Positions 1-64,000 of a DNA stretch of 64,000 nucleotides are shown here, piece after piece. The DNA lies in NCBI RefSeq assembly GCF_900108505.1, contig NZ_FNWU01000003.1, positions 124,001-188,000 of the forward strand, read 5' to 3'. Below the pieces are notes generated by a model. It did no database searches and was not told where the DNA came from. It saw only the letters and a program-made list of their open reading frames with translations. Numbering within the stretch: the stretch's first letter is position 1; each line of letters begins with the position of its first letter. The translations under genes and the position numbers were made by a program. The stretch comes from Halopenitus malekzadehii. Lineage in GTDB: Archaea; Halobacteriota; Halobacteria; Halobacteriales; Haloferacaceae.

Positions 1-866
1 GCTATACCGTCTCCTCTCGACACGTTCCCGACGTCCGGTATGAGGGCAAGATCCATCCCGGACTCGCCGGATGTGCCCCCAGCCAGGAGCTCCTCGAAGA
101 ATGGAACGAACGAGAACAGGAGCTCATCGACAAACACGCCGAGGACCCCGAGTCCATCCCGAACCACCCGACCGGCGAGGCCGAACCCGGCGTCGCGAAC
201 CCGCCGACGAAGGACGGCGCGCAGATGGGCGAGATGGATCCCGAGGAAGCCGACGCGGCCGCCGAAGAGGCTGCCCGAACGGTACCGCCGCGTGAACACG
301 GCGGCAACCACGACATCAAGGACCTCTCGATCGGCTCCACGGTCTACTTCCCGGTCTACGTCGACGGCGCCAAGTTCGGCATCGGCGACTTCCACGCCTC
401 CCAGGGCGACGGGGAGATAACCTTCTGTGGCGCCATCGAGATGGCGGCCTACGTGGACCTCAAATTCGAGGTGATCGAGAACGGGATGGAGGAACACGGG
501 GTTTCCCATCCGATCTTCGAGCCCGGCCACCGCGGGCCGAACTTCGAGAATTACGTGACGTTCTGCGGCTACTCGGTCACCGAGGACGGCGAGCAGAAGT
601 ACATCGACTCCCACACCGCCTATCGGCGGGCCTGTCTGCAGGCCATCGACTACCTGAAGAAGTTCGGGTACACCGGCCAGCAGGCGTTGCACATCCTCGG
701 CACGGTCCCGATCGAGGGTCGCCAGAGCGGCGTCGTCGACGTGCCGAACGCGTGCTCGACGCTGGCGCTGCCGACCGGCGCCTTCGAGTTCGACCTCTCG
801 CCCGGCAGCCTCGGAAACGCCGAGGACCGCGGCAACCTGGTCGTCACCGACGATCCGCTGAGGTGA
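1..866 (+). CDS. Formamidase/acetamidase family protein, C-terminal part (5' truncated by window)
   Basis: The frame is open from base 3 to the TGA at 864-866, so the N-terminus lies outside the window. About 287 residues are visible; family members are usually a little over 400. The protein reads as the C-terminal part of the FmdA/AmdA family, which hydrolyses formamide or short amides to ammonia and the acid. Supporting stretches are GKIHPGLAGCAPS early on, DLSIGSTVYFPVYVDGAKF, then HASQGDGEITFCGAIEMA, and the VDVPNACSTLALP segment near the end. An in-frame ATG at 225 is internal to this fold and is not a true start. The next gene is convergent. Family call is firm; the exact amide substrate is not known. 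Confidence 0.9.
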   Translation, partial: YTVSSRHVPDVRYEGKIHPGLAGCAPSQELLEEWNEREQELIDKHAEDPESIPNHPTGEAEPGVANPPTKDGAQMGEMDPEEADAAAEEAARTVPPREHGGNHDIKDLSIGSTVYFPVYVDGAKFGIGDFHASQGDGEITFCGAIEMAAYVDLKFEVIENGMEEHGVSHPIFEPGHRGPNFENYVTFCGYSVTEDGEQKYIDSHTAYRRACLQAIDYLKKFGYTGQQALHILGTVPIEGRQSGVVDVPNACSTLALPTGAFEFDLSPGSLGNAEDRGNLVVTDDPLR

Positions 867-894
867 TCCATCGGCTGCTCCCCTCGAAAGCGGC

Positions 895-1269
895 TCACTC
901 GCGATCCGCGACACGATCGACGTCGTCGACCGCGTCGTGGATCGCGGCCGTCAACGCGGCGATATCCGCTCGATCGGCCTCCTTCTGATCGTCTTCCGTC
1001 CGATCGCCATCTGCACGGTCGTCTTCCGTCCGATCCACCCCATCCGTGAGCTCATGCTGCCGCGCGGCCGCCTGCAGGGCCAGCCGGACGACGTCGTCGG
1101 TGTCAACCACCGTGTGGCCGATCCGGTCGTTCAGGTCGTCACGGATCGCGCTCAGGGTGTTTCGCGTATCCAGCGACATCGACACCGAGGTCCGGAACGC
1201 GTGGGTCGTCTCCTCGTGAAGTCGTCGTGCCTGCCGTTCGAGGTCGTCAGCCGTGTCGGCGTCGGTCAT
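895..1269 (-). CDS. Small acidic haloarchaeal protein of unknown function
   Basis: 124 residues if translation starts at the ATG at 1269 (MTDADTADD). The reading frame runs further upstream, but that part is Ser/Ala-rich and overlaps the oppositely oriented gene at 1394, so I reject it. The N-terminal 75 residues look helical (LERQARRLHEETTHAFRTS, then a stretch rich in Asp and Arg). A short duplication gives two RTEDD elements near residues 83-95, and the C-terminus is strongly acidic. No catalytic motif, signal peptide or membrane segment is visible. It is divergent from the next gene with about 124 bases between the starts. I do not recognise the family. Confidence 0.6.
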   Translation of the reverse strand: MTDADTADDLERQARRLHEETTHAFRTSVSMSLDTRNTLSAIRDDLNDRIGHTVVDTDDVVRLALQAAARQHELTDGVDRTEDDRADGDRTEDDQKEADRADIAALTAAIHDAVDDVDRVADRE

Positions 1270-1393
1270 ACGGTGAGTCTCGCCGGGCAGCCTCTTAAAC
1301 GTCCCCGCGCTTCCGGCGTCGATCGGGCGTGGCGCCGCGGATCCGTGTCGCGATCCCCGGGACGTTTTTTCGGCTGCGGATCCCACACCGGGT

Positions 1394-1777
1394 ATGAGCG
1401 AGATCTCACTCGCGATCCCGCAGGGTGTCATCGACGGCCTCCCCGAGGACAGCCAGGCGACGAAACAGGACGTCCAACGGGCGGTTTCCGGGATCGAATC
1501 CCGGTTGAACGCCGAGATCGAGGCGGCGGAGGGGACCGCCGAGGCGGCGAGCATCGTCGTCGACGCCGTCGAGTTCCTCGAGGACCGGATGGAGCGATAC
1601 GACTCGTTCGTCCCGGAGCTGCGTGCGTGGGGGCAGTCGCCGATCTACGCCATCACCTGGCGCAACCTGTACGCGGAGCTGATCGCGCAGTTGTACGACC
1701 ACGAGTGGCTCGCCGAGGAGCTCGACCGCGAGCGGAACTACCGGATCGTCGAGGACGGGATCCGATTCGGCGGTTGA
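1394..1777 (+). CDS. Conserved-looking haloarchaeal protein of unknown function
   Basis: 127 residues from MSEISLAIPQ. The start follows the leaderless pattern of this genome: a T-rich element (cgttttttcgg, about 30 bases before the ATG) and the sequence gggtATG. The protein is acidic and largely helical, with an aromatic stretch in the second half (WGQSPIYAITWRNLYAEL) and an ending rich in charged residues. There is no signal peptide, transmembrane segment or cysteine. A terminator-like hairpin follows the stop codon within ten bases. No function is proposed. Confidence 0.7.
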   Translation: MSEISLAIPQGVIDGLPEDSQATKQDVQRAVSGIESRLNAEIEAAEGTAEAASIVVDAVEFLEDRMERYDSFVPELRAWGQSPIYAITWRNLYAELIAQLYDHEWLAEELDRERNYRIVEDGIRFGG

Positions 1778-1783
1778 CATCCT

Positions 1784-1807
1784 CCCCGCCCTGAGGGCGG
1801 GGTTTGA
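1784..1807 (+). terminator. GC-rich hairpin followed by TTT, downstream of the 1394-1777 gene
   Basis: CCCCGCCC (1784-1791), a three-base loop TGA, then GGGCGGGG (1795-1802), followed by TTTGAG. The stem is perfect over eight G-C pairs. It begins seven bases after the stop codon and would end transcription before the promoter at 1846. The surrounding sequence (gacatCCTCCCCGCCC) also resembles the hairpin ends of IS200/IS605-type elements as I remember them, so it could be a relic of one. Confidence 0.55.
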
Positions 1808-1845
1808 GTATTGAATCCTCCATAACCGACGACGTCCACCGCCCG

Positions 1846-1853
1846 TATTTAAG
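1846..1853 (+). promoter_or_regulatory. TATA box for the SAMP-like gene
   Basis: TATTTAAG at 1846-1853 lies 24-31 bases before the ATG at 1877. That spacing predicts a leaderless transcript, as is usual in haloarchaea. Confidence 0.6.
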
Positions 1854-1876
1854 CATCCACCGGCCCGTGATCGGGT

Positions 1877-2470
1877 ATGGAACTCGAGTTGCGGTTCTTC
1901 GCCACGTTTCGGGAGGCCGCCGGGTCGAAGACGGTTCACTACGAGGTCGACGGCGACGATGTGATCGTCGGCGACGTGCTCGCGGCCCTCGAGGAGGACT
2001 ACGAGGGAATGCGCGGGCGCCTCATCGAGGATGGGGCGCTCGCCCCGCAAATAAACGTCCTGAAGAACGGTCGCGAGGTGCTGCACATACAGGGCCTCGA
2101 GACGCCGCTTTCGGCCGGGGACACCCTCTCGATCTTTCCACCAGTCGCCGGCGGGATCGATGAAGTCCCCGAAGGCGCGGACGAAACCGACGCGACCGAT
2201 CGTCGGGAACGGTCCTACAGAGGGATCTCGCGACGGTTGGCGGCCCACTACCTCCGGAACCTCGGCGGGACCCTGGTCGGCACCGACGATCCGGTCGAGG
2301 CGACTCGGGTCGAGGGCGACGGCTGGACGGCGGAGTTGTCGGCCGATACGGTGGCCATCGGCGGCTCCCTGACGCTCACCGAGGTGACGATCGGCTTCAC
2401 CGGCGATCCGTCGATCCTCGACGACCTGATCGAACGGTTCTCACAGAAGGCGATGCGGGCGGGCGGATGA
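1877..2470 (+). CDS. SAMP/MoaD-type ubiquitin-like protein with C-terminal extension
   Basis: 197 residues. Residues 1-93 form a beta-grasp domain of the MoaD/ThiS/SAMP family: MELELRFFATFREAAG at the start, QINVLKNGRE in the middle and IFPPVAGG ending at residues 92-93. In this family the C-terminal Gly-Gly is thiocarboxylated or adenylated by an E1-like enzyme, for sulfur transfer to molybdopterin or tRNA or for protein conjugation; this opening resembles haloarchaeal SAMP3-like proteins. Here the chain continues about 104 residues past that Gly-Gly through an acidic linker into a second alpha/beta domain like the C-terminal domain of some archaeal MoaD proteins. The full protein also ends in Gly-Gly (196-197). 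Its stop overlaps the next gene's ATG (ATGA), suggesting translational coupling. Confidence 0.85.
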   Translation: MELELRFFATFREAAGSKTVHYEVDGDDVIVGDVLAALEEDYEGMRGRLIEDGALAPQINVLKNGREVLHIQGLETPLSAGDTLSIFPPVAGGIDEVPEGADETDATDRRERSYRGISRRLAAHYLRNLGGTLVGTDDPVEATRVEGDGWTAELSADTVAIGGSLTLTEVTIGFTGDPSILDDLIERFSQKAMRAGG

Positions 2471-2988
2471 CGCCGGACCGATCGTCGCCCGATCGAACGA
2501 CCTCCACGGACGTTGAGGGGGCTACACCGGCTGATGCGGAGGGATCCGACTCCGGATCGGATGCCGATTCCGACTCCGAGTCCGGATCCGACCCCGACTC
2601 CGGGTCGGATCCCGGTGAGGCCGCCGACGAGCTCCCGTTCGATGGAACCGTACTGGTCCAAGCCGGGGCCCTCGCGAGCGTCCCGCTCTCACGGCTCCCC
2701 GGGATCCTCCGACCGCTTCAGCGCCATCTCGGCGATCGGATCGACCAGTATCGACGCGAGTACGAGCGGGTCCTCCGGGAACCCGACCGGGAGTTGTTCC
2801 TCGTCGATCCGTCACACTGGGACGTCCTTGCGTCCGACGTCGGGCTGGACGACCGTGCGCGTGACGCCGCCAGACGAACCCACGAGGCGCAGCTGACGCG
2901 GTCCGGATCCGTGCACGACCGACGCGCGGAGTTCGAGGCCGCCCTGGAGATCCGGTCCGTGGTCGTGATCGGGGCCGACGACGACTGA
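2467..2988 (+). CDS. Haloarchaeal protein of unknown function, coupled to the SAMP-like gene
   Basis: 173 residues, with its ATG overlapping the SAMP-like stop codon (ATGA). The first 55 residues are a disordered, repetitive Asp/Ser/Gly stretch (DSDSESGSDPDSGSDPG). The remaining 115 residues look folded: LVQAGALASVPLSRLPGI, an Arg-rich helix around IDQYRREYERVLREP, then FLVDPSHWDVL and a C-terminal VVVIGADDD. No cysteine, membrane segment or known catalytic motif was seen. The tight coupling suggests the two proteins act together or need matched amounts. Function unknown. Confidence 0.7.
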   Translation: MTPDRSSPDRTTSTDVEGATPADAEGSDSGSDADSDSESGSDPDSGSDPGEAADELPFDGTVLVQAGALASVPLSRLPGILRPLQRHLGDRIDQYRREYERVLREPDRELFLVDPSHWDVLASDVGLDDRARDAARRTHEAQLTRSGSVHDRRAEFEAALEIRSVVVIGADDD

Positions 2989-3049
2989 GACGCGGCGGGA
3001 CCCTCCGACTCCGATACGGCTTTCAGCCGCCCCGTTGGAAGGTGGGTGT

Positions 3050-3727
3050 ATGCACGCGGATTTCCGGACGGGAGCTCGCGACGTGATCCCCGTTCTGCTC
3101 GGGGTCGCTCCCTTCGCGACGGTCGTCGGGATCGCCGCGATCGACGCCGGATTGACGCCGATGCAGGCGATCGGGATGTCCCTGTTCGTCTACGCCGGAT
3201 CCTCACAGCTCGCCGCGATCGAGCTGCTCGGGGAGACCGCGCCGATCGTCGTCGTGGTCTTCACCGCGATCATCATCAACCTCCGAATGGTGATGTACTC
3301 GGCGTCGATCGCACCGCATCTGGCCGACTATCGGCGTCGTACCCGCGCCTTCCTGGCGTATTTCCTCACCGACCAGGCGTACGCGCTCTCGTTGACGGCC
3401 TACGAGAACGACGCGGTTGACGACGAGCGATGGTACTACCTCGGCGTCGCAACCCCGATATCGATCGTCTGGATGGTCTGTACCGTGATCGGCGTGGTTC
3501 TCGGCGCGGGGATCCCCGAATCCTGGGGGCTGTCCTTCGCGGTCCCGCTCGTGTTCCTGGCGATCCTCGTACCCGTGATGAAGGATCGTCCGCGAACCGT
3601 CGCCGCCGCCGTGTCGGGGGTCGTCGCGGTGGCGCTCGCCGGCGCCCCCTTCAACCTCGGCCTGCCGATCGGCGCCGTGGTTGGGATCTGTGCCGGCCTC
3701 CTCACCGAGGTGATCCGAAACAGATGA
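3050..3727 (+). CDS. azlC: AzlC family branched-chain amino acid exporter, large subunit
   Basis: 225 residues from MHADFRTGARDVIPVLLGV. A Shine-Dalgarno-like GGAAGGTGGG precedes the ATG at 3050, which I prefer to the in-frame ATG at 3035. AzlC proteins form the large membrane subunit of branched-chain amino acid (and azaleucine) exporters with AzlD. The family signature is clear: GVAPFATVVGIAAIDAGL, then MSLFVYAGSSQLAAIEL and the INLRMVMYSASIAPHL region, with about seven hydrophobic segments. The stop overlaps the start of azlD (ATGA). Family and pairing are firm; the exact amino acid exported is inferred. Confidence 0.9.
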   Translation: MHADFRTGARDVIPVLLGVAPFATVVGIAAIDAGLTPMQAIGMSLFVYAGSSQLAAIELLGETAPIVVVVFTAIIINLRMVMYSASIAPHLADYRRRTRAFLAYFLTDQAYALSLTAYENDAVDDERWYYLGVATPISIVWMVCTVIGVVLGAGIPESWGLSFAVPLVFLAILVPVMKDRPRTVAAAVSGVVAVALAGAPFNLGLPIGAVVGICAGLLTEVIRNR

Positions 3728-4062
3728 CCGAACACTCCCCGGTCGCGATCTGGGCAGCGATCCTCCTCATCGGCGTCGCGACCTACCTGATCCGGCTGTC
3801 GTTCATCCACCTGTTCGGCCGGATCGACGACGTTCCGCCGGCTCTCGAGCGCGCGCTTCGGTTCGTCCCGCCCGCGGTCCTCGCCGGGCTCGTCGCCCCC
3901 GCGGTGATCACCGTCGGCCCGACGCTCGAGGCGACGATCGTCGACGAACGGCTCCTCGCCGCGGTCCTCGCGGGCGCCGTCGCCTGGCGGACCGAGGACA
4001 TGTTCGCCACGATCGGCGCCGGGATGGTCGCGTTCTGGGTCCTGCGGTTCGTCGTTATGTGA
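3724..4062 (+). CDS. azlD: AzlD family branched-chain amino acid exporter, small subunit
   Basis: 112 residues, starting at the ATG that overlaps the azlC stop. It has four hydrophobic segments (AIWAAILLIGVATYLIRL; ALRFVPPAVLAGLVAPAVI; LLAAVLAGAVAWRT; FATIGAGMVAFWVLRF), the size and layout of AzlD, the small partner of AzlC. A longer reading of the same frame upstream, inside azlC, is rejected because it is an off-frame shadow of azlC. The ATGA overlap supports equimolar synthesis. Confidence 0.88.
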   Translation: MTEHSPVAIWAAILLIGVATYLIRLSFIHLFGRIDDVPPALERALRFVPPAVLAGLVAPAVITVGPTLEATIVDERLLAAVLAGAVAWRTEDMFATIGAGMVAFWVLRFVVM

Positions 4063-4144
4063 CCACTCTCTCCCGTGCCTCCGATTCACCTTTGAACCGC
4101 GTCGACCCCCGATCGTTTTCACGGCTCCGGCCGATCCCGCACGT

Positions 4145-4570
4145 ATGTACGACGAGATACTGCTTCCGGTCGCTCCCGACGGCGACACGTCACGGGCGGT
4201 TCCACACGTCGTGACGCTTGCGGAGCGCTATGACGCCCGCATTCACGTCCTGGCGATCGTCGACACGCTCGAGGAGGCGCTCGGCGACCCCCAACTCGAG
4301 ACGCTCACCCAGCGCCTCGAAACCGCGGCACACGACCGCGTTCACGAGGTCCGATCCGAACTCGACGAGCGAGGGATCGACGCCGACGCCCACGTCCACC
4401 GCGGCACGCCCCACGAGGCGATCCGAGCCACGATCGACGACCTCGACGTCGACCTCGTGGTGATGCCGACCCACTCCCGGGAAGGGCTCGAACGGGTCCT
4501 GCTCGGATCGGTGACGGAACGCATCATCCGACAGTCACCGGTCCCGGTGTTGTCGGTCCCGATGGAGTGA
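4145..4570 (+). CDS. Universal stress protein (UspA family)
   Basis: 141 residues of a single UspA domain: MYDEILLPVAPDGD at the start, a central helix pair, then DLVVMPTHSREGL and LLGSVTERIIRQSPVPVLSV at the end. The last block is the nucleotide-binding G(2x)G(9x)GS region, here with Ser/His in place of the first Gly, so ATP binding is likely but not certain. A T-rich element (gttttcacgg) lies about 30 bases upstream. The truA start codon (GTG 4567) overlaps the stop, so the two may be co-translated. Confidence 0.88.
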   Translation: MYDEILLPVAPDGDTSRAVPHVVTLAERYDARIHVLAIVDTLEEALGDPQLETLTQRLETAAHDRVHEVRSELDERGIDADAHVHRGTPHEAIRATIDDLDVDLVVMPTHSREGLERVLLGSVTERIIRQSPVPVLSVPME

Positions 4571-5556
4571 CGTCGACCGTGCGTGCGTTCCGACTCGCGT
4601 ACGACGGGCGGCCGTTCTCCGGGTTTCAACGCCAGCCCGACATGCCCACGGTCGAGGACGCGATCTTCGACGCGCTCGAGGGGCTCGGCGTCGCCGACCT
4701 CCCCCGTGAGCGGTCCGGCCGGCGTCCCCGTCCACCCGGCTACGCGGCCGCCGGCCGGACCGACGCGGGCGTCTCCGCCGCCGCCCAGACGATCGCCTTC
4801 GAGGCCCCGTCGTGGCTCACGCCGCGCGCGTTCAACGGACACCTCCCGAAGCACGTTCGGGCGTGGGCCGCCGCCGACGTGCCGGCCGACTTTCACGCAA
4901 CCCACGACGCGACCCGGCGAACCTACCGGTATCACCTGTATGCACCCCCCGCGGAGTCGGACGGCGACACACCGTCGACCGAACCGACCGCACCGACCAC
5001 GCGGACCGCGCCGACCGCGCCGGCAGTCGACGATGAACGGGTTCGGGCGGCGCTCGACCGCCTCACCGGCGAGCACGACGTGCACAACCTGACGCCGGAT
5101 ACCGACGGAACGATCCGGTCGATCACGGCACGTGCTACCCGAACCGGCGACGTGCTCGTCCTCGAGGTCGCCGCAGACGGGTTCCCGCGCGAGTTCGTCA
5201 GACGGCTCGTCACGCTCGTCCGCGCGGTCGGAACCGGGGACGCGTCGCTCTCGCGGGTCGATCGCGTGCTCTCGCCGGATCCGGTCGCTGGTCCCGAGGG
5301 GGTCGGCCCTGCTCCGCCGACGCCGCTCGTGCTCTGGGACGTTGCCTACGAGGAGGTCACTGACTCCGGAGACGGCACCGACACCGATGGAGACGCCGTC
5401 GACGGCGACGACCGCCGGAATACCGCGATCCGGTTCGATCCCGATCCCGAGGCGATCGACAGCACGCGGACGGCGTTCGCCGAGGAGCACGTCACGGCGC
5501 GACACGCCGCCGCGATGACCGCCGCGGTCCGGCGGCGAGTCGGATCGGACCACTGA
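4567..5556 (+). CDS. truA: tRNA pseudouridine synthase A
   Basis: 329 residues if the GTG at 4567, overlapping the usp stop, is used; a GTG at 4579 gives MRAFRLAYDG, closer to the usual TruA N-terminus. TruA converts uridines 38-40 of the tRNA anticodon arm to pseudouridine. The catalytic Asp is in AAGRTDAGVSA (D66). RTYRYHLYAP, the H-x-x-T-P-D segment (VHNLTPDTDG) and FPREFVRRLVTLV also fit. It is longer than bacterial TruA because of a Pro/Thr/Ala-rich insertion around residues 125-155 and an acidic C-terminal tail, typical halophile expansions. A tRNA gene follows 43 bases downstream. Confidence 0.93.
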   Translation: MTSTVRAFRLAYDGRPFSGFQRQPDMPTVEDAIFDALEGLGVADLPRERSGRRPRPPGYAAAGRTDAGVSAAAQTIAFEAPSWLTPRAFNGHLPKHVRAWAAADVPADFHATHDATRRTYRYHLYAPPAESDGDTPSTEPTAPTTRTAPTAPAVDDERVRAALDRLTGEHDVHNLTPDTDGTIRSITARATRTGDVLVLEVAADGFPREFVRRLVTLVRAVGTGDASLSRVDRVLSPDPVAGPEGVGPAPPTPLVLWDVAYEEVTDSGDGTDTDGDAVDGDDRRNTAIRFDPDPEAIDSTRTAFAEEHVTARHAAAMTAAVRRRVGSDH

Positions 5557-5599
5557 AGCGCTACGTTCAAGTACGCCCGCTGGAAACGCCAGCGTGCAC

Positions 5600-5670
5600 G
5601 CGCCGTTGGTCCAGTGGTAGGACATTAGCTTCCCAAGCTAATAGCCCGGGTTCAATTCCCGGACGGCGCA
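5600..5670 (+). tRNA. tRNA-Gly (anticodon CCC)
   Basis: The acceptor stem GCGCCGT (5600-5606) pairs with ACGGCGC (5663-5669), with discriminator A at 5670. The anticodon stem TTAGC/GCTAA encloses the loop TTCCCAA, anticodon CCC, reading glycine GGG codons. The T arm is CCCGGGTTCAATTCCCGG. No intron is seen and CCA is not encoded. A copy of the 3' end recurs 65 bases downstream inside a hairpin. Confidence 0.96.
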
Positions 5671-5683
5671 CTCCCTGCGGTCG

Positions 5684-5739
5684 TGCGCCGTCCGACGTCC
5701 CGTTCGCTTCGCTCACGGGACTCCCGGACGGCGCATTTT
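5684..5739 (+). terminator. Long hairpin built from a copy of the tRNA 3' end, followed by TTTT
   Basis: TGCGCCGTCCG (5684-5694) pairs with CGGACGGCGCA (5725-5735), and inside it GTCCCGT (5697-5703) pairs with ACGGGAC (5715-5721). TTTT follows at 5736-5739. The right arm TCCCGGACGGCGCA (5722-5735) is a 14-base direct repeat of the tRNA 3' end (5657-5670). It could end tRNA transcription, and could also be a scar of integration at the tRNA. No gene is supported between here and larC, which ends at 5887. Confidence 0.6.
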
Positions 5740-5886
5740 CCGAACGGAGTGCGGACGATCGACGGGAGGGAATTGCTACCCCTGCCAGTCGCAACGTCCG
5801 AGCGACGCGTGTATCGCCGGGACGTCGATCGGCGTCAGGTGACGGCTGTCGCGGCCAGCTGCGGTGCCCGGTCGGTTGCGCGACGC

Positions 5887-7434
5887 CTAGTTCGAATCCG
5901 GCTTCGGATCCCGATCGTCCCGTTCGTCCGCCCCGCGGACGGCGGTCTCTGCGCGGCGCATCACCTCGCGGATCGGGAGGCCGGTGTCGGCGGCGACGGC
6001 GGCGGCGTCATCGTACTCGGCGCTGACGTCGTAGACGTCGCCGTCGGCGGTCGCGCCGAGCTTGACCGTCACGTCGTGGGCCGTCCCGTCGATCTCGATC
6101 GTGACCGATCGGAACGAGCGGTCGGCGATCCACCGGTGGGTCGCGGCGGTCTCGCGGATCCCCAGGGTGCCGGTCTCACGGGCGAGCCGTTCGGCGACGG
6201 CGTCGGCGTCGGCGGGCGGACAGATGACCGTGACGAGGTGTCCGGGACGGGACTTCTTCATCGTCGTGGGGACGATCGTGACGTCTCGCGCGCCGGCGGC
6301 CGAAAGCGTCTCCTGCAGTCCGCCGAGGACCTCGGGCGGGACGTCGTCGAGGGTGGTCTCGAGGACGGTGACCGCGTCGTGGGTTAACCGTGGATCGTGG
6401 CCGGACTCGGAGTGTGTGGTGTCGGCGTCGACGTCGGGATGGTGGGTGTGGTCGTGATCGTGGGGGGCGTAGTCGTGATGGCTGTGACCGTGATGGCTGT
6501 GGTCGTGATGACCGTGTCCGTGGTCGTACTCATCGACCACCGTCCCCCCGATCGTTCGCAGCACGTTCGGATGATCGGGGAAGGAGGCGGTTCCGGCGCC
6601 GTATCCGGCGGTCTCGACGGAGAGGGCGGGCAGGGAGTCTACGGGGTCGGCGACGGCGCCGAGGATCGCGGCGCCGGTCGGGGTCAGAAGCTCGGCGTCG
6701 ACCGGACCGGCGGCGAGCGCGAGACCGGCTCGCTCGGCGATCTCGACGACCGCGGGAGCAGGAACCGGATAGACGCCGTGACTCATTCGAACCTCGCCGC
6801 CGCCGGCCGCGATCGGACCGGTGAGCACCCGGTCGACCCCGAGGTCGGCAAGCAGCAGGCACGCGCCGACCACGTCGGCGACCGCGTCGTCCGCGCCGAC
6901 CTCGTGAAAGTGCGTCTCCGCGAGGGCGGTCCCATGAACGGCTGCCTCGCCCTCGCCGAGCAGTTCGAAGGCGGCGAGCGCGTTCGCCTCGACGTCGGCG
7001 GGGAGGTCCATCGACTCGAGGAGGTCGACGACCTCGGGATACGTTCGGTGGACGCCGGCACCCTCCGCGTGTTCGTCACCGTGCTCGGAGGTGTGGTCGT
7101 GTGAGTGGCCGTGGGAGTGATCGGAGGTGTGGTCGTGTGAGTGGCCGTGGGAGTGATCGGAGGGGTGGTCGTGTGAGTGATCGTGATCGGGGGAGCCATC
7201 GTGGTCGAAGCGGTCATCGTGGCTGCCGCCAACATCACCCTCCTCGTCCGTCAGCAGAACGTCGACCGTCGTCGCCCGGATCCCGTTTTTCGTCGTCTCG
7301 TCGACGACGAACCGAACCGGAAGCGCCGCCTCCAACGGTTCGAGGACGGCTGGATCGGCGCCGGCCGCGATCAGGGCGGCACAGATCATGTCGCCGGCCG
7401 CACCGGTCCGACCGTCGAACGCGAGCGTGTCCAT
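5887..7434 (-). CDS. larC: LarC-type nickel insertion protein (pyridinium bis-thiocarboxylate mononucleotide nickel insertion)
   Basis: 515 residues from [20 protein letters not shown]; the frame extends upstream but that part is Arg-rich and implausible. LarC is a CTP-dependent cyclometallase that inserts Ni into the pincer cofactor of lactate racemase and related enzymes. Hallmarks are [12 protein letters not shown] at the N-terminus, [36 protein letters not shown], and the C-terminal [13 protein letters not shown] and [12 protein letters not shown]. Two His-rich stretches (about residues 70-115, His/Asp/Ser repeats, and about 303-345) could bind nickel; the first is encoded by 36-bp tandem repeats. 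The protein is one continuous chain, unlike LarC made by frameshift in some bacteria. No larB or larE is seen here. Confidence 0.9.
7086..7185. repeat. 36-bp tandem repeat inside larC (His-rich segment)
   Basis: Two identical 36-bp units start at 7086 and 7122, and a third diverging copy at 7158. Because 36 is a multiple of three, the reading frame is kept and each unit adds 12 residues rich in His, Ser and Asp ([12 protein letters not shown]) to LarC. Confidence 0.9.
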
Positions 7435-7680
7435 ACGAATTCGACGGCGGCGCCGCGTAAAGAGCCTCCCGCTCGTCGACGCGCCGACCGGCCTCCCGAT
7501 AGCAGAAAAAAGGCACGGAGGCGACGGGGTTTTGTATCCCCTCCACATACCGTGGGATATGATGACACACGACCGAGTTCGTGTGACCGTCGGATCGCCC
7601 GGAGATCGGCCGCGATCGACGGGAGCAACAGGCTTAACCCCGAACCGCGAAGAATCACGGATACCCCCCGCGAGTCAATC

Positions 7681-9906
7681 ATGAACGAAGTTCAACTCGA
7701 AGTGGCGAAGGCGTACCCGAACGACTCGGGTCGCGGAATCGCCAGACTCGACCCCGACACGCTGTTACATCTGAAACTCTCCCCCGGCGACATCATCGAG
7801 ATCGATGGCGCCGAGACCACCGCCGCGAAGGTGTGGCGCGCCGATCGTCAGGACTGGAACACCGACACCGTCCGGATCGACGGGTTCACGCGACAGAACG
7901 CGGACGTCGGCATCGGCGAGCGCGTCACCATCCGGAAGGCGGAGGCGGAAAAAGCCGACAAGCTGGTGCTGGCACCGCCCGAGGAGGCGTCGGTGCAGTT
8001 CGGATCCGACGCCGCCGGGATGGTCAAACGCCAGATCCTCAAGCGGCCGGTCGTCGAGCGCGACATCGTCCCCGTGATGAGCTCGACGAATCATCCGTTC
8101 ATGCGCTCGCCCGGCCAGGCGATCCCGCTCATCGCGGTGGAGACCGAACCGGAGGGCGTCTGTCTGATCACGGAGGACACCGACGTCGAACTGCGCGAGG
8201 AGCCCATCTCGGGGTTCGAGAAGGCCGGCGGCGGCATCACCTACGAGGACATCGGCGGCCTCCAGAACGAGATCCAGCGCGTCCGGGAGATGGTCGAGCT
8301 CCCGATGAAGCACCCGCAGATCTTCAAGAAGCTGGGCATCGAGCCGCCACAGGGCGTCCTGCTGCACGGCCCGCCCGGAACCGGCAAGACGCTGCTCGCG
8401 AAGGCGGTCGCCAACGAGACGTCGGCGTCCTTCTTCTCGATCGCGGGCCCGGAGATCATCTCGAAGTACTACGGCGAATCCGAACAGCAGCTCCGGGAGA
8501 TCTTCGAGGACGCCAAGGAGGAATCGCCCTCGATCGTCTTCATCGACGAGCTGGACTCGATCGCGCCCAAACGCGAGGACGTCACCGGCGAGGTCGAACG
8601 CCGGGTCGTCGCACAGCTGCTCACGATGATGGACGGGCTGGAGACGCGCGGTCAGGTGATCGTCATCGCCGCGACCAACCGCGTCGACTCGGTCGATCCG
8701 GCGCTGCGCCGTCCCGGCCGCTTCGACCGCGAGATCGAGATCGGCGTGCCCGACGAGGTCGGCCGCAAGGAGATCCTCCAGATCCACACCCGCGGAATGC
8801 CGCTGTCGGACGACGTCGACATGGACGGGCTGGCCGACGACACCCACGGCTTCGTCGGCGCCGACATCGAGAGCCTCACGAAGGAGGCCGCGATGAAGGC
8901 GCTGCGTCGCTACCTTCCCGAGATCGACCTCGACGAGGAGGAGGTCCCGCCGAGCCTCATCGACCGGATGATCGTCAAACGCGATGACTTCGCCGGCGCG
9001 CTCAACGAGGTCGAACCCTCGGCGATGCGGGAAGTGCTCGTCGAGCTGCCGAAGATCTCCTGGGACCACGTCGGCGGGCTCGACGAGGCCAAACAGCAGA
9101 TCGAGGAGGCGGTCGAGTGGCCGCTCTCCTCGCCCGAGAAGTTCGACCGGATGGGCGTCGAGGCGCCCAAGGGCGTCCTGCTGTACGGACCGCCCGGCAC
9201 CGGCAAGACGCTGATGGCGAAGGCCGTGGCCAACGAGACGAACGCCAACTTCATCTCGGTGCGGGGCCCGCAGCTGCTCTCGAAGTGGGTCGGCGAGTCC
9301 GAGAAGGCGATCCGCCAGACCTTCCGGAAGGCCCGGCAGGTCTCGCCGACGATCGTCTTCTTCGACGAGCTCGACTCGCTTGCGCCGTCGCGGGGCCAGG
9401 AGATGGGCAACAACGTCTCCGAGCGCGTCGTCAACCAGCTGCTTACCGAGCTCGACGGGCTCGAGGAGATGGAGAACGTGATGGTGATCGGCGCGACCAA
9501 CCGGCCGGACATGATCGACACGGCCCTGCTGCGGTCCGGCCGCTTCGACCGGCTCGTGATGGTCGGCCAGCCCGACGAGGAGGGCCGCGAGCAGATCCTT
9601 CGGATCCACACGGCCGACACCCCGCTGGCTCCGGACGTCAGCCTCCGCGAGGTCGCCGAGATCACCGACGGCTACGTCGGATCCGACCTCGAGGGGATCA
9701 CCCGCGAGGCGGCGATCGAGGCGCTACGGGACGACGACGAGGCCACGGAGGTCGAGATGAAGCACTTCCGGCGCGCCATGGAGTCGGTCCGGCCCACGAT
9801 CACCGACGACATTATGGCCTACTACGAGGACGTCGAACAGCAGTTCACCGGCGGCCAGCAGGCCCTCGGCGAGCGCGGCGGGAGCGGCCGCATCGGCTTC
9901 CAGTGA
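7681..9906 (+). CDS. CDC48/VCP-type AAA+ ATPase with two ATPase domains
   Basis: 741 residues from [19 protein letters not shown], the usual start of archaeal CDC48. The N-domain spans about residues 1-190. The D1 ATPase has Walker [13 protein letters not shown] (about 230) and Walker [13 protein letters not shown] (about 283). D2 has Walker [13 protein letters not shown] (about 502) and Walker [13 protein letters not shown] (about 556). Arginine-finger regions ([10 protein letters not shown] and RSGRFDRLV) are intact. CDC48 hexamers unfold proteins, often for the proteasome. A cttaac element at 7633-7638 suggests a short leader of about 20 bases. The ATG at 7681 is chosen over the long upstream extension, which is antisense to larC. 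Confidence 0.96.
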
Positions 9907-9967
9907 CCTCCGACGGCTACGAACTACGTTCGGGCGCGTTCTCACACGCGGAGGAGCGTCGAACCGC

Positions 9968-9974
9968 CTAAGTA
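9968..9974 (+). promoter_or_regulatory. TATA-like element of the heme A synthase-like gene
   Basis: CTAAGTA lies 23-29 bases before the ATG at 9997, and the start context gggtATG predicts a leaderless transcript. Confidence 0.45.
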
Positions 9975-9996
9975 CGCGCACACCCGATTCCCGGGT

Positions 9997-10902
9997 ATGA
10001 GTTACCGGCCGTCCTGGCTCACGTTCGGACGCTATGCCGCCGTGACGACGGCAATGACGACGATACTCGTTGCACTCGGCGTCTACACGTCCGGCACCGG
10101 GTCCGGGCTTGCCTGCCAGGCCCAGTGGCCGCTGTGTTCCGACCAGTTGATCCCGACGCTGACGATCAACCCGGACTTCATCGAGTGGTTCCACCGCGTG
10201 TGGGCGATGGTCACCGGCTTCCTGATCATCGGCCTCGCGGGGTGGACGTGGATCGACGACGTCCCGCGCCGGACGCGGATCGCGGCCACGCTCGCGGTGG
10301 TGATCCTCCCCGTCCAGATCCTCGTCGGCGCGGTCACGGTGACGATCGGCGGCCTGGTGCCGGGCGGATACACCGTCTCGACGCACGCCGCCCACCTGAT
10401 CGTCGCGCTGCTGATCGTGACCCTGCTCGGAGTGGTGTTGCTCGGTCGGGACGGTCCCGGAGCGAAACGGGACGGTCCCGAGCGGCTCCGGATCGCGGCA
10501 GGCATCGGGATCGGCGGCATCCTCCTCGGCGCGCTCTTCTCACGGGCGGTGCCGCTCGTGACCTACTCGCCGGGCGCACAGGCTGCGTTCTACCTATGGT
10601 CGCTCGTCGGGTTTCTCGGTCTCCTCGCGCTGGCTCTCCGGACGCCGGCGACGACGATCGCCGACCAAACCGCCCGTCGAGTGCGGACGCTGGCCGCCGT
10701 CGCGCTGGCCGCGCTGTTCGTGACCCTCCTGTTGGGTCGCGACCTCGTGATCTACCCCGGGTTCTGGGAGGGCGTCAACCGACTCCTGTTGGCGGTCGTG
10801 GTGGTCGCCACCGCCGCGGCGGGATGGACGCTTGCTAGGGCCGACCGGCCGCCCGAATCGGAGTCCGGGTCAGTCGGCGGCGCCGCCTCGCGGGGCGAGT
10901 GA
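9997..10902 (+). CDS. ctaA: Heme A synthase-like protein (CtaA/COX15 family)
   Basis: 301 residues with eight predicted membrane segments in two four-helix halves. CtaA oxidises heme O to heme A for aa3-type terminal oxidases. The first half carries TYTSGTGSGLACQAQWPLC-like sequence with the family Cys pair (C-x6-C), EWFHRVWAM and STHAAHLIVALL, giving the expected heme-ligand histidines. The second half (from about residue 165) has similar topology (GALFSRAVPLVTYSPGAQAAF) but contains no histidine, so the second ligand pair seems to be missing. The C-terminus is acidic and disordered. It is convergent with rfcL, with eight bases between the stops. Confidence 0.85.
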   Translation: MSYRPSWLTFGRYAAVTTAMTTILVALGVYTSGTGSGLACQAQWPLCSDQLIPTLTINPDFIEWFHRVWAMVTGFLIIGLAGWTWIDDVPRRTRIAATLAVVILPVQILVGAVTVTIGGLVPGGYTVSTHAAHLIVALLIVTLLGVVLLGRDGPGAKRDGPERLRIAAGIGIGGILLGALFSRAVPLVTYSPGAQAAFYLWSLVGFLGLLALALRTPATTIADQTARRVRTLAAVALAALFVTLLLGRDLVIYPGFWEGVNRLLLAVVVVATAAAGWTLARADRPPESESGSVGGAASRGE

Positions 10903-10910
10903 GTCCCGGA

Positions 10911-12404
10911 TCAGGCGAAATCGCCGAGCCCGAGCTGGTCGTCGTCATCGTCGGCCGCGGCATCGTCCGCCGTGTCGTCATCCGCCGCGTCCGACGTGGC
11001 GTCGTCCGAGGAGTCGCCGGTGGCGGCGCCGTCGTCGGTCGGTCCCGAAGGGTCGGCGTCCGCCTCCATATCCCGGTCCGGGACCCCGGCGAAGGCACCG
11101 GCGGCGTGTTCCTCGAGCAACTCCTCGCGGCGGTCCTGGGCGTCCTCGACGATGGACGCGACCTTGTTCGTCGACTCGCCGGAGCCGGTGATGGCCGACA
11201 CCCCGGCGACATCGAGGTCGTAGGCGGCGGCCATCCGGACGGTCAGATCCCGGGGCGAGCAGTGGTGGGTCATCGCGGCGAGGAAGGGGAGGACCTGCAG
11301 CCGGGCGATCGCCATACTGCAGCCCTCGGCGGCGGCGATCCGTTGGACGATCTCGTCGACGGTCGCGTCCGAGGAGGGCCAAAACTGCGGTCGTCCCCAG
11401 CGCGTCCAGCCGCCGGCGGTGCCGTCGCGGGCTGCGGCGACGCCTGCGGCGGCGTTGTCGGTGACGTATCGCCAGTAGGAGTAGTCCTGCGTGGCGCGGA
11501 CACGGCCCAGCCAGACGTCGGCGTTCGCGAGAAAGTCGTAGGCGCGCGTGGCCTCGGCGGCGTCGTAAGTCTTCAGGAGATTGCCCTCGATCCATTTCGT
11601 GAGGTCGTCGGGCGTCTCGTCGACGGCGTAGGCCGACTCGAGCGCCTCCTGGGCATCCTCCTCCTTCAGGACGGCGTCGAGAAACGGGAAGATCCCAAGC
11701 GACCGATCCCGGTCGCCGGTGACCACGTCCGCGAGCTCGATCCGGTCGCGCCCCTCCGCGATCGCCTGAAGGTCGTTGACGGCACCTCGGAGGTCGCCGG
11801 CGTTTTGCTCGGCGATCCGCTCGAGCGCGTCGGACTCAAAGGCGACGTCCTCCCGCCGACAGATGTCGCGCAGGACGGGGACGATCGACCGCGCGGAGAC
11901 GTCCCGGAACTCGATCTCCTGACAGGCGTTCCGGAGCCCGCGGGACATCTCGTAGTAGTCGTTCGCGATGAGGACGATCGGCTGGCCCGCCTCCTTCACG
12001 AGGTCGGTGATCGCGGAGGCACCCCCCCGGTCGTAGTTGCCGTGAATGTTGTCGGCCTCGTCGACGATCACGAGCTGGCGGCTCTCGGTGTCGCCGCCGG
12101 CCGCGCCGCCGCCGGCCGCGCTGCCGCCCAGAGTGGCGTTCTTGGCCGCCCGGCCCGCGAAGCGCTCGATCACGTCCCCGGTCCGCTTGTCGGAGGCGTT
12201 GAGCTCGACGGTCTCCCACCCGCGGTCGGCCGCCAGCGCGTGGGCCGCGCTCGTCTTGCCGATCCCGGGGCTGCCGTGGACGACCACCGCCTCGCGGTGG
12301 TCGTCCCACGTGTCGGCCCACTCGGAAAGCGCCGAGACCGCCTCGTCGTTGCCGCGCACCTCCGAGAGGCTCATCGGGCGGTACGTCTCCGTCCAGTCGC
12401 TCAT
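10911..12404 (-). CDS. rfcL: Replication factor C large subunit
   Basis: 497 residues from MSDWTETYRPMSLSEVRGND; the frame continues upstream but that part is antisense to the next gene. RfcL is the clamp-loader subunit that with RfcS loads PCNA. Visible motifs are Walker A GSPGIGKTSAAH (about residues 44-55), LVIVDEADNIHG (Walker B, about 117), RLRNACQE-like sensor sequence (RGLRNACQEIEFR) and GDLRGAVNDLQAI (sensor 2). A Gly/Ala loop (GGSAAGGGAAGG) interrupts the ATPase domain. A long Asp-rich C-terminal tail ends in QLGLGDFA, a PCNA-interacting (PIP) motif. It is divergent from the ATPase gene at 12528. Confidence 0.95.
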   Translation of the reverse strand: MSDWTETYRPMSLSEVRGNDEAVSALSEWADTWDDHREAVVVHGSPGIGKTSAAHALAADRGWETVELNASDKRTGDVIERFAGRAAKNATLGGSAAGGGAAGGDTESRQLVIVDEADNIHGNYDRGGASAITDLVKEAGQPIVLIANDYYEMSRGLRNACQEIEFRDVSARSIVPVLRDICRREDVAFESDALERIAEQNAGDLRGAVNDLQAIAEGRDRIELADVVTGDRDRSLGIFPFLDAVLKEEDAQEALESAYAVDETPDDLTKWIEGNLLKTYDAAEATRAYDFLANADVWLGRVRATQDYSYWRYVTDNAAAGVAAARDGTAGGWTRWGRPQFWPSSDATVDEIVQRIAAAEGCSMAIARLQVLPFLAAMTHHCSPRDLTVRMAAAYDLDVAGVSAITGSGESTNKVASIVEDAQDRREELLEEHAAGAFAGVPDRDMEADADPSGPTDDGAATGDSSDDATSDAADDDTADDAAADDDDDQLGLGDFA

Positions 12405-12521
12405 TGTCGAGGCAAGGGGGGAGGTGCGGTTAGTGGTTTCGGAGCGGCAGGATCGGCATATCCGATGACGGGCCCACGGTGGAGGCCAGTCGGATCGGAC
12501 CGGCGAATCTATTATGACCGA

Positions 12522-12533
12522 GATCATATGATC
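12522..12533. promoter_or_regulatory. 12-bp perfect palindrome spanning the start codon of the DUF234-type ATPase
   Basis: GATCATATGATC (12522-12533) is a perfect dyad centred on the ATG (12528-12530). An AT-rich element (ctattatg) lies about 20 bases upstream. It may be an operator at a leaderless start, which is inference. Confidence 0.4.
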
Positions 12534-13919
12534 GTATGCATAATAATCGACCGGGAGCGCGAACTCGAGTGGCTGCGGACCCGCCTCGCCGGCGACAGTC
12601 GGGAACTCCTGGTCGTGTACGGACGACGGCGCGTCGGGAAGACGACGCTCGTCACGGCGGCCCTCGAGGAGCTCGAAGCCGGGACGGTGTACTTCCTCTG
12701 TGACCAGCGCGGAACGCGGGCGAACGCCCGGCGGTTCGCGTCCAGATGTGCGGAACGGTTCGACGACGTTCCGCCCGACGTCGACGGATTTCCGGACGCG
12801 TTTCGATACCTCCGCGACCGGATCGAGGGTTCGTTCGTCGTGGCGATCGACGAGTTCTCGTACCTCGTCGAGGCGGACGAGACGGTGCCGTCGGTGTTCC
12901 AAACGGTGGTCGACGACGTCCTCGCCGGAACCGACGTTTCGATCGTGCTGTTGGGCTCATCGATCTCGATGATGGAGGAGGGAGTCCTCAGCTACGAAAG
13001 TCCGCTGTACGGACGGCGAACCGGCCAGTGGCGGCTCGAACCGCTGCCGATCGCGAGCGCGAGGCAGTTCTTCCCCGAGTACGGCCCCGACACGATGATC
13101 CAAACCTACGGGGTGGTTGGGGGGATCCCCGCGTACCTCGAACAGTTCGAGGCCGACCGTGACCTCCTCGAGAACGTCGAACGGCACATCCTCTCGAAGG
13201 GAGCGTTTCTTCACGAGGAACCTGAGTTCCTCCTCCGACAGGAGCTTCGAGAACCTGCGACGTACCTGGCGATCCTCGAGGCGATCGCCGGCGGCGCGAC
13301 GCGGGTGTCCGAGATCGCCTCAGTCATCGATCGGAACGCGAGTGGCCTCTCACGGTATCTCAAGAACCTCGCGGAGTTGGCGATCCTCGAACGGGAGACT
13401 CAGGTCACCGATCCGGACGGACGTGGCGTCTATCGACTGACCGACGAGTTCCTCCGGTTCTGGTTCCGATACGTCTCGCCGAACCGGGCGACGCTCGAAC
13501 AGGGACACACCGGATCCGTACGGGAGACGATCGCCGAGACGATGCCGACGCACACGAGCGTGACCTTCGAGGAGGTCTGCCAGCAGGCGACGCTGCTACC
13601 GGCCTTTCCCGTCCCGTGTTCCCGGGTCGGTCGGTGGTGGGACGGCGAGGATGAGATCGACGTCGTCGGCCTCGATCCCACGAGCGAGACGGTGCTCCTC
13701 GGGGAGTGCAAATGGACCCGCGATCCCGTCGGCCCCTCGTTGCTGTCCCAACTCGAGGCGCTCGAACCCGAGGTCCGGTGGCGCGGACGGGACCGAACCG
13801 CCCGCTATGCGCTGTTCGCCCGCTCGGGGTTCACGGACTCGATGCGGGAGATCGCGCGTGACCGGGCGGACGTCGAGCTGTACACGCCGGCCCGGCTGTT
13901 CGACCTGTTCGATCGGTGA
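12528..13919 (+). CDS. Archaeal-type ATPase with C-terminal DUF234 (PD-(D/E)XK-like) domain
   Basis: 463 residues from MIVCIIIDRERELEWL, the only plausible in-frame ATG. Order of parts: P-loop ATPase with Walker A YGRRRVGKTTLV (about residues 30-41) and Walker B VVAIDEFSYLV (about 103-113); the sensor-like VLLGSSISMMEE; a winged-helix segment (GATRVSEIASVIDRNASGLS, about 260-285); then a C-terminal domain with EIDVVG and LGECKW, matching the D...ExK pattern of DUF234 nuclease-like domains. Many such ATPases occur as single, sporadically distributed genes in archaea; cellular role and any nuclease activity are unproven. The gene is alone, convergent with maeB and divergent from rfcL. Confidence 0.85.
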   Translation: MIVCIIIDRERELEWLRTRLAGDSRELLVVYGRRRVGKTTLVTAALEELEAGTVYFLCDQRGTRANARRFASRCAERFDDVPPDVDGFPDAFRYLRDRIEGSFVVAIDEFSYLVEADETVPSVFQTVVDDVLAGTDVSIVLLGSSISMMEEGVLSYESPLYGRRTGQWRLEPLPIASARQFFPEYGPDTMIQTYGVVGGIPAYLEQFEADRDLLENVERHILSKGAFLHEEPEFLLRQELREPATYLAILEAIAGGATRVSEIASVIDRNASGLSRYLKNLAELAILERETQVTDPDGRGVYRLTDEFLRFWFRYVSPNRATLEQGHTGSVRETIAETMPTHTSVTFEEVCQQATLLPAFPVPCSRVGRWWDGEDEIDVVGLDPTSETVLLGECKWTRDPVGPSLLSQLEALEPEVRWRGRDRTARYALFARSGFTDSMREIARDRADVELYTPARLFDLFDR

Positions 13920-13973
13920 CCGGGAGCACCGCTCTCACGAGCGTCGGACCGGTTCACGACGCGCCGGACAGAC

Positions 13974-16229
13974 TCACTCCTGTGCGTCGACGACGGCGAC
14001 GCCGGCGAGGTTCACGATGTCTTTCACCTCATCGCCGCGCTGGAGGACGTGGACGGGCTCGTCCATTCCGACGAGCATCGGACCGATCGCCTCGGCGCCG
14101 CCGAGCCGCTGGAGCAGCTTGTAGCCGATGTTGCCGGACTCGAGGTTCGGGAAGATGAGCACGTTCGCGGGCTCGTCGAGCTCGGAGAACTCGTAGGTGT
14201 CCTCGAGGATGTCCTCGACGACGGCGGTGTCCGCCTGCATCTCGCCGTCGACCGGGAAATCGACCTCGGGGTCCTCGTGGAGCGCGTCGACGGCCTGCCG
14301 GGGCTTGCGGGTGCCCTCGTTCTCGACGCTGCCGAAGTTGGAGTAGGACAGCATCGCGGCGCGCGGCTCAACGTTGAACCGGCGGGCCAGATCGGCGGTG
14401 TGTTTGGTCACCTCCGCGAGCACCTCCTCGTCGGGGTTCTGGTTGACCGTCGTGTCCGCACAGAACACGACCCGGTTTTTGAAGGTGAGCAGGTAGACGC
14501 CGGCGACGTGCTCGGTGTCCTCGGCCGAGCCGATCACCTGCAGCGGCGGACGCAGCGCGGAGGGATAATGGTGGGTGAGCCCAGTGAGGAGGGCGTCGGC
14601 GTCGCCGCGCTCAACCATCACACTGCCGAGGTAGTTGGTGTCACGGTGGACCAGTTCGCCGGCCTCGGTCCGGGTGATGCCCTTGCGCTTGCGGATCTCG
14701 TGGAGCCGGTCGGCGTAGGGTTCGAGGCTGCGCTCGCTGGGGTCAACGATCTCCGGATCGAAGGAGAGTCCGAGCCGCTGAGCGGTCCGGCGGATCTCGC
14801 CGGCGTCGCCGAGCAGGACCGGCTCGGCGATCCCCTGTTCGGTCAGTTGGTAGGCCGCGCGGATCATCTTCTCGTCGGTTCCCTCCGCGAGCGCGACGCG
14901 TTTGGGGTCGCTTTTCGCCTTGTTCAACACGACGCGCATCATCTCCCGGGACTTGCCGAGCCGGGCCTCCAGGCGCTCACGGTACTGGGCGACGTCGACG
15001 TCGGTCCGGGCCGCACCGGAGTCCATCGCCGCCTGCGCGACGGCCGGCGCGATCTCGAAGAGGACGCGAGGGTCGAGCGGCTTCGGGATGAGGTACTCGG
15101 GGCCGAACTGCAGCGGGTCGTCGCCGTAGGCCTTCACGACCGCGTCGGGCACGTCCTGGCGCGCGAGCTCCGCGAGGGCCTCCGCGGCCGCGCGTTTCAT
15201 CTCCTCGTTGATCTCGGTCGCGCGGACGTCGAGGGCGCCCCGGAAGAGGAACGGGAACCCGAGGACGTTGTTCACCTGGTTCGGGTAATCCGACCGACCG
15301 GTCGCCATGATCACCGTGTCGTCGCGGGCGTCCTTCGCGTCGTCGTAGGTGATCTCCGGGTCGGGGTTGGCCATCGCGAAGAGGATCGGGTCGTCGGCCA
15401 TCGACCGGACCATCTCCTGGGAGACGATCCCGCCGACCGAGAGGCCGGCGAAGACGTCCGCGCCCGCCATCGCGTCCGCGAGGTCGCCCTCGGGGACGTC
15501 GCGGCGGGCGAACTCGCGTTTGTACTGGTTGAGCTCGCCGTTCTCGGCCCGAGCCTCGGTGATGATGCCCGTGGAGTCACACATCGTGATGTTCTCCTTG
15601 CGGGCGCCGAGCGAGACGTAAAAGCGGGCGGTGGCGATCGCGGAGGCACCGGCGCCCGAGAAGACGATCTCGACGTTCTCGATGTCCTTGCCGGTGACCT
15701 CGAGGGCGTTGAGCAGCGCGGCTCCAGAGATGATCGCGGTGCCGTGTTGGTCGTCGTGGAAGACGGGGATGTCCATCCGGTCACGGAGCCGGCTCTCGAT
15801 CTCGAAGCATTCGGGCGCCTTGATGTCCTCCAGATTGATCCCGCCGAAGGTCGGCTCCATCGCGGCGACGCTCTCGACGAACGCATCCGGATCGGTGATG
15901 TCAAGCTCCACGTCGAAGACGTCGATGTCGGCGAACCGCTTGAATAGGACGCCCTTCCCCTCCATCACGGGCTTTGAGGCGCCCGCACCGATGTCGCCGA
16001 GGCCGAGCACGGCCGAGCCGTTCGAGACGACGCCGACCAGGTTCCCCTTCGCCGTGTACTCGAAGACTCGGTCCGGCTCCGCCTCGATGTCGCGACACGG
16101 CGCCGCCACGCCCGGCGAGTAGGCGAGACTCAGGTCCCGCTGGGTGTTCGTCGGCTTCGTCGTCGCGATCTCGATCTTCCCCGGTGGCTCGCTCCGGTGG
16201 TACTCCCGCGCGTCGTCGTCCATTCCCAT
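13974..16229 (-). CDS. maeB: NADP-type malic enzyme fused to a phosphotransacetylase-like domain
   Basis: About 751 residues from [12 protein letters not shown]; a GTG two codons upstream is also possible. Residues 1-430 are malic enzyme (oxidative decarboxylation of malate to pyruvate), with [54 protein letters not shown] and [20 protein letters not shown]. Residues about 440-751 are a phosphotransacetylase-like domain ([20 protein letters not shown] and a C-terminal [31 protein letters not shown]-type segment). In homologues this second domain is mostly regulatory. The length matches the MaeB family. It supplies pyruvate and reducing power. Confidence 0.93.
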
Positions 16230-16301
16230 ACTCACCGCTTCCGGCGAGCGACCAAAAAGGTAACCGATACCGTCGATATTGAACGTCGACGATCGTCGAA
16301 A

Positions 16302-17531
16302 TCAGTCGCCGGTCACGCCATCGCCGAGGCGGTCGACGAGGAGCCGCTCGAACGGCGCCGAATACTGCATCAGCATCGTTCCGATGACGCTCATACAGAG
16401 CACGTACGCGACCGTGAACGCGTATATCTCGTCGGCGACCGAACCGGCAAGGCGGGTCCCCTCCGCGAGCGCGACCGAGGCGATGATGAGCGAGAACTCC
16501 CCGCGGGTGACCATCCCGAGCCCGACGCGCGTCGATCGCCGGATGCCGAGGTCGTACACGCGCCCGCCGAGGAAGCCGGAGACGAACTTCGCCGGTGCCG
16601 TCACGATCACCGCGACCGCGACGAGGCCGACGACGCCGCCGAACAGCGAGGGATCGGTCACGAGACCGATCCAGAAGAAGAAGACGGCGGCGAAGGCGTC
16701 CCGGATCGGTTCCAGGCGGTGTTCGAGCCGGTCGACGTGGCTCGTCGCCGAGAAGGTCATCCCGACGAAGAAGGCCGCCACCGCCTCGCTGACGCCGAGC
16801 GCGAGCGCGGCGCCGGCGACGAAGACCGTGACCCCGATCGCCCGCAGCAGGAAGAACTCGCTCGAGTCGGTCGCAAGCAGCCGCTCGAACGGGGCGCTCC
16901 CGTAGATGACGAGCGCGAGCAGCAGGAGGATGAAGCCGATCGAGACCCCGACCGAGGTCGCCGCCGCACGCAGGTCACCACCGCCGAGGATGACCGCGGA
17001 GACCACCGCGAGATAGACCGCGATGAACAGGTCCTCGTAGACGAGCGTTCCGAGGATCGGACCGGCCTCGTCGTTGGCGATCCACCCCTGGTCGATGAGC
17101 GACTTCGTGATGATCGCCGACGAGGAGATGTAGACGATCCCCGCGAACAGGACGGCGGGAAGGGCCGCGCCGAAGAGGACGTAGCCGAGCACCAGCCCGA
17201 TGCCGAAGTTGACGACCAGGTCGATCGTCCCGGCGCGACCGATCCGGTCCTTGCTCTCGATCAGTCGGTCGAGGTTGAACTCCAGCCCGAGGAAGAACAA
17301 CAGAAAGACGATCCCGAGTTCCGCACCGAGGGAGACGAAGGCCGTCTCCTGGACGTACCAGCCGCCGACGACCGGGAGCGAGGCGTTGCCCAGCACGAAT
17401 GGGCTCAGCGTCATCCCGGCGAGGATATAAAAGGGGATGACCGACTGGCCGAGCCGGCTCGCGAGCGCCCCCACGAGCGCCACTGCCGCAAAGAGGACCC
17501 CGACCTCGAACAACAGGGATTCAGCCGCCAT
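16302..17531 (-). CDS. CPA2-family K+/H+ antiporter (KhtU/Kef-like), membrane subunit
   Basis: 409 residues with about twelve membrane segments. Family features are FYILAGMTLSPFVLG, ELGIVFLLFFLGLEFNLDRL, SSSAIITKSLIDQG and VYEDLFIAVYLAVV; the last gives the E-D pair in the ion path, and TRGEFSLIIASVALAEG closes the domain. It starts 24 bases after the TrkA-C protein gene, the arrangement of Bacillus KhtT-KhtU. It therefore likely exports K+ (or NH4+) for H+ under control of that subunit. There is no cytoplasmic TrkA-N domain in this chain. Confidence 0.88.
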   Translation of the reverse strand: MAAESLLFEVGVLFAAVALVGALASRLGQSVIPFYILAGMTLSPFVLGNASLPVVGGWYVQETAFVSLGAELGIVFLLFFLGLEFNLDRLIESKDRIGRAGTIDLVVNFGIGLVLGYVLFGAALPAVLFAGIVYISSSAIITKSLIDQGWIANDEAGPILGTLVYEDLFIAVYLAVVSAVILGGGDLRAAATSVGVSIGFILLLLALVIYGSAPFERLLATDSSEFFLLRAIGVTVFVAGAALALGVSEAVAAFFVGMTFSATSHVDRLEHRLEPIRDAFAAVFFFWIGLVTDPSLFGGVVGLVAVAVIVTAPAKFVSGFLGGRVYDLGIRRSTRVGLGMVTRGEFSLIIASVALAEGTRLAGSVADEIYAFTVAYVLCMSVIGTMLMQYSAPFERLLVDRLGDGVTGD

Positions 17532-17555
17532 CGGGAGCCTCCCTCAGGGCGTCGA

Positions 17556-18056
17556 TCACCGTTCGTCGACCGGTCGGCCGAGGTGTTCACCCAGCGCCTC
17601 GACGCTCTCGCGGTCGCCGACGACGATGAGGGTGTCGCCGACCGCGAGAGCGGTGTCCGGGCCGGGGCTGGCGATGACCTCTGACTCGCCCCGCTGGATC
17701 GTCACGACCGATGCGCCCGTCTCGGCACGAAAGTCCATCTCCCCAAGCGTCTTCCCCACGACCGGGGAGCCTTCGGTAACCTCGAACCACTCCAGCATCG
17801 CGCCGCCGGGCAGCATCGCCTCCTGCACGTCGTGCTCGACGGGCTGGAAGTACGCCCCCTCCAGGATCGTCCCGACGGTCCGAGCGAGCTGGTCGGGGAG
17901 GTCGAAGAGCTTCTCGGAGTCGGCGTCCGGAGTCGGTCGTTTATAGACTTCCCGGCGACCGCTGTTGTGCGTCAGGATCACGAGCGTCTCCCCGTCGCCG
18001 AGGTCGATCTCGTGTTTCTTCCCGACTCCGGGAAGCTCCGTCTCTGTGACCGTCAT
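17556..18056 (-). CDS. TrkA-C domain regulatory subunit of the K+/H+ antiporter (KhtT-like)
   Basis: 166 residues: an N-terminal KhtT-like domain (MTVTETELPGVGKKHEIDL, ETLVILTHNSGRREVYKRP) and a C-terminal TrkA-C domain (GSPVVGKTLGEMDFRAETGA through GDTLIVVGDRESVEALGEHL, about residues 88-160). KhtT binds nucleotides and cations and gates KhtU. It is the first gene of a two-gene operon with the antiporter 24 bases downstream. The acidic C-terminus fits a cytoplasmic haloarchaeal protein. Confidence 0.85.
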   Translation of the reverse strand: MTVTETELPGVGKKHEIDLGDGETLVILTHNSGRREVYKRPTPDADSEKLFDLPDQLARTVGTILEGAYFQPVEHDVQEAMLPGGAMLEWFEVTEGSPVVGKTLGEMDFRAETGASVVTIQRGESEVIASPGPDTALAVGDTLIVVGDRESVEALGEHLGRPVDER

Positions 18057-18151
18057 ATCACGATCGTTGGGCGAAGGGATTCATAAAGGGACGCGGTCCG
18101 GCGGCGTCCGTGGATCGGACAGTCATCCACGAGGCCGCCGCGGCCGATCCA

Positions 18152-18802
18152 TCACCCAAGGACCGCGACCACGCTCCAGATCCCCGTCACGGCGAACAGC
18201 GGGATCGTGAGGTTGTCGTCGACGGGCTGGCCGCGGATCAGCGGCGGAAGCCCATCGGCGATCGTCGCACCGATCGCGCCGACGACCGCCGCGAGGGTGC
18301 CGATCGTGGGTCCGAACGCCGGGACCGTGATTGGGACGGCGACGGCGACACAGACGAAGAAGGTGATGATCCAGACCGCCGGGCGTTTGTACTCGTCGGC
18401 TGCGTTCCTCCCGAGCGCGCCGCTTACGGGATCGCCGAACGCCAGCATCCACAGCGTGGGGATGGCGATCGACGGGGAAAACCAGACCACGACGCCGGTC
18501 ATACTCAGCTGGTAGAGGGCGTATCCCGCCACGTTGTCCCGCTCGTAGGAGCGCGTCAGCGTCCGAAAGATCGCGTGGTCGCACCCGATCCCGAGTCGAA
18601 GGAACTCGAGGACTGCGACGACACACAGCCCGGCAAGCAGGAGGATCCGCGTTTCGGGCCAGTCGATCCATCCCAGCAGATACGGCGCGACATAAAAGGC
18701 CCCGCCCGCGTGAACGAGCCGGCGCTCCAGCTCTATCCGGTCGCGCCAGCCGGCTGAACCCGAATCGTGGGCGCTCTCGCTCTCGGGTCGGGGAGCCGGC
18801 AT
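18152..18802 (-). CDS. Dolichol kinase/phosphatidate cytidylyltransferase-like membrane protein
   Basis: 216 residues with a short hydrophilic N-terminus and about six to seven hydrophobic segments. ELERRLVHAGGAFYVAPYL resembles the opening of the dolichol/phytol kinase family (R-K/R-x-x-H). FGDPVSGALGR and IADGLPPLIRGQPVDDNL fit the family's CTP-binding and active-site loops (F-x-D-x-x-A-x-x-x-G and DG). The likely role is CTP-dependent phosphorylation of a polyprenol, for lipid carriers of S-layer glycosylation, or of a phytol-like alcohol. It is the last gene of the CBS-glyS operon, five bases after glyS. Family is fairly sure, substrate is inference. Confidence 0.75.
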   Translation of the reverse strand: MPAPRPESESAHDSGSAGWRDRIELERRLVHAGGAFYVAPYLLGWIDWPETRILLLAGLCVVAVLEFLRLGIGCDHAIFRTLTRSYERDNVAGYALYQLSMTGVVVWFSPSIAIPTLWMLAFGDPVSGALGRNAADEYKRPAVWIITFFVCVAVAVPITVPAFGPTIGTLAAVVGAIGATIADGLPPLIRGQPVDDNLTIPLFAVTGIWSVVAVLG

Positions 18803-18807
18803 CCGCC

Positions 18808-20604
18808 TCAGGCGGCCTCGACGTCCGTCTCGACCGAGTCGTATCGTTCGAGAAGGGTCTCGAAGCTCGCCGCATCACCGTCGCCGAGCAGTGCGGCCAG
18901 TTCCTCCGCGAGCGCGTCGACCGGGACTCGGACCTGCCTCGCCGCGTCACGCTCGCGGACCGTGACCGAATCGGGACCCTCGCCCTCGAGCCCGTCGCGG
19001 TCGACCGTGACGCAGAACGGCGTGCCGATCTCGTCCTGTCGCCGGTAGCGCCGGCCGATCGATCCGGAGTCATCGTGGGCCACCGAGAGCCCGTGGCCGC
19101 GGAGGTCCCCGGCGATTCGGTCGGCGAGGTCGACCAGGCGGTCGTCGTTGCTCACGAGCGGGAACACCGCGACGTCGACCGGTGCAATCTCGGGCGCGAG
19201 TTCGAGGTACGTGCGCTCCTCGCCGTCGATCTCGTCGACGGTGTAGGCGTGCGCCAGGACGGTCTGGACGATCCGACCGATCCCGAACGAGGGCTCGATG
19301 ACGCTCGGGATGATGTGTTCGCCGGTCTCCGTCTCCGTCTCGATCGAGAAGTTCGCGACGTCCGTGTCGACGGTGGCGGCGTCGTCATCCGGAAGATCGA
19401 CGGTCACCGTCTCGGCATCGAAGGCGTCAGGGTCGCGTTCGGCCAGCGCCTCGAGCGCCTCGGCGACCGCACCGGCGTCCCCGCCGAACTCGGGACCGAG
19501 CACGGACATGTCGGGATCGACCGTCGCCCGCTCGACCGTCTTGGGCTCGTCGTACCGCTTGAAGACGGTGAAGGAGTCGTCGGCGTGGGCGTCGTGTTTC
19601 GAGAGGTCGTAGGTGCCTCGGTCGGCGAATCCGGCGATCTCGATCCAGTCGCCGCCGACCTCGCTTTCGGCGTCCCAGCAGTCGGCCGCGTAGTGGGCAC
19701 GCTCGCCGGGGAGGTGCTGCCGGAACCGGAACCGGCCCATGTCGACCCCGATCCGTTCGTACCACTCCTGCGCGACGCCGAGGTAGTAGCCGACCCACGC
19801 CGAGCCGATGACGCCGTCAGCGACCGCCTCGCCGACCGTCGTGTCGAGGTAGTCCCCGTCGTCGGCCTCCTGTGCGGCGGCCGGATAGAGCCGGACGTCG
19901 ACGTCGGCGACGCGGTCGAGCGGCGGGTCGTCGTCCTCGGGGTCGATGAACTGTTCGAGCTCGGCCTGGGTGAACTCCCGGAGCCGCAGGAGGCCGCCCC
20001 GCGGCGAGATCTCGTTACGGTAAGCCGGACCGATCTGGGTGACCCCGAACGGGAGCTGTCCGCGGGCGTACGCCTTGATCCGCGGGAACTCGACGAAGAT
20101 GCCCTGTGCGGTCTCGGGACGAAGGTATCCGGGCTGTGCGTCGCCGGGGCCGATGTTCGTCGAGAACATCAGGTTGAAGTCCTCGACGTCCTGGCCCGCA
20201 AGCGGCGTCCCGCAGTTCGGACAGGCGATGTCGTGGTCGCGGATGAGCAGCTCGACCTCCGAGCCAGGAAGCGTCTCCGCGTCCGCGATCGACGTTGCGT
20301 CCTCGATGAGGTGGTCAGCGCGGTGGGAGACTCCACACTCGCCGCACTCGACGAGCATGTCGTCGAATCCGTCGAGGTGACCCGACGCCTCGAAGACGGG
20401 CTCGGGCATCACGGTCGGGGCCTCGATCTCGTGGTTCCCCTCCTTGAGCGTGAACCGGTCGCGCCAGGCGTCCTCGACGTTCCGCTTGAGCGCGGCGCCG
20501 CGCGGACCGAAGGTATAAAAACCGGCCGTCCCGCCGTAGGCGCCGTTCGAGCCGAAGAAGAACCCCCGGCGCTTCGCCAGCTCGATGAGCTGCTCGCCGG
20601 CCAT
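18808..20604 (-). CDS. glyS: Glycyl-tRNA synthetase (homodimeric archaeal/eukaryotic type)
   Basis: 598 residues, class II synthetase. The N-terminus (LIELAKRRGFFFGSNGAYGG and FYTFGPRGAALKRNVEDAW) holds motif 1. VEFPRIKAYARGQLPFGVTQ leads to motif 2 (AYRNEISPRGGLLRLREFTQ), and motif 3 appears as PSVIEPSFGIGRIVQTVLAH. A zinc-ribbon-like insertion has CGECG and CPNCG. The C-terminal anticodon domain (ELAPEIAPVDVAVFPLVSND) is intact. The start follows the CBS gene stop by three bases and the dolichol kinase-like gene follows by five, so the three form an operon. The length is normal for archaeal GlyRS. Confidence 0.96.
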   Translation of the reverse strand: MAGEQLIELAKRRGFFFGSNGAYGGTAGFYTFGPRGAALKRNVEDAWRDRFTLKEGNHEIEAPTVMPEPVFEASGHLDGFDDMLVECGECGVSHRADHLIEDATSIADAETLPGSEVELLIRDHDIACPNCGTPLAGQDVEDFNLMFSTNIGPGDAQPGYLRPETAQGIFVEFPRIKAYARGQLPFGVTQIGPAYRNEISPRGGLLRLREFTQAELEQFIDPEDDDPPLDRVADVDVRLYPAAAQEADDGDYLDTTVGEAVADGVIGSAWVGYYLGVAQEWYERIGVDMGRFRFRQHLPGERAHYAADCWDAESEVGGDWIEIAGFADRGTYDLSKHDAHADDSFTVFKRYDEPKTVERATVDPDMSVLGPEFGGDAGAVAEALEALAERDPDAFDAETVTVDLPDDDAATVDTDVANFSIETETETGEHIIPSVIEPSFGIGRIVQTVLAHAYTVDEIDGEERTYLELAPEIAPVDVAVFPLVSNDDRLVDLADRIAGDLRGHGLSVAHDDSGSIGRRYRRQDEIGTPFCVTVDRDGLEGEGPDSVTVRERDAARQVRVPVDALAEELAALLGDGDAASFETLLERYDSVETDVEAA

Positions 20605-20607
20605 CGC

Positions 20608-21456
20608 TTACAGCCCCTCCAGCAGGTCGACGTCCCGAACGATGCCGGAGAGCTCGCCGCCGCTGACGAGCGGGATCTGTTCGACGTCGTTGGAGATCAT
20701 CTCCTGGGCCGTTGCCGCAGCGGTCCGCCGCCCCGAGACCGTCACGACGTCGGCGGTCATGAACTCGCTGACGGGGCCGACCGGCAGTTCGACGTTGCGC
20801 GTCGGGAGATACCGGTTGCCGACCGCCTTGATCCCCTCCCAGGCCCACTCGTCGTCCTGGTTGGCGAAGCTGTCCCCGGTTCCCTCCTCACCCTCGACGA
20901 CGCGAGCGACCGCGAGGATGTCGACCTCGGTGAGGATCCCCGCCATCGTCGCGTCGTCGTCGAGAACGACCGCGTACGGAACGGCCGAGAGGCCGATCTC
21001 GCGTCCGGCCACCGGGAGCGGCGCGTCGACGTAGGTGGCGTTGACCGACGGCGTCGCGAGGTCGCCGACCGCGGCGTCCCCGTCGACGTCCTCGCGCGCG
21101 ATGGCGCGAACGACGTCGGTCACGGTGAGGATCCCCACGAGCGCGTCACCGTCGACGACCGGCAGGCGACGTGCGTCCTCGGCGACCATCACGGCGGCCG
21201 CCTCCCGGATGTCCACGTCGGCGCCGGTCGTCGGGACATCCCGCATCAACATCGCGAGCTGGTCCTCGTCGGGATGATCGATCAGGTCGTCGCGGGAGAC
21301 CAGGCCGCGGTAGACCTCGCCCGAGTCGGTCTCCTTGACGACGGGAACGGAGGAGAATCCGTGGTCCTGAATGTACTCGAGGACGTCGTCGCGCGTCCCG
21401 GGGATCTCGACGACGACGAGATCGGAGCGTGGCGTCATCGCGTCGGCTACGTTCAT
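20608..21456 (-). CDS. Four-CBS-domain protein
   Basis: 282 residues from MNVADAMTPRSDLVVVEIPG, chosen over an upstream GTG-type extension because MNVADAMT is a typical CBS start. It has four CBS motifs: residues 1-55, about 66-120 (DVDIREAAAVMVAEDARRLP with GILTVTDVVRAI), about 125-180 (GILTEVDILAVARV) and about 225-282 (FMTADVVTVSGRRTAAATAQ). CBS pairs bind adenine nucleotides and often sense energy state. Its coupling to glyS, three bases apart, is of note, though no partner enzyme domain is fused. It is preceded by an AT-rich spacer of 280 bases. Confidence 0.88.
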   Translation of the reverse strand: MNVADAMTPRSDLVVVEIPGTRDDVLEYIQDHGFSSVPVVKETDSGEVYRGLVSRDDLIDHPDEDQLAMLMRDVPTTGADVDIREAAAVMVAEDARRLPVVDGDALVGILTVTDVVRAIAREDVDGDAAVGDLATPSVNATYVDAPLPVAGREIGLSAVPYAVVLDDDATMAGILTEVDILAVARVVEGEEGTGDSFANQDDEWAWEGIKAVGNRYLPTRNVELPVGPVSEFMTADVVTVSGRRTAAATAQEMISNDVEQIPLVSGGELSGIVRDVDLLEGL

Positions 21457-21586
21457 AGCCCGCCTTTCGCCACCATACCTCTTGTATACTGCGAAGGGCG
21501 CCCGACGGTTCACGCCGTATCGACCGTTCGATCACGGTGCCGTCGGGGTTCGACCGATATCGGCGTCTCCGCCCGGTATCAGTTTC

Positions 21587-21600
21587 AATACCAAGGTATT
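21587..21600. promoter_or_regulatory. Short AT-rich inverted repeat between the CBS gene and the small gene at 21736
   Basis: AATACC (21587-21592) and GGTATT (21595-21600) flank AA. It lies in the AT-rich spacer between two divergent genes and could be an operator; no regulator is adjacent. Confidence 0.3.
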
Positions 21601-21705
21601 ATTGAACGGTAAACACCACATCCACACGCTTGGAAACGTGTTCGATAGTCGTTTGTCCACCACGATCGTGTATACCGCCGCGGTTCGTGGATTCGGTTCG
21701 ATGAG

Positions 21706-21712
21706 TTTATAT
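21706..21712 (+). promoter_or_regulatory. TATA box of the small gene at 21736
   Basis: TTTATAT sits 24-30 bases before the ATG at 21736. This argues for that codon as the leaderless start, not the ATG at 21727. Confidence 0.5.
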
Positions 21713-21735
21713 GTGAGTGCGAATTGATGTCAACC

Positions 21736-21960
21736 ATGTCACGGAGTTCCACCCCCTGGGACGAGCCGGACACCAAACCACGCGACCCGCCGCTGCCGCA
21801 CGCGCGGGACGCGCTCGAGCCGGTGTCATCACCCGACGTAATGGCGTCGATCGACGCCACCCCGTCCCGGTCGGAGTTCGTCATCGCGGACGTCTCCCGG
21901 GAGGACGCGTGGGTGTCGGTCGAGGAGTCCGACGCCACGGTCCTCGAGGAGTGGTGCTAA
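21736..21960 (+). CDS. Small conserved-looking haloarchaeal protein (DUF7556-like)
   Basis: 74 residues from MSRSSTPWDEPD. The first 35 residues are Pro/Asp-rich and disordered. The second half, VMASIDATPSRSEFVIADVS followed by REDAWVSVEESDATVLEEWC, resembles small haloarchaeal proteins that share an (V)MASID...FIIADV..D.AWLS pattern, which I associate with DUF7556 from memory. It ends in a lone Cys. Start choice is set by a TATA box 24-30 bases upstream. Function unknown. It is convergent with panE. Confidence 0.65.
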   Translation: MSRSSTPWDEPDTKPRDPPLPHARDALEPVSSPDVMASIDATPSRSEFVIADVSREDAWVSVEESDATVLEEWC

Positions 21961-21997
21961 CCGTTCGGAGCGACCGCAGAGAGCGGCGACGGTCCTT

Positions 21998-22049
21998 AGC
22001 CACCACCGCCGTCAGAGCAATCTCCGCCCTCAGCCACCACCGCCGTCAG
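21998..22049. repeat. 18-bp direct repeat, two copies 34 bp apart, overlapping the panE stop
   Basis: AGCCACCACCGCCGTCAG occurs at 21998-22015 and 22032-22049. The second copy contains the panE stop codon. The repeat lies between two convergent genes. Confidence 0.8.
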
Positions 22050-22978
22050 CGGTGCGAGAGTCCACGTCCGGCGGCGTCGGTCGGTCGAAGACCTCGTTCG
22101 CGTTCCCACGCCCGAACCAGCGCCGCGATCGTTCGACAGGTCGGCGTCTCGACGCCGTGGGTCTCCCCGCGGTCGATCGCCGCCCCGTAGATCGCGTCCA
22201 CCTCGGTCGAGCGCTCGGCCGCCCGGTCCTGCCGCATCGAGGAGTGGTTCGCCGCCGTCGCGTCCGCGACGCGTTCGAGGGCCGCGAGCGCGTCGCCGTT
22301 TGAGAGGTCGACCCCCTCGGCACGGGCGACCACCGCGACCTCGCAGGCCGCCTCGCGAGCGACCTCACTCGCGGGGCCGGCGGCCACCGCGGCGTTGTCG
22401 ACGTCGGCGAGCGCCGTCGGCCCGTTGATCCCGGCGTTGACCGCCAGCTTGCGGAAGCGACGCCGGGGCATATCGGCCGCCGAGGCGGCCGTGATCCCGG
22501 CGGCACGGAACGCCGACGCGACGCGCTCGGCGGCGGGGTCCTGCCCCCCCGAGAGCGCTCCGACCGTCACCTCCCCGACGCCGGTACACTCGACGCGTCC
22601 GGGCGCCACCAGGCGCGCGCCGTAGGTGGCCGTGCCCGCGAGGATGCGCGTGTCCAGCGCCGCGAGGAGCCGTTCCTCGGTGAGTCCGTTCTGGAGGGAG
22701 ACCACGGTGTCGTAGCGACCGGTCGCGAGCACGCGGGCGGCGGCGTCGGTGTCGCCGGCCTTCGTCGTCACGACCGCCAGGTCGGCACGCTCGCCCGTGC
22801 CGTCGGTGAGCGCGCGCGGCCGTGTGTGTGCCTCGATCGCCCCCTCGATCCGGAGGCCGTCCTCGCGAACCCGGCACATATGTGGGTCCCGACCGACGAG
22901 CGTGACGTCGTGGGTTCGGGCGAGCAGCCCGCCGACCAGGCTCCCGAGGCTGCCGGCGCCGAAGACGAGGATCCGCAT
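22046..22978 (-). CDS. panE: Ketopantoate reductase family protein (2-dehydropantoate 2-reductase)
   Basis: 310 residues from MRILVFGAGSLGSLVGGLLA, with the NADP-binding GAGSLGS motif at residues 7-13. LAVVTTKAGDTDAAA holds the family Lys (K-A/T), SLQNGL the Gln-Asn-Gly pair, and RRRFRKLAVNAGINGPTALADV the catalytic Lys and the N-x-x-x-N-P/G-T segment, followed by the C-terminal Glu/Asp region (RAAERSTEVDAIYG). PanE reduces 2-ketopantoate to pantoate for coenzyme A; haloarchaea may instead use it on other 2-keto acids. Start chosen at the fold's first residues. It is convergent with the small gene, and a 566-base AT-rich gap lies upstream. Confidence 0.9.
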   Translation of the reverse strand: MRILVFGAGSLGSLVGGLLARTHDVTLVGRDPHMCRVREDGLRIEGAIEAHTRPRALTDGTGERADLAVVTTKAGDTDAAARVLATGRYDTVVSLQNGLTEERLLAALDTRILAGTATYGARLVAPGRVECTGVGEVTVGALSGGQDPAAERVASAFRAAGITAASAADMPRRRFRKLAVNAGINGPTALADVDNAAVAAGPASEVAREAACEVAVVARAEGVDLSNGDALAALERVADATAANHSSMRQDRAAERSTEVDAIYGAAIDRGETHGVETPTCRTIAALVRAWERERGLRPTDAAGRGLSHR

Positions 22979-23544
22979 ACATCCGGATCCGACGTGGATC
23001 GGCAAAACGGTTGGTGGTCCAGGGGCGGAAAGCGATCGATGGTTCCGAAGCGGACGGCCAGCCGGGACATCGGCCGGTCGATCCTCGATCCGCGGCGGAC
23101 CAAAACATCGAATTTATATATTGAATTGTGATCAGACATATTATTAATAATATAAGATGGCGTTCGGACGTCACCGACGCGTCAGAGACGGCGTCGACGT
23201 CGCCGATCACCGGAATACGCGCGTTATTCGGCACATCGATCCGGGGCGCAGCAACGACCAGCGATCGAGACGCGATCGGCGACGACGATCGGAGTTCACG
23301 GACGGTTTTACCGATTTCTACGTGTCTCAATCGCTATGTGAGGTATCGATGGAGGAAGATATTATTTTGTTTATATAGCATTTGAATTAATATAGTATAT
23401 GAATATACACATTATATTACTCTTCTAAGGACGCCCGTGCGTCATCGGAGTACCGATCACCCATCATACTGATCCCGCACACCCGATCCCGCACACCCGA
23501 TCCCGCACACCCGATCCGGCCCCTTCCCGGGGGCACGGCGGGAC
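22979..23544. other. 566-base AT-rich gap between panE and the 2-hydroxyacid dehydrogenase gene
   Basis: The middle (about 23110-23440) is clearly AT-rich with runs such as atattattaataatat and ttaatatagtatatgaatat. That is unusual here and suggests a promoter area or acquired DNA. Reading frames in it are short and compositionally unconvincing, and I support no gene. A 14-bp tandem repeat occupies 23471-23512. The panE promoter should lie in the left part. Confidence 0.6.
23471..23517. repeat. 14-bp tandem repeat, three copies, 3' of the 2-hydroxyacid dehydrogenase gene
   Basis: GATCCCGCACACCC is repeated three times from 23471, followed by a partial GATCC. It lies about 30 bases beyond the stop codon at 23545 of the minus-strand gene. 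Confidence 0.85.
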
Positions 23545-24507
23545 TCACTCGAGGACGTCCGGGTTGGCGACGTACTCCTCGTCGACCGTCCGCCCCTCGA
23601 GGACGGCGATGAGGTTCTCCGCGGTGACGTTGAGCATCATCGTCCGCGTCTCGACGGTGGCGCCGGCGAGGTGTGGCGTCGTGAGGGTGTCGTCCCGGCC
23701 GAGCACGGGGTCGTCCGGCGACGGCGGTTCCTCGTGGAACACGTCCAGCACCGCGCCGCCGATCCGATCCTCCTCGAGAACGTCGTGGAGCGCCTCGCGG
23801 TCGATCACGGCACCGCGTGAGGTGTTGACGAGGAGGGCCGACTCCCGCATCGCGTCGAGTTCGTCCGCGCCGATCAACCCGCGCGTTTCCGGGGTGAGCC
23901 GGACGTGAACCGAGGTGACGTCCGACGTCGCGAGCAGGTCGTCGAACGAGACGAGCTCCGCGCCGACGTCGGCGGCCTGCTCCTCGGAGATATAGGGGTC
24001 GTACGCGACGATCCGCTCACAGAACGGGCGGATCCGTTTCGCCGTCTCGGAGCCGGCGGCCCCGAGTCCGATGATGCCGACGGTCTTGCCGCGCAGTTCC
24101 GTCCCCCACCAGTCCTGCGAGCGCCAGCCGCCGGCCTCGATGTGGTCCTGTGCCTCGGGAATGCGCCGGATGTGTGAAAGGATCGCGCCGACGGTGAACT
24201 CCGAGACCGCGACCGCGTTCATCCCGGGCGTGTGCAGGACGACGACGCCCTCCTCGGTGGCCGCCTCGACGTCGATGTTGTCGATTCCCGACCCCGGCTT
24301 CGCGATCGCTTTGAGGTTCGGCGCGTTTCGAATGAGGTCGGCGTCGTACTCGTTTTCCGAGTGGACGAACAGGCCCTCGGCGCCGTCGACGTAGTCGCGG
24401 AGCGTTTGGGGGTCGTAGCGTTGCTTGTCGATCACGCGGACGTTGACGCCGTCGAAGGCCGACTCGACGCGATCGATCGATCGCGTACTGAGGATGTCGT
24501 GGCTCAC
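23545..24507 (-). CDS. D-isomer-specific 2-hydroxyacid dehydrogenase (phosphoglycerate dehydrogenase-like)
   Basis: 320 residues, starting with GTG at 24507 (MSHDILSTRSIDRVESAF). It has the NAD-binding motif VGIIGLGAAGSETAK (about residues 145-160) and the catalytic triad regions: Arg in VHVRLTPETRGLI, Glu in DVFHEEPPSPDDP and His in TPHLAGATVETR. The family includes 3-phosphoglycerate dehydrogenase, hydroxypyruvate reductase and other 2-oxoacid reductases. It lacks the ACT or ASB domain of SerA, so it is probably a catabolic 2-hydroxyacid dehydrogenase. The next gene upstream on the same strand is an MmgE/PrpD protein, 109 bases away, so co-transcription is possible. Substrate unknown. Confidence 0.9.
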   Translation of the reverse strand: MSHDILSTRSIDRVESAFDGVNVRVIDKQRYDPQTLRDYVDGAEGLFVHSENEYDADLIRNAPNLKAIAKPGSGIDNIDVEAATEEGVVVLHTPGMNAVAVSEFTVGAILSHIRRIPEAQDHIEAGGWRSQDWWGTELRGKTVGIIGLGAAGSETAKRIRPFCERIVAYDPYISEEQAADVGAELVSFDDLLATSDVTSVHVRLTPETRGLIGADELDAMRESALLVNTSRGAVIDREALHDVLEEDRIGGAVLDVFHEEPPSPDDPVLGRDDTLTTPHLAGATVETRTMMLNVTAENLIAVLEGRTVDEEYVANPDVLE

Positions 24508-24616
24508 GAGGCGCCATTACCACCCATGTGTGAAAACTGTTCGGGGGAGCGTGGGCGATGGTGGGGGTGGTGGATGAATCCGGGTGCTGGTGACCGAGAC
24601 CGGCGCCAGGCGCGGA

Positions 24617-25963
24617 TCAGGCGACGATATCGCGGAACGTCTCGAGGTCGGCGTCCTCGAGGGTCCGGATCGTCTCCGCGAGGTCGTCGACGCGCTCGGG
24701 GTCGAGTCGGGTCTCGGCACATTCGCGGAACTTCGCCTGAAGCCGCTCCTCGCTGACCGGGTTGTTCGGGCTGCCCGGAGCGTACTGCATCTCCCCGCGA
24801 AGGCTCTCGCCGGACGTGGTGGTCACGCGGACGATGGCACCGTATCCCGCGAACTCCTCGTCGAACAGGTTCTCCTCGAACGCACGCGACACCATCGAAA
24901 CGGCCTCCTTCGTCGCCGGCTCCTGGACGTACTCGTCGGTGAACTCGTGAATGCCGGCGTCGCCCTCACGGAGCACTGCGGCGAGGCAGAACTCGATGGA
25001 GAACTTCGCCTGCAGGGCGTTATCCGGCTGTTCGTGGTGGAGCATCTCGCTGGCCGCGTCGTCGAGGGTCACGACGACGTCCTCGACGGTCTCGGGCGAG
25101 AGGTCGTGTTCCTGGACGAGATCGCGCATCGCGTCCATCGCGGCGTGGGTGATCACGCCGGACGGATACGGCTTGAACCCGATGTCGGGGACCGCCCAGT
25201 CCGAGCCGAGACCGTCGGTGATCTCGGCGGGGTCGTAGGCGTCGTCGATCGTCATCACGCGGTTGTAGCCGATCTTCCCCTCGAGGATCTCGGTATCGGC
25301 CGTGAATCCGGAGCGAGCCAGCAGCGCGGCCCGAACGCCGATCTGTGCCGCGTGGCCGGCGTGGAGCGGCTTCGTCATCGTTCCGAAGTTCTTCTTCAGC
25401 GCCGAGGAGCCGGAGGCGACGATCCCCAGCGCGTTAGGAATCGCGTCGCCCTCGAGGTCCAGCACCGTCGCCGCCGCGGCAGCAGCACCGAACGATCCCG
25501 CGGTGCCGGTGCTGTGCCATCCGTTCTGGTAGTGTTCGGGATACGTACTGTGACCGACCCGGTAGGCGACCTCACAGCCGACGACGTAGCCGGTGAGGAG
25601 GTCGGTACTCGAGGCGTCGACCTCGTCGGCGGCGGCCAGCGCCGCCGAGAAGACGGGTGAGGTCGGGTGGATCACGATCGACTCGAAGGTGTCGTCGTAG
25701 TCGACGGCGTGGCCGAACGCCCCGTTCGCGAGCGCGGCGGCCGGCGCCGACCGCGGCTCACGGGCATACACGGTCGCCTCCCCGTCCCCGCCGTGGGCGT
25801 CGACGTAGTCGTAGATCGTGTCGCCGAGTTCGTGGTGGGCCCCGAACAGCGAGACCCCGACGTTGTCCATGATCGCGGTCTTGGCGTGATCGAGTACCGG
25901 ATCCGGGATGTCGTCGTAGGTCGTCGACTCGATGAACTCACAGAGTACGGCTGTTTCTCCCAT
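24617..25963 (-). CDS. MmgE/PrpD family protein, copy 1
   Basis: 448 residues from MGETAVLCEFIESTTYDDIP. The family includes 2-methylcitrate dehydratase, cis-aconitate decarboxylase and iminodisuccinate epimerase, all acting on di- or tricarboxylates. Active-site stretches are present: FGHAVDYDDTFESIVIHPTS (acidic residues and HP), FGTMTKPLHAGHAAQIGVRA (Lys and His), and GFKPYPSGVITHAAMDAM. The C-terminal half has YAPGSPNNPVSEERLQAKF. It is closest in motifs to copy 2 (31473-32852) and differs clearly from copy 3 (40555-41931). A UspA gene and an MFS permease lie upstream. Exact reaction unknown. Confidence 0.88.
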   Translation of the reverse strand: MGETAVLCEFIESTTYDDIPDPVLDHAKTAIMDNVGVSLFGAHHELGDTIYDYVDAHGGDGEATVYAREPRSAPAAALANGAFGHAVDYDDTFESIVIHPTSPVFSAALAAADEVDASSTDLLTGYVVGCEVAYRVGHSTYPEHYQNGWHSTGTAGSFGAAAAAATVLDLEGDAIPNALGIVASGSSALKKNFGTMTKPLHAGHAAQIGVRAALLARSGFTADTEILEGKIGYNRVMTIDDAYDPAEITDGLGSDWAVPDIGFKPYPSGVITHAAMDAMRDLVQEHDLSPETVEDVVVTLDDAASEMLHHEQPDNALQAKFSIEFCLAAVLREGDAGIHEFTDEYVQEPATKEAVSMVSRAFEENLFDEEFAGYGAIVRVTTTSGESLRGEMQYAPGSPNNPVSEERLQAKFRECAETRLDPERVDDLAETIRTLEDADLETFRDIVA

Positions 25964-26044
25964 ACCCGGGAGTCGCCGTCCGGTCACATTAGCGTTTCGT
26001 TGTCACGGATCACGGTCGACGAGCTGACACCGGTTGCTCGTCGG

Positions 26045-26440
26045 TCATTCCGCCGGAACGGTCACGACCGGGATCTCCGTCGAGAGCAACACGGATTGCG
26101 TCACGCTGCCGAACAACGCCTTGCCGATCGGCGTCTGCTTCCGGCCGCCGACAACGAGGTAGCGGGCATCGATCGAATTCGTGTAGCTCACGAGCTCCTG
26201 TGCCGGGTCCCCGATCCGGCCGACCGGGACGAAGTCGTCGGTCACCTCTGAGGCGATGTCCGCCGCGTCGCTTTCGGCACCCTCGAGAACCGTCTCCGTA
26301 CCGCCGCTTGCCGCCTCGACTTCCTCGCGGTCGCGAACGTGCACGACGTGAAGCTCCTCATTGAACGCGCCGGCAAGGGTCCGTCCCTCGGAGACACTAT
26401 CGACATCGGTCGTGTCGTCAACGGCTGCCACGATTACCAT
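26045..26440 (-). CDS. Universal stress protein (UspA family)
   Basis: 131 residues from MVIVAAVDDTTDVDSVSEG. The nucleotide-binding pattern G(2x)G(9x)G(S/T) appears as VVGGRKQTPIGKALFGSVTQ, followed by the VLLSTEIPVVTVP end strand, so ATP binding is likely. It lies 81 bases from the MmgE/PrpD gene on the same strand and is divergent from the MFS gene. A stress-related partner of the permease or the dehydratase is possible, but UspA proteins occur beside many unrelated genes. Confidence 0.88.
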   Translation of the reverse strand: MVIVAAVDDTTDVDSVSEGRTLAGAFNEELHVVHVRDREEVEAASGGTETVLEGAESDAADIASEVTDDFVPVGRIGDPAQELVSYTNSIDARYLVVGGRKQTPIGKALFGSVTQSVLLSTEIPVVTVPAE

Positions 26441-26596
26441 ATCCGGTATCGACAGGGCGGACCATAATAACGGTTGGGGGTAGCTGTCGGAGAGCCCGTC
26501 CTCACGACGCCGATCGGATCCGGTAAGACCCCACAGAAACCGAAGAGGTAAACCGGCGTGCGAGAAATCCGTCGCGAAGGAGTCACACACAGTACA

Positions 26597-27874
26597 ATGG
26601 TCACCCGGAATCTCGCGAAGCGAGCGGGAACCGTCCGCGATCGCCTTGCCTCCTATGAGGTCGTGTTGTTGATCTCGGGGATCTGGTTCCTCGTGCAGGG
26701 GCTTCGATACCTGTTCCCGCCGCTGTTCGATACGTTTCAGACGACCTACGGCGTCTCGAACACCGAGACCGGACTCCTGTTTACGGCGCTGCTCATCGGG
26801 TACTCGATCGTCCAGTTCCCGGCGGGGACGCTCGCGGACCGTGTCAGCGAAGCCAAGATGATCGCCGGCGGCGCGGCGGGGTTCGCGGTCGCGGCCCTGA
26901 TCGCGGCCAGCGCCCCGACGTTCCCGACGCTTGCCGGATCGGCGGTTCTGATCGGGCTCACGACGGGGATCCACAAGACCGTCGCGATCCCGTACCTCTC
27001 CCGAACGTACGCCGAACGGAAGGGATTCGCCATCGGGGTGATGGACACGATCGGCCAGTTCGGCGGCGCCGCAGCACCGCTTTTCATCGCCGTGATATTG
27101 GTATCGGCGCTCCCGTGGAACGTCGCCTTTCTGACGGGGGCGGCGGTGAGCGCCGCGTTCGCAGGGCTGTTCTACGTCCGGGTGGTTCGGCGCGAAGCCC
27201 CGGTGGGGATCGTCGACGACGACGGCGACGACGACGTGCAGGGCGTCGAGGATGACGACGTGCAGGGCGTCGAGGATGACGAAGGGGTGGACGTCGAAGA
27301 CGACGAGGACGTCTCCTACAGGGAGATCTTCTTCAACACCAAGTTCCTGCTGTTCGTCCTCATCGTGATGGCGTACACCTTCGCCTGGAACGGGTTCACC
27401 TCGTTTCTGCCGCTGTTCCTCATCGACGCAAAGCCCCTCGCGGACGAGACCGCGAGCCTCGTGTACAGCCTCCTGTTCGTCGCGAGCCTGACGCAAACCG
27501 CGACCGGCTGGATCAGCGATCGGCTCAGCCAGGTGAACATTATGTTGAGTCTGTTGTCCGTGATCGTCGTCGGCCTGACGCTGATACTGTTCGTCGACGG
27601 CGTGTGGGCCCTCGGCGGGATCACGTTGCTGATCGGGATCGGGTTTCACGGGTTCAGGCCCGTCCGCGATGCACATCTGATGGAACTCATCCCGGAGTCG
27701 ATTCGTGGCGGGACGTTCGGGATCGTCCGGACGCTGATGACCGCGGTCGGGGCGATCGGGCCTGCCGCGGTCGGATACATCTCCGACGTGAGCGGCTACA
27801 TCGCGGCATTCTCCTTCCTGAGTGCGGTCCTCGCCGGATCGGTGGTGCTCATCATCGTGATGCGATCAGCGTGA
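26597..27874 (+). CDS. MFS transporter 1
   Basis: 425 residues from MVTRNLAKRAGTVRDRLASY; the frame continues 13 codons upstream but lacks a better start. Twelve membrane segments can be drawn, with the MFS motif between segments 2 and 3 (GTLADRVSEAKMIAGG) and a related sequence after segment 8 (TGWISDRLSQVNIML). The central cytoplasmic loop is highly acidic and was lengthened by a 24-bp tandem duplication (two VQGVEDDD copies). It is divergent from the UspA and MmgE/PrpD genes, suggesting uptake of a small acid. Substrate unknown. Confidence 0.88.
   Translation: MVTRNLAKRAGTVRDRLASYEVVLLISGIWFLVQGLRYLFPPLFDTFQTTYGVSNTETGLLFTALLIGYSIVQFPAGTLADRVSEAKMIAGGAAGFAVAALIAASAPTFPTLAGSAVLIGLTTGIHKTVAIPYLSRTYAERKGFAIGVMDTIGQFGGAAAPLFIAVILVSALPWNVAFLTGAAVSAAFAGLFYVRVVRREAPVGIVDDDGDDDVQGVEDDDVQGVEDDEGVDVEDDEDVSYREIFFNTKFLLFVLIVMAYTFAWNGFTSFLPLFLIDAKPLADETASLVYSLLFVASLTQTATGWISDRLSQVNIMLSLLSVIVVGLTLILFVDGVWALGGITLLIGIGFHGFRPVRDAHLMELIPESIRGGTFGIVRTLMTAVGAIGPAAVGYISDVSGYIAAFSFLSAVLAGSVVLIIVMRSA
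27230..27277 (+). repeat. 24-bp tandem duplication in MFS transporter 1
   Basis: Two identical 24-bp units, 27230-27253 and 27254-27277, encode two copies of DDVQGVED in the cytoplasmic loop. The reading frame is kept. Confidence 0.9.
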
Positions 27875-27913
27875 TGCGACCAGCCTGATGCGACCAGCCT
27901 GATGCGACCAGCG
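27858..27913. repeat. 14-bp tandem repeat, four units, overlapping the MFS stop codon
   Basis: Units of TGATGCGAYCAGCS run from 27858 to 27913, and the second unit begins with the TGA stop of the MFS gene. Any change in copy number inside the gene end would shift or remove the stop. Confidence 0.85.
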
Positions 27914-28187
27914 TGATCCCGGTGGCCCGTATCGAGCGTTGTGGAGGCTATCGTTCCACATACTCGAACAGGCGAGGATCGTGAAACCGGACTGAACGAC
28001 GCGCCGTGCGGATTGTATTTACATAACTACTTGTGTAATTTGATTCTCGATCGCGGCGTGCGTCGGCAACGACGAGGAAACGGTGGAACCACGAACGACG
28101 ACGGATGCCCGAACGGTGATGGGAACGGATCCGTCGATCGACGCGAACAGCGGAGATGACACCCCGATGAACCGATCGGAGCGGACT

Positions 28188-28265
28188 CGACGGAGCGGAA
28201 CGACGAAGCGAAACGACGAAGCGGAACGACGAAGCGGAACGACGAAGCGGAACGACGGAACGGAC
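28188..28265. repeat. 13-bp tandem repeat, about six units
   Basis: CGACGAAGCGGAA recurs at 28188, 28201, 28214, 28227, 28240 and 28253 with a few substitutions. The unit is not a multiple of three, which argues against it being coding. Confidence 0.9.
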
Positions 28266-28390
28266 TCGTCGGCGGACCGTGCCGCATCGGCAGAGCATAC
28301 CACATCGCGCGATGACGCCTCACTCACCCGGGAGGATGCGGTTCGAGAGCGATCCGAATCGAACCGCCGATGTGATCGCGCACGGCAATT

Positions 28391-28409
28391 CGTTCGATCA
28401 TACAGAACG
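28391..28409. promoter_or_regulatory. Dyad CGTTCGATCATACAGAACG, candidate IclR-type operator
   Basis: The half-sites GTTC and GAAC are separated by nine bases. The 19-mer differs by one base from that at 50771-50789 in the iclR/MFS divergent promoter. It lies about 334 bases before the acyl-CoA dehydrogenase start. Confidence 0.45.
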
Positions 28410-28742
28410 AATGTGGGGTGGCGGGTGGGGACATCACGGCACGCCGTGACGGGTGCAGTCGAGGCATCGATCCGCAGCGAACGACGGAGACGGCGAATGA
28501 CATAAACACACACACACACAACTCACACACAGAGACACGCCGTGTAGCCGACACGAGGGGGATCAGCGGTGAATCGATACGGACGGCAGGCGGACGTTTA
28601 TTCCGTATGACGGAACGATATCGAGCACGGGAGCGTCGACCGGGATGTGGTATCGGGGCCGATCACGTCTCGGGTATCGGGACCACGAACTTCCCCGTTC
28701 AATAGCTTTATTATGATCGGTATGTTTTTGTATGATACTTCA

Positions 28743-29945
28743 ATGCTTCAGAGAGACACCGTCAAGCTCACCGATCAACAGCGATTGGTACGTGACTCGA
28801 TACGCGACATCTGTTCGGACTTCGATGCGGCATACTGGCGCGAGCAGGACGCCGAGGGCGAGTACCCGCAGGAGTTCGTCGACGAGCTCGCCGCCGGCGG
28901 ATGGTTCGGCGCGCTGCTCCCGGAGGAGTACGGCGGCGCCGACATGGGCACCGAGGAGGTCGTGGTGATGATGGAGGAGATCGCGGCCTCCGGCGGCGGC
29001 TTCAGCGCCGCACAGTCCGTCCACGGCGCGATCTACAACTCCGTGCCGATCGTCGAATACGGCAGCGAGGAGCTCAAATCCGACCTCCTCCCCGCGGTCG
29101 CCAGCGGCGAGACATCGATCCAGGCGTTCGGCCTCACGGAGCCGAACGCGGGTTCGGACTCGACATCGATCGAGACGCGTGCCGTCCGCGACGGCGACGA
29201 CTACGTCATCAACGGCCAGAAGATCTGGATCTCGCGGGTCGACGCGAGCGACTACCTCGTGTTGATGGCCCGAACCACGCCGAAGGAGGACGTGGAGAAG
29301 CGAACGCGCGGGCTCACGATGTTCCTCGTCGACCTCGAGGACGCCTACGACCAGGGCGGCCTCGAGATCGAACGGATCGACAAGACGGCCAGCAACTTCG
29401 TCCACTCCTATGAACTGTTCTTCGAGGATCTCCGGGTTCCCGCCTCACACGTGATCGGCGAGGAGGGCGAGGGGTTCTATCAGATGCTCGACGGCCTCAA
29501 CGAGGAGCGGCTCGTGATCGCCGCCGAGTGCATCGGGCTCGGAGAGGCCGCGATCGAGGCGGGCGTCGAGTACGCGAACCAGCGGGAGGTCTTCGACCGG
29601 AAGATCGGTTCGAACCAGGCCATCCAGCACCCGCTGGCCGAGGGGCACGCACACGTCCAGGCGGCGAAGGGAATGGTGTACGACGCCGCCAGCGTCGTGG
29701 ACGACGAAACGGATTCCAAGAGCGTCGGCGCCCGCGCGAACATGGCGAAGTTCCTGGCCGCGAAGGCCGCCTTCGAGGCCGCCGATGCCGCCGTCCAGAC
29801 CCACGGCGGGTTCGGCATCGCGCGGGAGTACGACGTGGAACGGTACCTCCGTGAGGCACGTCTCACGCGGCTGGTTCCGATCACGCAGGAGCTCGCGTTG
29901 AACTACATCGGCGAAAACGTTCTCGGGTTGCCACGATCGTACTGA
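28743..29945 (+). CDS. Acyl-CoA dehydrogenase
   Basis: 400 residues from MLQRDTVKLTDQQRLVRDSI. It is a flavoprotein of the ACAD family: LLPEEYGGADMGTEEVVVMM near the N-terminus, FGLTEPNAGSDSTSI (FAD/substrate loop), VINGQKIWISRVDASD, and the C-terminal THGGFGIAREYDVERYLREA. The usual catalytic Glu of the medium-chain type near the C-terminus is replaced (RLVPITQEL), but a Glu at 255 in NEERLVIAAE fits the isovaleryl-CoA dehydrogenase position. A branched acyl-CoA is therefore a reasonable substrate, for example methylsuccinyl-CoA or isovaleryl-CoA. The stop overlaps the CoA-transferase start by one base, indicating an operon. Confidence 0.93.
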   Translation: MLQRDTVKLTDQQRLVRDSIRDICSDFDAAYWREQDAEGEYPQEFVDELAAGGWFGALLPEEYGGADMGTEEVVVMMEEIAASGGGFSAAQSVHGAIYNSVPIVEYGSEELKSDLLPAVASGETSIQAFGLTEPNAGSDSTSIETRAVRDGDDYVINGQKIWISRVDASDYLVLMARTTPKEDVEKRTRGLTMFLVDLEDAYDQGGLEIERIDKTASNFVHSYELFFEDLRVPASHVIGEEGEGFYQMLDGLNEERLVIAAECIGLGEAAIEAGVEYANQREVFDRKIGSNQAIQHPLAEGHAHVQAAKGMVYDAASVVDDETDSKSVGARANMAKFLAAKAAFEAADAAVQTHGGFGIAREYDVERYLREARLTRLVPITQELALNYIGENVLGLPRSY

Positions 29946-31396
29946 TGAGGGACCGCATCACCGGGGATCCCCCGCGCCTCTCAGCGACCGAGGCGGCCCG
30001 CGAGGTCGGCGACGACGACACGCTGCTCGTGAGCGGGTTCGGCAGCGTCGGCTACCCGAAGGTCGTCCCGCTCGCGCTGGCGGAGTCGGACCGCGATCGA
30101 TCCCTCACCGTGGTGAGCGGCGGGAGCGTCGGGCCGGAGATCGACGACGCGCTCGTCGAGGCGGGAGCCCTCGAGCGGCGGTTTCCCTACCAGGCTCGCG
30201 CGACGTCGCAGGCGGCGATCAACGACGGTCGCGTCGCCTTTCACGACAGGAACATCAGCACGCTCGGCGACGAAGTCCTCTACGGTGACCTGGCCGACGG
30301 CGACGTCGCGATCATCGAGGCCCTCGCGGTAGGCCCTGACTGGCTGATCCCGACGACCAGCATCGGACAGACGCCCGCGTTCGTCGAGAACGCCGACCGG
30401 CTGATCGTCGAGGTCAACCGGACGGTCCCCCGGGACGTCCGTGCGTTTCACGACGTCTATCGGACGGGACGGCCGCCGAACCGGGAGCCGATCCCGCTGC
30501 GGGATCCCGGTGGCCGGATCGGCACCGACCGCGTCACGTTCGCTCCCGAGTCGCTGGTCGGGGTCGTGGAGTCCGACCGTCGGGATCAGCCCTACGAATT
30601 CCGCGATCCGACGGCCGACGACCGCGCCATCGCCGACGCGCTCCGGACGTTCCTCGAGGCCGAAGTCGAGCGGTCGCCGCTGTTCCGGGACTCCCTGCGG
30701 ATCCAGTTCGGGGTCGGCAGCCTCGGGAACGCGCTGATGGGGGCGCTCGGCGAGGCCGACCTCGGCGATCGCGAGTTGATCTACTTCGGAGAGGTCATCC
30801 AGGACGGCCTCCTCGACCTGCTCGACGACGGGGACCTGGCGACCGCCAGCGCGACCTCGCTCGCCCTCTCCGCAGAGGGGCAAGACCGGCTGTTCGAGCA
30901 CGTCGACCGGTACGCCGAGGACATCGTGCTCCGCCCGGCGGACCTCTCGAACAGCCCGACGCTGATCGACCGGTTCGGCGTCGTCGCGGTGAACAGCGCC
31001 CTGGAGGTCGATCTCTTCGGACACGTGAACTCGACGCACGTCAACGGAACGCGAGTGTTGAACGGCGTGGGTGGAAGCGGCGATTTCAACCGCAACGCGG
31101 CGTTGACCGTGCTCGCGCTCCCCGCGACCGCGGCCGACGGCGACATCTCCCGGATCGTCCCGATGACACCCCACGTCGACCACACCGAACACGATATCGA
31201 CGTCGTTGTCACCGAACAGGGCGTCGCGGACCTCCGCGGGGCATCGCCGCGGGAAACCGCCACGGCGCTCATCGAGAACTGCGCGCATCCGGCGTACAGG
31301 GACGACCTGCACGAGTACCTCGAACGCGGCGAGCGACGCGGCGGGCACATCCCCCACGACATCGAGACGGCACTCGACTGGCACGTCGATCGGTGA
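29945..31396 (+). CDS. Acetyl-CoA hydrolase/transferase family CoA-transferase (succinyl-CoA:acetate/propionate type)
   Basis: 483 residues. The ATG at 29945 overlaps the previous stop. Motifs match the Cat1/AarC/ScpC group: LSATEAAREV, GFGSVGYPKVVPLALA near the N-terminus, and VNSALEVDLFGHVNSTHVNG with the catalytic Glu, then GVGGSGDFNRN. IVPMTPHVDHTEHDIDVVVTE closes the second domain. These enzymes move CoA between succinyl-CoA or acetyl-CoA and short carboxylates. With the dehydrogenase upstream and an MmgE/PrpD and MaoC gene downstream, it probably activates the carboxylate that the dehydrogenase then oxidises. Exact acceptor unknown. Confidence 0.9.
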   Translation: MRDRITGDPPRLSATEAAREVGDDDTLLVSGFGSVGYPKVVPLALAESDRDRSLTVVSGGSVGPEIDDALVEAGALERRFPYQARATSQAAINDGRVAFHDRNISTLGDEVLYGDLADGDVAIIEALAVGPDWLIPTTSIGQTPAFVENADRLIVEVNRTVPRDVRAFHDVYRTGRPPNREPIPLRDPGGRIGTDRVTFAPESLVGVVESDRRDQPYEFRDPTADDRAIADALRTFLEAEVERSPLFRDSLRIQFGVGSLGNALMGALGEADLGDRELIYFGEVIQDGLLDLLDDGDLATASATSLALSAEGQDRLFEHVDRYAEDIVLRPADLSNSPTLIDRFGVVAVNSALEVDLFGHVNSTHVNGTRVLNGVGGSGDFNRNAALTVLALPATAADGDISRIVPMTPHVDHTEHDIDVVVTEQGVADLRGASPRETATALIENCAHPAYRDDLHEYLERGERRGGHIPHDIETALDWHVDR

Positions 31397-31472
31397 TCGC
31401 GGACATCGGGAGGACGCATACGCTGCATCGTGACACGGTAACGATTTACTACCCCGGGACGTATCGCTATGT

Positions 31473-32852
31473 ATGTCACCGACGTCACCGGAGCAACGGA
31501 TCGGATCGTTCGTCGCCGACCTCGAGTATCGCGACGTCCCGGACGAGGCGATCGAGACGATCGAACGGGCCGTTCTCGACACGATCGGGGTCACGCTCGC
31601 GGGCGCGGTCGCGCAGGTTGGACGCGCGACGACACGATCAGACGGTCCCGATCCCGACACGGCGGACGCCGCATCGCTGCTCGGACTCGACGCATCGGCG
31701 TCGCCGGCGGAGGTCGCCCTCCGGGTTGGAACCGCCAGCCACGCGCTCGATTACGACGACCTCTCGTGGGCGATGGACGGGCATCCGAGCGTCACGCTCG
31801 TGCCGGCGCTGTTTGCACTCGCCGACGCGGAGACGAGCGGACAGGACTTCATAACGGCGTACGCCGCCGGGTTCGAGACGGAATGCGCCGTCGCCGAGCC
31901 GATCAGCCCGGCACACTACGAGCGCGGCTGGCACGCCACCGCGACGTTCGGGACGTTCGGGGCGACCGCGGCGGCGGCACACCTCCTCGGGCTGGACGCC
32001 GACCGGACCGCGACCGCACTGTCCATCGCGGCCTCGACGGTCGCCGGGCTGAAACGGAACTTCGGATCGATGACGAAACCGCTCCACGCCGGGCTCTGTT
32101 GCCGGTCGGGCGTCACTGCCGCCCGCCTGGCGCGCGACGGGCTCTCGGCCGACGCGACCGCGGTGAGCGGTGACGGCGGGTTCTGGGATCTGTACGGCCC
32201 CGCAGGGAGCGAGGACGACGGTGTGGACGCCGAGGCCGGCGACGCCGACGCGTTCTCGATCGGCGACCGCTGGCGGCTTGCGGAAGTGGGTATCAACGCC
32301 AAGGCGTACCCGTGCTGTTATTTCACTCACACGGCGATCGCGGCGACACAGGACATCCGTGACCGGGAGTCTCTAGATCCCGAAACGATCGAGGACATCA
32401 CCGTCACCGCGTCACCGGGGGCCGCCGACGCGTTGAGCCATTCGGACCCGACGACGGGATTGGAGGCGAAGTTCTCCATGGAGTACTGCGTGGCGAGCGC
32501 TGCGGTCCGTGACCGCGTCGCCCTCGGAACGTTCGACGACGACGCGATCGACGATCGGGCCGTCCAGCGCGTTCGCGAGCGCGTCACGCATCACACTGAC
32601 GCCGACCTTGCCTACGACGCACACGCGTCCACGGTGCGGATCGAGACCGACGACGGGGCGACCTACCGCCGGGAGCTGGAGCGACCGCCGGGAACACACG
32701 ACGATCCGCTCTCGGCCGCGGCGTATCGCCGAAAGTTCATCGACTGTGCCACGGTCGTGCTCGAGGAACCGGTCGCCGCCGAGTTACACGACGTCTTCAC
32801 GTCGCTGGCGAGCGTCGAGTCGGTTCCGACGGCGATCGCCGCGGCGGAGTAA
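31473..32852 (+). CDS. MmgE/PrpD family protein, copy 2
   Basis: 459 residues from MSPTSPEQRIGSFVADLEYR. An AT-rich element (cgatttacta) about 30 bases upstream fits a leaderless start. Active-site regions are SHALDYDDLSWAMDGHPSV, FGSMTKPLHAGLCCRSGVTA and NAKAYPCCYFTHTAIAATQ; these closely parallel copy 1. An acidic insertion (SEDDGVDAEAGDADA) is near residue 250. The neighbours (CoA-transferase, acyl-CoA dehydrogenase, MaoC hydratase) argue for dehydration, epimerisation or decarboxylation of a polycarboxylate feeding the CoA steps. Reaction not assignable from sequence. Confidence 0.88.
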   Translation: MSPTSPEQRIGSFVADLEYRDVPDEAIETIERAVLDTIGVTLAGAVAQVGRATTRSDGPDPDTADAASLLGLDASASPAEVALRVGTASHALDYDDLSWAMDGHPSVTLVPALFALADAETSGQDFITAYAAGFETECAVAEPISPAHYERGWHATATFGTFGATAAAAHLLGLDADRTATALSIAASTVAGLKRNFGSMTKPLHAGLCCRSGVTAARLARDGLSADATAVSGDGGFWDLYGPAGSEDDGVDAEAGDADAFSIGDRWRLAEVGINAKAYPCCYFTHTAIAATQDIRDRESLDPETIEDITVTASPGAADALSHSDPTTGLEAKFSMEYCVASAAVRDRVALGTFDDDAIDDRAVQRVRERVTHHTDADLAYDAHASTVRIETDDGATYRRELERPPGTHDDPLSAAAYRRKFIDCATVVLEEPVAAELHDVFTSLASVESVPTAIAAAE

Positions 32853-33069
32853 CGGTAGCCACACACGTGCCGGACAGGGGAGGGTATAGGGTTCAGGTGG
32901 CAGGGTGGCGTGTGTCGGGTGTAGGTGGCCATATCTCGGATGTAGGGTGGCGTGTGTCGGGTGTAGGACGAACAGCGTACTGGGGGACGGGACCATACAG
33001 TTATGATGGCGCGGCGGAAAGGATCCGCTGATCGGTGCCGATCAACGACCGATCGAGAGTGACGAATAT
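32853..33069. repeat. Spacer with imperfect 21-bp tandem repeats (32903-32965)
   Basis: Three 21-bp units begin at 32903, 32924 and 32945. The first and third are identical over 21 bases (GGGTGGCGTGTGTCGGGTGTA) and the middle one is diverged. The repeats start about 50 bases after the MmgE/PrpD stop. No gene is supported. Confidence 0.8.
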
Positions 33070-33645
33070 ATGACGACCACGGATACCGACGACGATTCGG
33101 ACGCGCAGGACAGGGAACTGATCGCTGGGTGGCATGGACGCTACTACGAGGACTTCGCGGTCGGGAACGTGTACAAACATCCGTTCGGCCGGACGGTCAC
33201 CGAGACCGACAACGTCTGGATGACGAACGTGACGATGAACCTCAACCCGATGCACTTCAACGAGGCATACGCCGCCGAGACGGAGTTCGGCGAACGCCTG
33301 GTCGACGGGACCTTCGTCATCGCGTTAGCGGTCGGGATGAGCGTCATCGACGTGTCGGTCAACGCGACGGCAAACCTTGGCTACGACAACGTGCGCCACC
33401 ACAACCCAGTCTTCCACGGCGACACGCTGTTCGCCGAAAGCGAAGTGCTCAGCAAGCGCGAGCTCGAATCCCGCGACCACGTCGGGATCGTCGAGACTGA
33501 ACTGCGAGCGTACAACCAGAACGACGATCTCGTGTTGAGCCTGGAGCGAACCCCGATGGTTCTCAAACGCGAACACGCCGATCCGAGCGCCGCGACCCCG
33601 CCGGGATGGCCCGAGGGGATCGGGACACAGCCCAAGGATCTCTAA
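33070..33645 (+). CDS. MaoC-domain hydratase, mesaconyl-CoA hydratase (beta-methylmalyl-CoA dehydratase)-like
   Basis: 191 residues from MTTTDTDDDSDAQDRELIAG. The hot-dog MaoC fold carries NLNPMHFNEAYAAETEFGERL, with the family Asp replaced by Asn and the His kept, then ANLGYDNVRHHNPVFHGDTL and FAESEVLSKRELESRDHVGI. This block resembles mesaconyl-CoA hydratase of the methylaspartate and 3-hydroxypropionate cycles closely, as I remember those sequences. It would hydrate mesaconyl-CoA (or itaconyl-CoA) to a methylmalyl-CoA-type product. With the acyl-CoA dehydrogenase and CoA-transferase this suggests a C5-dicarboxylate pathway. A haloarchaeon with a methylaspartate cycle may carry another copy elsewhere. 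Confidence 0.82.
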   Translation: MTTTDTDDDSDAQDRELIAGWHGRYYEDFAVGNVYKHPFGRTVTETDNVWMTNVTMNLNPMHFNEAYAAETEFGERLVDGTFVIALAVGMSVIDVSVNATANLGYDNVRHHNPVFHGDTLFAESEVLSKRELESRDHVGIVETELRAYNQNDDLVLSLERTPMVLKREHADPSAATPPGWPEGIGTQPKDL

Positions 33646-34038
33646 CCACGTCGAGGGCGCGGCGACCGGCAGATGGGGACCCGTTTCAGCACTGTGGGGG
33701 GTGGAGCCGCCAACCGCAACGAGCAACCGAAGCGGAGCGACGGGAGTGGGTAGGACTGGGTGGATTACCCACCGAACCAGCCACCACAAGAGCCAGTCAT
33801 AAAGTAGTGATATCGACAGTTATATTTATATATCGACATATATTCTGACGGGTGAAAAATCGTGGAGATGAGGGGTTTCGGTGGTGGGCAGATATCGGTA
33901 TCACGGAATAGACTGCCGAGATCGACACAATACGGCCACTAATCGGGGCGGAAACGATCGAAGCCGTCCGTCACGATCGAACGAGAGCAGCGGAGACGTG
34001 ACTCTGTAACGTCGTCACCAGCCGATATATCAATTGAG

Positions 34039-34062
34039 TATTTCTATTTGAATATAGAAATA
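34039..34062. promoter_or_regulatory. Nine-base inverted repeat upstream of the tct operon
   Basis: TATTTCTAT (34039-34047) and ATAGAAATA (34054-34062) pair perfectly around a six-base spacer. The site is about 350 bases before tctC in an AT-rich spacer; a regulator-binding role is inference. Confidence 0.35.
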
Positions 34063-34373
34063 GTGGAGAAGAGCACCGGCTTCCGGAACCGGTCACACGT
34101 CGCTATCTGTCGTCCATCGTTCCCTATCAATCTCCCATTCATCGCCCCCTGTTCGGTTGACCATACCATCGGCGATCGTCCATCTCCACCACTGCGATCG
34201 TCCATCTCGATCACTTTTCCGTCGACCATCGGCGAGCGATGGTCACCAGCCATCGACGTCGGCACCAAATTGACGTCGGCGTCCGGTCATAGCGGCCGTG
34301 CTGATCGGTCATCTCGCGGCCGTCGATCCAAAGCGGCTCCGTCGGCAAAGTATGTCAAATAAAGTCAAAAACC

Positions 34374-34381
34374 CTTTTAAT
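34374..34381 (+). promoter_or_regulatory. TATA box of the tct operon
   Basis: CTTTTAAT lies 28-35 bases before the tctC ATG at 34409, consistent with a leaderless or nearly leaderless transcript. Confidence 0.5.
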
Positions 34382-34408
34382 CGGGTGTGGGTATGTTATG
34401 GATGCACC

Positions 34409-35590
34409 ATGAAACGTGTTAATAGACGGCAAGTCCTGAAATCAGGCCTTGCGACTGGGACGGTCGGACTGGTTGCCGGATGTACCGGCAACGGAAACGG
34501 CAGCGGCAATGGCAACGGTGGCGGCAACGGAAACGGCGGCGGCAACGGCGACGGAAACGGTGGCGGCAACGGCGACGGAAACGGTGGCGGCAACGGCGAC
34601 GGAAACGGTGGCGGCAACGGCGACGGAAACGGTGGCGGCAACGGTGGCGGATCTGACTTCCCCTCCGAGCCCCTAACCGGCGTCGTCGCGTACTCCGAGG
34701 GTGGCGGTGTGGACCGCGAATTCCGTCAGATCCAGCCGTACTTCACCGAGGAAGTCGGCGTCGAGGTTGCTCCCGAGTATATCGCCGGTGCCGGAACGCG
34801 GCGCGGCGTTCGGACCGTGCTCGAAGCGGACAGTCTCCACACGTATGGGATGGTCGCGACGCCGGAGGCCGGCGCGGCGGTCGCCTTCGACGACGCTGAG
34901 GGAACCGACACCGGCTACGGCGTTGAGGATATGATGCCGATCGGGAACCACGTCAGCCAGATGTCCATCCTCCGCATCCGGGAGGACGAGGACCGCTTCT
35001 CGACGATCGAGGAGCTGGTCGATTACGCGGCGGACAACGAGATCACCGTCGGTGCCTCCGGCCCGACGAAACGAAACATGCTGGCGAACATCAAGCTGGC
35101 CGAAGCCACCGAGGCCTCGTTCCAGTACGTCCCCTACGACGGCGGCGGACCGACGCAGACCGCGCTGTTGCAGGGTGAGATCGACGTTGCCAACCGCAGC
35201 GTCTACAACAGCCTCGACATCATCGAGGATTCCCAGTGTATCGGCGTCTTCTGGGACGAGAACCGCTGGCCCGAGCTGACCGACGACGCCCCGCCGGTCA
35301 ACGAGGCTCTCGGCACCGACATCGACTTCGCCGGGACGGTCGGTCGATACTTCTGGTTCGTCAGCGCGGCCCTGGCGGACGAGAATCCCGACCAGTTCGA
35401 CCACCTCGTCGAGTCGTTCCAGGCGGCGATGGAAAGCGACGAGTACATCTCCCAGCTCGAGGGCGGCGACTACGACGAATCCGGCAAGCTGGACTACATG
35501 GGTCCCGAGGCGACGCTGGAGGCGAACATCGGAGACTACGAGACGTACCAGGAGTTCATCCCCCTGTTCAACGAGTACGTCCAGAACTGA
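34409..35590 (+). CDS. tctC: TctC-type substrate-binding lipoprotein of a tripartite tricarboxylate transporter
   Basis: 393 residues from MKRVNRRQVLKSGLATGTVG; upstream in-frame codons are rejected because the Tat signal must be N-terminal. Twin arginines (R6-R7) and a lipobox LVAGC (Cys25) make it a Tat-exported, lipid-anchored extracellular protein. A Gly/Asn-rich linker (about residues 26-85), expanded by four 24-bp repeats, tethers the binding domain. That domain has VVAYSEGGGVDREFRQIQPY, SGPTKRNMLANIKLAEATEA and PYDGGGPTQTALLQGEID, typical of TctC/Bug proteins that bind di- or tricarboxylates. It is first in the operon tctC-tctB-tctA. Ligand unknown. Confidence 0.92.
   Translation: MKRVNRRQVLKSGLATGTVGLVAGCTGNGNGSGNGNGGGNGNGGGNGDGNGGGNGDGNGGGNGDGNGGGNGDGNGGGNGGGSDFPSEPLTGVVAYSEGGGVDREFRQIQPYFTEEVGVEVAPEYIAGAGTRRGVRTVLEADSLHTYGMVATPEAGAAVAFDDAEGTDTGYGVEDMMPIGNHVSQMSILRIREDEDRFSTIEELVDYAADNEITVGASGPTKRNMLANIKLAEATEASFQYVPYDGGGPTQTALLQGEIDVANRSVYNSLDIIEDSQCIGVFWDENRWPELTDDAPPVNEALGTDIDFAGTVGRYFWFVSAALADENPDQFDHLVESFQAAMESDEYISQLEGGDYDESGKLDYMGPEATLEANIGDYETYQEFIPLFNEYVQN
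34537..34632 (+). repeat. 24-bp tandem repeat encoding the tctC linker
   Basis: Four 24-bp units (34537, 34561, 34585, 34609) encode GGNGDGNG repeats. The first unit differs by one base. Repeat number can vary without breaking the frame. Confidence 0.92.
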
Positions 35591-35599
35591 ACGCCGTCA

Positions 35600-35606
35600 T
35601 TTTTTT
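35600..35606 (+). terminator. T7 tract between tctC and tctB
   Basis: Seven T residues follow tctC and precede the tctB ATG by three bases. Archaeal RNA polymerase pauses or terminates at such tracts, so partial termination would give more binding protein than membrane subunits. There is no hairpin. Confidence 0.45.
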
Positions 35607-35609
35607 ATT

Positions 35610-36131
35610 ATGTCTGCCAATGAAAACGAGTCAGTAACTGAGGGTACAGACAAATTCGCGGTCGGTGAGGAGGCGATCCAGCGGCTCGTGCTCCCGACGG
35701 CAGCGCTGGTGTTGTCGATCCTCTATGTGAACAGCGTGCACGGGCGGATCTCGATGTTGAACCTCCGGTATCCGTATGCCGTCATTGGCGTGCTGGTTCT
35801 CCTCACGCTCGGCGTGTACGTACAGGAACTACGTGCGATCTGGCGAATCCGCCGAAACGAGGACCGACCGCCGTTCGTCGACTCGATAACCGACCGGGCC
35901 CACAAATGGCGGAAGTCGATCGCGCTCGCCGTGTTCGGCTTCATCTACCTGTGGTTAGTTGATTTCCTCGGGTTCTTCGTCTCCTCCACGCTCCTGATCG
36001 CGTCGCTGATGGTCGTTGCGGGGGAACGGGACTACCGACGGGTGATCCTGATCACGGTGACCGTGTTGGTCGTGATCCGGGTATTCATCAACTTCCTAAA
36101 TATGTCGCCGCCGGAGGGACTGTTCCTATGA
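35610..36131 (+). CDS. tctB: TctB-type small membrane subunit of the tripartite tricarboxylate transporter
   Basis: 173 residues, hydrophilic N-terminus, then about four membrane segments (LVLPTAALVLSILYVNSVHG; AVIGVLVLLTLGVYVQEL; IALAVFGFIYLWLVDFLGFF; VILITVTVLVVIRVFINF). TctB is poorly conserved in sequence; its place between tctC and tctA, its size and its topology identify it. Its start is 19 bases after the tctC stop, just past a T7 tract. tctA follows 37 bases downstream. Confidence 0.85.
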   Translation: MSANENESVTEGTDKFAVGEEAIQRLVLPTAALVLSILYVNSVHGRISMLNLRYPYAVIGVLVLLTLGVYVQELRAIWRIRRNEDRPPFVDSITDRAHKWRKSIALAVFGFIYLWLVDFLGFFVSSTLLIASLMVVAGERDYRRVILITVTVLVVIRVFINFLNMSPPEGLFL

Positions 36132-36168
36132 CGGGACCGCGGACCGCCCTCAGCGAGGTGATCGGCCG

Positions 36169-37686
36169 ATGACCGCGGTACAGCCGATCATCGAGGCGCT
36201 CGGCATCCTGTTCACGCCGGGGAACCTCGCCATCCTGATCGCCGGCGTCTGCGTCGGCGTCGTGGCGGGTTCGATCCCGGGCTTCACCGGCGCGAACACG
36301 GTGGCGATCGCGCTCCCGATCACGCTTCCGATGTCGCCGGCGATCGCGCTGGCGTTTATGTCCGCCATCTACATCGGCGCGAACTACGGTGGCGCGATCC
36401 CGGCAGTGCTTATCAATACGCCCGGAACCTCGGGTGCAACGGCGACCGTCCTGGACGCGTTCCCGATGTCGAGACAGGGGAAGGCGTCGAAGGCCCTCGG
36501 CATATCGATACTGGCCAGCGTGATCGGCGGGATACTCGCAGCGATCATCATCCTCGTCTTACTCGATCCCATCGGTCAGCTGGCGTTCCAGTTCACGAAC
36601 CGCGAGATCTTCGTCCTCGGCCTGTTCGGACTGGCTGCGGTGGGTGCCACGCTCGGGGAAAACCTCCGAAAGGGGCTCTTCTCGGGGTTCCTGGGCCTGC
36701 TGATCGCGGCGATGCCGATCGACCCGACGACCGGCCAGCGCCGGCTCGACTTCGGCTACTTCGCCCTGTACGACGAGGTGCCGTTCATCCCGATCATCAT
36801 CGGTGTGTTCGCGATCACCGAGCTGTTCTTCCTCATCAATCAGGATCAGATCAGCGAGGACACGTCGGTGAAGACGTCGTACTCCGGCATTCTCGAGGGC
36901 TTCAGATACGTGATCTCGCGGCCGTTCCAGACGCTTCGCGCGATGACGGTCGGACTGCTCGTCGGCTCGATGCCCGGCGCGGGGACGTCGATCGCGAACT
37001 TCGTCAGCTGGGCGATCGCGAAGCTGATGTCCTCGGATCCGTCGTCGTTCGGTGAAGGGAATCCGGACGGCGTCATCGCCTCTGAGTCGTCCAACAGCGC
37101 CGTGACCGCCGGGTCGCTGGTGCCGACGTTGGCGCTCGGGATCCCCGGGAGCGGGACGACCGCGGTGATGCTGGGCGCGCTGTTGCTCCACGGCGTCCAG
37201 CCCGGGCCGACCTTTATGCAGGATTTCGCCTTCGAGGCGAACCTGATCATCGTGTCGCTGCTCATCTCCAACGTCATCCTGTTGATATTCGCGTTCGCCA
37301 TCTCGCGATATATCGTCCGCGTGGTGTTGTTGCCGAGTCGGTATATCGTCCCGGTGATCCTCGTCTTAACGGTCATCGGCGCGTACGCGCTTCGGACCAG
37401 TATGTTCGACGCGTGGCTGATGCTCCTGTTCGGAATCGTCGGAGTCGTGATGCGGCAGAACGACTACCCGGCGGTGCCGTTGATCCTGGGCGTCGTTCTC
37501 GGTCCGATCGTCGAGAGCGCGTTCCTCAGGAGTATGCTGATCAGCGGCAACGACTACACGTACTTCTTCGAGACGACGATCGCGAACATCTTCTGGGTGT
37601 TGATCGCCGTCTCGCTGCTTGGACGCCCCCTCGCGAACCTGCTCAAGCAGGTTCTACAGCCGCGGTTCGCGGGCCTGTTCGACTGA
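36169..37686 (+). CDS. tctA: TctA-type large membrane subunit of the tripartite tricarboxylate transporter
   Basis: 505 residues with about 10-12 hydrophobic segments. Family motifs are VVAGSIPGFTGANTVAIALP near the N-terminus (the Gly-rich loop), AIYIGANYGGAIPAVLINTP, and LVGSMPGAGTSIANFVSWAI with GSLVPTLALGIPGSGTTAVM in the second half. The duplicated P-G-x-G/T loops are characteristic of TctA. Energy comes from an ion gradient, probably Na+ in this salty setting. It completes the TctCBA transporter, whose likely substrates are di- and tricarboxylates handled by the neighbouring enzymes. Confidence 0.93.
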   Translation: MTAVQPIIEALGILFTPGNLAILIAGVCVGVVAGSIPGFTGANTVAIALPITLPMSPAIALAFMSAIYIGANYGGAIPAVLINTPGTSGATATVLDAFPMSRQGKASKALGISILASVIGGILAAIIILVLLDPIGQLAFQFTNREIFVLGLFGLAAVGATLGENLRKGLFSGFLGLLIAAMPIDPTTGQRRLDFGYFALYDEVPFIPIIIGVFAITELFFLINQDQISEDTSVKTSYSGILEGFRYVISRPFQTLRAMTVGLLVGSMPGAGTSIANFVSWAIAKLMSSDPSSFGEGNPDGVIASESSNSAVTAGSLVPTLALGIPGSGTTAVMLGALLLHGVQPGPTFMQDFAFEANLIIVSLLISNVILLIFAFAISRYIVRVVLLPSRYIVPVILVLTVIGAYALRTSMFDAWLMLLFGIVGVVMRQNDYPAVPLILGVVLGPIVESAFLRSMLISGNDYTYFFETTIANIFWVLIAVSLLGRPLANLLKQVLQPRFAGLFD

Positions 37687-38043
37687 ACCGCCCCCGGACG
37701 CGCCGCGTCCGGACGTCGGTTCCCATTTCAGGTAATCATTGTCGACGGGGCCGCATCGTTCCGCGTTCCCTTCCATCGTTCGGGTCTGTCGACGGCACGA
37801 AACGCGGACGGTGTCATATCTCCGCCCTGCTAGCGTCGTCGTCGCGCAATGAGGAAGGATCCGTAACGCTCCGGTTTAGCTGACTTGAGGCGGTAAGCCC
37901 CCTTCCTCAGCGAGCGCCGACCGAACGGGAGGAGCGAGCAGGGAGGGGATACAGCGCCGCACGGTTCTCATACACTCTACGGTTACAGGCCCACGCAGTC
38001 GTAACGTTTTTGCAGTAGGGTAGCATAGTATTGACCGAACCCA
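37687..38043. other. Gap between tctA and the IS200/IS605 transposase, probably containing the element's left end
   Basis: No gene is supported. A TGAGG/CCTCA hairpin (37886-37890 and 37905-37909) and the inverted pair TGAGGAAGG (37850-37858) with CCTTCCTCA (37901-37909) are candidates for the subterminal structure of the left end. The exact cleavage site cannot be fixed without a related copy. Confidence 0.4.
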
Positions 38044-38448
38044 ATGGAGTACGACCTCGACTCGGGAGCGCACTCGACGTATTCCCTGCACTACCACCTG
38101 ATACTCACCACGAAGTATCGGCGCGGAGTGCTAACCGAGGAGCGAACCCAATTCATTCACGAGGTCATCAGCGGGTTCACGGACAACTACGGTGTCGAAC
38201 TGACAAACCTCGATGGCGAGGACGACCACGTACACATCCTGTTCCGAGCGAAACCAACCACAGACCTCGTGAAGTTCATCAACACGGTCAAGGGCGCGAC
38301 CGCCCGCCGAATCCGCAACGAGTACGCGGACGAACTGAAGACCGAACTGTGGGGAGACTCGTTCTGGAACGACTCGTACTGCCTCATCTCGACGGGGCAG
38401 GTGTCGCTGGATGTGCTGAAACAGTACGTCGAGAACCAACGCGGGTAG
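38044..38448 (+). CDS. tnpA: IS200/IS605 transposase TnpA (HUH Y1 type)
   Basis: 134 residues from MEYDLDSGAHSTYSLHYHLI. The Y1 transposase signature is complete: LHYHLILTTKYRRGVL at the N-terminus, the metal-binding HUH motif in DDHVHILF, and the catalytic Tyr in LKQYVENQ near the end. It cuts and joins single-stranded DNA at the element ends. The length is usual. No frameshift is visible, so it is probably active or recently so. Confidence 0.94.
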   Translation: MEYDLDSGAHSTYSLHYHLILTTKYRRGVLTEERTQFIHEVISGFTDNYGVELTNLDGEDDHVHILFRAKPTTDLVKFINTVKGATARRIRNEYADELKTELWGDSFWNDSYCLISTGQVSLDVLKQYVENQRG

Positions 38449-38454
38449 AGAGCC

Positions 38455-39753
38455 ATGTACTACGCCTACAAGTACCGTCTCAAGCCGTCCGATGCTCACC
38501 GCGAAGAGTTGGACCGCCACCGAGATATTTGTAGGCAACTCTACAACCATACACTCTACCGCCTCAACAAGTACCAAAACGAACACGGAGAACTGCCGTC
38601 CATGACCGCCCTGCGGTCGAAACTGCCCGACCTCAAGAAGTGGTGGGACGGCCTCTCCGACGTGTACTCGAAAGTTCTCCAAACCGTCGTGGAACGCCTG
38701 TTCGACAATCTCAAAGGGCTCTCGGCGCTCAAGGAGAACGGCTACGGCGTCGGTCAACTCAACTGGAAGCCGCCACGGGAGTTCCGCAGTTTCACCTACA
38801 GTCAGTCTGGCTTCAAGCTCGACAAGAAGGGCGGTCAGACTGTGCTGTCACTCTCGAAACTCGCAGACATTCCGATTCGGCTCCACCGACCCATCCCCGA
38901 CGACGCCACACTCAAGCAGGTCACGGTGAAGAAGGAACCGACGGGCGAGTGGTTCGCCACCTTCGGCGTCCAAATGGACCGTGAGCCGCCCGAACCGCCT
39001 GAGACTCCCGAGAAGTGCGTCGGTATCGACGTGGGGATTCTCAAGTACGCCCACGACACGGATGGTACGGCGGTCGGGTCGCTCGACCTCTCCGACGAAC
39101 GCGAACGTTTGGAACGCGAGCAACGGAAACTCTCGCGGAAGCAACACGGGTCGAACAACTACGAGAAGCAACGGCGGCGCGTTGCGGAGTGTCACGCCGA
39201 TCTCCGTCGGAAGCGCCGCGACTTCTTGCACAAACTCTCAGCGTACTACGCTCGGGAGTACGACCTCGTGGCGGTTGAAGACCTGAACGTGAAGGGGATG
39301 ATGGAGTCGCCGTCGAACAGCCGCAACACGGCGTCTGCCGCGTGGCGGACGTTTCTCTCGTTGCTCGAATACAAGTGCAAGCGAGAGGGAACGCACTTCG
39401 TCGCGGTGAATCCGCGTGGTACGACCAAGGAGTGCGCGTCGTGTGGTGTCTCGACGGAAAAGCCGTTGTGGGTCCGTGAACACTCGTGCCCGTCGTGTGG
39501 GTTCGAGGCGGACAGGGACGCGAATGCGGCGTGGAACATTCTTTCTCGCGGCCTCGAAAAAGTAGGAGTGGGATACTCCGAATCAACGTCCTCAGAATCG
39601 CGTTGCGATTCTGATGTGCGGACGAGAGCTGCGCTCTCGTCAACGCCTGTGGAGACTGCGCTCCCTGTGGATACACCTGTATCTGCAAAGCGCGTCGTGG
39701 AAGCAGGAAGCCCTACCCTCAAGAAGCGAACGGCGTCAGCCGTGAGCGAGTAG
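38455..39753 (+). CDS. tnpB: TnpB-type RNA-guided nuclease of the IS605 element
   Basis: 432 residues, starting six bases after tnpA. The RuvC residues are present: Asp in VGIDVGILKYAHD, Glu in YDLVAVEDLNVKG and Asp in DRDANAAWN. The zinc finger has ECASCGVS and SCPSCGFEA. N-terminal YYAYKYRLKPSDAHREELDR is the usual helix-turn region. TnpB proteins are guided by an omega RNA made from the 3' end of their own element, cutting donor sites so that the element is retained. The C-terminal tail (about 70 residues, Ser/Thr/Val-rich) overlaps the right end and probably encodes that RNA. Confidence 0.94.
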   Translation: MYYAYKYRLKPSDAHREELDRHRDICRQLYNHTLYRLNKYQNEHGELPSMTALRSKLPDLKKWWDGLSDVYSKVLQTVVERLFDNLKGLSALKENGYGVGQLNWKPPREFRSFTYSQSGFKLDKKGGQTVLSLSKLADIPIRLHRPIPDDATLKQVTVKKEPTGEWFATFGVQMDREPPEPPETPEKCVGIDVGILKYAHDTDGTAVGSLDLSDERERLEREQRKLSRKQHGSNNYEKQRRRVAECHADLRRKRRDFLHKLSAYYAREYDLVAVEDLNVKGMMESPSNSRNTASAAWRTFLSLLEYKCKREGTHFVAVNPRGTTKECASCGVSTEKPLWVREHSCPSCGFEADRDANAAWNILSRGLEKVGVGYSESTSSESRCDSDVRTRAALSSTPVETALPVDTPVSAKRVVEAGSPTLKKRTASAVSE

Positions 39754-39768
39754 GGTAGGGTAGTTCAC
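39600..39768 (+). ncRNA. Putative omega RNA (TnpB guide RNA scaffold)
   Basis: The 3' part of tnpB and the adjacent element end carry the structured repeats CCCTACCCT / AGGGTAGGG and CGGC/GCCG. In related elements this is where the guide scaffold lies, with the guide copied from DNA just beyond the right end. Boundaries are approximate and inferred. Confidence 0.4.
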
Positions 39769-39819
39769 ACGGGGCGAGGATCACCAACGTCAGTGTCTGG
39801 TTCTCCCACAGTCGTCCGG

Positions 39820-40506
39820 TCAGGGGGAGGAGAGCAGCGACGGGAGATCGCGGAGCGAGTCGATGATCGCGTCGGGGTCACGTGCGTACTGCTCCCACGA
39901 GCGGTCCGTTCGGTCGAGCCACACCGTCTGCAGCCCGGCGTTGAGAGCGCCGTTGACGTCGCTCCAGCTGGCCGTGACGTGAAGCAGGGCTTCGGGAGCG
40001 ACATCCAGCCGCGTCGCAGCGTACTCGTAGAGCTTCGCGGCCGGCTTGTACGTCTCGATCGCGTCAGCGCTGATGGTCGCCCGAAGAAGATCGTCGATCT
40101 CGGCCGTCTCGACGAGCGACTCGAGGAGGGTCGGATCACCGTTCGAGAGGATCGCGATCGAATAGCCCGCGTCACGAACTGCTTCCAGACCGTCGCGAAC
40201 GTCCGCGTAAACGTCGAGGTCGTGATAGCTCGCGAGGATTTCCTCGCGATCGGCTGCGGACACATCGACGCCGTGGACGTCGAGCGCGTACTGTAGCGCG
40301 TGCCGGTGGCGTTCGGTGGCCGGGCGATAGACGCCCACCGCGTTGCCGACGACCGCGTACTCTCGGGACCGAAGCTGCCAGATGCGGGCAACCGCCCGCG
40401 GCTCGTCCGTATACGGTTCGAGGGCATGTCGCGTCGATTCGACGTCGACGAGCGTGCTGTAGGAATCGACCAGCACGGCGTCAACGCGGGATGAATCAAG
40501 GGTCAT
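39820..40506 (-). CDS. HAD-superfamily hydrolase, haloacid dehalogenase-like
   Basis: 228 residues from MTLDSSRVDAVLVDSYSTLV. The nucleophile Asp14 is in DSYSTLVD, the second motif is ILSNGDPTLLES and the acidic motif is ASWSDVNGALNAGLQTVWLD, with the catalytic Lys in YKPAAKLYEYA. The overall pattern (D-x-Y-x-T-L plus LSNG and SxSxD) resembles L-2-haloacid dehalogenases of type II. It could dehalogenate a 2-haloacid or act on a phosphate ester. The gene lies just beyond the insertion element and 48 bases after MmgE/PrpD copy 3 on the same strand, so it may be co-transcribed with it. Confidence 0.85.
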   Translation of the reverse strand: MTLDSSRVDAVLVDSYSTLVDVESTRHALEPYTDEPRAVARIWQLRSREYAVVGNAVGVYRPATERHRHALQYALDVHGVDVSAADREEILASYHDLDVYADVRDGLEAVRDAGYSIAILSNGDPTLLESLVETAEIDDLLRATISADAIETYKPAAKLYEYAATRLDVAPEALLHVTASWSDVNGALNAGLQTVWLDRTDRSWEQYARDPDAIIDSLRDLPSLLSSP

Positions 40507-40554
40507 ACGTGGGACGAGGTGGGCGCCATACGTGAGATCGATCGGGTCGGGAAC

Positions 40555-41931
40555 TCACACGATGGTGGCGTCGACGATCGGATCGACGCGATCGAGCGAC
40601 TCCAGGTCGTCACACAGATCCACGAGCGAGTCGGTCTGATCGTCGGAGAGCAGTCCCGCGGCCTGTTCGGTGAGTTTCGCCTCGAGACGATCCCGGCTGA
40701 AGGGATTGCGAGCGTGACCGGGCGCGTGATCGAGGCGCGTCTCGTAGCGCTGGCCGTCGGCCACGATCTCGACGATGGTCGGCGTCGAATCGGGGTGTTC
40801 CTCGACGAACGCGGTGAGGTCCTCGCTGTCCTCGACGGCGACGCGCTCCATCAGGGCGTGGACGGTCGGGTCGTTGCGATGGGTGGCGTGGTAGTGATCG
40901 GGCGTGACGTCGCCGTACAGGATCGCGATGGCGGTCGTGTACGGAATGCTGTGGTCGGCGCTCTCGCGCGTGAGGTCGGTCGACCACTTCGTCTCGTCGG
41001 CCAGTATCTCCGCCGCCTCGGCGAAGGTGTGGATCACGACCTCCTCGACCGCGTCGGGATCGATGTCGTGGTCCTGAACGAGCGCCTGCACACCGGCGAT
41101 CATCGGCTGCATGTAGTAGCCACACGGGAAGGGCTTGAGGTGAGCGTCCATAATCCGGTAGTCGGCACCGTCACGGCCACCGAGCCGGTCGACCGTGAGT
41201 TCGCGATCGGCGACGACCTCGAAGAATCCCGCGGGCCCCTCGAAGACCGCCTCGGGACCGGTGATGCCGGCACGGGCCATCTGACAGGCCTGGATCCCGC
41301 CATGTGTCGCGTAGGCGGTCGCGATCCCCTTCCACATACTCACCTCGCCGCGCCGGGAGATCCCCAACGAGACGGTCGAGGCGCCGACGATCCCGATCGC
41401 GTTCCGCAGTTCGCTGCGGGAGAGCCCCATCAGCGACCCGGCCGCGACGGCGGTTGCGAGCGAGCCCCACGTCACGTAGTCGTACCCGTTGCCCCAGGTG
41501 ACGCCCGTATCGAGCCCCAACCCTTCGACCTCGTAGGCAAGAACGATCGCCCGGAGCAGTTCCATCCCGGAGCATCCCTCAGCTTGGGCCACGGACAGCA
41601 GCGCGGGAATGTGGTCGCTCGGGTGACAGGCCCGTCCCTGGCTGATGTAGGTGTCGTTGTAATCGAGGTACCGAGCCATCGTGGTGTTCAACAATCCGGC
41701 ATACTCGAGCGACGTCGGCGACCCGCTACAGAGCACGGTCGCGTCGTCGGTGCCGGCGGACCCGCCGTATATCGACCGCAGCCGCTTGCTCGGGGGACTG
41801 GTGTATCCGCCCAGACAACACCCGAGCGTGTCGAGCGTCAGTCGTTTTGCTTTCGCCTCGACCGAATCGGGGAAATCGCGGTCCGCCGTCTCCGCGGCGT
41901 ACTCGGCGAGCAGCTCGCTGGTCAGTTGCAT
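40555..41931 (-). CDS. MmgE/PrpD family protein, copy 3 (distinct subfamily)
   Basis: 458 residues from MQLTSELLAEYAAETADRDF. It is more like classical PrpD (2-methylcitrate dehydratase) than copies 1 and 2: RYLDYNDTYISQGRACHPSD near residues 86-105, then SMWKGIATAYATHGGIQACQ and HLKPFPCGYYMQPMIAGVQA. The TH that follows the P-(S/C) motif in copies 1 and 2 is absent here (MQP), so the substrate may differ. A possible TATA (rc of aatatatt, 41955-41962) lies about 25-30 bases upstream. It is followed on the same strand by the haloacid dehalogenase-like gene. Confidence 0.9.
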   Translation of the reverse strand: MQLTSELLAEYAAETADRDFPDSVEAKAKRLTLDTLGCCLGGYTSPPSKRLRSIYGGSAGTDDATVLCSGSPTSLEYAGLLNTTMARYLDYNDTYISQGRACHPSDHIPALLSVAQAEGCSGMELLRAIVLAYEVEGLGLDTGVTWGNGYDYVTWGSLATAVAAGSLMGLSRSELRNAIGIVGASTVSLGISRRGEVSMWKGIATAYATHGGIQACQMARAGITGPEAVFEGPAGFFEVVADRELTVDRLGGRDGADYRIMDAHLKPFPCGYYMQPMIAGVQALVQDHDIDPDAVEEVVIHTFAEAAEILADETKWSTDLTRESADHSIPYTTAIAILYGDVTPDHYHATHRNDPTVHALMERVAVEDSEDLTAFVEEHPDSTPTIVEIVADGQRYETRLDHAPGHARNPFSRDRLEAKLTEQAAGLLSDDQTDSLVDLCDDLESLDRVDPIVDATIV

Positions 41932-42015
41932 AGTCGTATCTCCAAGTAACTACTGATAAATATATTGGAATCGGAAACGTACGGACACGATCCCGCGTCC
42001 GTCAGCCGAAGTCGA

Positions 42016-42092
42016 TGGTCGAGGCCGCCGATCGGGACCGATGATCGAGGCCGCCGATCGGGACCGGTGATCGAGGCCGCCGATCGACCCCG
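42016..42092. repeat. 26-bp tandem repeat, three units, directly 3' of the enolase-superfamily gene
   Basis: Units at 42016, 42042 and 42068 share the core tcgaggccgccgatcgg and end one base before the stop codon of the minus-strand gene at 42093. Confidence 0.85.
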
Positions 42093-43220
42093 TCAGTCGA
42101 CGCGGTACTCCTCGAAGACGTCCTCGTCGATGGTAACGCCGAGACCCGGCTCGCTCGGCGGGTCGATCCGGCCGCCATCCTGCACGTAGATCGCCTCGCG
42201 GTTGTCGATGTAGGGACCGGCGATGTACTCGCCGGGGTCCTCGATGTCGTCGTCGAGGACGGCGAACTCGATCAGGGTGCACTGTCGGCTCGCGGCGGCG
42301 ACGTGGAGGCTCGCCGCGTAGTTGATCGCGGGCCCGAGCGCGTGGGGGACGAGCTGCTTGTTGAACGCCTCAACCAGCGTCGCGACGCGCGAGGCACCGG
42401 TGATGCCGCCGACGTAATCGAGCGACGGCTGGTAGATGTCAAGCGCGCCGGCTTTGAGGTGGTCGAGCGCCGGGTAATGCGGCGTATGGGTCTGGTAGCC
42501 GGAGATCGGGACGTCGACCGACTGGGTCAGCTCGGCCTGCCCCTGGATGTCCGTGTGGGCGATCGGCTCCTCGAACCACTCGACCTCATACTCGCTCGCG
42601 GTCTCCGCGACGCGGCGTGCGTCGGTCGCGTCGTAGGAGGTGTTCGCGTCGATCGCGAGCCCGAAGTCGTCCGGAACGGCGTCCATGATGGTCCGGATCC
42701 GGTGACGGTCCTCCTCGACGCCGAAGCCGGCGCCGATCTTCATCGCCTCGAACCCCTTCTCGTGGAGCCAGTCGGCGTACTCGACGAGCTCCTCGGCGGT
42801 CTTGTCGGCCGGGAAGGTCGCGTACGTCTGGACCTCGCCGGTCTGGCCGCCGAGCAGCTGGTAGACCGGCTTGCCGGCGTCCTTGCCTTTGATGTCCCAG
42901 AGCGCCTCGTCGATCGCGCTCAGGGCGCCGTAGGCACCCGCCCGTTTCACGTGGAGGTAGAGCTCGTGCCAGATGTCCTTGACGTGTCGGGGGTCCTTCC
43001 CCTCGATGTGTCGTGACAGCGAGTCGATCGACTGTGCGAGAAATCGATTGTTCTCCTCGGAACGGTAGAACGATTCGCCGTAGCCGGTGATGCCGTCGTC
43101 GGTGTGAATCCGCACCACGACGGAGCTGATCTCGAGTTCGCGAGCGCCGACCTGCGCCGGAAGAGAGGCTGCATCGACGGCACTGCCGAGAACTGCCGTT
43201 TCAACATCGGTTATTTGCAT
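42093..43220 (-). CDS. Enolase-superfamily protein (mandelate racemase/muconate lactonizing family)
   Basis: 375 residues. The capping domain (residues about 1-125) ends in VKRAGAYGALSAIDEALWDI. In the barrel domain, KIGAGFGVEED carries the Lys at 161, AIDANTSYD a metal-ligand Asp (191), WFEEPIAHT the second ligand Glu (218), and DIYQPSLDYVGGIT and LVPHALG the later residues including His293. The third metal ligand, usually Glu in I-A-G-G-E, aligns with Gln243 (PISGYQTH). Members dehydrate acid sugars or racemise and cycloisomerise acids. It is in tandem with the SDR gene. The altered ligand leaves activity uncertain. Confidence 0.85.
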   Translation of the reverse strand: MQITDVETAVLGSAVDAASLPAQVGARELEISSVVVRIHTDDGITGYGESFYRSEENNRFLAQSIDSLSRHIEGKDPRHVKDIWHELYLHVKRAGAYGALSAIDEALWDIKGKDAGKPVYQLLGGQTGEVQTYATFPADKTAEELVEYADWLHEKGFEAMKIGAGFGVEEDRHRIRTIMDAVPDDFGLAIDANTSYDATDARRVAETASEYEVEWFEEPIAHTDIQGQAELTQSVDVPISGYQTHTPHYPALDHLKAGALDIYQPSLDYVGGITGASRVATLVEAFNKQLVPHALGPAINYAASLHVAAASRQCTLIEFAVLDDDIEDPGEYIAGPYIDNREAIYVQDGGRIDPPSEPGLGVTIDEDVFEEYRVD

Positions 43221-43294
43221 GCTCGTGTAGCAAGCACTTCCGGTATGTAAATATGAGGGGATATAAACAATATTAACCGGGATCGGCAGTCGTC

Positions 43295-44095
43295 CTACGA
43301 GAGGACGTACTTGCTCCAGCCGCCGTCGACGCTGACGACTTCGCCGGTGATGTAGCTCGCCCGCGGCGAGGCGAGGAACGCGACGGCGTCGGCGAACTCG
43401 TCGGGATCACCCGACCGGTCCAGCGACACTTCATCGATCCGGGTCTGTAACGCCTCCTCCTCGGTGATGTCCCGATGCTCCGCGCGCCGTTCGACCTTGT
43501 ACTTGAGCCGGTCGGTCATCACGAACCGGGGCGTGACGACGTTCGACCGGACCTCCGGGGCGTACTCCCGCGAGATCGTCTTGGCGAGCCCGTACAGCCC
43601 CAGCCGGAACACGTTCGAGATCGCGTGCCCCTTGGGTGGTTCACGTGCTGACGCGCTCGTGACCGTGATGAGCGACCCGACGTCGCTCTCCTGTAAGTGG
43701 GGCAGGACCGCCTCGGTCATCCACCGCGTGCTGGAGATGACGCCGGCGTAGCTGTCGTCCCACTGCTCCTCGGTCGCCTCCTCGAAGGTCACCGCCGGCG
43801 GTCCGCCGTGGTTGTTCACGTGGACGTCGACGCCGCCGAACTCGTCGACGGTCTCCTCGACGAGTCGGTCGACGTCGTCCCGGTTCGTCACGTCGCATTC
43901 GACGGGCAACACGCGATCGGCGTCGACGTCGGCCTCCACGGCCAGTGACGCCGCCGACTCCTCGGCCCGCTCCATCGACCGGGAACACACCGTGACGTTC
44001 GCACCCTCCTCGAGCAGCCGCTGCGCGGACGCGTAGCCGAGCCCCTTGCTCGATGCGGCGACGATCGCCGTTCTGTTTGCTAGTTCGAGATCCAT
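43295..44095 (-). CDS. Short-chain dehydrogenase/reductase family protein with altered active site
   Basis: 266 residues. The Rossmann start TAIVAASSKGLGYASAQRLL matches the cofactor motif (S-S-K-G-L-G), with CDVT and VNNHGG as supporting motifs. Ser147 is in TSASAREPPKGH, but the Tyr-x-x-x-Lys pair aligns with Ser160 and Arg164 (SNVFR). The end (SYITGEVVSVDGGWSKY) is regular. A subgroup of SDRs annotated as 3-oxoacyl reductases has a similar S-N-x-x-R in this place and may use other chemistry. It lies 75 bases from the enolase-superfamily gene on the same strand, suggesting one transcript. Reaction not assignable. Confidence 0.87.
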   Translation of the reverse strand: MDLELANRTAIVAASSKGLGYASAQRLLEEGANVTVCSRSMERAEESAASLAVEADVDADRVLPVECDVTNRDDVDRLVEETVDEFGGVDVHVNNHGGPPAVTFEEATEEQWDDSYAGVISSTRWMTEAVLPHLQESDVGSLITVTSASAREPPKGHAISNVFRLGLYGLAKTISREYAPEVRSNVVTPRFVMTDRLKYKVERRAEHRDITEEEALQTRIDEVSLDRSGDPDEFADAVAFLASPRASYITGEVVSVDGGWSKYVLS

Positions 44096-44116
44096 CTAGA
44101 CGGAGTGACGGCGGAA

Positions 44117-44142
44117 GATCACTAAAGTTCTTCTATGTGATC
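44117..44142. promoter_or_regulatory. Inverted repeat GATCAC/GTGATC upstream of the SDR gene
   Basis: GATCAC (44117-44122) and GTGATC (44137-44142) are separated by 14 bases and lie 22-47 bases upstream of the SDR start (44095), overlapping where its promoter should be. Confidence 0.35.
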
Positions 44143-44205
44143 CCGTGACGTGATCGTCCCGGGACGGTCGGGTCCAACTCGATCGGTCGGAACGGGATCG
44201 GCGCG

Positions 44206-45288
44206 TCAGGCGGTGTCGCGTGACGGCGAGGTCTCGAAGACGTCGAAGGCGTCTCGGTTTCGATCGAGGGCACCATCGAGGGTCGTCGCGTACGGAACCG
44301 TAATTTCGTGGTGTGAGCCGTGAGACCGGACGTCGACGGGACCGACGTGGCCGTCCTCGACGGGGCCAAAAACGGCGGATTCGGCCCCGAGGACGACCAG
44401 GTCGCCGATACGGTCGGGTGGGAGGTCGAACCGTGCGGCCGCCTCCGCCCGCGAGCACACGACGTCGATGTCGGGATGGTCCCGGATCACGGCGCCCGCC
44501 GCGTCCGGATCGTCGACGTGGACGTACGCGGCCCCGCCGAGGTTTCGGTGATGGTACGTGTGCCGATCGCGGATCAGCCGGACGACGACGGGATCGTGTC
44601 CGGCCGCGGCGAGGATCGATTCGAGGTCGACGACCGTCGTCTTCCGCGACATTCCGTGATCCGCGGTGACGACGACGTCGTCGGCGCGGTCGGCGACCGT
44701 GGCGATCCCCTCGTCGAGCGCCCGGATCCACTCGACCGCGCGGGACTCGTCCGGGGCGTGCTTGTGGGGGACGACGTCCGTCGTGGAGACGTACAGCCAG
44801 TCGAGGTCGCGGTCCGCGAGGACGAACGCGGCGGCGTTGAGGACCCACTCGCTCGCGTGCCCGGAGTAGATATCCGGCGCCGGGCCGATCGCCTCCTCGA
44901 GCCAGGTCGGCGGATCCTCGGCGCTGGCGGCGACTACGCAGCCGCGTCCGATCATCCGCCGGAGCTTCTCCTTGACGACCAACGCGCCGGCGCGATCACC
45001 GCCGTCGGCCGCCCGCTGGAGGACGGAGTCATGCCGGAGGAACGAGGGGTCCGTCATATACACCCGATCGCCGCGTTCCGCGTCGTAGTACGTGTTGCCG
45101 GTGATGCCGTGGTCGCGAGGCGGCACGCCGGTGACGATCCCGACGTTGTTGACGTTCGTGAGGGTCGGCACGGCCGCCGAACAGGTTCCCGCCCGCCCGG
45201 CCGCGGCGATCGCGTCCCAGCCGGGGGTGTCGACGTCACCGAGATAGGTCGGATCGAGGCCGTCACAGCAAATAACGACGTTCGTCAT
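44206..45288 (-). CDS. Phosphonoacetate hydrolase-like alkaline phosphatase superfamily protein
   Basis: 360 residues from MTNVVICCDGLDPTYLGDVD; the upstream extension in frame is implausible. It matches the phosphonoacetate hydrolase (PhnA-type) pattern: Asp9 in CDGLDP, the nucleophile Thr44 in AVPTLTNVNNVGIVTGVPPR, STTDVVPHKHAPDE (Asp/His ligands), VVTADHGMSRKT (Asp-His) and the late His in RSHGSHHEITVPYAT. The enzyme class splits phosphonoacetate into acetate and phosphate, but related phosphodiesterases share the fold. No phosphonate transporter or 2-aminoethylphosphonate gene is adjacent. Family call is good, substrate inferred. Confidence 0.85.
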   Translation of the reverse strand: MTNVVICCDGLDPTYLGDVDTPGWDAIAAAGRAGTCSAAVPTLTNVNNVGIVTGVPPRDHGITGNTYYDAERGDRVYMTDPSFLRHDSVLQRAADGGDRAGALVVKEKLRRMIGRGCVVAASAEDPPTWLEEAIGPAPDIYSGHASEWVLNAAAFVLADRDLDWLYVSTTDVVPHKHAPDESRAVEWIRALDEGIATVADRADDVVVTADHGMSRKTTVVDLESILAAAGHDPVVVRLIRDRHTYHHRNLGGAAYVHVDDPDAAGAVIRDHPDIDVVCSRAEAAARFDLPPDRIGDLVVLGAESAVFGPVEDGHVGPVDVRSHGSHHEITVPYATTLDGALDRNRDAFDVFETSPSRDTA

Positions 45289-45420
45289 AGCGCGGATACA
45301 ACGGGAACCGATATAAACGTGTACCACGGCTCCGGTCACCAGTTGTGAACACACGCGATCGATCAGGTCGGTCGGAGAACCAGTCACCGAAGTCGGTCGG
45401 AGGACCGGTCCCCAGTCAGA

Positions 45421-45597
45421 TCACCGGTTATAAAACCAGGCTCTGGTCAATGCTCTTGCCAGAAACAGGAGCCCCACGCCGAAACAGGCGAGCGCGTAAG
45501 TCCGATCACCGATCACCATAATCGCGATCCCCGACAGCACGAGGAAGACGCCGACGGCGACGTCCGCCTGAATTCCCTCCACCGCTGAGTGAGCCAT
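45421..45597 (-). CDS. Small two-helix membrane protein of unknown function
   Basis: 58 residues by my own translation: ATG at 45597, TGA at 45421-45423. It has two hydrophobic segments, VAVGVFLVLSGIAIMVIG and YALACFGVGLLFLARAL, separated by DRT and preceded by the hydrophilic MAHSAVEGIQAD. The ending RAWFYNR gives a positively charged tail. It is too short to name. It lies between the phosphonoacetate hydrolase-like gene and the rhodanese gene, on the same strand as both. Confidence 0.6.
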   Translation of the reverse strand: MAHSAVEGIQADVAVGVFLVLSGIAIMVIGDRTYALACFGVGLLFLARALTRAWFYNR

Positions 45598-45626
45598 TAT
45601 CCCTGCGTTCGACGCCGGGCGTCAAA

Positions 45627-45689
45627 AGTCCCCGCGGTTCGGACGTGAACAGTCCCCGCGGTTCGGACGTGAACAGTCCCCGCGGTTCG
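45627..45689. repeat. 24-bp tandem repeat, two full units plus a partial, 3' of the rhodanese gene
   Basis: AGTCCCCGCGGTTCGGACGT plus gaac is repeated at 45627 and 45651, with a partial unit from 45675. It sits between the rhodanese stop (45704) and the small membrane gene's start (45597). Confidence 0.88.
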
Positions 45690-45703
45690 ACCGACCGCCG
45701 CCG

Positions 45704-47311
45704 TCACTCGACGAGCCCTTCCTCCCACCGCAGGTACTGGTCCATCTCCCGATCGCCCTGCGCGTACGGCTTCCGCGTCGCCCGCCGTGGCTCCCGCAGC
45801 ACGCGGTCGGCGTCGCCCTCCGCGATCGGCAGGTCGGCAGCCCGCCAGGCCTCGACGCCCCCATCGAGGACGGTGACGGTCTCGATCCGGCCGCTATGGA
45901 CGAGCTGGGCGCCGGCGCGATCGGCGACCGTGCCGGTCTCGCAGGTCAAGACGACGTCGGTAGTCCGGCCACTTTCGGCGTCGTCGTCCGCGCCACTGAG
46001 ATCATCGGTCAACACGTCGCCGAGTTCGTACCGGGGCGCCCACCACGAACCCGGCACGTGTCCGTCCGTATAGGCGTCGTAGTCGCCGACGTGAACCACC
46101 GTTCGCTCGTCGATCGTGTCCGACAGCGTTGCCGGGGAGACGTACTCGACGCTGCGCGCGACGATGTCGCCGCCGAGGGGCTCGACGTCATCCTCGGTCA
46201 CGAGCGACCGGCCGTCCTCGGTCCACGCGGTCGTTCCGCCCGCCAGCACGTGGACGTTCTCGAACCCCATACGGTCGAGCCAGTACGCCGTGATCCCGGC
46301 TCGGACGTCCGTCTCGGAGATTACGACGATCTCTGCATCGCGAACGGCGATGTGGCGGCCTGCAGTCTGAACCAACTGCCCGCCGGCGACGTGGGTCGAT
46401 CCGGGAAGGTGCCCATCCGCGAACTCCGGCTCGGTTCGCACGTCGAAGCGGTAGACCACGTCCTCGTCGGCGGCCGACTCCTCGAGCCGATCGAGGTCCG
46501 CGGGCGAGAGCATCGACACGTCCGTGTCGGCCAGCAGCTCCCGCGCCGTTTTCCGGAGCCGATCGCGTCGGTCCGGATCGACCGTCGCGTCGTCGGGGCG
46601 ACCGGGGCCAGCCGCCAGCTCCTTGCCGGCGAGTTGCCACCCCATCGTGCCGTTTTCCAACTCGTAGACGTTGTCGATCCCGAGCGCCTGAAGGGTTGCC
46701 GTGCCGATGATGCTTCGGGTTCGACCGGCACAATGAACGACGACCGGCTCGTCGTCCTCTCGAACCGCCTCGACGTACAGCGGGAGATCGAACCCCTCGA
46801 CGTTGACCGATCCCGGGATGGTTCCCCATCGCTCGTATTCGGGCGGGTTACGCACGTCGATCACGGTCACGTCGTCCCGTCGTTCCTCCAGATCGTCCGG
46901 ACTGATCGTCGGCAGATCTCGCGTCGCCGCCACCTGTTCGCCGAACGCCTTGCTCTCGTAGTTGAACGCGGTGGCGTGCACGTCCCCGTCGGCCTCCACG
47001 AGGTCGTACCCTGCCGCCGCCCACGCCTCGACGCCGCCGTCCAGATAGTCGACGGTCTCGTAACCGAGCGCTTCCAGCCATCTCGCGTCGGTCACCGATC
47101 GTTCGCCGTGATCATCACACAACACGATCGGCGTCGATCGGTTCGGCACGAGTTCGGGGAGCCGCCGCTCGAGCTCGCGGCGCGGAACCCACGTGCTCTC
47201 CAGAATGTGTCCCTCCACGTACGCGAGCGAGGGTCGAACGTCGATGAGTGCGACCGGATCCGAGGAGTCGAGTCGCTCTCGGAGCGCGGCCGGTGCGTGT
47301 GACCCAGCCAT
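45704..47311 (-). CDS. Four-domain rhodanese-like sulfurtransferase
   Basis: 535 residues from MAGSHAPAALRERLDSSDPV. Four tandem rhodanese domains can be drawn. Domain 1 (about 1-110) has Cys65 in VLCDDHGERS. Domain 2 (about 130-240) has the canonical loop HCAGRTRS. Domain 3 (about 265-370) has VISETDVRAG with no Cys, so it is probably structural. Domain 4 (about 385-500) has TCETGTVADR. Each has a DV(R/G)..PE-like entry motif. Sulfurtransferases move sulfane sulfur; its substrate here is unknown. It is divergent from the alcohol dehydrogenase gene at 47530. Confidence 0.9.
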   Translation of the reverse strand: MAGSHAPAALRERLDSSDPVALIDVRPSLAYVEGHILESTWVPRRELERRLPELVPNRSTPIVLCDDHGERSVTDARWLEALGYETVDYLDGGVEAWAAAGYDLVEADGDVHATAFNYESKAFGEQVAATRDLPTISPDDLEERRDDVTVIDVRNPPEYERWGTIPGSVNVEGFDLPLYVEAVREDDEPVVVHCAGRTRSIIGTATLQALGIDNVYELENGTMGWQLAGKELAAGPGRPDDATVDPDRRDRLRKTARELLADTDVSMLSPADLDRLEESAADEDVVYRFDVRTEPEFADGHLPGSTHVAGGQLVQTAGRHIAVRDAEIVVISETDVRAGITAYWLDRMGFENVHVLAGGTTAWTEDGRSLVTEDDVEPLGGDIVARSVEYVSPATLSDTIDERTVVHVGDYDAYTDGHVPGSWWAPRYELGDVLTDDLSGADDDAESGRTTDVVLTCETGTVADRAGAQLVHSGRIETVTVLDGGVEAWRAADLPIAEGDADRVLREPRRATRKPYAQGDREMDQYLRWEEGLVE

Positions 47312-47497
47312 CGTATACCTTGGTACCGAATTACAACCGATGGCTAATAACCTGTCGGTTGGCGGGTGTGGGCGCGGTCGGGCGACGAACAGTCGATGCG
47401 ATGATCGACGTCGCCGTCAGCGGTCGGCAGGCGACCGTCGTTGACCGATCGCCGGCGGTGCCGCCCATCGGGCGACAGGCGATGGATCGGAACAAGG

Positions 47498-47505
47498 CTT
47501 TAAGC
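47498..47505 (+). promoter_or_regulatory. TATA box of the zinc alcohol dehydrogenase gene
   Basis: CTTTAAGC lies 25-32 bases before the ATG at 47530, supporting that start. Confidence 0.5.
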
Positions 47506-47529
47506 GTCTCTCCGCCGAGGGGGCAGACG

Positions 47530-48633
47530 ATGCAGGCAATCGTGTGTCACGGCTTTGAGGACCACAGCATCGAGACGGTCCCCGAGCCGGAGCCGGAGAA
47601 CGGCGACGTGAAGGTCGCCATCGATCGTGTACAGCTCAGCGTCACGGAATGCGCCCTCTACCGCGGGCAGCGGATCGCCCATTACGAGGCGATCAAACGC
47701 CGGTTCGAGGACGGTCCGGCGCAGGTGTTCGGCCACGAGTTCTGCGGCCGCGTGGTCGAGCTCGGGGAGGACGTCTCGAGCTTCGAGATCGGCGACCGGG
47801 TGTACGCCCCGGCGAAGATCCCGTGTCACGACTGCCGGCAGTGTGACCGCGGATTCGAGCTCCACTGTCCGAACAAGACCTATCTCGGCTACGACACGCC
47901 GGGGGCGCTGGCCGAGTACGCGGTCTTTCCGGCGGAGGGGCTGTGTACGGTTCCAGAGGGCGTTTCCGACGCGGAGACGGCGGCGCTGCAGCCGCTGGCG
48001 AGCTCGATCCTCGCCGTCGACGAGGCCGACATCGGAACCGGTGACGTCGTCGCGGTGATTGGAACCGGCGTGATGGGGTATCAGTGCGCGCAGTTGGCGC
48101 GGACCCAGGGGGCTCGGACGGTGATCGGGGTCGACGTCGATCCCGAAAAGCTGGACGTTCTCGCGGCCCACGGCTTCGAGACGGTCAACGCACGCGAAAC
48201 GGATCCGGTTCAGGCGGTCGAGGCCGCCACCGCGGGCGTCGGCGCCGACGTGGTCTTCGAGGCGGTCGGTGGCGAACAGAGCCACGGGACCGAGGGGTCC
48301 GACCCACTGGCGCAGGCGTTCGGGATGGCCCGGTCCGGGGGGTCGGTCGTCCAGGTTGGCTACATCATCGATGAGATTTCGATCGCGCCGCGAGCGGTCC
48401 GCACCAAGAGCGTCGACTGGATCAACCCGGTCACCGGCGTCACCGCGCCGACGCCGAACACGACGACCGGGGAGCTGGCGGGCGAGCTCGTCGACGACGG
48501 CCGCGTCTCGCTGGAGGAGTACATCACCCACGAGCTCGACGGGCTCGAGTCGTTCGAGACGGCCGTCGAGATAACGTTGAACAAGGCGGAATACGGAGCA
48601 CGCGGCCCCGCCCAGATCGTGCTTTCGGAGTGA
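47530..48633 (+). CDS. Zinc-dependent medium-chain alcohol dehydrogenase
   Basis: 367 residues from MQAIVCHGFEDHSIETVPEP; the long upstream frame is rejected because of the TATA box and the usual MDR start. Catalytic zinc residues are Cys41 (VTECALYRG) and His69-Glu70 (GHEFCGRVV). The structural zinc is held by Cys99, Cys102, Cys105 and Cys113 (CHDCRQCDRGFELHC). NAD binding is at AVIGTGVMGYQCAQLA with the acidic VDVD(P) end. The enzyme oxidises an alcohol or polyol such as threonine, sorbitol or a 3-hydroxyacid, or reduces an aldehyde. Substrate is not assignable from context. Confidence 0.9.
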   Translation: MQAIVCHGFEDHSIETVPEPEPENGDVKVAIDRVQLSVTECALYRGQRIAHYEAIKRRFEDGPAQVFGHEFCGRVVELGEDVSSFEIGDRVYAPAKIPCHDCRQCDRGFELHCPNKTYLGYDTPGALAEYAVFPAEGLCTVPEGVSDAETAALQPLASSILAVDEADIGTGDVVAVIGTGVMGYQCAQLARTQGARTVIGVDVDPEKLDVLAAHGFETVNARETDPVQAVEAATAGVGADVVFEAVGGEQSHGTEGSDPLAQAFGMARSGGSVVQVGYIIDEISIAPRAVRTKSVDWINPVTGVTAPTPNTTTGELAGELVDDGRVSLEEYITHELDGLESFETAVEITLNKAEYGARGPAQIVLSE

Positions 48634-48680
48634 TCGGCCGCTCGGAGTAGCCGTCCCGCCCGTCGAGAATACACACCTAT

Positions 48681-48686
48681 TTTATA
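48681..48686 (+). promoter_or_regulatory. TATA element of the M29/NicX-like gene
   Basis: TTTATA at 48681-48686 lies 23-28 bases before the ATG at 48709, favouring that codon over the GTG at 48688. Confidence 0.5.
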
Positions 48687-48691
48687 CGTGA

Positions 48692-48708
48692 CGTGTGATC
48701 GATACACG
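48692..48708. promoter_or_regulatory. Inverted repeat CGTGT/ACACG next to the start codon
   Basis: CGTGT (48692-48696) and ACACG (48704-48708) flank GATCGAT and end one base before the ATG at 48709. An operator at a leaderless start is possible. Confidence 0.35.
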
Positions 48709-49701
48709 ATGAGATCTATCGAGACGAGCGCCGTTTCCCGACGGATCGTGGACGACGTGATCGGCGTCGATGCGACGGACGACGTCGTCGTGCTCACCGA
48801 TACGGGGAAACTGGACATCGCGGAGACGATCGCTGCGGCCTGTCGAGCGACCGGGGCGATGACCGTCGTGGAGATCATGCCGCGAACCGACGAACACGGC
48901 AACGAGGCGCCGGACACGGTCATCGCCGCGATGACGGCGGCGGACGTGGTGTTCACCGCGACGACCAACTCGATCACCCACACGGACGGGTTCCGGAACG
49001 CGCTCGAGTCGGGTGCTCGAACGGCGGTGTTCCGGGGCGTCACCGAGGACATGTTCGTCGCCGGCGGGATCGACACCGACTACGAGCGACTGCGCGAGCG
49101 GACCCTCGCCGTCCGCGAGGCGCTCGATGCTGCCTCGGAGGCGACAGTTCGGAGCCCCGCGGGGACGGACGTCACGCTCGACCTTCGCGGCCAGCCCGCC
49201 TTCTCGCTCGACGGATACTGCCACGAACACAACGACAACCTCGGTGCGTACCCGGCCGGGGAGTCGCCGACCTCACCCGCCTCGGGAACCGGCACGATCG
49301 TCATCGACTATTCGATGGACGGCATCGGGCGACTGGACGACCCGATCGAGTTGACCCTGGAGGACGGCGACGTCACCGCGGTGTCGGGCGGACGGGAGGC
49401 CGACGAGCTTCGTGAGACGATCGAGGGGGCGGACGCGGGTGCGCGGAACCTCGCCGAGTTCGCCATCGGGACGAACCCGGACGCCCGGCTCGTGGGCAAC
49501 CTCGCCGAGGACAAGAAACGGCTCGGAACGATCCACTTCGCGATCGGCGACGACCAAACGCTTGCGGGAGAGACCCGGTCGTCGATCCATCTAGACGGGC
49601 TCGTGCGAAAGCCGACCGTCGAGCTCGACGGGACGCGGATCCTGGATGCCGGCGATCTCCGACGCGACCGTCTGGATGACGTCACGGGGCGGGACGAGTG
49701 A
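48709..49701 (+). CDS. M29 aminopeptidase/NicX-like metalloprotein
   Basis: 330 residues from MRSIETSAVSRRIVDDVIGV. The family includes M29 aminopeptidases and 2,5-dihydroxypyridine 5,6-dioxygenase (NicX), which share the metal site. Candidate ligands are Glu in AYPAGESPTSP, Glu in NLAEFAIGTNP, His in GTIHFAIGD and His-Asp in SIHLDGLV. The N-terminal Rossmann-like part has DDVVVLTDTGKLDIAETIAA. It could be a peptidase or a ring-cleaving dioxygenase. The gene is preceded by the zinc alcohol dehydrogenase gene and is convergent with the iclR gene. Confidence 0.85.
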   Translation: MRSIETSAVSRRIVDDVIGVDATDDVVVLTDTGKLDIAETIAAACRATGAMTVVEIMPRTDEHGNEAPDTVIAAMTAADVVFTATTNSITHTDGFRNALESGARTAVFRGVTEDMFVAGGIDTDYERLRERTLAVREALDAASEATVRSPAGTDVTLDLRGQPAFSLDGYCHEHNDNLGAYPAGESPTSPASGTGTIVIDYSMDGIGRLDDPIELTLEDGDVTAVSGGREADELRETIEGADAGARNLAEFAIGTNPDARLVGNLAEDKKRLGTIHFAIGDDQTLAGETRSSIHLDGLVRKPTVELDGTRILDAGDLRRDRLDDVTGRDE

Positions 49702-49962
49702 CGATCGGGAGCGGGACACGCGATCAGCGGTGACACGGAAGCGTGGATGCCGGTTCAACGCCACCGATTCGACATTGCGGAACGAACTGGCGAAAATCGC
49801 GTCGGAATGGTCACACGTGGACGGCCGAAACGTCCGGAATCCACCGTCGAGACCGTTGTTGCGTAGCGTCGAACGGAAGACGATGAACGACGATCGAATC
49901 CTGGAGCCACCGACCGCGCCGACCGGAGATACTGACTATCGTAATATTGTAATTCAACACGG

Positions 49963-50739
49963 TCAGGTGTGCGTGATGTTCAACTCGAGCTCGTTCGCCG
50001 TCCCCAACAGGAGGTTCGGAAGGTCCTCGTGGAACCGATCGCCGCGCAGTCGGTGGCTCGGGCCGGACACGCTCAACGCGCCGATCACCACGCCGCCGTC
50101 ACCGAGGATCGGGACGCCCACCGCGTGGAGGCCCTTGAGGTTCTCCTCCCGATTGAAGCTGTAGCCGCGCTCCCGGATCTCCGCGAGCTCGTCCAGGAGT
50201 TCCTCCCGGTCCGTGATGGTGTGATCGGTGAATCCCTCGAAGTCGGTCTGTTCCAGAACGTCGAACAGTTCGTCCTCATCGAGGTTCGCGAGGATCGCCT
50301 TCCCCGCCGCCGTCGCGTGCAGGGGGATCCGGCTTCCGATCCCCGGATCGGTGCGCACCGCGTCGTCGCCGAACGCCCGGTGGATGTAGACCGCATCGCC
50401 GTGTTCCCTGACGATGAACTGCGCCCGCTCGCCGGTCCGTTCGGCGATCTCCTCGACCTTCTTCGTCGTCAGGTCGTACCCGGCCTGGCGGGTTCGGGCG
50501 TGCTGGCCGAGCTCCAGGAACCGCAGGCCGACGCGGTACTCGTTGTCCGTCTTGACCACGTATCCGAGGTCGGAAAGCGTCGACAGGTGTCGATAGACGG
50601 TGCTTTTCGCGTACCCGAGCTCGGCGGCGACCTCGGTCACCGTCGCTCCCTCGAGCCGCTTGATCACCTCGACGGTCTCGAGCATCGTTCTGGTCGTTTG
50701 CACCGTATCCCTGTTCCCTGTGTCCGTTCCCCGTGTCAT
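49963..50739 (-). CDS. IclR-family transcriptional regulator 1
   Basis: 258 residues. An N-terminal winged helix-turn-helix (about residues 15-75: TVTEVAAELGYAKSTVYRHL) is followed by the IclR ligand-binding domain (RIPLHATAAGKAILANLDED and ELAEIRERGYSFNREENLKG, ending in VIGALSVSGPSHRL). Such regulators bind small carboxylates or aromatics. It is divergent from MFS transporter 2 with a 168-base spacer that contains the dyad CGTTCGATCATATAGAACG. Control of the MFS gene and itself is likely; the effector is unknown. Confidence 0.92.
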   Translation of the reverse strand: MTRGTDTGNRDTVQTTRTMLETVEVIKRLEGATVTEVAAELGYAKSTVYRHLSTLSDLGYVVKTDNEYRVGLRFLELGQHARTRQAGYDLTTKKVEEIAERTGERAQFIVREHGDAVYIHRAFGDDAVRTDPGIGSRIPLHATAAGKAILANLDEDELFDVLEQTDFEGFTDHTITDREELLDELAEIRERGYSFNREENLKGLHAVGVPILGDGGVVIGALSVSGPSHRLRGDRFHEDLPNLLLGTANELELNITHT

Positions 50740-50770
50740 ATATCCACTATTGACGGGGGCCTACAAATAT

Positions 50771-50789
50771 CGTTCGATCATATAGAACG
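50771..50789. promoter_or_regulatory. Dyad CGTTCGATCATATAGAACG in the iclR/MFS divergent spacer
   Basis: Half-sites GTTC and GAAC nine bases apart. It is 31 bases upstream of the iclR start (50739) and differs from the dyad at 28391-28409 by one base. It is a candidate IclR operator. Confidence 0.5.
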
Positions 50790-50875
50790 TGGATGGCGGT
50801 TCGAAGGACGGTCTCAACGGGGAGGGGCCTGGCAGCCACACGACCGCATCGCCGGAAGGCCTACGCTTAAGCCGA

Positions 50876-50881
50876 TCGGCG
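50876..50881 (+). promoter_or_regulatory. TATA-like element of MFS transporter 2
   Basis: CTTAAG lies 27-32 bases before the ATG at 50908. Confidence 0.4.
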
Positions 50882-50907
50882 ACCTTCCGACGGGTAGAGA
50901 CACACCG

Positions 50908-52317
50908 ATGACCCCCAACGATCGAGCGATCGTCGGCTTCTCGATGATCGGCCACTCGATGTTTCACCTGTACGAGCTCGCGATCCCGCTGTTCATCGTC
51001 TACTGGCTCGTCGCGTTCGACGTCTCCGCAGCAGTGATCGGGTTGCTCGTCGGCGGTGGCCTGGCGATGATCGGTCTCGGTGCGATCGGCAGCGGCGTGC
51101 TCGCGGACGAATACGGGTCCAAACGGCTGATGACGGCGTCGATCCTCGGGATGGGTGGGTCGTTCCTGCTCATCGGGCTCGCGCCGCGCATCGAGGTCCT
51201 CGCGCTCGCGTTGATCGTCTGGGGGATCGCCTCCAGCCTGTATCACCCCGCTGCGCTGTCGCTTTTGACCCGGGGACCCACCGAACGCGGAACCGCACTG
51301 GCGTACCACGGCGCGGCGGGAAACGTCGGGACCGCACTCGGACCGTTCGCGGCGGCGGTGCTGTTGACGGTCGCTCCCTGGAAGTGGGTGGCGATCGCGT
51401 TTGCGGCCCCCGCGGTCCTCGCGGCGGCGATCGCGTTCCGATTCGAGTTCGACGAGCGCGCCGGATCCGACGGCGTGAACGGAGACGGCCCCGACGTCGA
51501 CGAAGAGACCGGAACCGACGTCGACGAAGAGACCGGAACCGACGTCGACGAAGAGACCGGAACCGACGTCGACGAGCGCACGACCCGCGGAGGCATCACC
51601 GACCTCCGCGGGTTTCTGGCGCAGTCGAAACACCTCTTCACCGGGGGGTTCCTCGTGGCGTTCGCGATCATGATGGTTCACGGCGTCTACTCACGGGGGA
51701 TCCTCTCGTTCCTGCCGGAGATCCTCGCCGACCTCCCGCTTTTCGCCCCGGTTCCGCTGGGCGAGCGAACCATCGAGCCGAGCCAATACGTCTTCGCGGG
51801 GCTGCTCCTGTTGGGGGCGGGGGGCCAGTACGTCGGCGGCAAACTGACGGATCGAACGCGGACGGTGGTCGCGCTCATCGCGACGTACGTGGTCCTCGTC
51901 GGCGCCTCGCTCGCGTTCCTGCCCGCAGCCGAGGCGGGCATCGTACCGATGCTCATCGTCTGCGGTGCCCTCGGGTTCACCATCTACATGACGGCGCCGA
52001 TCCGACAGGCCCTGTTGGCGGAGTATTCCGACGCCGACGTTCGCGGGCTGTCCTTCGGCTACTTCTACCTCGGGGTCTACGGCGTCGGCGCCGTCGGCGC
52101 CTCCCTCGCCGGATTCGTGTTGACCTACGGAACGACCGGGACGTTCTTTCTCGTCTTCGCCGCCGTCGCGGCCCTGGCGGTCGGCCTGGGCGTCCTGCTG
52201 ATCGTCCGGTACGCCACGGCTGCGCCGACCACGACGGACACGGAAGGCGCGGCAGAGACCGTGAATACGGCAGAGACGAGGGAGACGAGGGAGACGACGA
52301 CCGATGAGGGTCATTGA
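50908..52317 (+). CDS. MFS transporter 2
   Basis: 469 residues from MTPNDRAIVGFSMIGHSMFH; the longer upstream frame runs antisense to iclR and is rejected. Twelve membrane segments, with the MFS motif GSGVLADEYGSKRLMTAS between segments 2 and 3. SLYHPAALSLLTRGPTERGT is near segment 4. The central cytoplasmic loop carries three 24-bp repeats encoding DVDEETGT. The C-terminal tail is Thr/Glu-rich. Divergent iclR suggests regulation by its substrate. The family includes fosmidomycin-resistance-like and organic-acid permeases; substrate unknown. Confidence 0.88.
   Translation: MTPNDRAIVGFSMIGHSMFHLYELAIPLFIVYWLVAFDVSAAVIGLLVGGGLAMIGLGAIGSGVLADEYGSKRLMTASILGMGGSFLLIGLAPRIEVLALALIVWGIASSLYHPAALSLLTRGPTERGTALAYHGAAGNVGTALGPFAAAVLLTVAPWKWVAIAFAAPAVLAAAIAFRFEFDERAGSDGVNGDGPDVDEETGTDVDEETGTDVDEETGTDVDERTTRGGITDLRGFLAQSKHLFTGGFLVAFAIMMVHGVYSRGILSFLPEILADLPLFAPVPLGERTIEPSQYVFAGLLLLGAGGQYVGGKLTDRTRTVVALIATYVVLVGASLAFLPAAEAGIVPMLIVCGALGFTIYMTAPIRQALLAEYSDADVRGLSFGYFYLGVYGVGAVGASLAGFVLTYGTTGTFFLVFAAVAALAVGLGVLLIVRYATAAPTTTDTEGAAETVNTAETRETRETTTDEGH
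51493..51579 (+). repeat. 24-bp tandem repeat in MFS transporter 2
   Basis: Three identical units (51493, 51517, 51541) plus a partial one encode DVDEETGT repeats in the cytoplasmic loop. The reading frame is kept. Confidence 0.92.
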
Positions 52318-52443
52318 AGCGTTCGGATTACAGCCATAATCTTGTAATATATCGGGGGCGGAACGGAACGAAGGCGGCAAGACGTTCACCATCGCCGAAT
52401 ATGGTTCGAGATGACACGCCTCGTACGCGCCGGATGACTCCTT

Positions 52444-52460
52444 GTTCACCACTACAGAAC
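52444..52460. promoter_or_regulatory. GTTC-N9-GAAC site between MFS 2 and IclR 2
   Basis: GTTCACCACTACAGAAC has the same half-sites and spacing as the 28391 and 50771 dyads, but a different centre. It lies between two convergent genes, so it may be chance. Confidence 0.25.
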
Positions 52461-52494
52461 GGATCACCGATGACAGCTGACGCGGTTGAGATCC

Positions 52495-53253
52495 TCATCC
52501 AAACACGAAGTCGAGTTCGATGACGTTGGCCGTCTCGCGGACGGCCTCGGTGAGTTCGGGCTCACGGTCCGGATCGGTGAACTGACGCGATGGGCCCGAC
52601 ACGCTGACCGATCCGATCACCGTTTCCTCGACGAGAATGGGGGCAGCAAAACAGCGGAGCCCGAGGATGCTCTCCTCGGCGTCGATCGCGATCCCGGTCT
52701 CGCGGATCTCCGCGAGTTCCGACTCCAGAGCCTCCCGTGAGGTGATCGTGTGGTCGGTGAACGAGGGAAGCCCGTGCGTCTCGACGATCTCGTCGACGCG
52801 GTCCTCGGGGAGATGTGCAAGCAGGGCTTTGCCGGTCGCGGTCGCGTGCATATGCCGGCGCTCGCCGCGGGTCATCGCGCCGTCGGCCGCGCCGCCGGCG
52901 TTCGCGGCGTGGACGCAGGTACCCTTGCCGCGTTCCTCGACGACGAGGTTCGCCCGTTCGCCGGTCCGATCGGCCAACTCCTCGACGTGTGACCGGCCGC
53001 GTCGATAGACCGGAAAGCCCTGTTGGACGGCCGTCCCGAGGCGCAGGAAGTCGCCGCTCAGCCGGTAGTGGCCGTCCTCCTTCCGGAGATAGCCGATCTC
53101 CTGCAGCGTGTGGAGGTGCGTGTACGCCGTGCTCTTCGACAGCGACAGCTCGTCCGCGATCGCGGACGCGCCGGCGCTCTCGAGCCGTTCGATCGCTTCA
53201 ATGATCTCGAACGCTCGCTCGACGGCACCGATCGTCTTGGTGGTCCCACCCAT
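52495..53253 (-). CDS. IclR-family transcriptional regulator 2
   Basis: 252 residues from MGGTTKTIGAVERAFEIIEA. The winged helix is at about residues 10-65 (ASAIADELSLSKSTAYTHLH) and the ligand domain has MHATATGKALLAHLPEDRVD, SELAEIRETGIAIDAEESIL and VIGSVSVSGPSRQF. Its start codon lies inside the perfect palindrome CCCATACGTATGGG (53249-53262). It is divergent from the oxoacid dehydrogenase operon (E2 start 53460), so regulation of that operon is likely, and autoregulation is suggested by the palindrome. Confidence 0.92.
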   Translation of the reverse strand: MGGTTKTIGAVERAFEIIEAIERLESAGASAIADELSLSKSTAYTHLHTLQEIGYLRKEDGHYRLSGDFLRLGTAVQQGFPVYRRGRSHVEELADRTGERANLVVEERGKGTCVHAANAGGAADGAMTRGERRHMHATATGKALLAHLPEDRVDEIVETHGLPSFTDHTITSREALESELAEIRETGIAIDAEESILGLRCFAAPILVEETVIGSVSVSGPSRQFTDPDREPELTEAVRETANVIELDFVFG

Positions 53254-53262
53254 ACGTATGGG
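53249..53262. promoter_or_regulatory. 14-bp perfect palindrome CCCATACGTATGGG covering the iclR2 start codon
   Basis: The dyad contains the CAT complement of the start codon (53251-53253). Binding there would block a leaderless transcript. Confidence 0.45.
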
Positions 53263-53459
53263 ACACAGGGCGTGGTCGCAAATACCTTTTCATCGATAGT
53301 GAACGACATCCCGGGATCGACGGCGGACGCGGGGGCGCAGGCGTGGCAACGCGGACGTGACTGTGCGGGCGTGCCGACGGTGGTGTGCCGCTGCGGACGG
53401 GCTCGTCCGGGGGACGCCACCGAAGAAGATATATCACGGGAGCAAGACCACCGATCGAG

Positions 53460-55133
53460 ATGGGAGAAACCCAATTCGCGTTGCCCGACGTCGGCGAGGG
53501 CGTCGCCGAGGGCGAACTCGTCGCCTGGCTCGTCGAGGAGGGCGAGCGCGTCGAGGAGGACCAGCCCGTCGCCGAGGTGGAAACCGACAAGGCGATCGTG
53601 GAGATCCCCGCAGCCTACGACGGCGTCGTCACGCAGCTTCACGCCGAGGCAGGCGAGATCGTGCCCGTCGGGGACGTGATCGTTACCTTCGACGTCGACG
53701 AGGAGGGATCGACGACCGAGAGCGACACGGAGTCGGCAACGGCCGACGCCGACCGGGGAGGGAACGACGGTGACGCCGCCGGCGATGAAACCGACGCGGC
53801 GGTGACCGAGGGCACCGGCACGGTCGACACCCCGACCGATCGCGTGTTCGCCCCGCCGAGCGTTCGCCGATCCGCGCGCGAGGCCGACGTGGACCTGGCG
53901 ACCGTCCCGGGAAGCGGCCCGGGCAGGCGCATCACCGGCGATGACCTCCGTGCAGCCATCACCGGACGATCGCCACCGGACGGCCAGGACGAGCTGACGG
54001 CGTCCGAGGGCGGATCGATGGCGACCCCGGGCGGATCGATGGCGTCCGGAGGCACGCCGACGGATGCCGATGATGGACCGCCGGCGGGCGAGAACGGCCG
54101 AACGAGGAGTGACCCGACGGTCGGCGGGAGCGACGGTGTCGGCGCGCGGAACGCCGATCGGGATCGGACGCTCGCGATGCCCGCAACCCGAGAACTCGCT
54201 CGGGAGGAGGATATCGACATCGATGCGGTTCCCGCAAGCGAGCGGCGCGACGGCGAGGCGTACGTCACGCCCGAGGACGTGCGCGCATACGTCGCGGGCG
54301 AGACCGGCGTCGACGCCAGCGCTTCCGGATCCGGAGTCGACGACGGAACCACCGGATCCGGCCCAGCAGCCGCCGGGGGCGCAAGTTCCGGTACCGAGTC
54401 AGAAGCCGGGACTGAAGCGGATACGGAGGGGACCCAGCTGGGTGACCGGATCCCGTATCGGGGCGTCCGCCGGACCATCGGTGAACGGATGGCGACCGCG
54501 AAGTACACGGCCCCGCACGTCAGCCATCACGACGAGGTCGACGTCAGCGACCTGGTCGAGACGCGCGAACGCCTCACCGCGTCGACGACCGAGGACGCAC
54601 CCCGGCTAACCTACCTGCCGTTCGTGATCAAGGCGGTCGTGGCGGGACTGCGTGCACAGCCGATCCTCAACGCGGAGCTGGACGAGGCGGCCGAGGAGAT
54701 CATCGTTCACGACAGCTACGACATCGGCATCGCGGTCGCGACCGACGCGGGGCTGATGGTGCCCGTCGTCGAGGACGCCGACGAGAAGGGGCTCCTCGAG
54801 CTGGCCGCTGAGGTCCGTGATCTCGCCGCCCGGGCCCGGAATCGAACGATCTCGCCCGAGGAGCTGCAGGGGAGCACGTTCACGATCACGAACCTCGGGG
54901 CGATCGGCGGCGAACACGCCTCGCCGATCATCAACTACCCGGAGGTGGGGATCCTGGCGCTCGGCGAGATCAAGCGGAAGCCGGCGGTCCACGAGGGCGA
55001 GGTGGTTCCCCGGGACCTGTTGACGGTCTCGATGTCGGTCGACCACCGCGTGGTCGATGGCGCCGACGCCGCCCGGTTCACGAACGAGGTTACGCGGTAC
55101 CTGAACAACCCGGACCTGCTGTTGCTCGAGTAA
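53460..55133 (+). CDS. 2-oxoacid dehydrogenase complex E2 (dihydrolipoamide acyltransferase)
   Basis: 557 residues from MGETQFALPDVGEGVAEGEL. An N-terminal lipoyl domain has Lys44 in VETDKAIVEIP. Two peripheral-subunit-binding-like segments follow: about residues 127-165 (FAPPSVRRSAREADVDLATV, GRRITGDDLRAAI) and about 237-278 (AMPATRELAREEDIDIDAVP, YVTPEDVRAYV), separated by acidic linkers. The catalytic domain starts near 328 (IPYRGVRRTIGERMATAKYT) and has VSMSVDHRVVDGA with the active His and Asp. One binding domain is usual; two is odd. It is first of the operon E2-E3-E1alpha-E1beta, with E3 two bases later. Confidence 0.93.
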   Translation: MGETQFALPDVGEGVAEGELVAWLVEEGERVEEDQPVAEVETDKAIVEIPAAYDGVVTQLHAEAGEIVPVGDVIVTFDVDEEGSTTESDTESATADADRGGNDGDAAGDETDAAVTEGTGTVDTPTDRVFAPPSVRRSAREADVDLATVPGSGPGRRITGDDLRAAITGRSPPDGQDELTASEGGSMATPGGSMASGGTPTDADDGPPAGENGRTRSDPTVGGSDGVGARNADRDRTLAMPATRELAREEDIDIDAVPASERRDGEAYVTPEDVRAYVAGETGVDASASGSGVDDGTTGSGPAAAGGASSGTESEAGTEADTEGTQLGDRIPYRGVRRTIGERMATAKYTAPHVSHHDEVDVSDLVETRERLTASTTEDAPRLTYLPFVIKAVVAGLRAQPILNAELDEAAEEIIVHDSYDIGIAVATDAGLMVPVVEDADEKGLLELAAEVRDLAARARNRTISPEELQGSTFTITNLGAIGGEHASPIINYPEVGILALGEIKRKPAVHEGEVVPRDLLTVSMSVDHRVVDGADAARFTNEVTRYLNNPDLLLLE

Positions 55134-55135
55134 TC

Positions 55136-56578
55136 ATGGTGATGGGAGACGTCACGACCGGAACGGACGTATTGGTTATCGGCGGGGGCCCCGGCGGCTA
55201 CGTGGCCGCGATCCGCGCCGCACAACGCGACCTCGACGTCACGCTCGTCGAGAAGGACGCCTACGGCGGGACCTGTCTGAACCACGGCTGTATCCCCTCG
55301 AAGGCGCTGATCAACGCCGCGGACGTGGCCCACGAGGCGGCACACGCCGAGGGGATGGGTATCCACGCCGATCCGGCGGTCGACGCGGCCGCGTTGACCG
55401 ACTGGAAGGACGACGTCGTCGACCAGCTTACCGGCGGCGTCGAGAAGCTGTGTAAGGCGAACGGCGTGACCCTCATCGAGGGGACCGCCGCGTTCTCCGG
55501 CGAACACACCGCCCGAATCGCCCACGGCGGCGACGGCCAGGGGATGGAGTCCGTCGAGTTCGAGCACGCGATCGTGGCGACGGGGAGCCGGCCGATCGAG
55601 ATCCCGAACTTCCCGTTCGCCGAGGAGGCCGTGTGGTCCTCGCGGGACGCGCTGGCCGCCGACACCGTCCCCGACCGGCTCGTGGTCGTGGGCGCCGGCT
55701 ACATCGGCATGGAGCTCTCGACGACGTTCGCCAAGCTCGGCGCCGACGTCACCGTGGTCGAGATGCTCGACGACGTGCTCCCGATCTACGAGGACGACGT
55801 GAAACGCGTCGTCCGGTCGCGCGCCGAGGAGTTGGGGATCGACTTCTCCTTCGGCGAGGGCGCCAGCGACCGGCGCGAGACCGACGACGGGGACGGAGAC
55901 GGGGACGGGATCGAGATCGTCACCGAGACCGAGGACGGCGAGGAGTCGGTCTATGGGGCCGACCGCGTGCTGGTCGCGGTCGGTCGCGAGCCGGTCACGG
56001 ACACGCTCGAACTGGACGCAGCCGGCCTGGAGCCCGACGAAAACGGGGTCCTCAAGACCGACGCGCAGGGCCGGACCGACCTCGACCACGTCTTCGCGGT
56101 CGGCGACGTCGCGGGCGACCCGATGCTCGCCCACGCCGCCAGCCACGAGGGCATCGTCGCCGCCGAAACCATCGCGGGCGAACCGGCCGCTCTCGACGCG
56201 CAGGCGATCCCGAGCGCGGTGTTCACCGATCCGGAGATCGGGACGGTGGGACTTACCGAGGCCGAGGCCGCCGAGGACGGGTTCGACCCGGTCGTCGGCG
56301 AGATGCCGCTTCGTGCGAGCGGGCGCGCGCTCACGATGGACGAGACCGACGGCTTCGTCCGGATCGTCGCCGACGAGCCGAGCGGCTACGTCCTGGGCGG
56401 GCAGGTCGTCGCCCCCGAGGCGTCGGAACTGATCGCGGAGATCGGCCTCGCGATCGAGATGGGCGCGACCCTCGAGGACGTCGCGACGACCGTTCACACC
56501 CATCCGACGCTGTCGGAAGCCGTGATGGAGGCCGCAGAAAACGCCCTCGGGCAGGCGATACACACCCTCAATCGGTGA
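55136..56578 (+). CDS. lpdA: Dihydrolipoamide dehydrogenase (E3)
   Basis: 480 residues. FAD binding is at VLVIGGGPGGYVAAIRAAQ, the redox disulfide at GGTCLNHGCIPSK (Cys47 and Cys52), NAD binding at VVVGAGYIGMELSTTFAKLG, and the His-Glu pair at VHTHPTLSEAVME near the C-terminus (His456). An Asp/Gly-rich insertion sits near residue 245 (ETDDGDGDGDG). It reoxidises the lipoyl arm of E2. It starts two bases after the E2 stop. The ATG at 55142 is an alternative start two codons in. Confidence 0.95.
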   Translation: MVMGDVTTGTDVLVIGGGPGGYVAAIRAAQRDLDVTLVEKDAYGGTCLNHGCIPSKALINAADVAHEAAHAEGMGIHADPAVDAAALTDWKDDVVDQLTGGVEKLCKANGVTLIEGTAAFSGEHTARIAHGGDGQGMESVEFEHAIVATGSRPIEIPNFPFAEEAVWSSRDALAADTVPDRLVVVGAGYIGMELSTTFAKLGADVTVVEMLDDVLPIYEDDVKRVVRSRAEELGIDFSFGEGASDRRETDDGDGDGDGIEIVTETEDGEESVYGADRVLVAVGREPVTDTLELDAAGLEPDENGVLKTDAQGRTDLDHVFAVGDVAGDPMLAHAASHEGIVAAETIAGEPAALDAQAIPSAVFTDPEIGTVGLTEAEAAEDGFDPVVGEMPLRASGRALTMDETDGFVRIVADEPSGYVLGGQVVAPEASELIAEIGLAIEMGATLEDVATTVHTHPTLSEAVMEAAENALGQAIHTLNR

Positions 56579-56673
56579 GACGACCGTCCCCACGACGGAT
56601 CCGCGGACGCCGGGTCACGCCATCCGACCACCGGAACACATATTACATCCCTGTTCGAGGGTGATCGTATCGT

Positions 56674-57828
56674 ATGAACGAACGGCCACGTCCGGGACCC
56701 TCGGGATCCGTCGACGTCGAGGGCGTCTCACAGGGCGATCTCGACGTCGGGACCCACCGGGTGGTGGACGCCGATGGATCGGTGGTCTCCCCCGAGGCGG
56801 TTCCCGACCTCGACGACGACTGGTTCCGCGAGTTGTACCGGTGGATGGTGTTGCAACGGACCTTCGACGAGCGCGCGACGAAGCTCCAGCGGCGGGGGAT
56901 GCTCGGGACGTATGCCTCGGGGCAGGGCCAGGAGGCGAGCATCATCGGCAGCGCGTTCGCGTTGGTCGACGAGGACTGGATCTTCCCGTACGGGCGGGAG
57001 GCCGGAGCCCTGTTGATGCACGGCCTCTCGATGCGGGACCTCCTGTTGTACTGGCGCGGCGTCGAGGACGCCTCGCGGATGGAGGGCGCGAACGTCTTCG
57101 GGTTCGCGATCTCGATCGGCTCACACATCCCGGTCGCGACCGGGAAGGCCTGGGGACAGAAGCTCGACGACGAGGACGCGGTCTCGTTCGTCAACCTCGG
57201 CGACGGGGCGACCTCGACCGGCGCGTTCCACGAGGGAATCAACTTCGCGGGCGTGCTCGGGGTCCCGGCGGTGTTTTTCACCCAGAACAACCAGTACGCG
57301 ATCTCGATGCCCTTCGAGGAGCAGACTGCCGCCGACACCGTCGCCCAGAAGGCGCTCGCCTACGGAATGGACGGGATCCGGGTCGACGGCAACGACGTCC
57401 TCGCGGTCTACAACGCGGTCGCGACGGCCCGCGAACGGGCGCTTGCCGGCGAGCCGATGCTCGTGGAGGCGGTGACGTATCGCCGCGCCGCCCACACCAC
57501 GAGCGACGATCCGACGCGGTATCGAGAGGACGAGGAGGTCGAGGCGTGGGAACGGCGGGACCCCCTCGAGCGCTACCGGTCGTTCCTCGAGAAGCGTGGG
57601 CTGCTCGAGGCCGTCGACGAGGAGGCGATCCGCGAGGAGGTGAACGAGCTGTTCGACGAGGCGGTCGCGGCGGCGGACGACTACCCGGAGCGGGACCCCG
57701 AGGAGCTGTTCGAGTGGCTGTATGCGGACCTTCCGCCGGAGCTCGAGCGACAGCGCGATGCGTTCCTCGACCTGCTCGAACGGCGACCGGAGCTGTACGA
57801 GTACATCGAGCACCGGCCCAAGGGGTGA
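56674..57828 (+). CDS. 2-oxoacid dehydrogenase E1 alpha subunit
   Basis: 384 residues from MNERPRPGPSGSVDVEGVSQ. The N-terminal 50 residues form an acidic lead, then LYRWMVLQRTFDERATKLQR, which is standard E1alpha. The thiamine-diphosphate motif is NLGDGATSTGAFHEGINFAG through FFTQNNQYAIS. YRRAAHTTSDDPTRYRED is the phosphorylation-loop region of mitochondrial homologues. It forms the E1 heterotetramer with the next gene, whose ATG is five bases after this stop. Pyruvate, branched-chain 2-oxoacid or another 2-oxoacid may be the substrate. Confidence 0.93.
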   Translation: MNERPRPGPSGSVDVEGVSQGDLDVGTHRVVDADGSVVSPEAVPDLDDDWFRELYRWMVLQRTFDERATKLQRRGMLGTYASGQGQEASIIGSAFALVDEDWIFPYGREAGALLMHGLSMRDLLLYWRGVEDASRMEGANVFGFAISIGSHIPVATGKAWGQKLDDEDAVSFVNLGDGATSTGAFHEGINFAGVLGVPAVFFTQNNQYAISMPFEEQTAADTVAQKALAYGMDGIRVDGNDVLAVYNAVATARERALAGEPMLVEAVTYRRAAHTTSDDPTRYREDEEVEAWERRDPLERYRSFLEKRGLLEAVDEEAIREEVNELFDEAVAAADDYPERDPEELFEWLYADLPPELERQRDAFLDLLERRPELYEYIEHRPKG

Positions 57829-57832
57829 TCCA

Positions 57833-58801
57833 ATGAAGGCAACCATCATCGAAGCGATAAACGACGCATTACACGAGGAGATGGCCAGCGACGACCGGAC
57901 CGTGGTCTTCGGCGAGGACGTCGCCGAGTCCGGCGGCGTGTTCCGGGCGACCGAGGGGCTCCTCGAGGAGTTCGGCGGGGACCGCGTCCTCGATACGCCG
58001 CTGTCGGAGATCGCGATCGTCGGCGGCGCGATCGGGTTGGCCGCGCACGGCTACCGGCCGGTCGCGGAGATCCAGTTCTCGGGGTTCCTCCCGCCGGCGT
58101 TCGACCAGCTCGTGACGAACGCGAGCCGGCTCCGGTGGCGGACCCGCGGGGAGATCACCGCGCCGATGACGGTGCGGACCCCCTACGGCGCCGGCGTCCG
58201 CGCGCTCGAGCACCACTCGGAGAGCCTGGAGGCGTCCTACGGTCATCTTCCGGGGCTGAAGGTGGCGATCCCGAGCACGCCGGCCGACGCCAAGGGGATG
58301 TTGACGAGCGCGATCCGCGACCCCGATCCGGTGTTGTTCATGGAGCCGAAACACGTCTACCGATCGTTCCGCGAGGAGGTTCCCGAAGGGGAACACACGA
58401 CCCCGCTGGGAGAGGCCGCGGTTCGCCGAGAAGGGTCCGACGTGACCGTGATCGCGTGGGGTGCGATGATGCACAACACGCAGGAGGCACTCGCGGACCT
58501 GCCGGACGTCGACGCCGAGCTGATCGATCTCCGATCGATCTCCCCGCTGGACCGCGAGACCGTGGTGACGTCCGTCAAAAAGACCGGCCGCTGTGTGATC
58601 GTCCACGAGGCCGCCAAAAGCGGCGGCTTCGCCGGCGAGCTGATCGCGACGATCAACGACGAGGCGCTCGCGTACCTCGAGGCGCCGGTGCGTCGGGTGA
58701 CCGGGTTCGACACGCCGGTTCCGCTGCTGTCGATGGAGGACTACTACATCCCGCACCCGCCCCGCATCGAGGAAGCGATCGTCGAGACGGTCGAGTACTG
58801 A
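57833..58801 (+). CDS. 2-oxoacid dehydrogenase E1 beta subunit
   Basis: 322 residues from MKATIIEAINDALHEEMASD. Key segments are VFGEDVAESGGVFRATEGLL (TPP site Glu), GFLPPAFDQLVTNASRLRWR, VRTPYGAGVRALEHHSESLE, LLFMEPKHVYRSF-like PVLFMEPKHVYRSF, and VIWGAMMHNTQ-like VIAWGAMMHNTQEAL. It completes the E1 tetramer. This is the last gene of the four-gene operon; 28-bp tandem repeats follow the stop. The order E2-E3-E1alpha-E1beta is unusual, since E1 genes often come first. Confidence 0.94.
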   Translation: MKATIIEAINDALHEEMASDDRTVVFGEDVAESGGVFRATEGLLEEFGGDRVLDTPLSEIAIVGGAIGLAAHGYRPVAEIQFSGFLPPAFDQLVTNASRLRWRTRGEITAPMTVRTPYGAGVRALEHHSESLEASYGHLPGLKVAIPSTPADAKGMLTSAIRDPDPVLFMEPKHVYRSFREEVPEGEHTTPLGEAAVRREGSDVTVIAWGAMMHNTQEALADLPDVDAELIDLRSISPLDRETVVTSVKKTGRCVIVHEAAKSGGFAGELIATINDEALAYLEAPVRRVTGFDTPVPLLSMEDYYIPHPPRIEEAIVETVEY

Positions 58802-59038
58802 CCGGGGGCGGTAGCGCCGTCGACCGCCATTCGGGCCGACTCGGGGCTCCCGATCCGGAGCTTCCGATCTGGGACACCCGACCCGGGTCTTCCGATCTGG
58901 GACACCCGACCCGGGGCTCCCGACCCGGACTCTCCCGTCGACGCGGGGCCCTCCGCGGAACCGGTCGATCCGGCCGGCGGATCATCGATATCGTTCGTGT
59001 TAGTTATCGAAAGTTACTTAATAACCGATTCGGATTGT
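58802..59038. repeat. Spacer with 28-bp tandem repeat (58861-58930) after E1 beta
   Basis: Two 28-bp units start at 58861 and 58889, sharing cttccgatctgggacacccg, with a truncated related unit on each side. The rest of the spacer carries the gntP promoter region, where ttacttaataa is about 20 bases upstream of the ATG at 59039. No gene is supported. Confidence 0.75.
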
Positions 59039-60457
59039 ATGAGTCGAATGTTACCGATGAACGCGTTAACAGGGAGTGCACCGCTCATCGTCGACACGAT
59101 CCTGAACCCGATCGTCGTGTTGGCGATCGGGATCGGGTTGGTCGTACTGTTCATGATGCGGTTGGAGTTACCGGCGTTCCTGGCGCTGATCCTCGCGACC
59201 TTCGGCGTCGGGTTGATCTCGCCGAGCGTACCGGTAGCCGATATTCCCAGCTCGGCAGCGAATACGTTCGGGTCGATCCTCGGGGCCGTCGGGATCCCGA
59301 TCCTGATGGCCGCGTTGATCGGCAAGTGTCTGATAGAGAGCGGGGCCGCCGACCGGATCGTTCGCGGCTTCCACTCGACGATCGGCGAGGGACGCGAGGA
59401 CGTGACGTTGCTCGGCAGCAGCTTCGTGTTGTCGATCCCGGTGTTCTTCGACACCGTGTTCTACCTGCTGGCCCCGATCGCCAGGGCGATGCGGGCACGA
59501 ACCGGCGAGAAGATGGGGCTGTACACCACGGCGATCATCGGCGGCGCGTTCGCCGCCCACGCGCTGATCCCGCCGACTCCCGGGCCGATCGCGGTCGCCG
59601 GCGAGTTCGACATCGACCTCGGGATCGTCATCATCGCGGGGCTCCTGATCGGGTTCCCGACCTCGATCATCGGGGGGCTCATCTACGGTCGGTGGATCGA
59701 CGCCCGGATGGACGTCCCGCTGCGGGAGGCGCTCGGCACCACCGTGGAGGACCTCAACGAGACGATGGAGCGGTCGACCGCCGAGCTGCCGGGCTTCCTC
59801 GAGGCGATGGCGCCCATCGTGCTCGCGGTGATCCTCGTGGCAGCGAACACGATCGCGACGAACCTCCTGCCGGAGGGGGCATCGATCCTGACCGTCACCG
59901 GATTCCTCGGCGACGCGAACATCGCGCTGACGGTGGCCGCCCTCGCCGCCATCGGCACGTTCTACCGGTTCCAGGAGGGCGATCTCGAGGTGTTCAACGA
60001 CGAGCTGGTGACCGCCCTGAAGGACGGCGGAAACATCATCGCGATCACCGCGGCCGGCGGCGCCTTCGGGGCGATGCTCGGTTCGGCCGGCGTGGGCGAC
60101 TTCCTCGTGAACGTGATGCAGAATCTCGGGTTCGGCGCGCTCGTGACCGGCTGGCTCATCGCCGCCGTGTTGATCGTCTCGACGGGATCGCTGACCGTGG
60201 CCATGATCACGGGTGCGACGATCATGTCCTCGTTCCTCGACCAGCTGGCGGTCCACCCGGTCTACCTGCTGTTGGCGATCGGCACCGGCGCGATGTTCTT
60301 CGCCTGGCACAACTCCAGCCCGTTCTGGATCATCAACGAGATCGGCGGGCTCGAACAGGACGAGACGCTCCGGACGTTCTCGTTCGTCGGGCTCGTGATG
60401 TCGGTCACCGGTCTGATACTCACCCTGATCGTCTCGACCGTGGTCCCGATGGCCTGA
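59039..60457 (+). CDS. GntP-family permease, probably for lactate or gluconate
   Basis: 472 residues from MSRMLPMNALTGSAPLIVDT, chosen because an AT-rich promoter element lies 15-25 bases upstream; the frame opens 14 codons earlier. About twelve membrane segments, with IIGGAFAAHALIPPTPGPIA and GGAFGAMLGSAGVGDF as GntP-family motifs. MFFAWHNSSPFWIINEIGGL near the C-terminus is typical of GntP/gluconate:H+ symporters. The downstream genes (FAD dehydrogenase, LutC, LutB) suggest that lactate or glycolate is the substrate here, not gluconate. It is first in a four-gene lactate-type operon. Confidence 0.86.
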   Translation: MSRMLPMNALTGSAPLIVDTILNPIVVLAIGIGLVVLFMMRLELPAFLALILATFGVGLISPSVPVADIPSSAANTFGSILGAVGIPILMAALIGKCLIESGAADRIVRGFHSTIGEGREDVTLLGSSFVLSIPVFFDTVFYLLAPIARAMRARTGEKMGLYTTAIIGGAFAAHALIPPTPGPIAVAGEFDIDLGIVIIAGLLIGFPTSIIGGLIYGRWIDARMDVPLREALGTTVEDLNETMERSTAELPGFLEAMAPIVLAVILVAANTIATNLLPEGASILTVTGFLGDANIALTVAALAAIGTFYRFQEGDLEVFNDELVTALKDGGNIIAITAAGGAFGAMLGSAGVGDFLVNVMQNLGFGALVTGWLIAAVLIVSTGSLTVAMITGATIMSSFLDQLAVHPVYLLLAIGTGAMFFAWHNSSPFWIINEIGGLEQDETLRTFSFVGLVMSVTGLILTLIVSTVVPMA

Positions 60458-60494
60458 TCAGCGATCCGCCGGCTTTCCTCCGACAGTCGAGTCG

Positions 60495-60500
60495 TATAAG
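60495..60500 (+). promoter_or_regulatory. TATA box of the FAD-linked dehydrogenase gene
   Basis: TATAAG lies 28-33 bases before the ATG at 60528, so this gene may also have its own promoter besides the operon's. Confidence 0.5.
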
Positions 60501-60527
60501 TACCACCATCGCGTGAAATGACCACAC

Positions 60528-61901
60528 ATGGACATCGAGTTTCTGGACGACACCTCGCTGTCGGAGTCGCAGATCGCCACGAGCGATCAGAGCCTGGAGG
60601 ACCACAGCAGCGACTGGGGAACGATGCCCGGCGAGGAGCATCCACCCGACGTCGTGGTGTGGCCGGAATCGACCGAGGACGTCTCGAGCGTCCTCGCGGC
60701 GGCGAACGATCGTGGGATCCCGGTGACGCCGTACGCCGCCGGAACCAGCCTGGAGGGACACGCCGTTCCGGTCGAGGGCGGGATCAGCATGAACATGACG
60801 CGGATGGACGACGTCCTGGACGTCCGGCCGGACGACTTCCAGATCGACGTCCAGCCCGGCATTCTGGGGTCGGTCGTCGACGAGACCGTGGCCGAACACG
60901 GGTTGTTCTTCCCGCCGTTGCCCTCCTCCGGAAAGATCTCCACGATCGGCGGAATGATCGCGAACGACGCAAGCGGGATGCAGACGGTCAAATACGGCGA
61001 GATCCACGACTGGGTGCTTCGGCTCGAAGCCGTGCTCGCTGACGGAACGGTGATCGAGACCGGAAGCCGGGCGAGCAAGACCTCCGCGGGGTACAACCTG
61101 ATGGACCTGCTCGTCGGCAGCGAGGGAACGTTGGCGGTCGTCACCGAGGCGACCCTCGAGCTCGCCGGGATCCCCGAGCAGATATGGGGCGGGCGAGTCG
61201 TCTTCCCGAACCGAACCGAGGCGTCCGCGGCGATCGCCGACGCGGTTCGGTCGGGCGTCGACGTCGCCAAGATCGAGCTGATCGACGAGCTGAGCGCGGC
61301 GATGGCCAACCGCTATCTCGACGCCGACTTGCCGGACGTCCCGATGGCGTTCGTCGAGTTCCACGCGAACCACCACGTCGAGTCGGAGATCGAGTTCTTC
61401 CGGTCGATACTCGCGGGTTACGAGGTGGAGGACGTCCAGATCGCCGAGTCAGGGCCCGAGATGGAGCGGCTCTGGGAGGTGCGTGAGGAGATGGCCTCGG
61501 CGCTGAAACAGTACGACCCCGACCTGACGATGCTCACCTCCGGCGACGTCACCGTCCCGATCAGCAAATACGCCGAGCTGATCGACCACATCTCCACCCT
61601 CGAGGCGGAACACGACCTCGAGATTCCCTGTTTCGGCCACGCGGGCGACGGAAACATCCACTACACCGTGATGGTCCGCCGTGACGACCCGGACCATCGC
61701 GCACTCGGCGAGCGCGTCGACGCCGAGATCGTCCACCACGCGATCGAACTCGGCGGCACCTGCACCGGCGAGCACGGCGTGGGACGCGGAAAGACGGCGT
61801 ACCTCCCCGAGGAGTTCAATCAGGCGACCGTCGACACGATGGGACGGATCAAGGAGACGATGGACCCGAACGGGATCCTGAACCCCGGGAAGCTGTTCTG
61901 A
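60528..61901 (+). CDS. FAD-linked D-lactate/glycolate dehydrogenase (GlcD-like)
   Basis: 457 residues. An FAD-binding (vanillyl-alcohol oxidase type) domain has PYAAGTSLEGHAVPVEGGIS and GGMIANDASGMQTVKYGEIH, then SAGYNLMDLLVGSEGTLAVV. The C-terminal oxidase domain has CFGHAGDGNIHYTVMV and CTGEHGVGRGKTAYLPEE. This group includes D-lactate dehydrogenase (cytochrome), GlcD and related FAD oxidases that feed electrons to quinone or an Fe-S partner. With LutC and LutB downstream it probably oxidises lactate to pyruvate, feeding the oxoacid dehydrogenase operon nearby. Stereospecificity not proven. Confidence 0.92.
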   Translation: MDIEFLDDTSLSESQIATSDQSLEDHSSDWGTMPGEEHPPDVVVWPESTEDVSSVLAAANDRGIPVTPYAAGTSLEGHAVPVEGGISMNMTRMDDVLDVRPDDFQIDVQPGILGSVVDETVAEHGLFFPPLPSSGKISTIGGMIANDASGMQTVKYGEIHDWVLRLEAVLADGTVIETGSRASKTSAGYNLMDLLVGSEGTLAVVTEATLELAGIPEQIWGGRVVFPNRTEASAAIADAVRSGVDVAKIELIDELSAAMANRYLDADLPDVPMAFVEFHANHHVESEIEFFRSILAGYEVEDVQIAESGPEMERLWEVREEMASALKQYDPDLTMLTSGDVTVPISKYAELIDHISTLEAEHDLEIPCFGHAGDGNIHYTVMVRRDDPDHRALGERVDAEIVHHAIELGGTCTGEHGVGRGKTAYLPEEFNQATVDTMGRIKETMDPNGILNPGKLF

Positions 61902-62004
61902 GGCGGCATAGAGCGAGGTGGAGTCGTGAACGATCGCCGGCAGGCGTGTCGATCGCGATAGTGATGGCACAACGTTTAACATACGTCCCGGACTGAGAGA
62001 CAGT

Positions 62005-62508
62005 ATGAGTGGGAGAGTCACCCGATTCGAGCAGTCAGCGACGCAAGGGCCAACGACGGTCGATCGGATCCACGCAGACGAGTTCGACGACGCGCTCGCG
62101 GACGTGCTCGAGGGGCCGGCGGTCGGTGCGCCACTCCCGTTCGAAGGCGTCTCGCTCCCGCAGGACGTCACGAGGAACCCGACGCCGCGGGAGTTACGGA
62201 ACGCACGGATCGGTGTCACACCGGTCGGCCCCGCCGTTGCGGATCTCGGAAGCGTGGTGGTACGTTCGGGAGCCGAGGGGGCAGAGCAGATCAGCCTCTA
62301 CCCGGACACGCACGTCGCGGTGCTGGCCGCAAGCGACATCCAGCCCACGATCGCGGACGCGATCACCGAAATCGGCGCACGCGTTGCCTCCGGGCTGACG
62401 AGTGCGGTACTTGCAACCGGACCGAGCGGGACCGGCGACATGGGATCGGTGGTGTACGGCGCACACGGACCCAGCTCGGTCCACGTGATCGTGCTGGAGG
62501 ACCGATGA
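62005..62508 (+). CDS. lutC: LutC-type LUD-domain protein
   Basis: 167 residues from MSGRVTRFEQSATQGPTTVD, the LUD domain alone (no Fe-S cysteines). DLGSVVVRSGAEGAEQISLY and HVAVLAASDIQPTIADAITE fit LutC. The conserved ending TGPSGTGDMGSVVYGAHGPS matches the family's G-P-S-x-T-x-D. LutC is one of three subunits of the LutABC L-lactate oxidation complex. Its stop overlaps the lutB ATG (ATGA). Confidence 0.88.
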   Translation: MSGRVTRFEQSATQGPTTVDRIHADEFDDALADVLEGPAVGAPLPFEGVSLPQDVTRNPTPRELRNARIGVTPVGPAVADLGSVVVRSGAEGAEQISLYPDTHVAVLAASDIQPTIADAITEIGARVASGLTSAVLATGPSGTGDMGSVVYGAHGPSSVHVIVLEDR

Positions 62509-64000
62509 GCGACGCCGAGCAGTCGACGGGGGCGACGCGGGGGCGCTCGAGTTCGCGAGCGGAGAAAGCTGCCCGGATCCGGGAGCTGCTGGCGACCGAG
62601 GGCGAACAGATCCACGGCAACGTCAGCGTGTTCAACGAGGGCCGGTATCGGCGGTACGCCGAACTCGACGAGACGGAGGAGTATCGCGCCGCGTCTCGGC
62701 GGATCAAGGAGGAGTCGATCGATCGGCTGCCGGAACTGATCGAGGAGGTGACCGCGACGGTGGAAGCCAACGGCGGCGTCGTCCATCTGGCCGAGGACGC
62801 GTCCGAGGCGAACCGGATCCTCAACGAGATCGTCGCTGACGCCGGCGCCGAGACGGTCGTCAAGGGGAAATCGATGACGACCGAAGAGATCGAGATGAAC
62901 GAGGCGCTGGCGGACGCCGGGGTCGATACTTACGAGACCGATCTCGCCGAATACGTCCTGCAGCTCGCGGACGAATCGCCCAGCCACATCGCGTCCCCGG
63001 CGATCCACAAATCGAAGGCGGAGATCGCCGACCTCTTCGAGGAGACGTTCGACCCCGAGGCGCCGCTCGAAACGGCCGAGGAGCTGACGGCGTTCGCGAG
63101 CGACCAGTTGGCCGATCGGATCGCGGAGGCGGACGTCGGGATCACCGGCGCGAACTTCATCACTGCCGATACCGGAACCCTTGCGCTGGTGACGAACGAG
63201 GGGAACGCACGCAAGTGCATCGTGACGCCGGACACGCACGTCGCCGTGGCGGGCGTCGAAAAGCTGGTCCCGTCGATGGAGGACCTCTCGCCGTTCTTCA
63301 ACCTCATCGGTGCCGCGGGCGCCGGACAGGACGTAACCGCCTATCTCTCGCTGTTCACGCCGCCGGTGGAGACGCCTGCGATCGATTTCGAGCATCCCGA
63401 CGTTGAGGGGTTTGGCGAGGCAACCGACCGGGAGTTCCACCTCGTCCTCCTGGATAACGGCCGGATGGCGATGCGGGAGGACGAGGATCTCCGCGAAACG
63501 CTGTACTGCGTCCGGTGTGGCGCGTGCGCGAACTCGTGTGCGAACTTCCAAGAGGTCGGCGGACACGCCTTCGGCGGGGAGACCTACAGCGGCGGGATCG
63601 CGACCGGCTGGGAGGCGGGGGTCCACGGAATGGACAGCGCCGCCGAGTTCAACGACCTCTGTACCGGCTGCTCGCGGTGTGTAGACGCCTGCCCGGTCAA
63701 CATCGACATCCCGTGGATCAACACCGTCGTCAGGGATCGGCTCAACGAGGGTGCGGACCCATCGACGTTCGACCATCTCGTCGACGGTCTCAGCCCCGAT
63801 TCGGAGTCGTCGGGGATCGGCCTCGGCAAGCGGCTCTTCGGCAACTTCGAAACGCTCGCAACGGTGGGGAGCCGGACGGCGCCGGTCTCGAACCTGGTGG
63901 CGAGCTCGTCGATCGCCCGCAGGGTCCTCGAACGTGTCGCCGGCGTCGATCGGCGGCGTGAGCTGCCCCAGTTCGCACGGTCGACGTTCTCGACGTGGTT
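62505..64000 (+). CDS. lutB: LutB-type iron-sulfur/LUD protein (3' end beyond the window)
   Basis: At least 498 residues by my own translation; the frame is open to the window end. The N-terminus is MSDAEQSTGATRGR, then IRELLATEGEQIHGNVSVFN, followed by a LUD domain (VVKGKSMTTEEIEMNEAL; IGVT-like DVGITGANFITADTGTLALV). Two 4Fe-4S clusters follow: Cys335, 338, 341 and 345 (CVRCGACANSC) and Cys386, 389, 392 and 396 (CTGCSRCVDACPV). LutB carries electrons in the LutABC lactate oxidase. It is coupled to lutC by a four-base overlap. No LutA (CCG protein) is in the window; it may follow or be replaced by the FAD enzyme. Confidence 0.9.
   Translation, partial: MSDAEQSTGATRGRSSSRAEKAARIRELLATEGEQIHGNVSVFNEGRYRRYAELDETEEYRAASRRIKEESIDRLPELIEEVTATVEANGGVVHLAEDASEANRILNEIVADAGAETVVKGKSMTTEEIEMNEALADAGVDTYETDLAEYVLQLADESPSHIASPAIHKSKAEIADLFEETFDPEAPLETAEELTAFASDQLADRIAEADVGITGANFITADTGTLALVTNEGNARKCIVTPDTHVAVAGVEKLVPSMEDLSPFFNLIGAAGAGQDVTAYLSLFTPPVETPAIDFEHPDVEGFGEATDREFHLVLLDNGRMAMREDEDLRETLYCVRCGACANSCANFQEVGGHAFGGETYSGGIATGWEAGVHGMDSAAEFNDLCTGCSRCVDACPVNIDIPWINTVVRDRLNEGADPSTFDHLVDGLSPDSESSGIGLGKRLFGNFETLATVGSRTAPVSNLVASSSIARRVLERVAGVDRRRELPQFARSTFSTW

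Follow-up and report, generated by a model that had tools for sequence, protein, structure and literature searches.

The window analysed here, a stretch of 64,000 nucleotides from the haloarchaeon Halopenitus malekzadehii (genome of 3.1 Mb in 41 contigs, 99.6% complete), contains a run of genes for an acyl-CoA dehydrogenase, a CoA-transferase, an MmgE/PrpD protein, a MaoC hydratase and a TctCBA tripartite tricarboxylate transporter. The locus raises the question of whether these genes form one catabolic unit, and which acid such a unit would degrade.

Organization of the locus

As predicted originally, the seven genes of the cluster lie in one stretch and one direction, and all of them were intact and on the + strand. 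They are listed below with the neighbouring features.

24617..25987, - strand: PrpD1, another MmgE/PrpD gene, whose HYQNGWH motif marks an active site of the epimerase type; similar to a Halomarina protein
26558..27874, + strand: MFS transporter (PF07690), possible second importer of the island; in Natrinema an MFS gene likewise adjoins the module, and a related MFS gene lies near TctCBA in Halalkalicoccus jeotgali
28743..29945, + strand: acyl-CoA dehydrogenase, proposed methylsuccinyl-CoA dehydrogenase (Mcd-like) from its position as tree sister of bacterial Mcd, identity, Glu255 and PRSY
29945..31396, + strand: class-I (AarC/ScpC/Cat1-type) CoA-transferase, from its NCBIfam ScpC score and solved relatives
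31473..32852, + strand: MmgE/PrpD protein PrpD2, proposed dicarboxylate epimerase/isomerase from its domains, iminodisuccinate (IDS) epimerase likeness and kept residues
33070..33645, + strand: single-domain MaoC hydratase, RipB/Ich-like, proposed mesaconyl-CoA hydratase from its NF038241 score and bacterial relatives
33646..34408: intergenic gap of 763 bp between MaoC and TctC
34409..35590, + strand: TctC-type solute-binding lipoprotein, from its sequence and from the annotation of its homologs (binding proteins of tripartite tricarboxylate transporters)
35610..36131, + strand: TctB small permease subunit, between TctC and TctA
36169..37686, + strand: TctA large permease subunit, 57–60% identical to haloarchaeal TctA
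40555..41931, - strand: further MmgE/PrpD gene (PrpD3), just outside the cluster
43295..44095, strand opposite to the cluster: SDR gene, 9.6 kb off and beyond an IS element

The dehydrogenase starts at ATG 28743, with a longer GTG start possible, and its stop overlaps the CoA-transferase start by 1 nt. The CoA-transferase and PrpD2 are separated by 76 bp, and PrpD2 and MaoC by 217 bp. All three MmgE/PrpD genes of the genome lie inside the window.

Identity of the enzymes

The dehydrogenase was 45–49% identical to bacterial Mcd and 28–38% identical to the other three acyl-CoA dehydrogenases (ACADs) of the genome. In the ACAD tree, the haloarchaeal enzymes formed a clade sister to Mcd and the lyase-linked bacterial enzymes (99% SH-aLRT, the sole support measure in a tree with long outgroup branches). 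The Mcd-side clade also held enzymes from Rhodococcus, Thermus, Rubrobacter and Deinococcus, and the two clades together stood away from nearly all other ACADs, with one long outside row, from Polaromonas, at the same fork. The predicted isovaleryl-type catalytic glutamate was present as Glu255 and was conserved in all aligned haloarchaeal (30/30) and Mcd (22/22) rows; a GLNxER...IAAEC motif and a C-terminal PRS(Y/F) were likewise common to the window dehydrogenase and Mcd. The proposed phylogenetic comparison with Mcd thus gave a sister relationship with the same catalytic residue, but not a position inside the Mcd clade. Because bacterial ACADs with 48–50% identity to the window enzyme are common, similarity alone is no proof of its substrate. 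Among six neighbourhoods of close plasmid homologs that we read, a CoA ester lyase adjoined or lay near the dehydrogenase in four, three of which also held MaoC, and the Aminobacter neighbourhood presented a complete set (dehydrogenase homolog, MmgE/PrpD, CoA-transferase, MaoC, lyase and ETF).

The MaoC protein (191 aa) scored 175.6 bits against RipB/Ich (NF038241, cut-off 340) and 85.9 bits against the haloarchaeal mesaconyl-CoA hydratase Mch (NF041625, cut-off 560), below the cut-off in both cases. It was the sole MaoC match in the genome at an E-value of 1e-20 or better, and it is not Mch. Real haloarchaeal Mch is a two-domain protein of about 358 aa, to half of which MaoC was about 34% identical, and in the tree the window protein and the Mch halves lay apart; orthology with Mch was rejected on score, length and tree position. 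The close resemblance to mesaconyl-CoA hydratase claimed beforehand was therefore half right, in that the proteins are related but RipB/Ich scores higher and MaoC is no Mch ortholog. An ordinary PhaJ-type hydratase was not supported either, as PhaJ (1iq6) gave 24.6 bits versus 124 and 119.5 bits for 8hgn and 4e3e, respectively, both two-domain Mch-like structures. Bacterial MaoC proteins shared 49–57% identity with MaoC and mostly adjoin a CoA ester lyase, with lyase-side relatives from Thermus, Rhodococcus, Amycolatopsis and Paraburkholderia. A second haloarchaeal MaoC, paired with a CitE-like lyase, was distinct from the window protein. Judged by sequence, MaoC belongs with the small RipB/Ich-like MaoC proteins.

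The CoA-transferase passed the cut-off of ScpC, the succinyl-CoA:acetate CoA-transferase (NF053853, 529.9 bits, cut-off 500), while its Natrinema ortholog fell under it (485.8 bits). Its solved relatives were 2g39 and the AarC 4eu3 series, and it is a class I enzyme, not of the class III itaconate CoA-transferase type.

PrpD2 has the domains PF03972/PF19305 and keeps His88, His102, Tyr148, His152, Lys202 and Lys266 of the methylsuccinate isomerase (Msi), with Glu91 replaced by Asp. Within the compared set, the cluster-linked PrpDs of haloarchaea retain the HY..G(W/F)H motif, but it is wider than the isomerase, since it also occurs in B. subtilis IRG1 (function unknown). The nearest solved relative by sequence was IDS epimerase (203 bits, versus at most 95 bits for decarboxylases), and the predicted fold (pLDDT 84.6) was also nearest to IDS epimerase (TM 0.86–0.89), followed by decarboxylases (0.80–0.85) and full-length PrpD/MmgE chains (0.68–0.79). 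In the tree, PrpD2 joined other haloarchaeal proteins rather than the Msi clade, and its identity to Msi was about 28–31%. Given the kept residues and the proximity to IDS epimerase, yet a position outside the isomerase clade, PrpD2 probably works like the isomerase without being a member of its family. A 2-methylcitrate dehydratase was rejected by TIGR02330 (25.7 of 458 bits) and NF006943 (30.9 of 575 bits). Of the dehydration, epimerization and decarboxylation initially considered for this protein, epimerization was best supported, and the tricarboxylate precursor assumed with them is superfluous. PrpD1 was 66% identical to the PrpD beside a Halomarina dehydrogenase/MaoC pair and is possibly part of the same island. 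PrpD3 lacks Tyr148 and His88.

Conservation among haloarchaea

MaoC orthologs with at least 73% identity were present in about 91 of the 294 sampled genomes of the class, and the next matches reached at most 53%. We read 67 loci around such orthologs, a set made up of the top-scoring matches together with hits on plasmids and not drawn at random. An orthologous dehydrogenase within 8 kb was the commonest partner (46/67), lying directly upstream on the same strand in 33 loci, and a CoA-transferase lay directly downstream of MaoC in 45. The CoA-transferase within reach of MaoC was of class I in 37 loci and of class III in 14, and an MmgE/PrpD gene was found in 33. IclR and USP genes each occurred in 14 loci, and 13 MaoC orthologs had no core partner. 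Because these partners recur across the 67 loci, the dehydrogenase/CoA-transferase/PrpD/MaoC core is a real unit conserved in haloarchaea beyond chance.

Comparison with known systems

The combination of families had been thought to match no known pathway, but the same enzyme set has been characterised in Pseudomonas aeruginosa (de Witt 2023, PMC9875883) and Cupriavidus necator (Goenner 2025, PMC12290011). The itaconate/methylsuccinate clusters PA0878-0883 and E6A55_22580-22600 also encode a CoA-transferase, a MaoC-type hydratase, an Mcd-like dehydrogenase and an MmgE/PrpD protein with an adjoining transporter. Deletions in P. aeruginosa showed that use of methylsuccinate requires PA0879 and that of its (S) form PA0881; the dehydrogenase is dispensable for itaconate, and the fold of PA0881 is nearest to IDS epimerase, as for PrpD2 (PMC9875883). 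The purified C. necator enzymes were named methylsuccinyl-C4-CoA dehydrogenase and (S)-(R)-methylsuccinate isomerase, and the distribution of the isomerase is 96.2% Pseudomonadota (PMC12290011). In most of the 80 genome loci with methylsuccinate isomerases that we compared, including C. necator and many Pseudomonas, the dehydrogenase adjoins the isomerase. The bacterial clusters differ from the window in having a class III instead of a class I CoA-transferase, a hydratase of about 280 aa instead of the 191-aa RipB-like MaoC, a PrpD protein from another clade, an (S)-citramalyl-CoA lyase in the cluster and a TRAP instead of a TTT transporter, and the host here is archaeal. The pathway type is thus known from Pseudomonas and Cupriavidus (2023–2025), and the haloarchaeal version is built from different enzyme subfamilies.

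Four other systems share parts of this set. Rhodococcus rhodochrous plasmid pGD02.2.1 carries a run of lyase, PrpD, CoA-transferase (CaiB), MaoC and dehydrogenase, plus an SDR, with identities to the window of 49% for MaoC, 38% for the PrpD subgroup and 44% for the dehydrogenase; its lyase and class III CoA-transferase have no counterpart here. To our knowledge, the function of that cluster has had no experimental test. The Yersinia-type RipABC itaconate cluster shares the small RipB-like MaoC hydratase, and its CoA-transferase, like that of the window, belongs to the 4-hydroxybutyrate/Cat1 superfamily; RipABC has no dehydrogenase or PrpD, whereas the window has no RipC lyase and its MaoC is far under the RipB cut-off. 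IDS epimerase (2hp0/2hp3), the nearest solved PrpD2 relative, has the same His/Tyr pair but other reaction partners, and was 27% identical to PrpD2 in the fold alignment. The haloarchaeal methylaspartate cycle (Mct, Mch and Mcl) has C5 chemistry in common with the window, and its Mcl gene is in the genome, but the window MaoC is not Mch and the class I CoA-transferase is not Mct. Methylsuccinate is an in vitro substrate of Mct, but Borjian et al. 2017 (PMC5592240) doubted that it takes part in any haloarchaeal pathway. Searches of open-access full texts on haloarchaea and methylsuccinate or itaconate turned up no haloarchaeal cluster of this kind.

Proposed pathway

The haloarchaeal module is likely to serve a short dicarboxylate by a CoA-dependent route. 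With moderate confidence, we propose more narrowly that it degrades a 2-substituted succinate, of which methylsuccinate is the likeliest, and that mesaconate and itaconate are possible side entries; all three acids were among the substrates guessed at the outset, and the guess fits the evidence. The acid would be taken up by TctCBA or the nearby MFS protein, and PrpD2 would act on the free acid and interconvert its (S) and (R) forms, with His and Tyr as the two bases of the mechanism. The class I CoA-transferase would use succinyl-CoA or acetyl-CoA as donor and activate the acid to a C1 or C4 ester; the dehydrogenase would convert methylsuccinyl-CoA to mesaconyl-CoA, and MaoC would hydrate this to citramalyl-CoA or beta-methylmalyl-CoA. 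The predicted order of activation, oxidation and hydration agrees with the evidence for the three enzymes. A lyase encoded elsewhere, for which Mcl is the one found in the genome, may cleave the MaoC product to propionyl-CoA and glyoxylate, or to acetyl-CoA and pyruvate if citramalyl-CoA is accepted.

Transporter genes

The TctC gene starts at ATG 34409 and encodes a twin-arginine and lipobox signal followed by a Gly/Asn-rich linker. The 763-bp gap suggests that the transporter genes are on a separate transcript, and none of the 67 other haloarchaeal loci with a MaoC ortholog contained Tct genes, although a TAXI-TRAP transporter was present in 24. The TctCBA genes are thus real and intact, as predicted, but their link to the cluster is unsupported by conservation, and because of the gap and the missing Tct genes their membership in the module is doubtful. 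An arrangement of two units, the enzymes on the one hand and TctCBA with SDR, MFS and USP genes on the other, serving different substrates, is a serious possibility that we stop just short of favouring, and it is compatible with methylsuccinate as the substrate of the enzymes. Besides the gap and the 67 loci, it draws on the nearest annotated Tct relatives, those of H. jeotgali, which lie with SDR, MFS, USP, IclR and enolase-family genes and without a dehydrogenase or MaoC (identities to the window of 57% for TctA, 28% for TctB, 62% for SDR and 46% for MFS). Against two units, TctCBA lies directly downstream of MaoC on the same strand, bacterial versions of the pathway have an adjoining transporter (PA0884-0886, PMC9875883), and in Cupriavidus a TctC-type gene adjoins mcd-msi.

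The last step and alternative routes

A CitE-type lyase, originally sought to finish the route, was found neither in the window cluster nor in the 67 haloarchaeal loci around MaoC orthologs. The CitE-like lyase present in 254 of the 294 sampled haloarchaea was missing from the H. malekzadehii genome, which instead encodes the L-malyl-CoA/beta-methylmalyl-CoA lyase Mcl (NF041626, 533.9 bits, cut-off 500 passed) on another contig of 22.8 kb. Mcl was above the cut-off in just 2 of 37 MaoC-positive Haloferacaceae genomes, so the two genes showed no link there, and neither a MaoC ortholog nor Mcl occurred in two sampled relatives of the genus. Since the CitE-like lyase is near-universal, its co-occurrence with MaoC is uninformative; it often adjoins another MaoC paralog in haloarchaea.

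Several of these observations stand against the methylsuccinate reading, namely the lyase-free haloarchaeal modules, the location of Mcl on another contig and the missing CitE-like lyase, together with the position of PrpD2 outside the Msi clade and the MaoC orthologs without partners. A beta-oxidation-type ending is hinted at by the SDR genes of 12 loci and by thiolase genes, which six loci from Natrialbaceae contain. For some other branched short-chain acid, the route would then run through CoA transfer, dehydrogenation, MaoC hydration, SDR oxidation and thiolysis, with PrpD epimerizing the free acid. The lyase-free clusters and the thiolase genes fit this route, as do the SDR genes that neighbour USP, PrpD, dehydrogenase and MaoC genes in several loci (41–46% identity to the window SDR) and, in Rhodococcus ruber, a related dehydrogenase adjoining SDR, thiolase and CoA-transferase genes. 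We nevertheless consider it unlikely, as both SDR and thiolase are missing from most loci, the bacterial relatives closest to the dehydrogenase and MaoC are mostly neighbours of CoA ester lyases, and the window SDR is distant, on the opposite strand and past an IS element.

Detoxification and use of itaconate or mesaconate, in which the dehydrogenase would be accessory and PrpD2 either a cis-aconitate decarboxylase or unrelated to the route, would suit the RipB/Ich affinity of MaoC and the fact that cis-aconitate decarboxylase falls within MmgE/PrpD, but is quite improbable, because the dehydrogenase, unneeded for itaconate (PMC9875883), is the commonest partner, and PrpD2 is nearer to IDS epimerase than to decarboxylases by sequence score and slightly by fold.

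If degradation of methylsuccinate by the module is correct, its hydratase is present in about a third of the sampled haloarchaea, and many have the module in full, frequently plasmid-borne, as an archaeal counterpart of the bacterial pathway made partly from different enzyme subfamilies. This would point to branched C5 dicarboxylates as real substrates in brines, although we know of no source of methylsuccinate there. It is a more tentative and somewhat doubtful extension that the pathway is widespread in haloarchaea and acts on a dicarboxylate new to archaeal degradation, that several MmgE/PrpD subfamilies epimerize different 2-substituted succinates, and that the ending, by SDR and thiolase or by a shared lyase, is unlike the bacterial route. 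The analysis offers testable functions for uncharacterised MmgE/PrpD subfamilies.

Haloarchaeal CitE-like lyase and its MaoC partner

A CitE-like lyase was conserved in 254 of the 294 haloarchaea and was often paired with a MaoC paralog (loci L206–L222) that is distinct from the window MaoC (41–47% between the two). Candidate roles are the breakdown of leucine or of a C5 acid.

Genes around the cluster and at related loci

Several further features were observed in the window, as follows.

23545–25987 (−), PrpD1, an MmgE/PrpD gene, adjoined by a D-2-hydroxyacid dehydrogenase gene
34480–34640 (+), TctC linker behind the lipobox, built of Gly/Asn/Asp codons in tandem repeat
38044–39753 (+), IS200/IS605 element (TnpA and TnpB), immediately after the Tct genes
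40555–44095 (−), grouped PrpD3, mandelate-racemase/enolase-family and SDR genes
52495–58801, 2-oxoacid dehydrogenase complex genes adjoined by an IclR regulator

PrpD3 lacks the epimerase Tyr (Tyr148 in methylsuccinate isomerase numbering), and the SDR grouped with it shares 62% identity with an SDR near TctCBA of Halalkalicoccus jeotgali. The Halomarina relative of PrpD1 showed 66% identity, and its cluster (L037) also encodes a tricarballylate dehydrogenase of the TcuA type and a member of the isocitrate-lyase/PEP-mutase family. In Natrialbaceae-type genomes (L044–L057 and L111), the genes for the dehydrogenase, MaoC and PrpD, together with one for a class-III CoA-transferase, often adjoin an Mrp antiporter operon, with a dihydroorotate-dehydrogenase gene as the other frequent neighbour and a thiolase at some of these loci.
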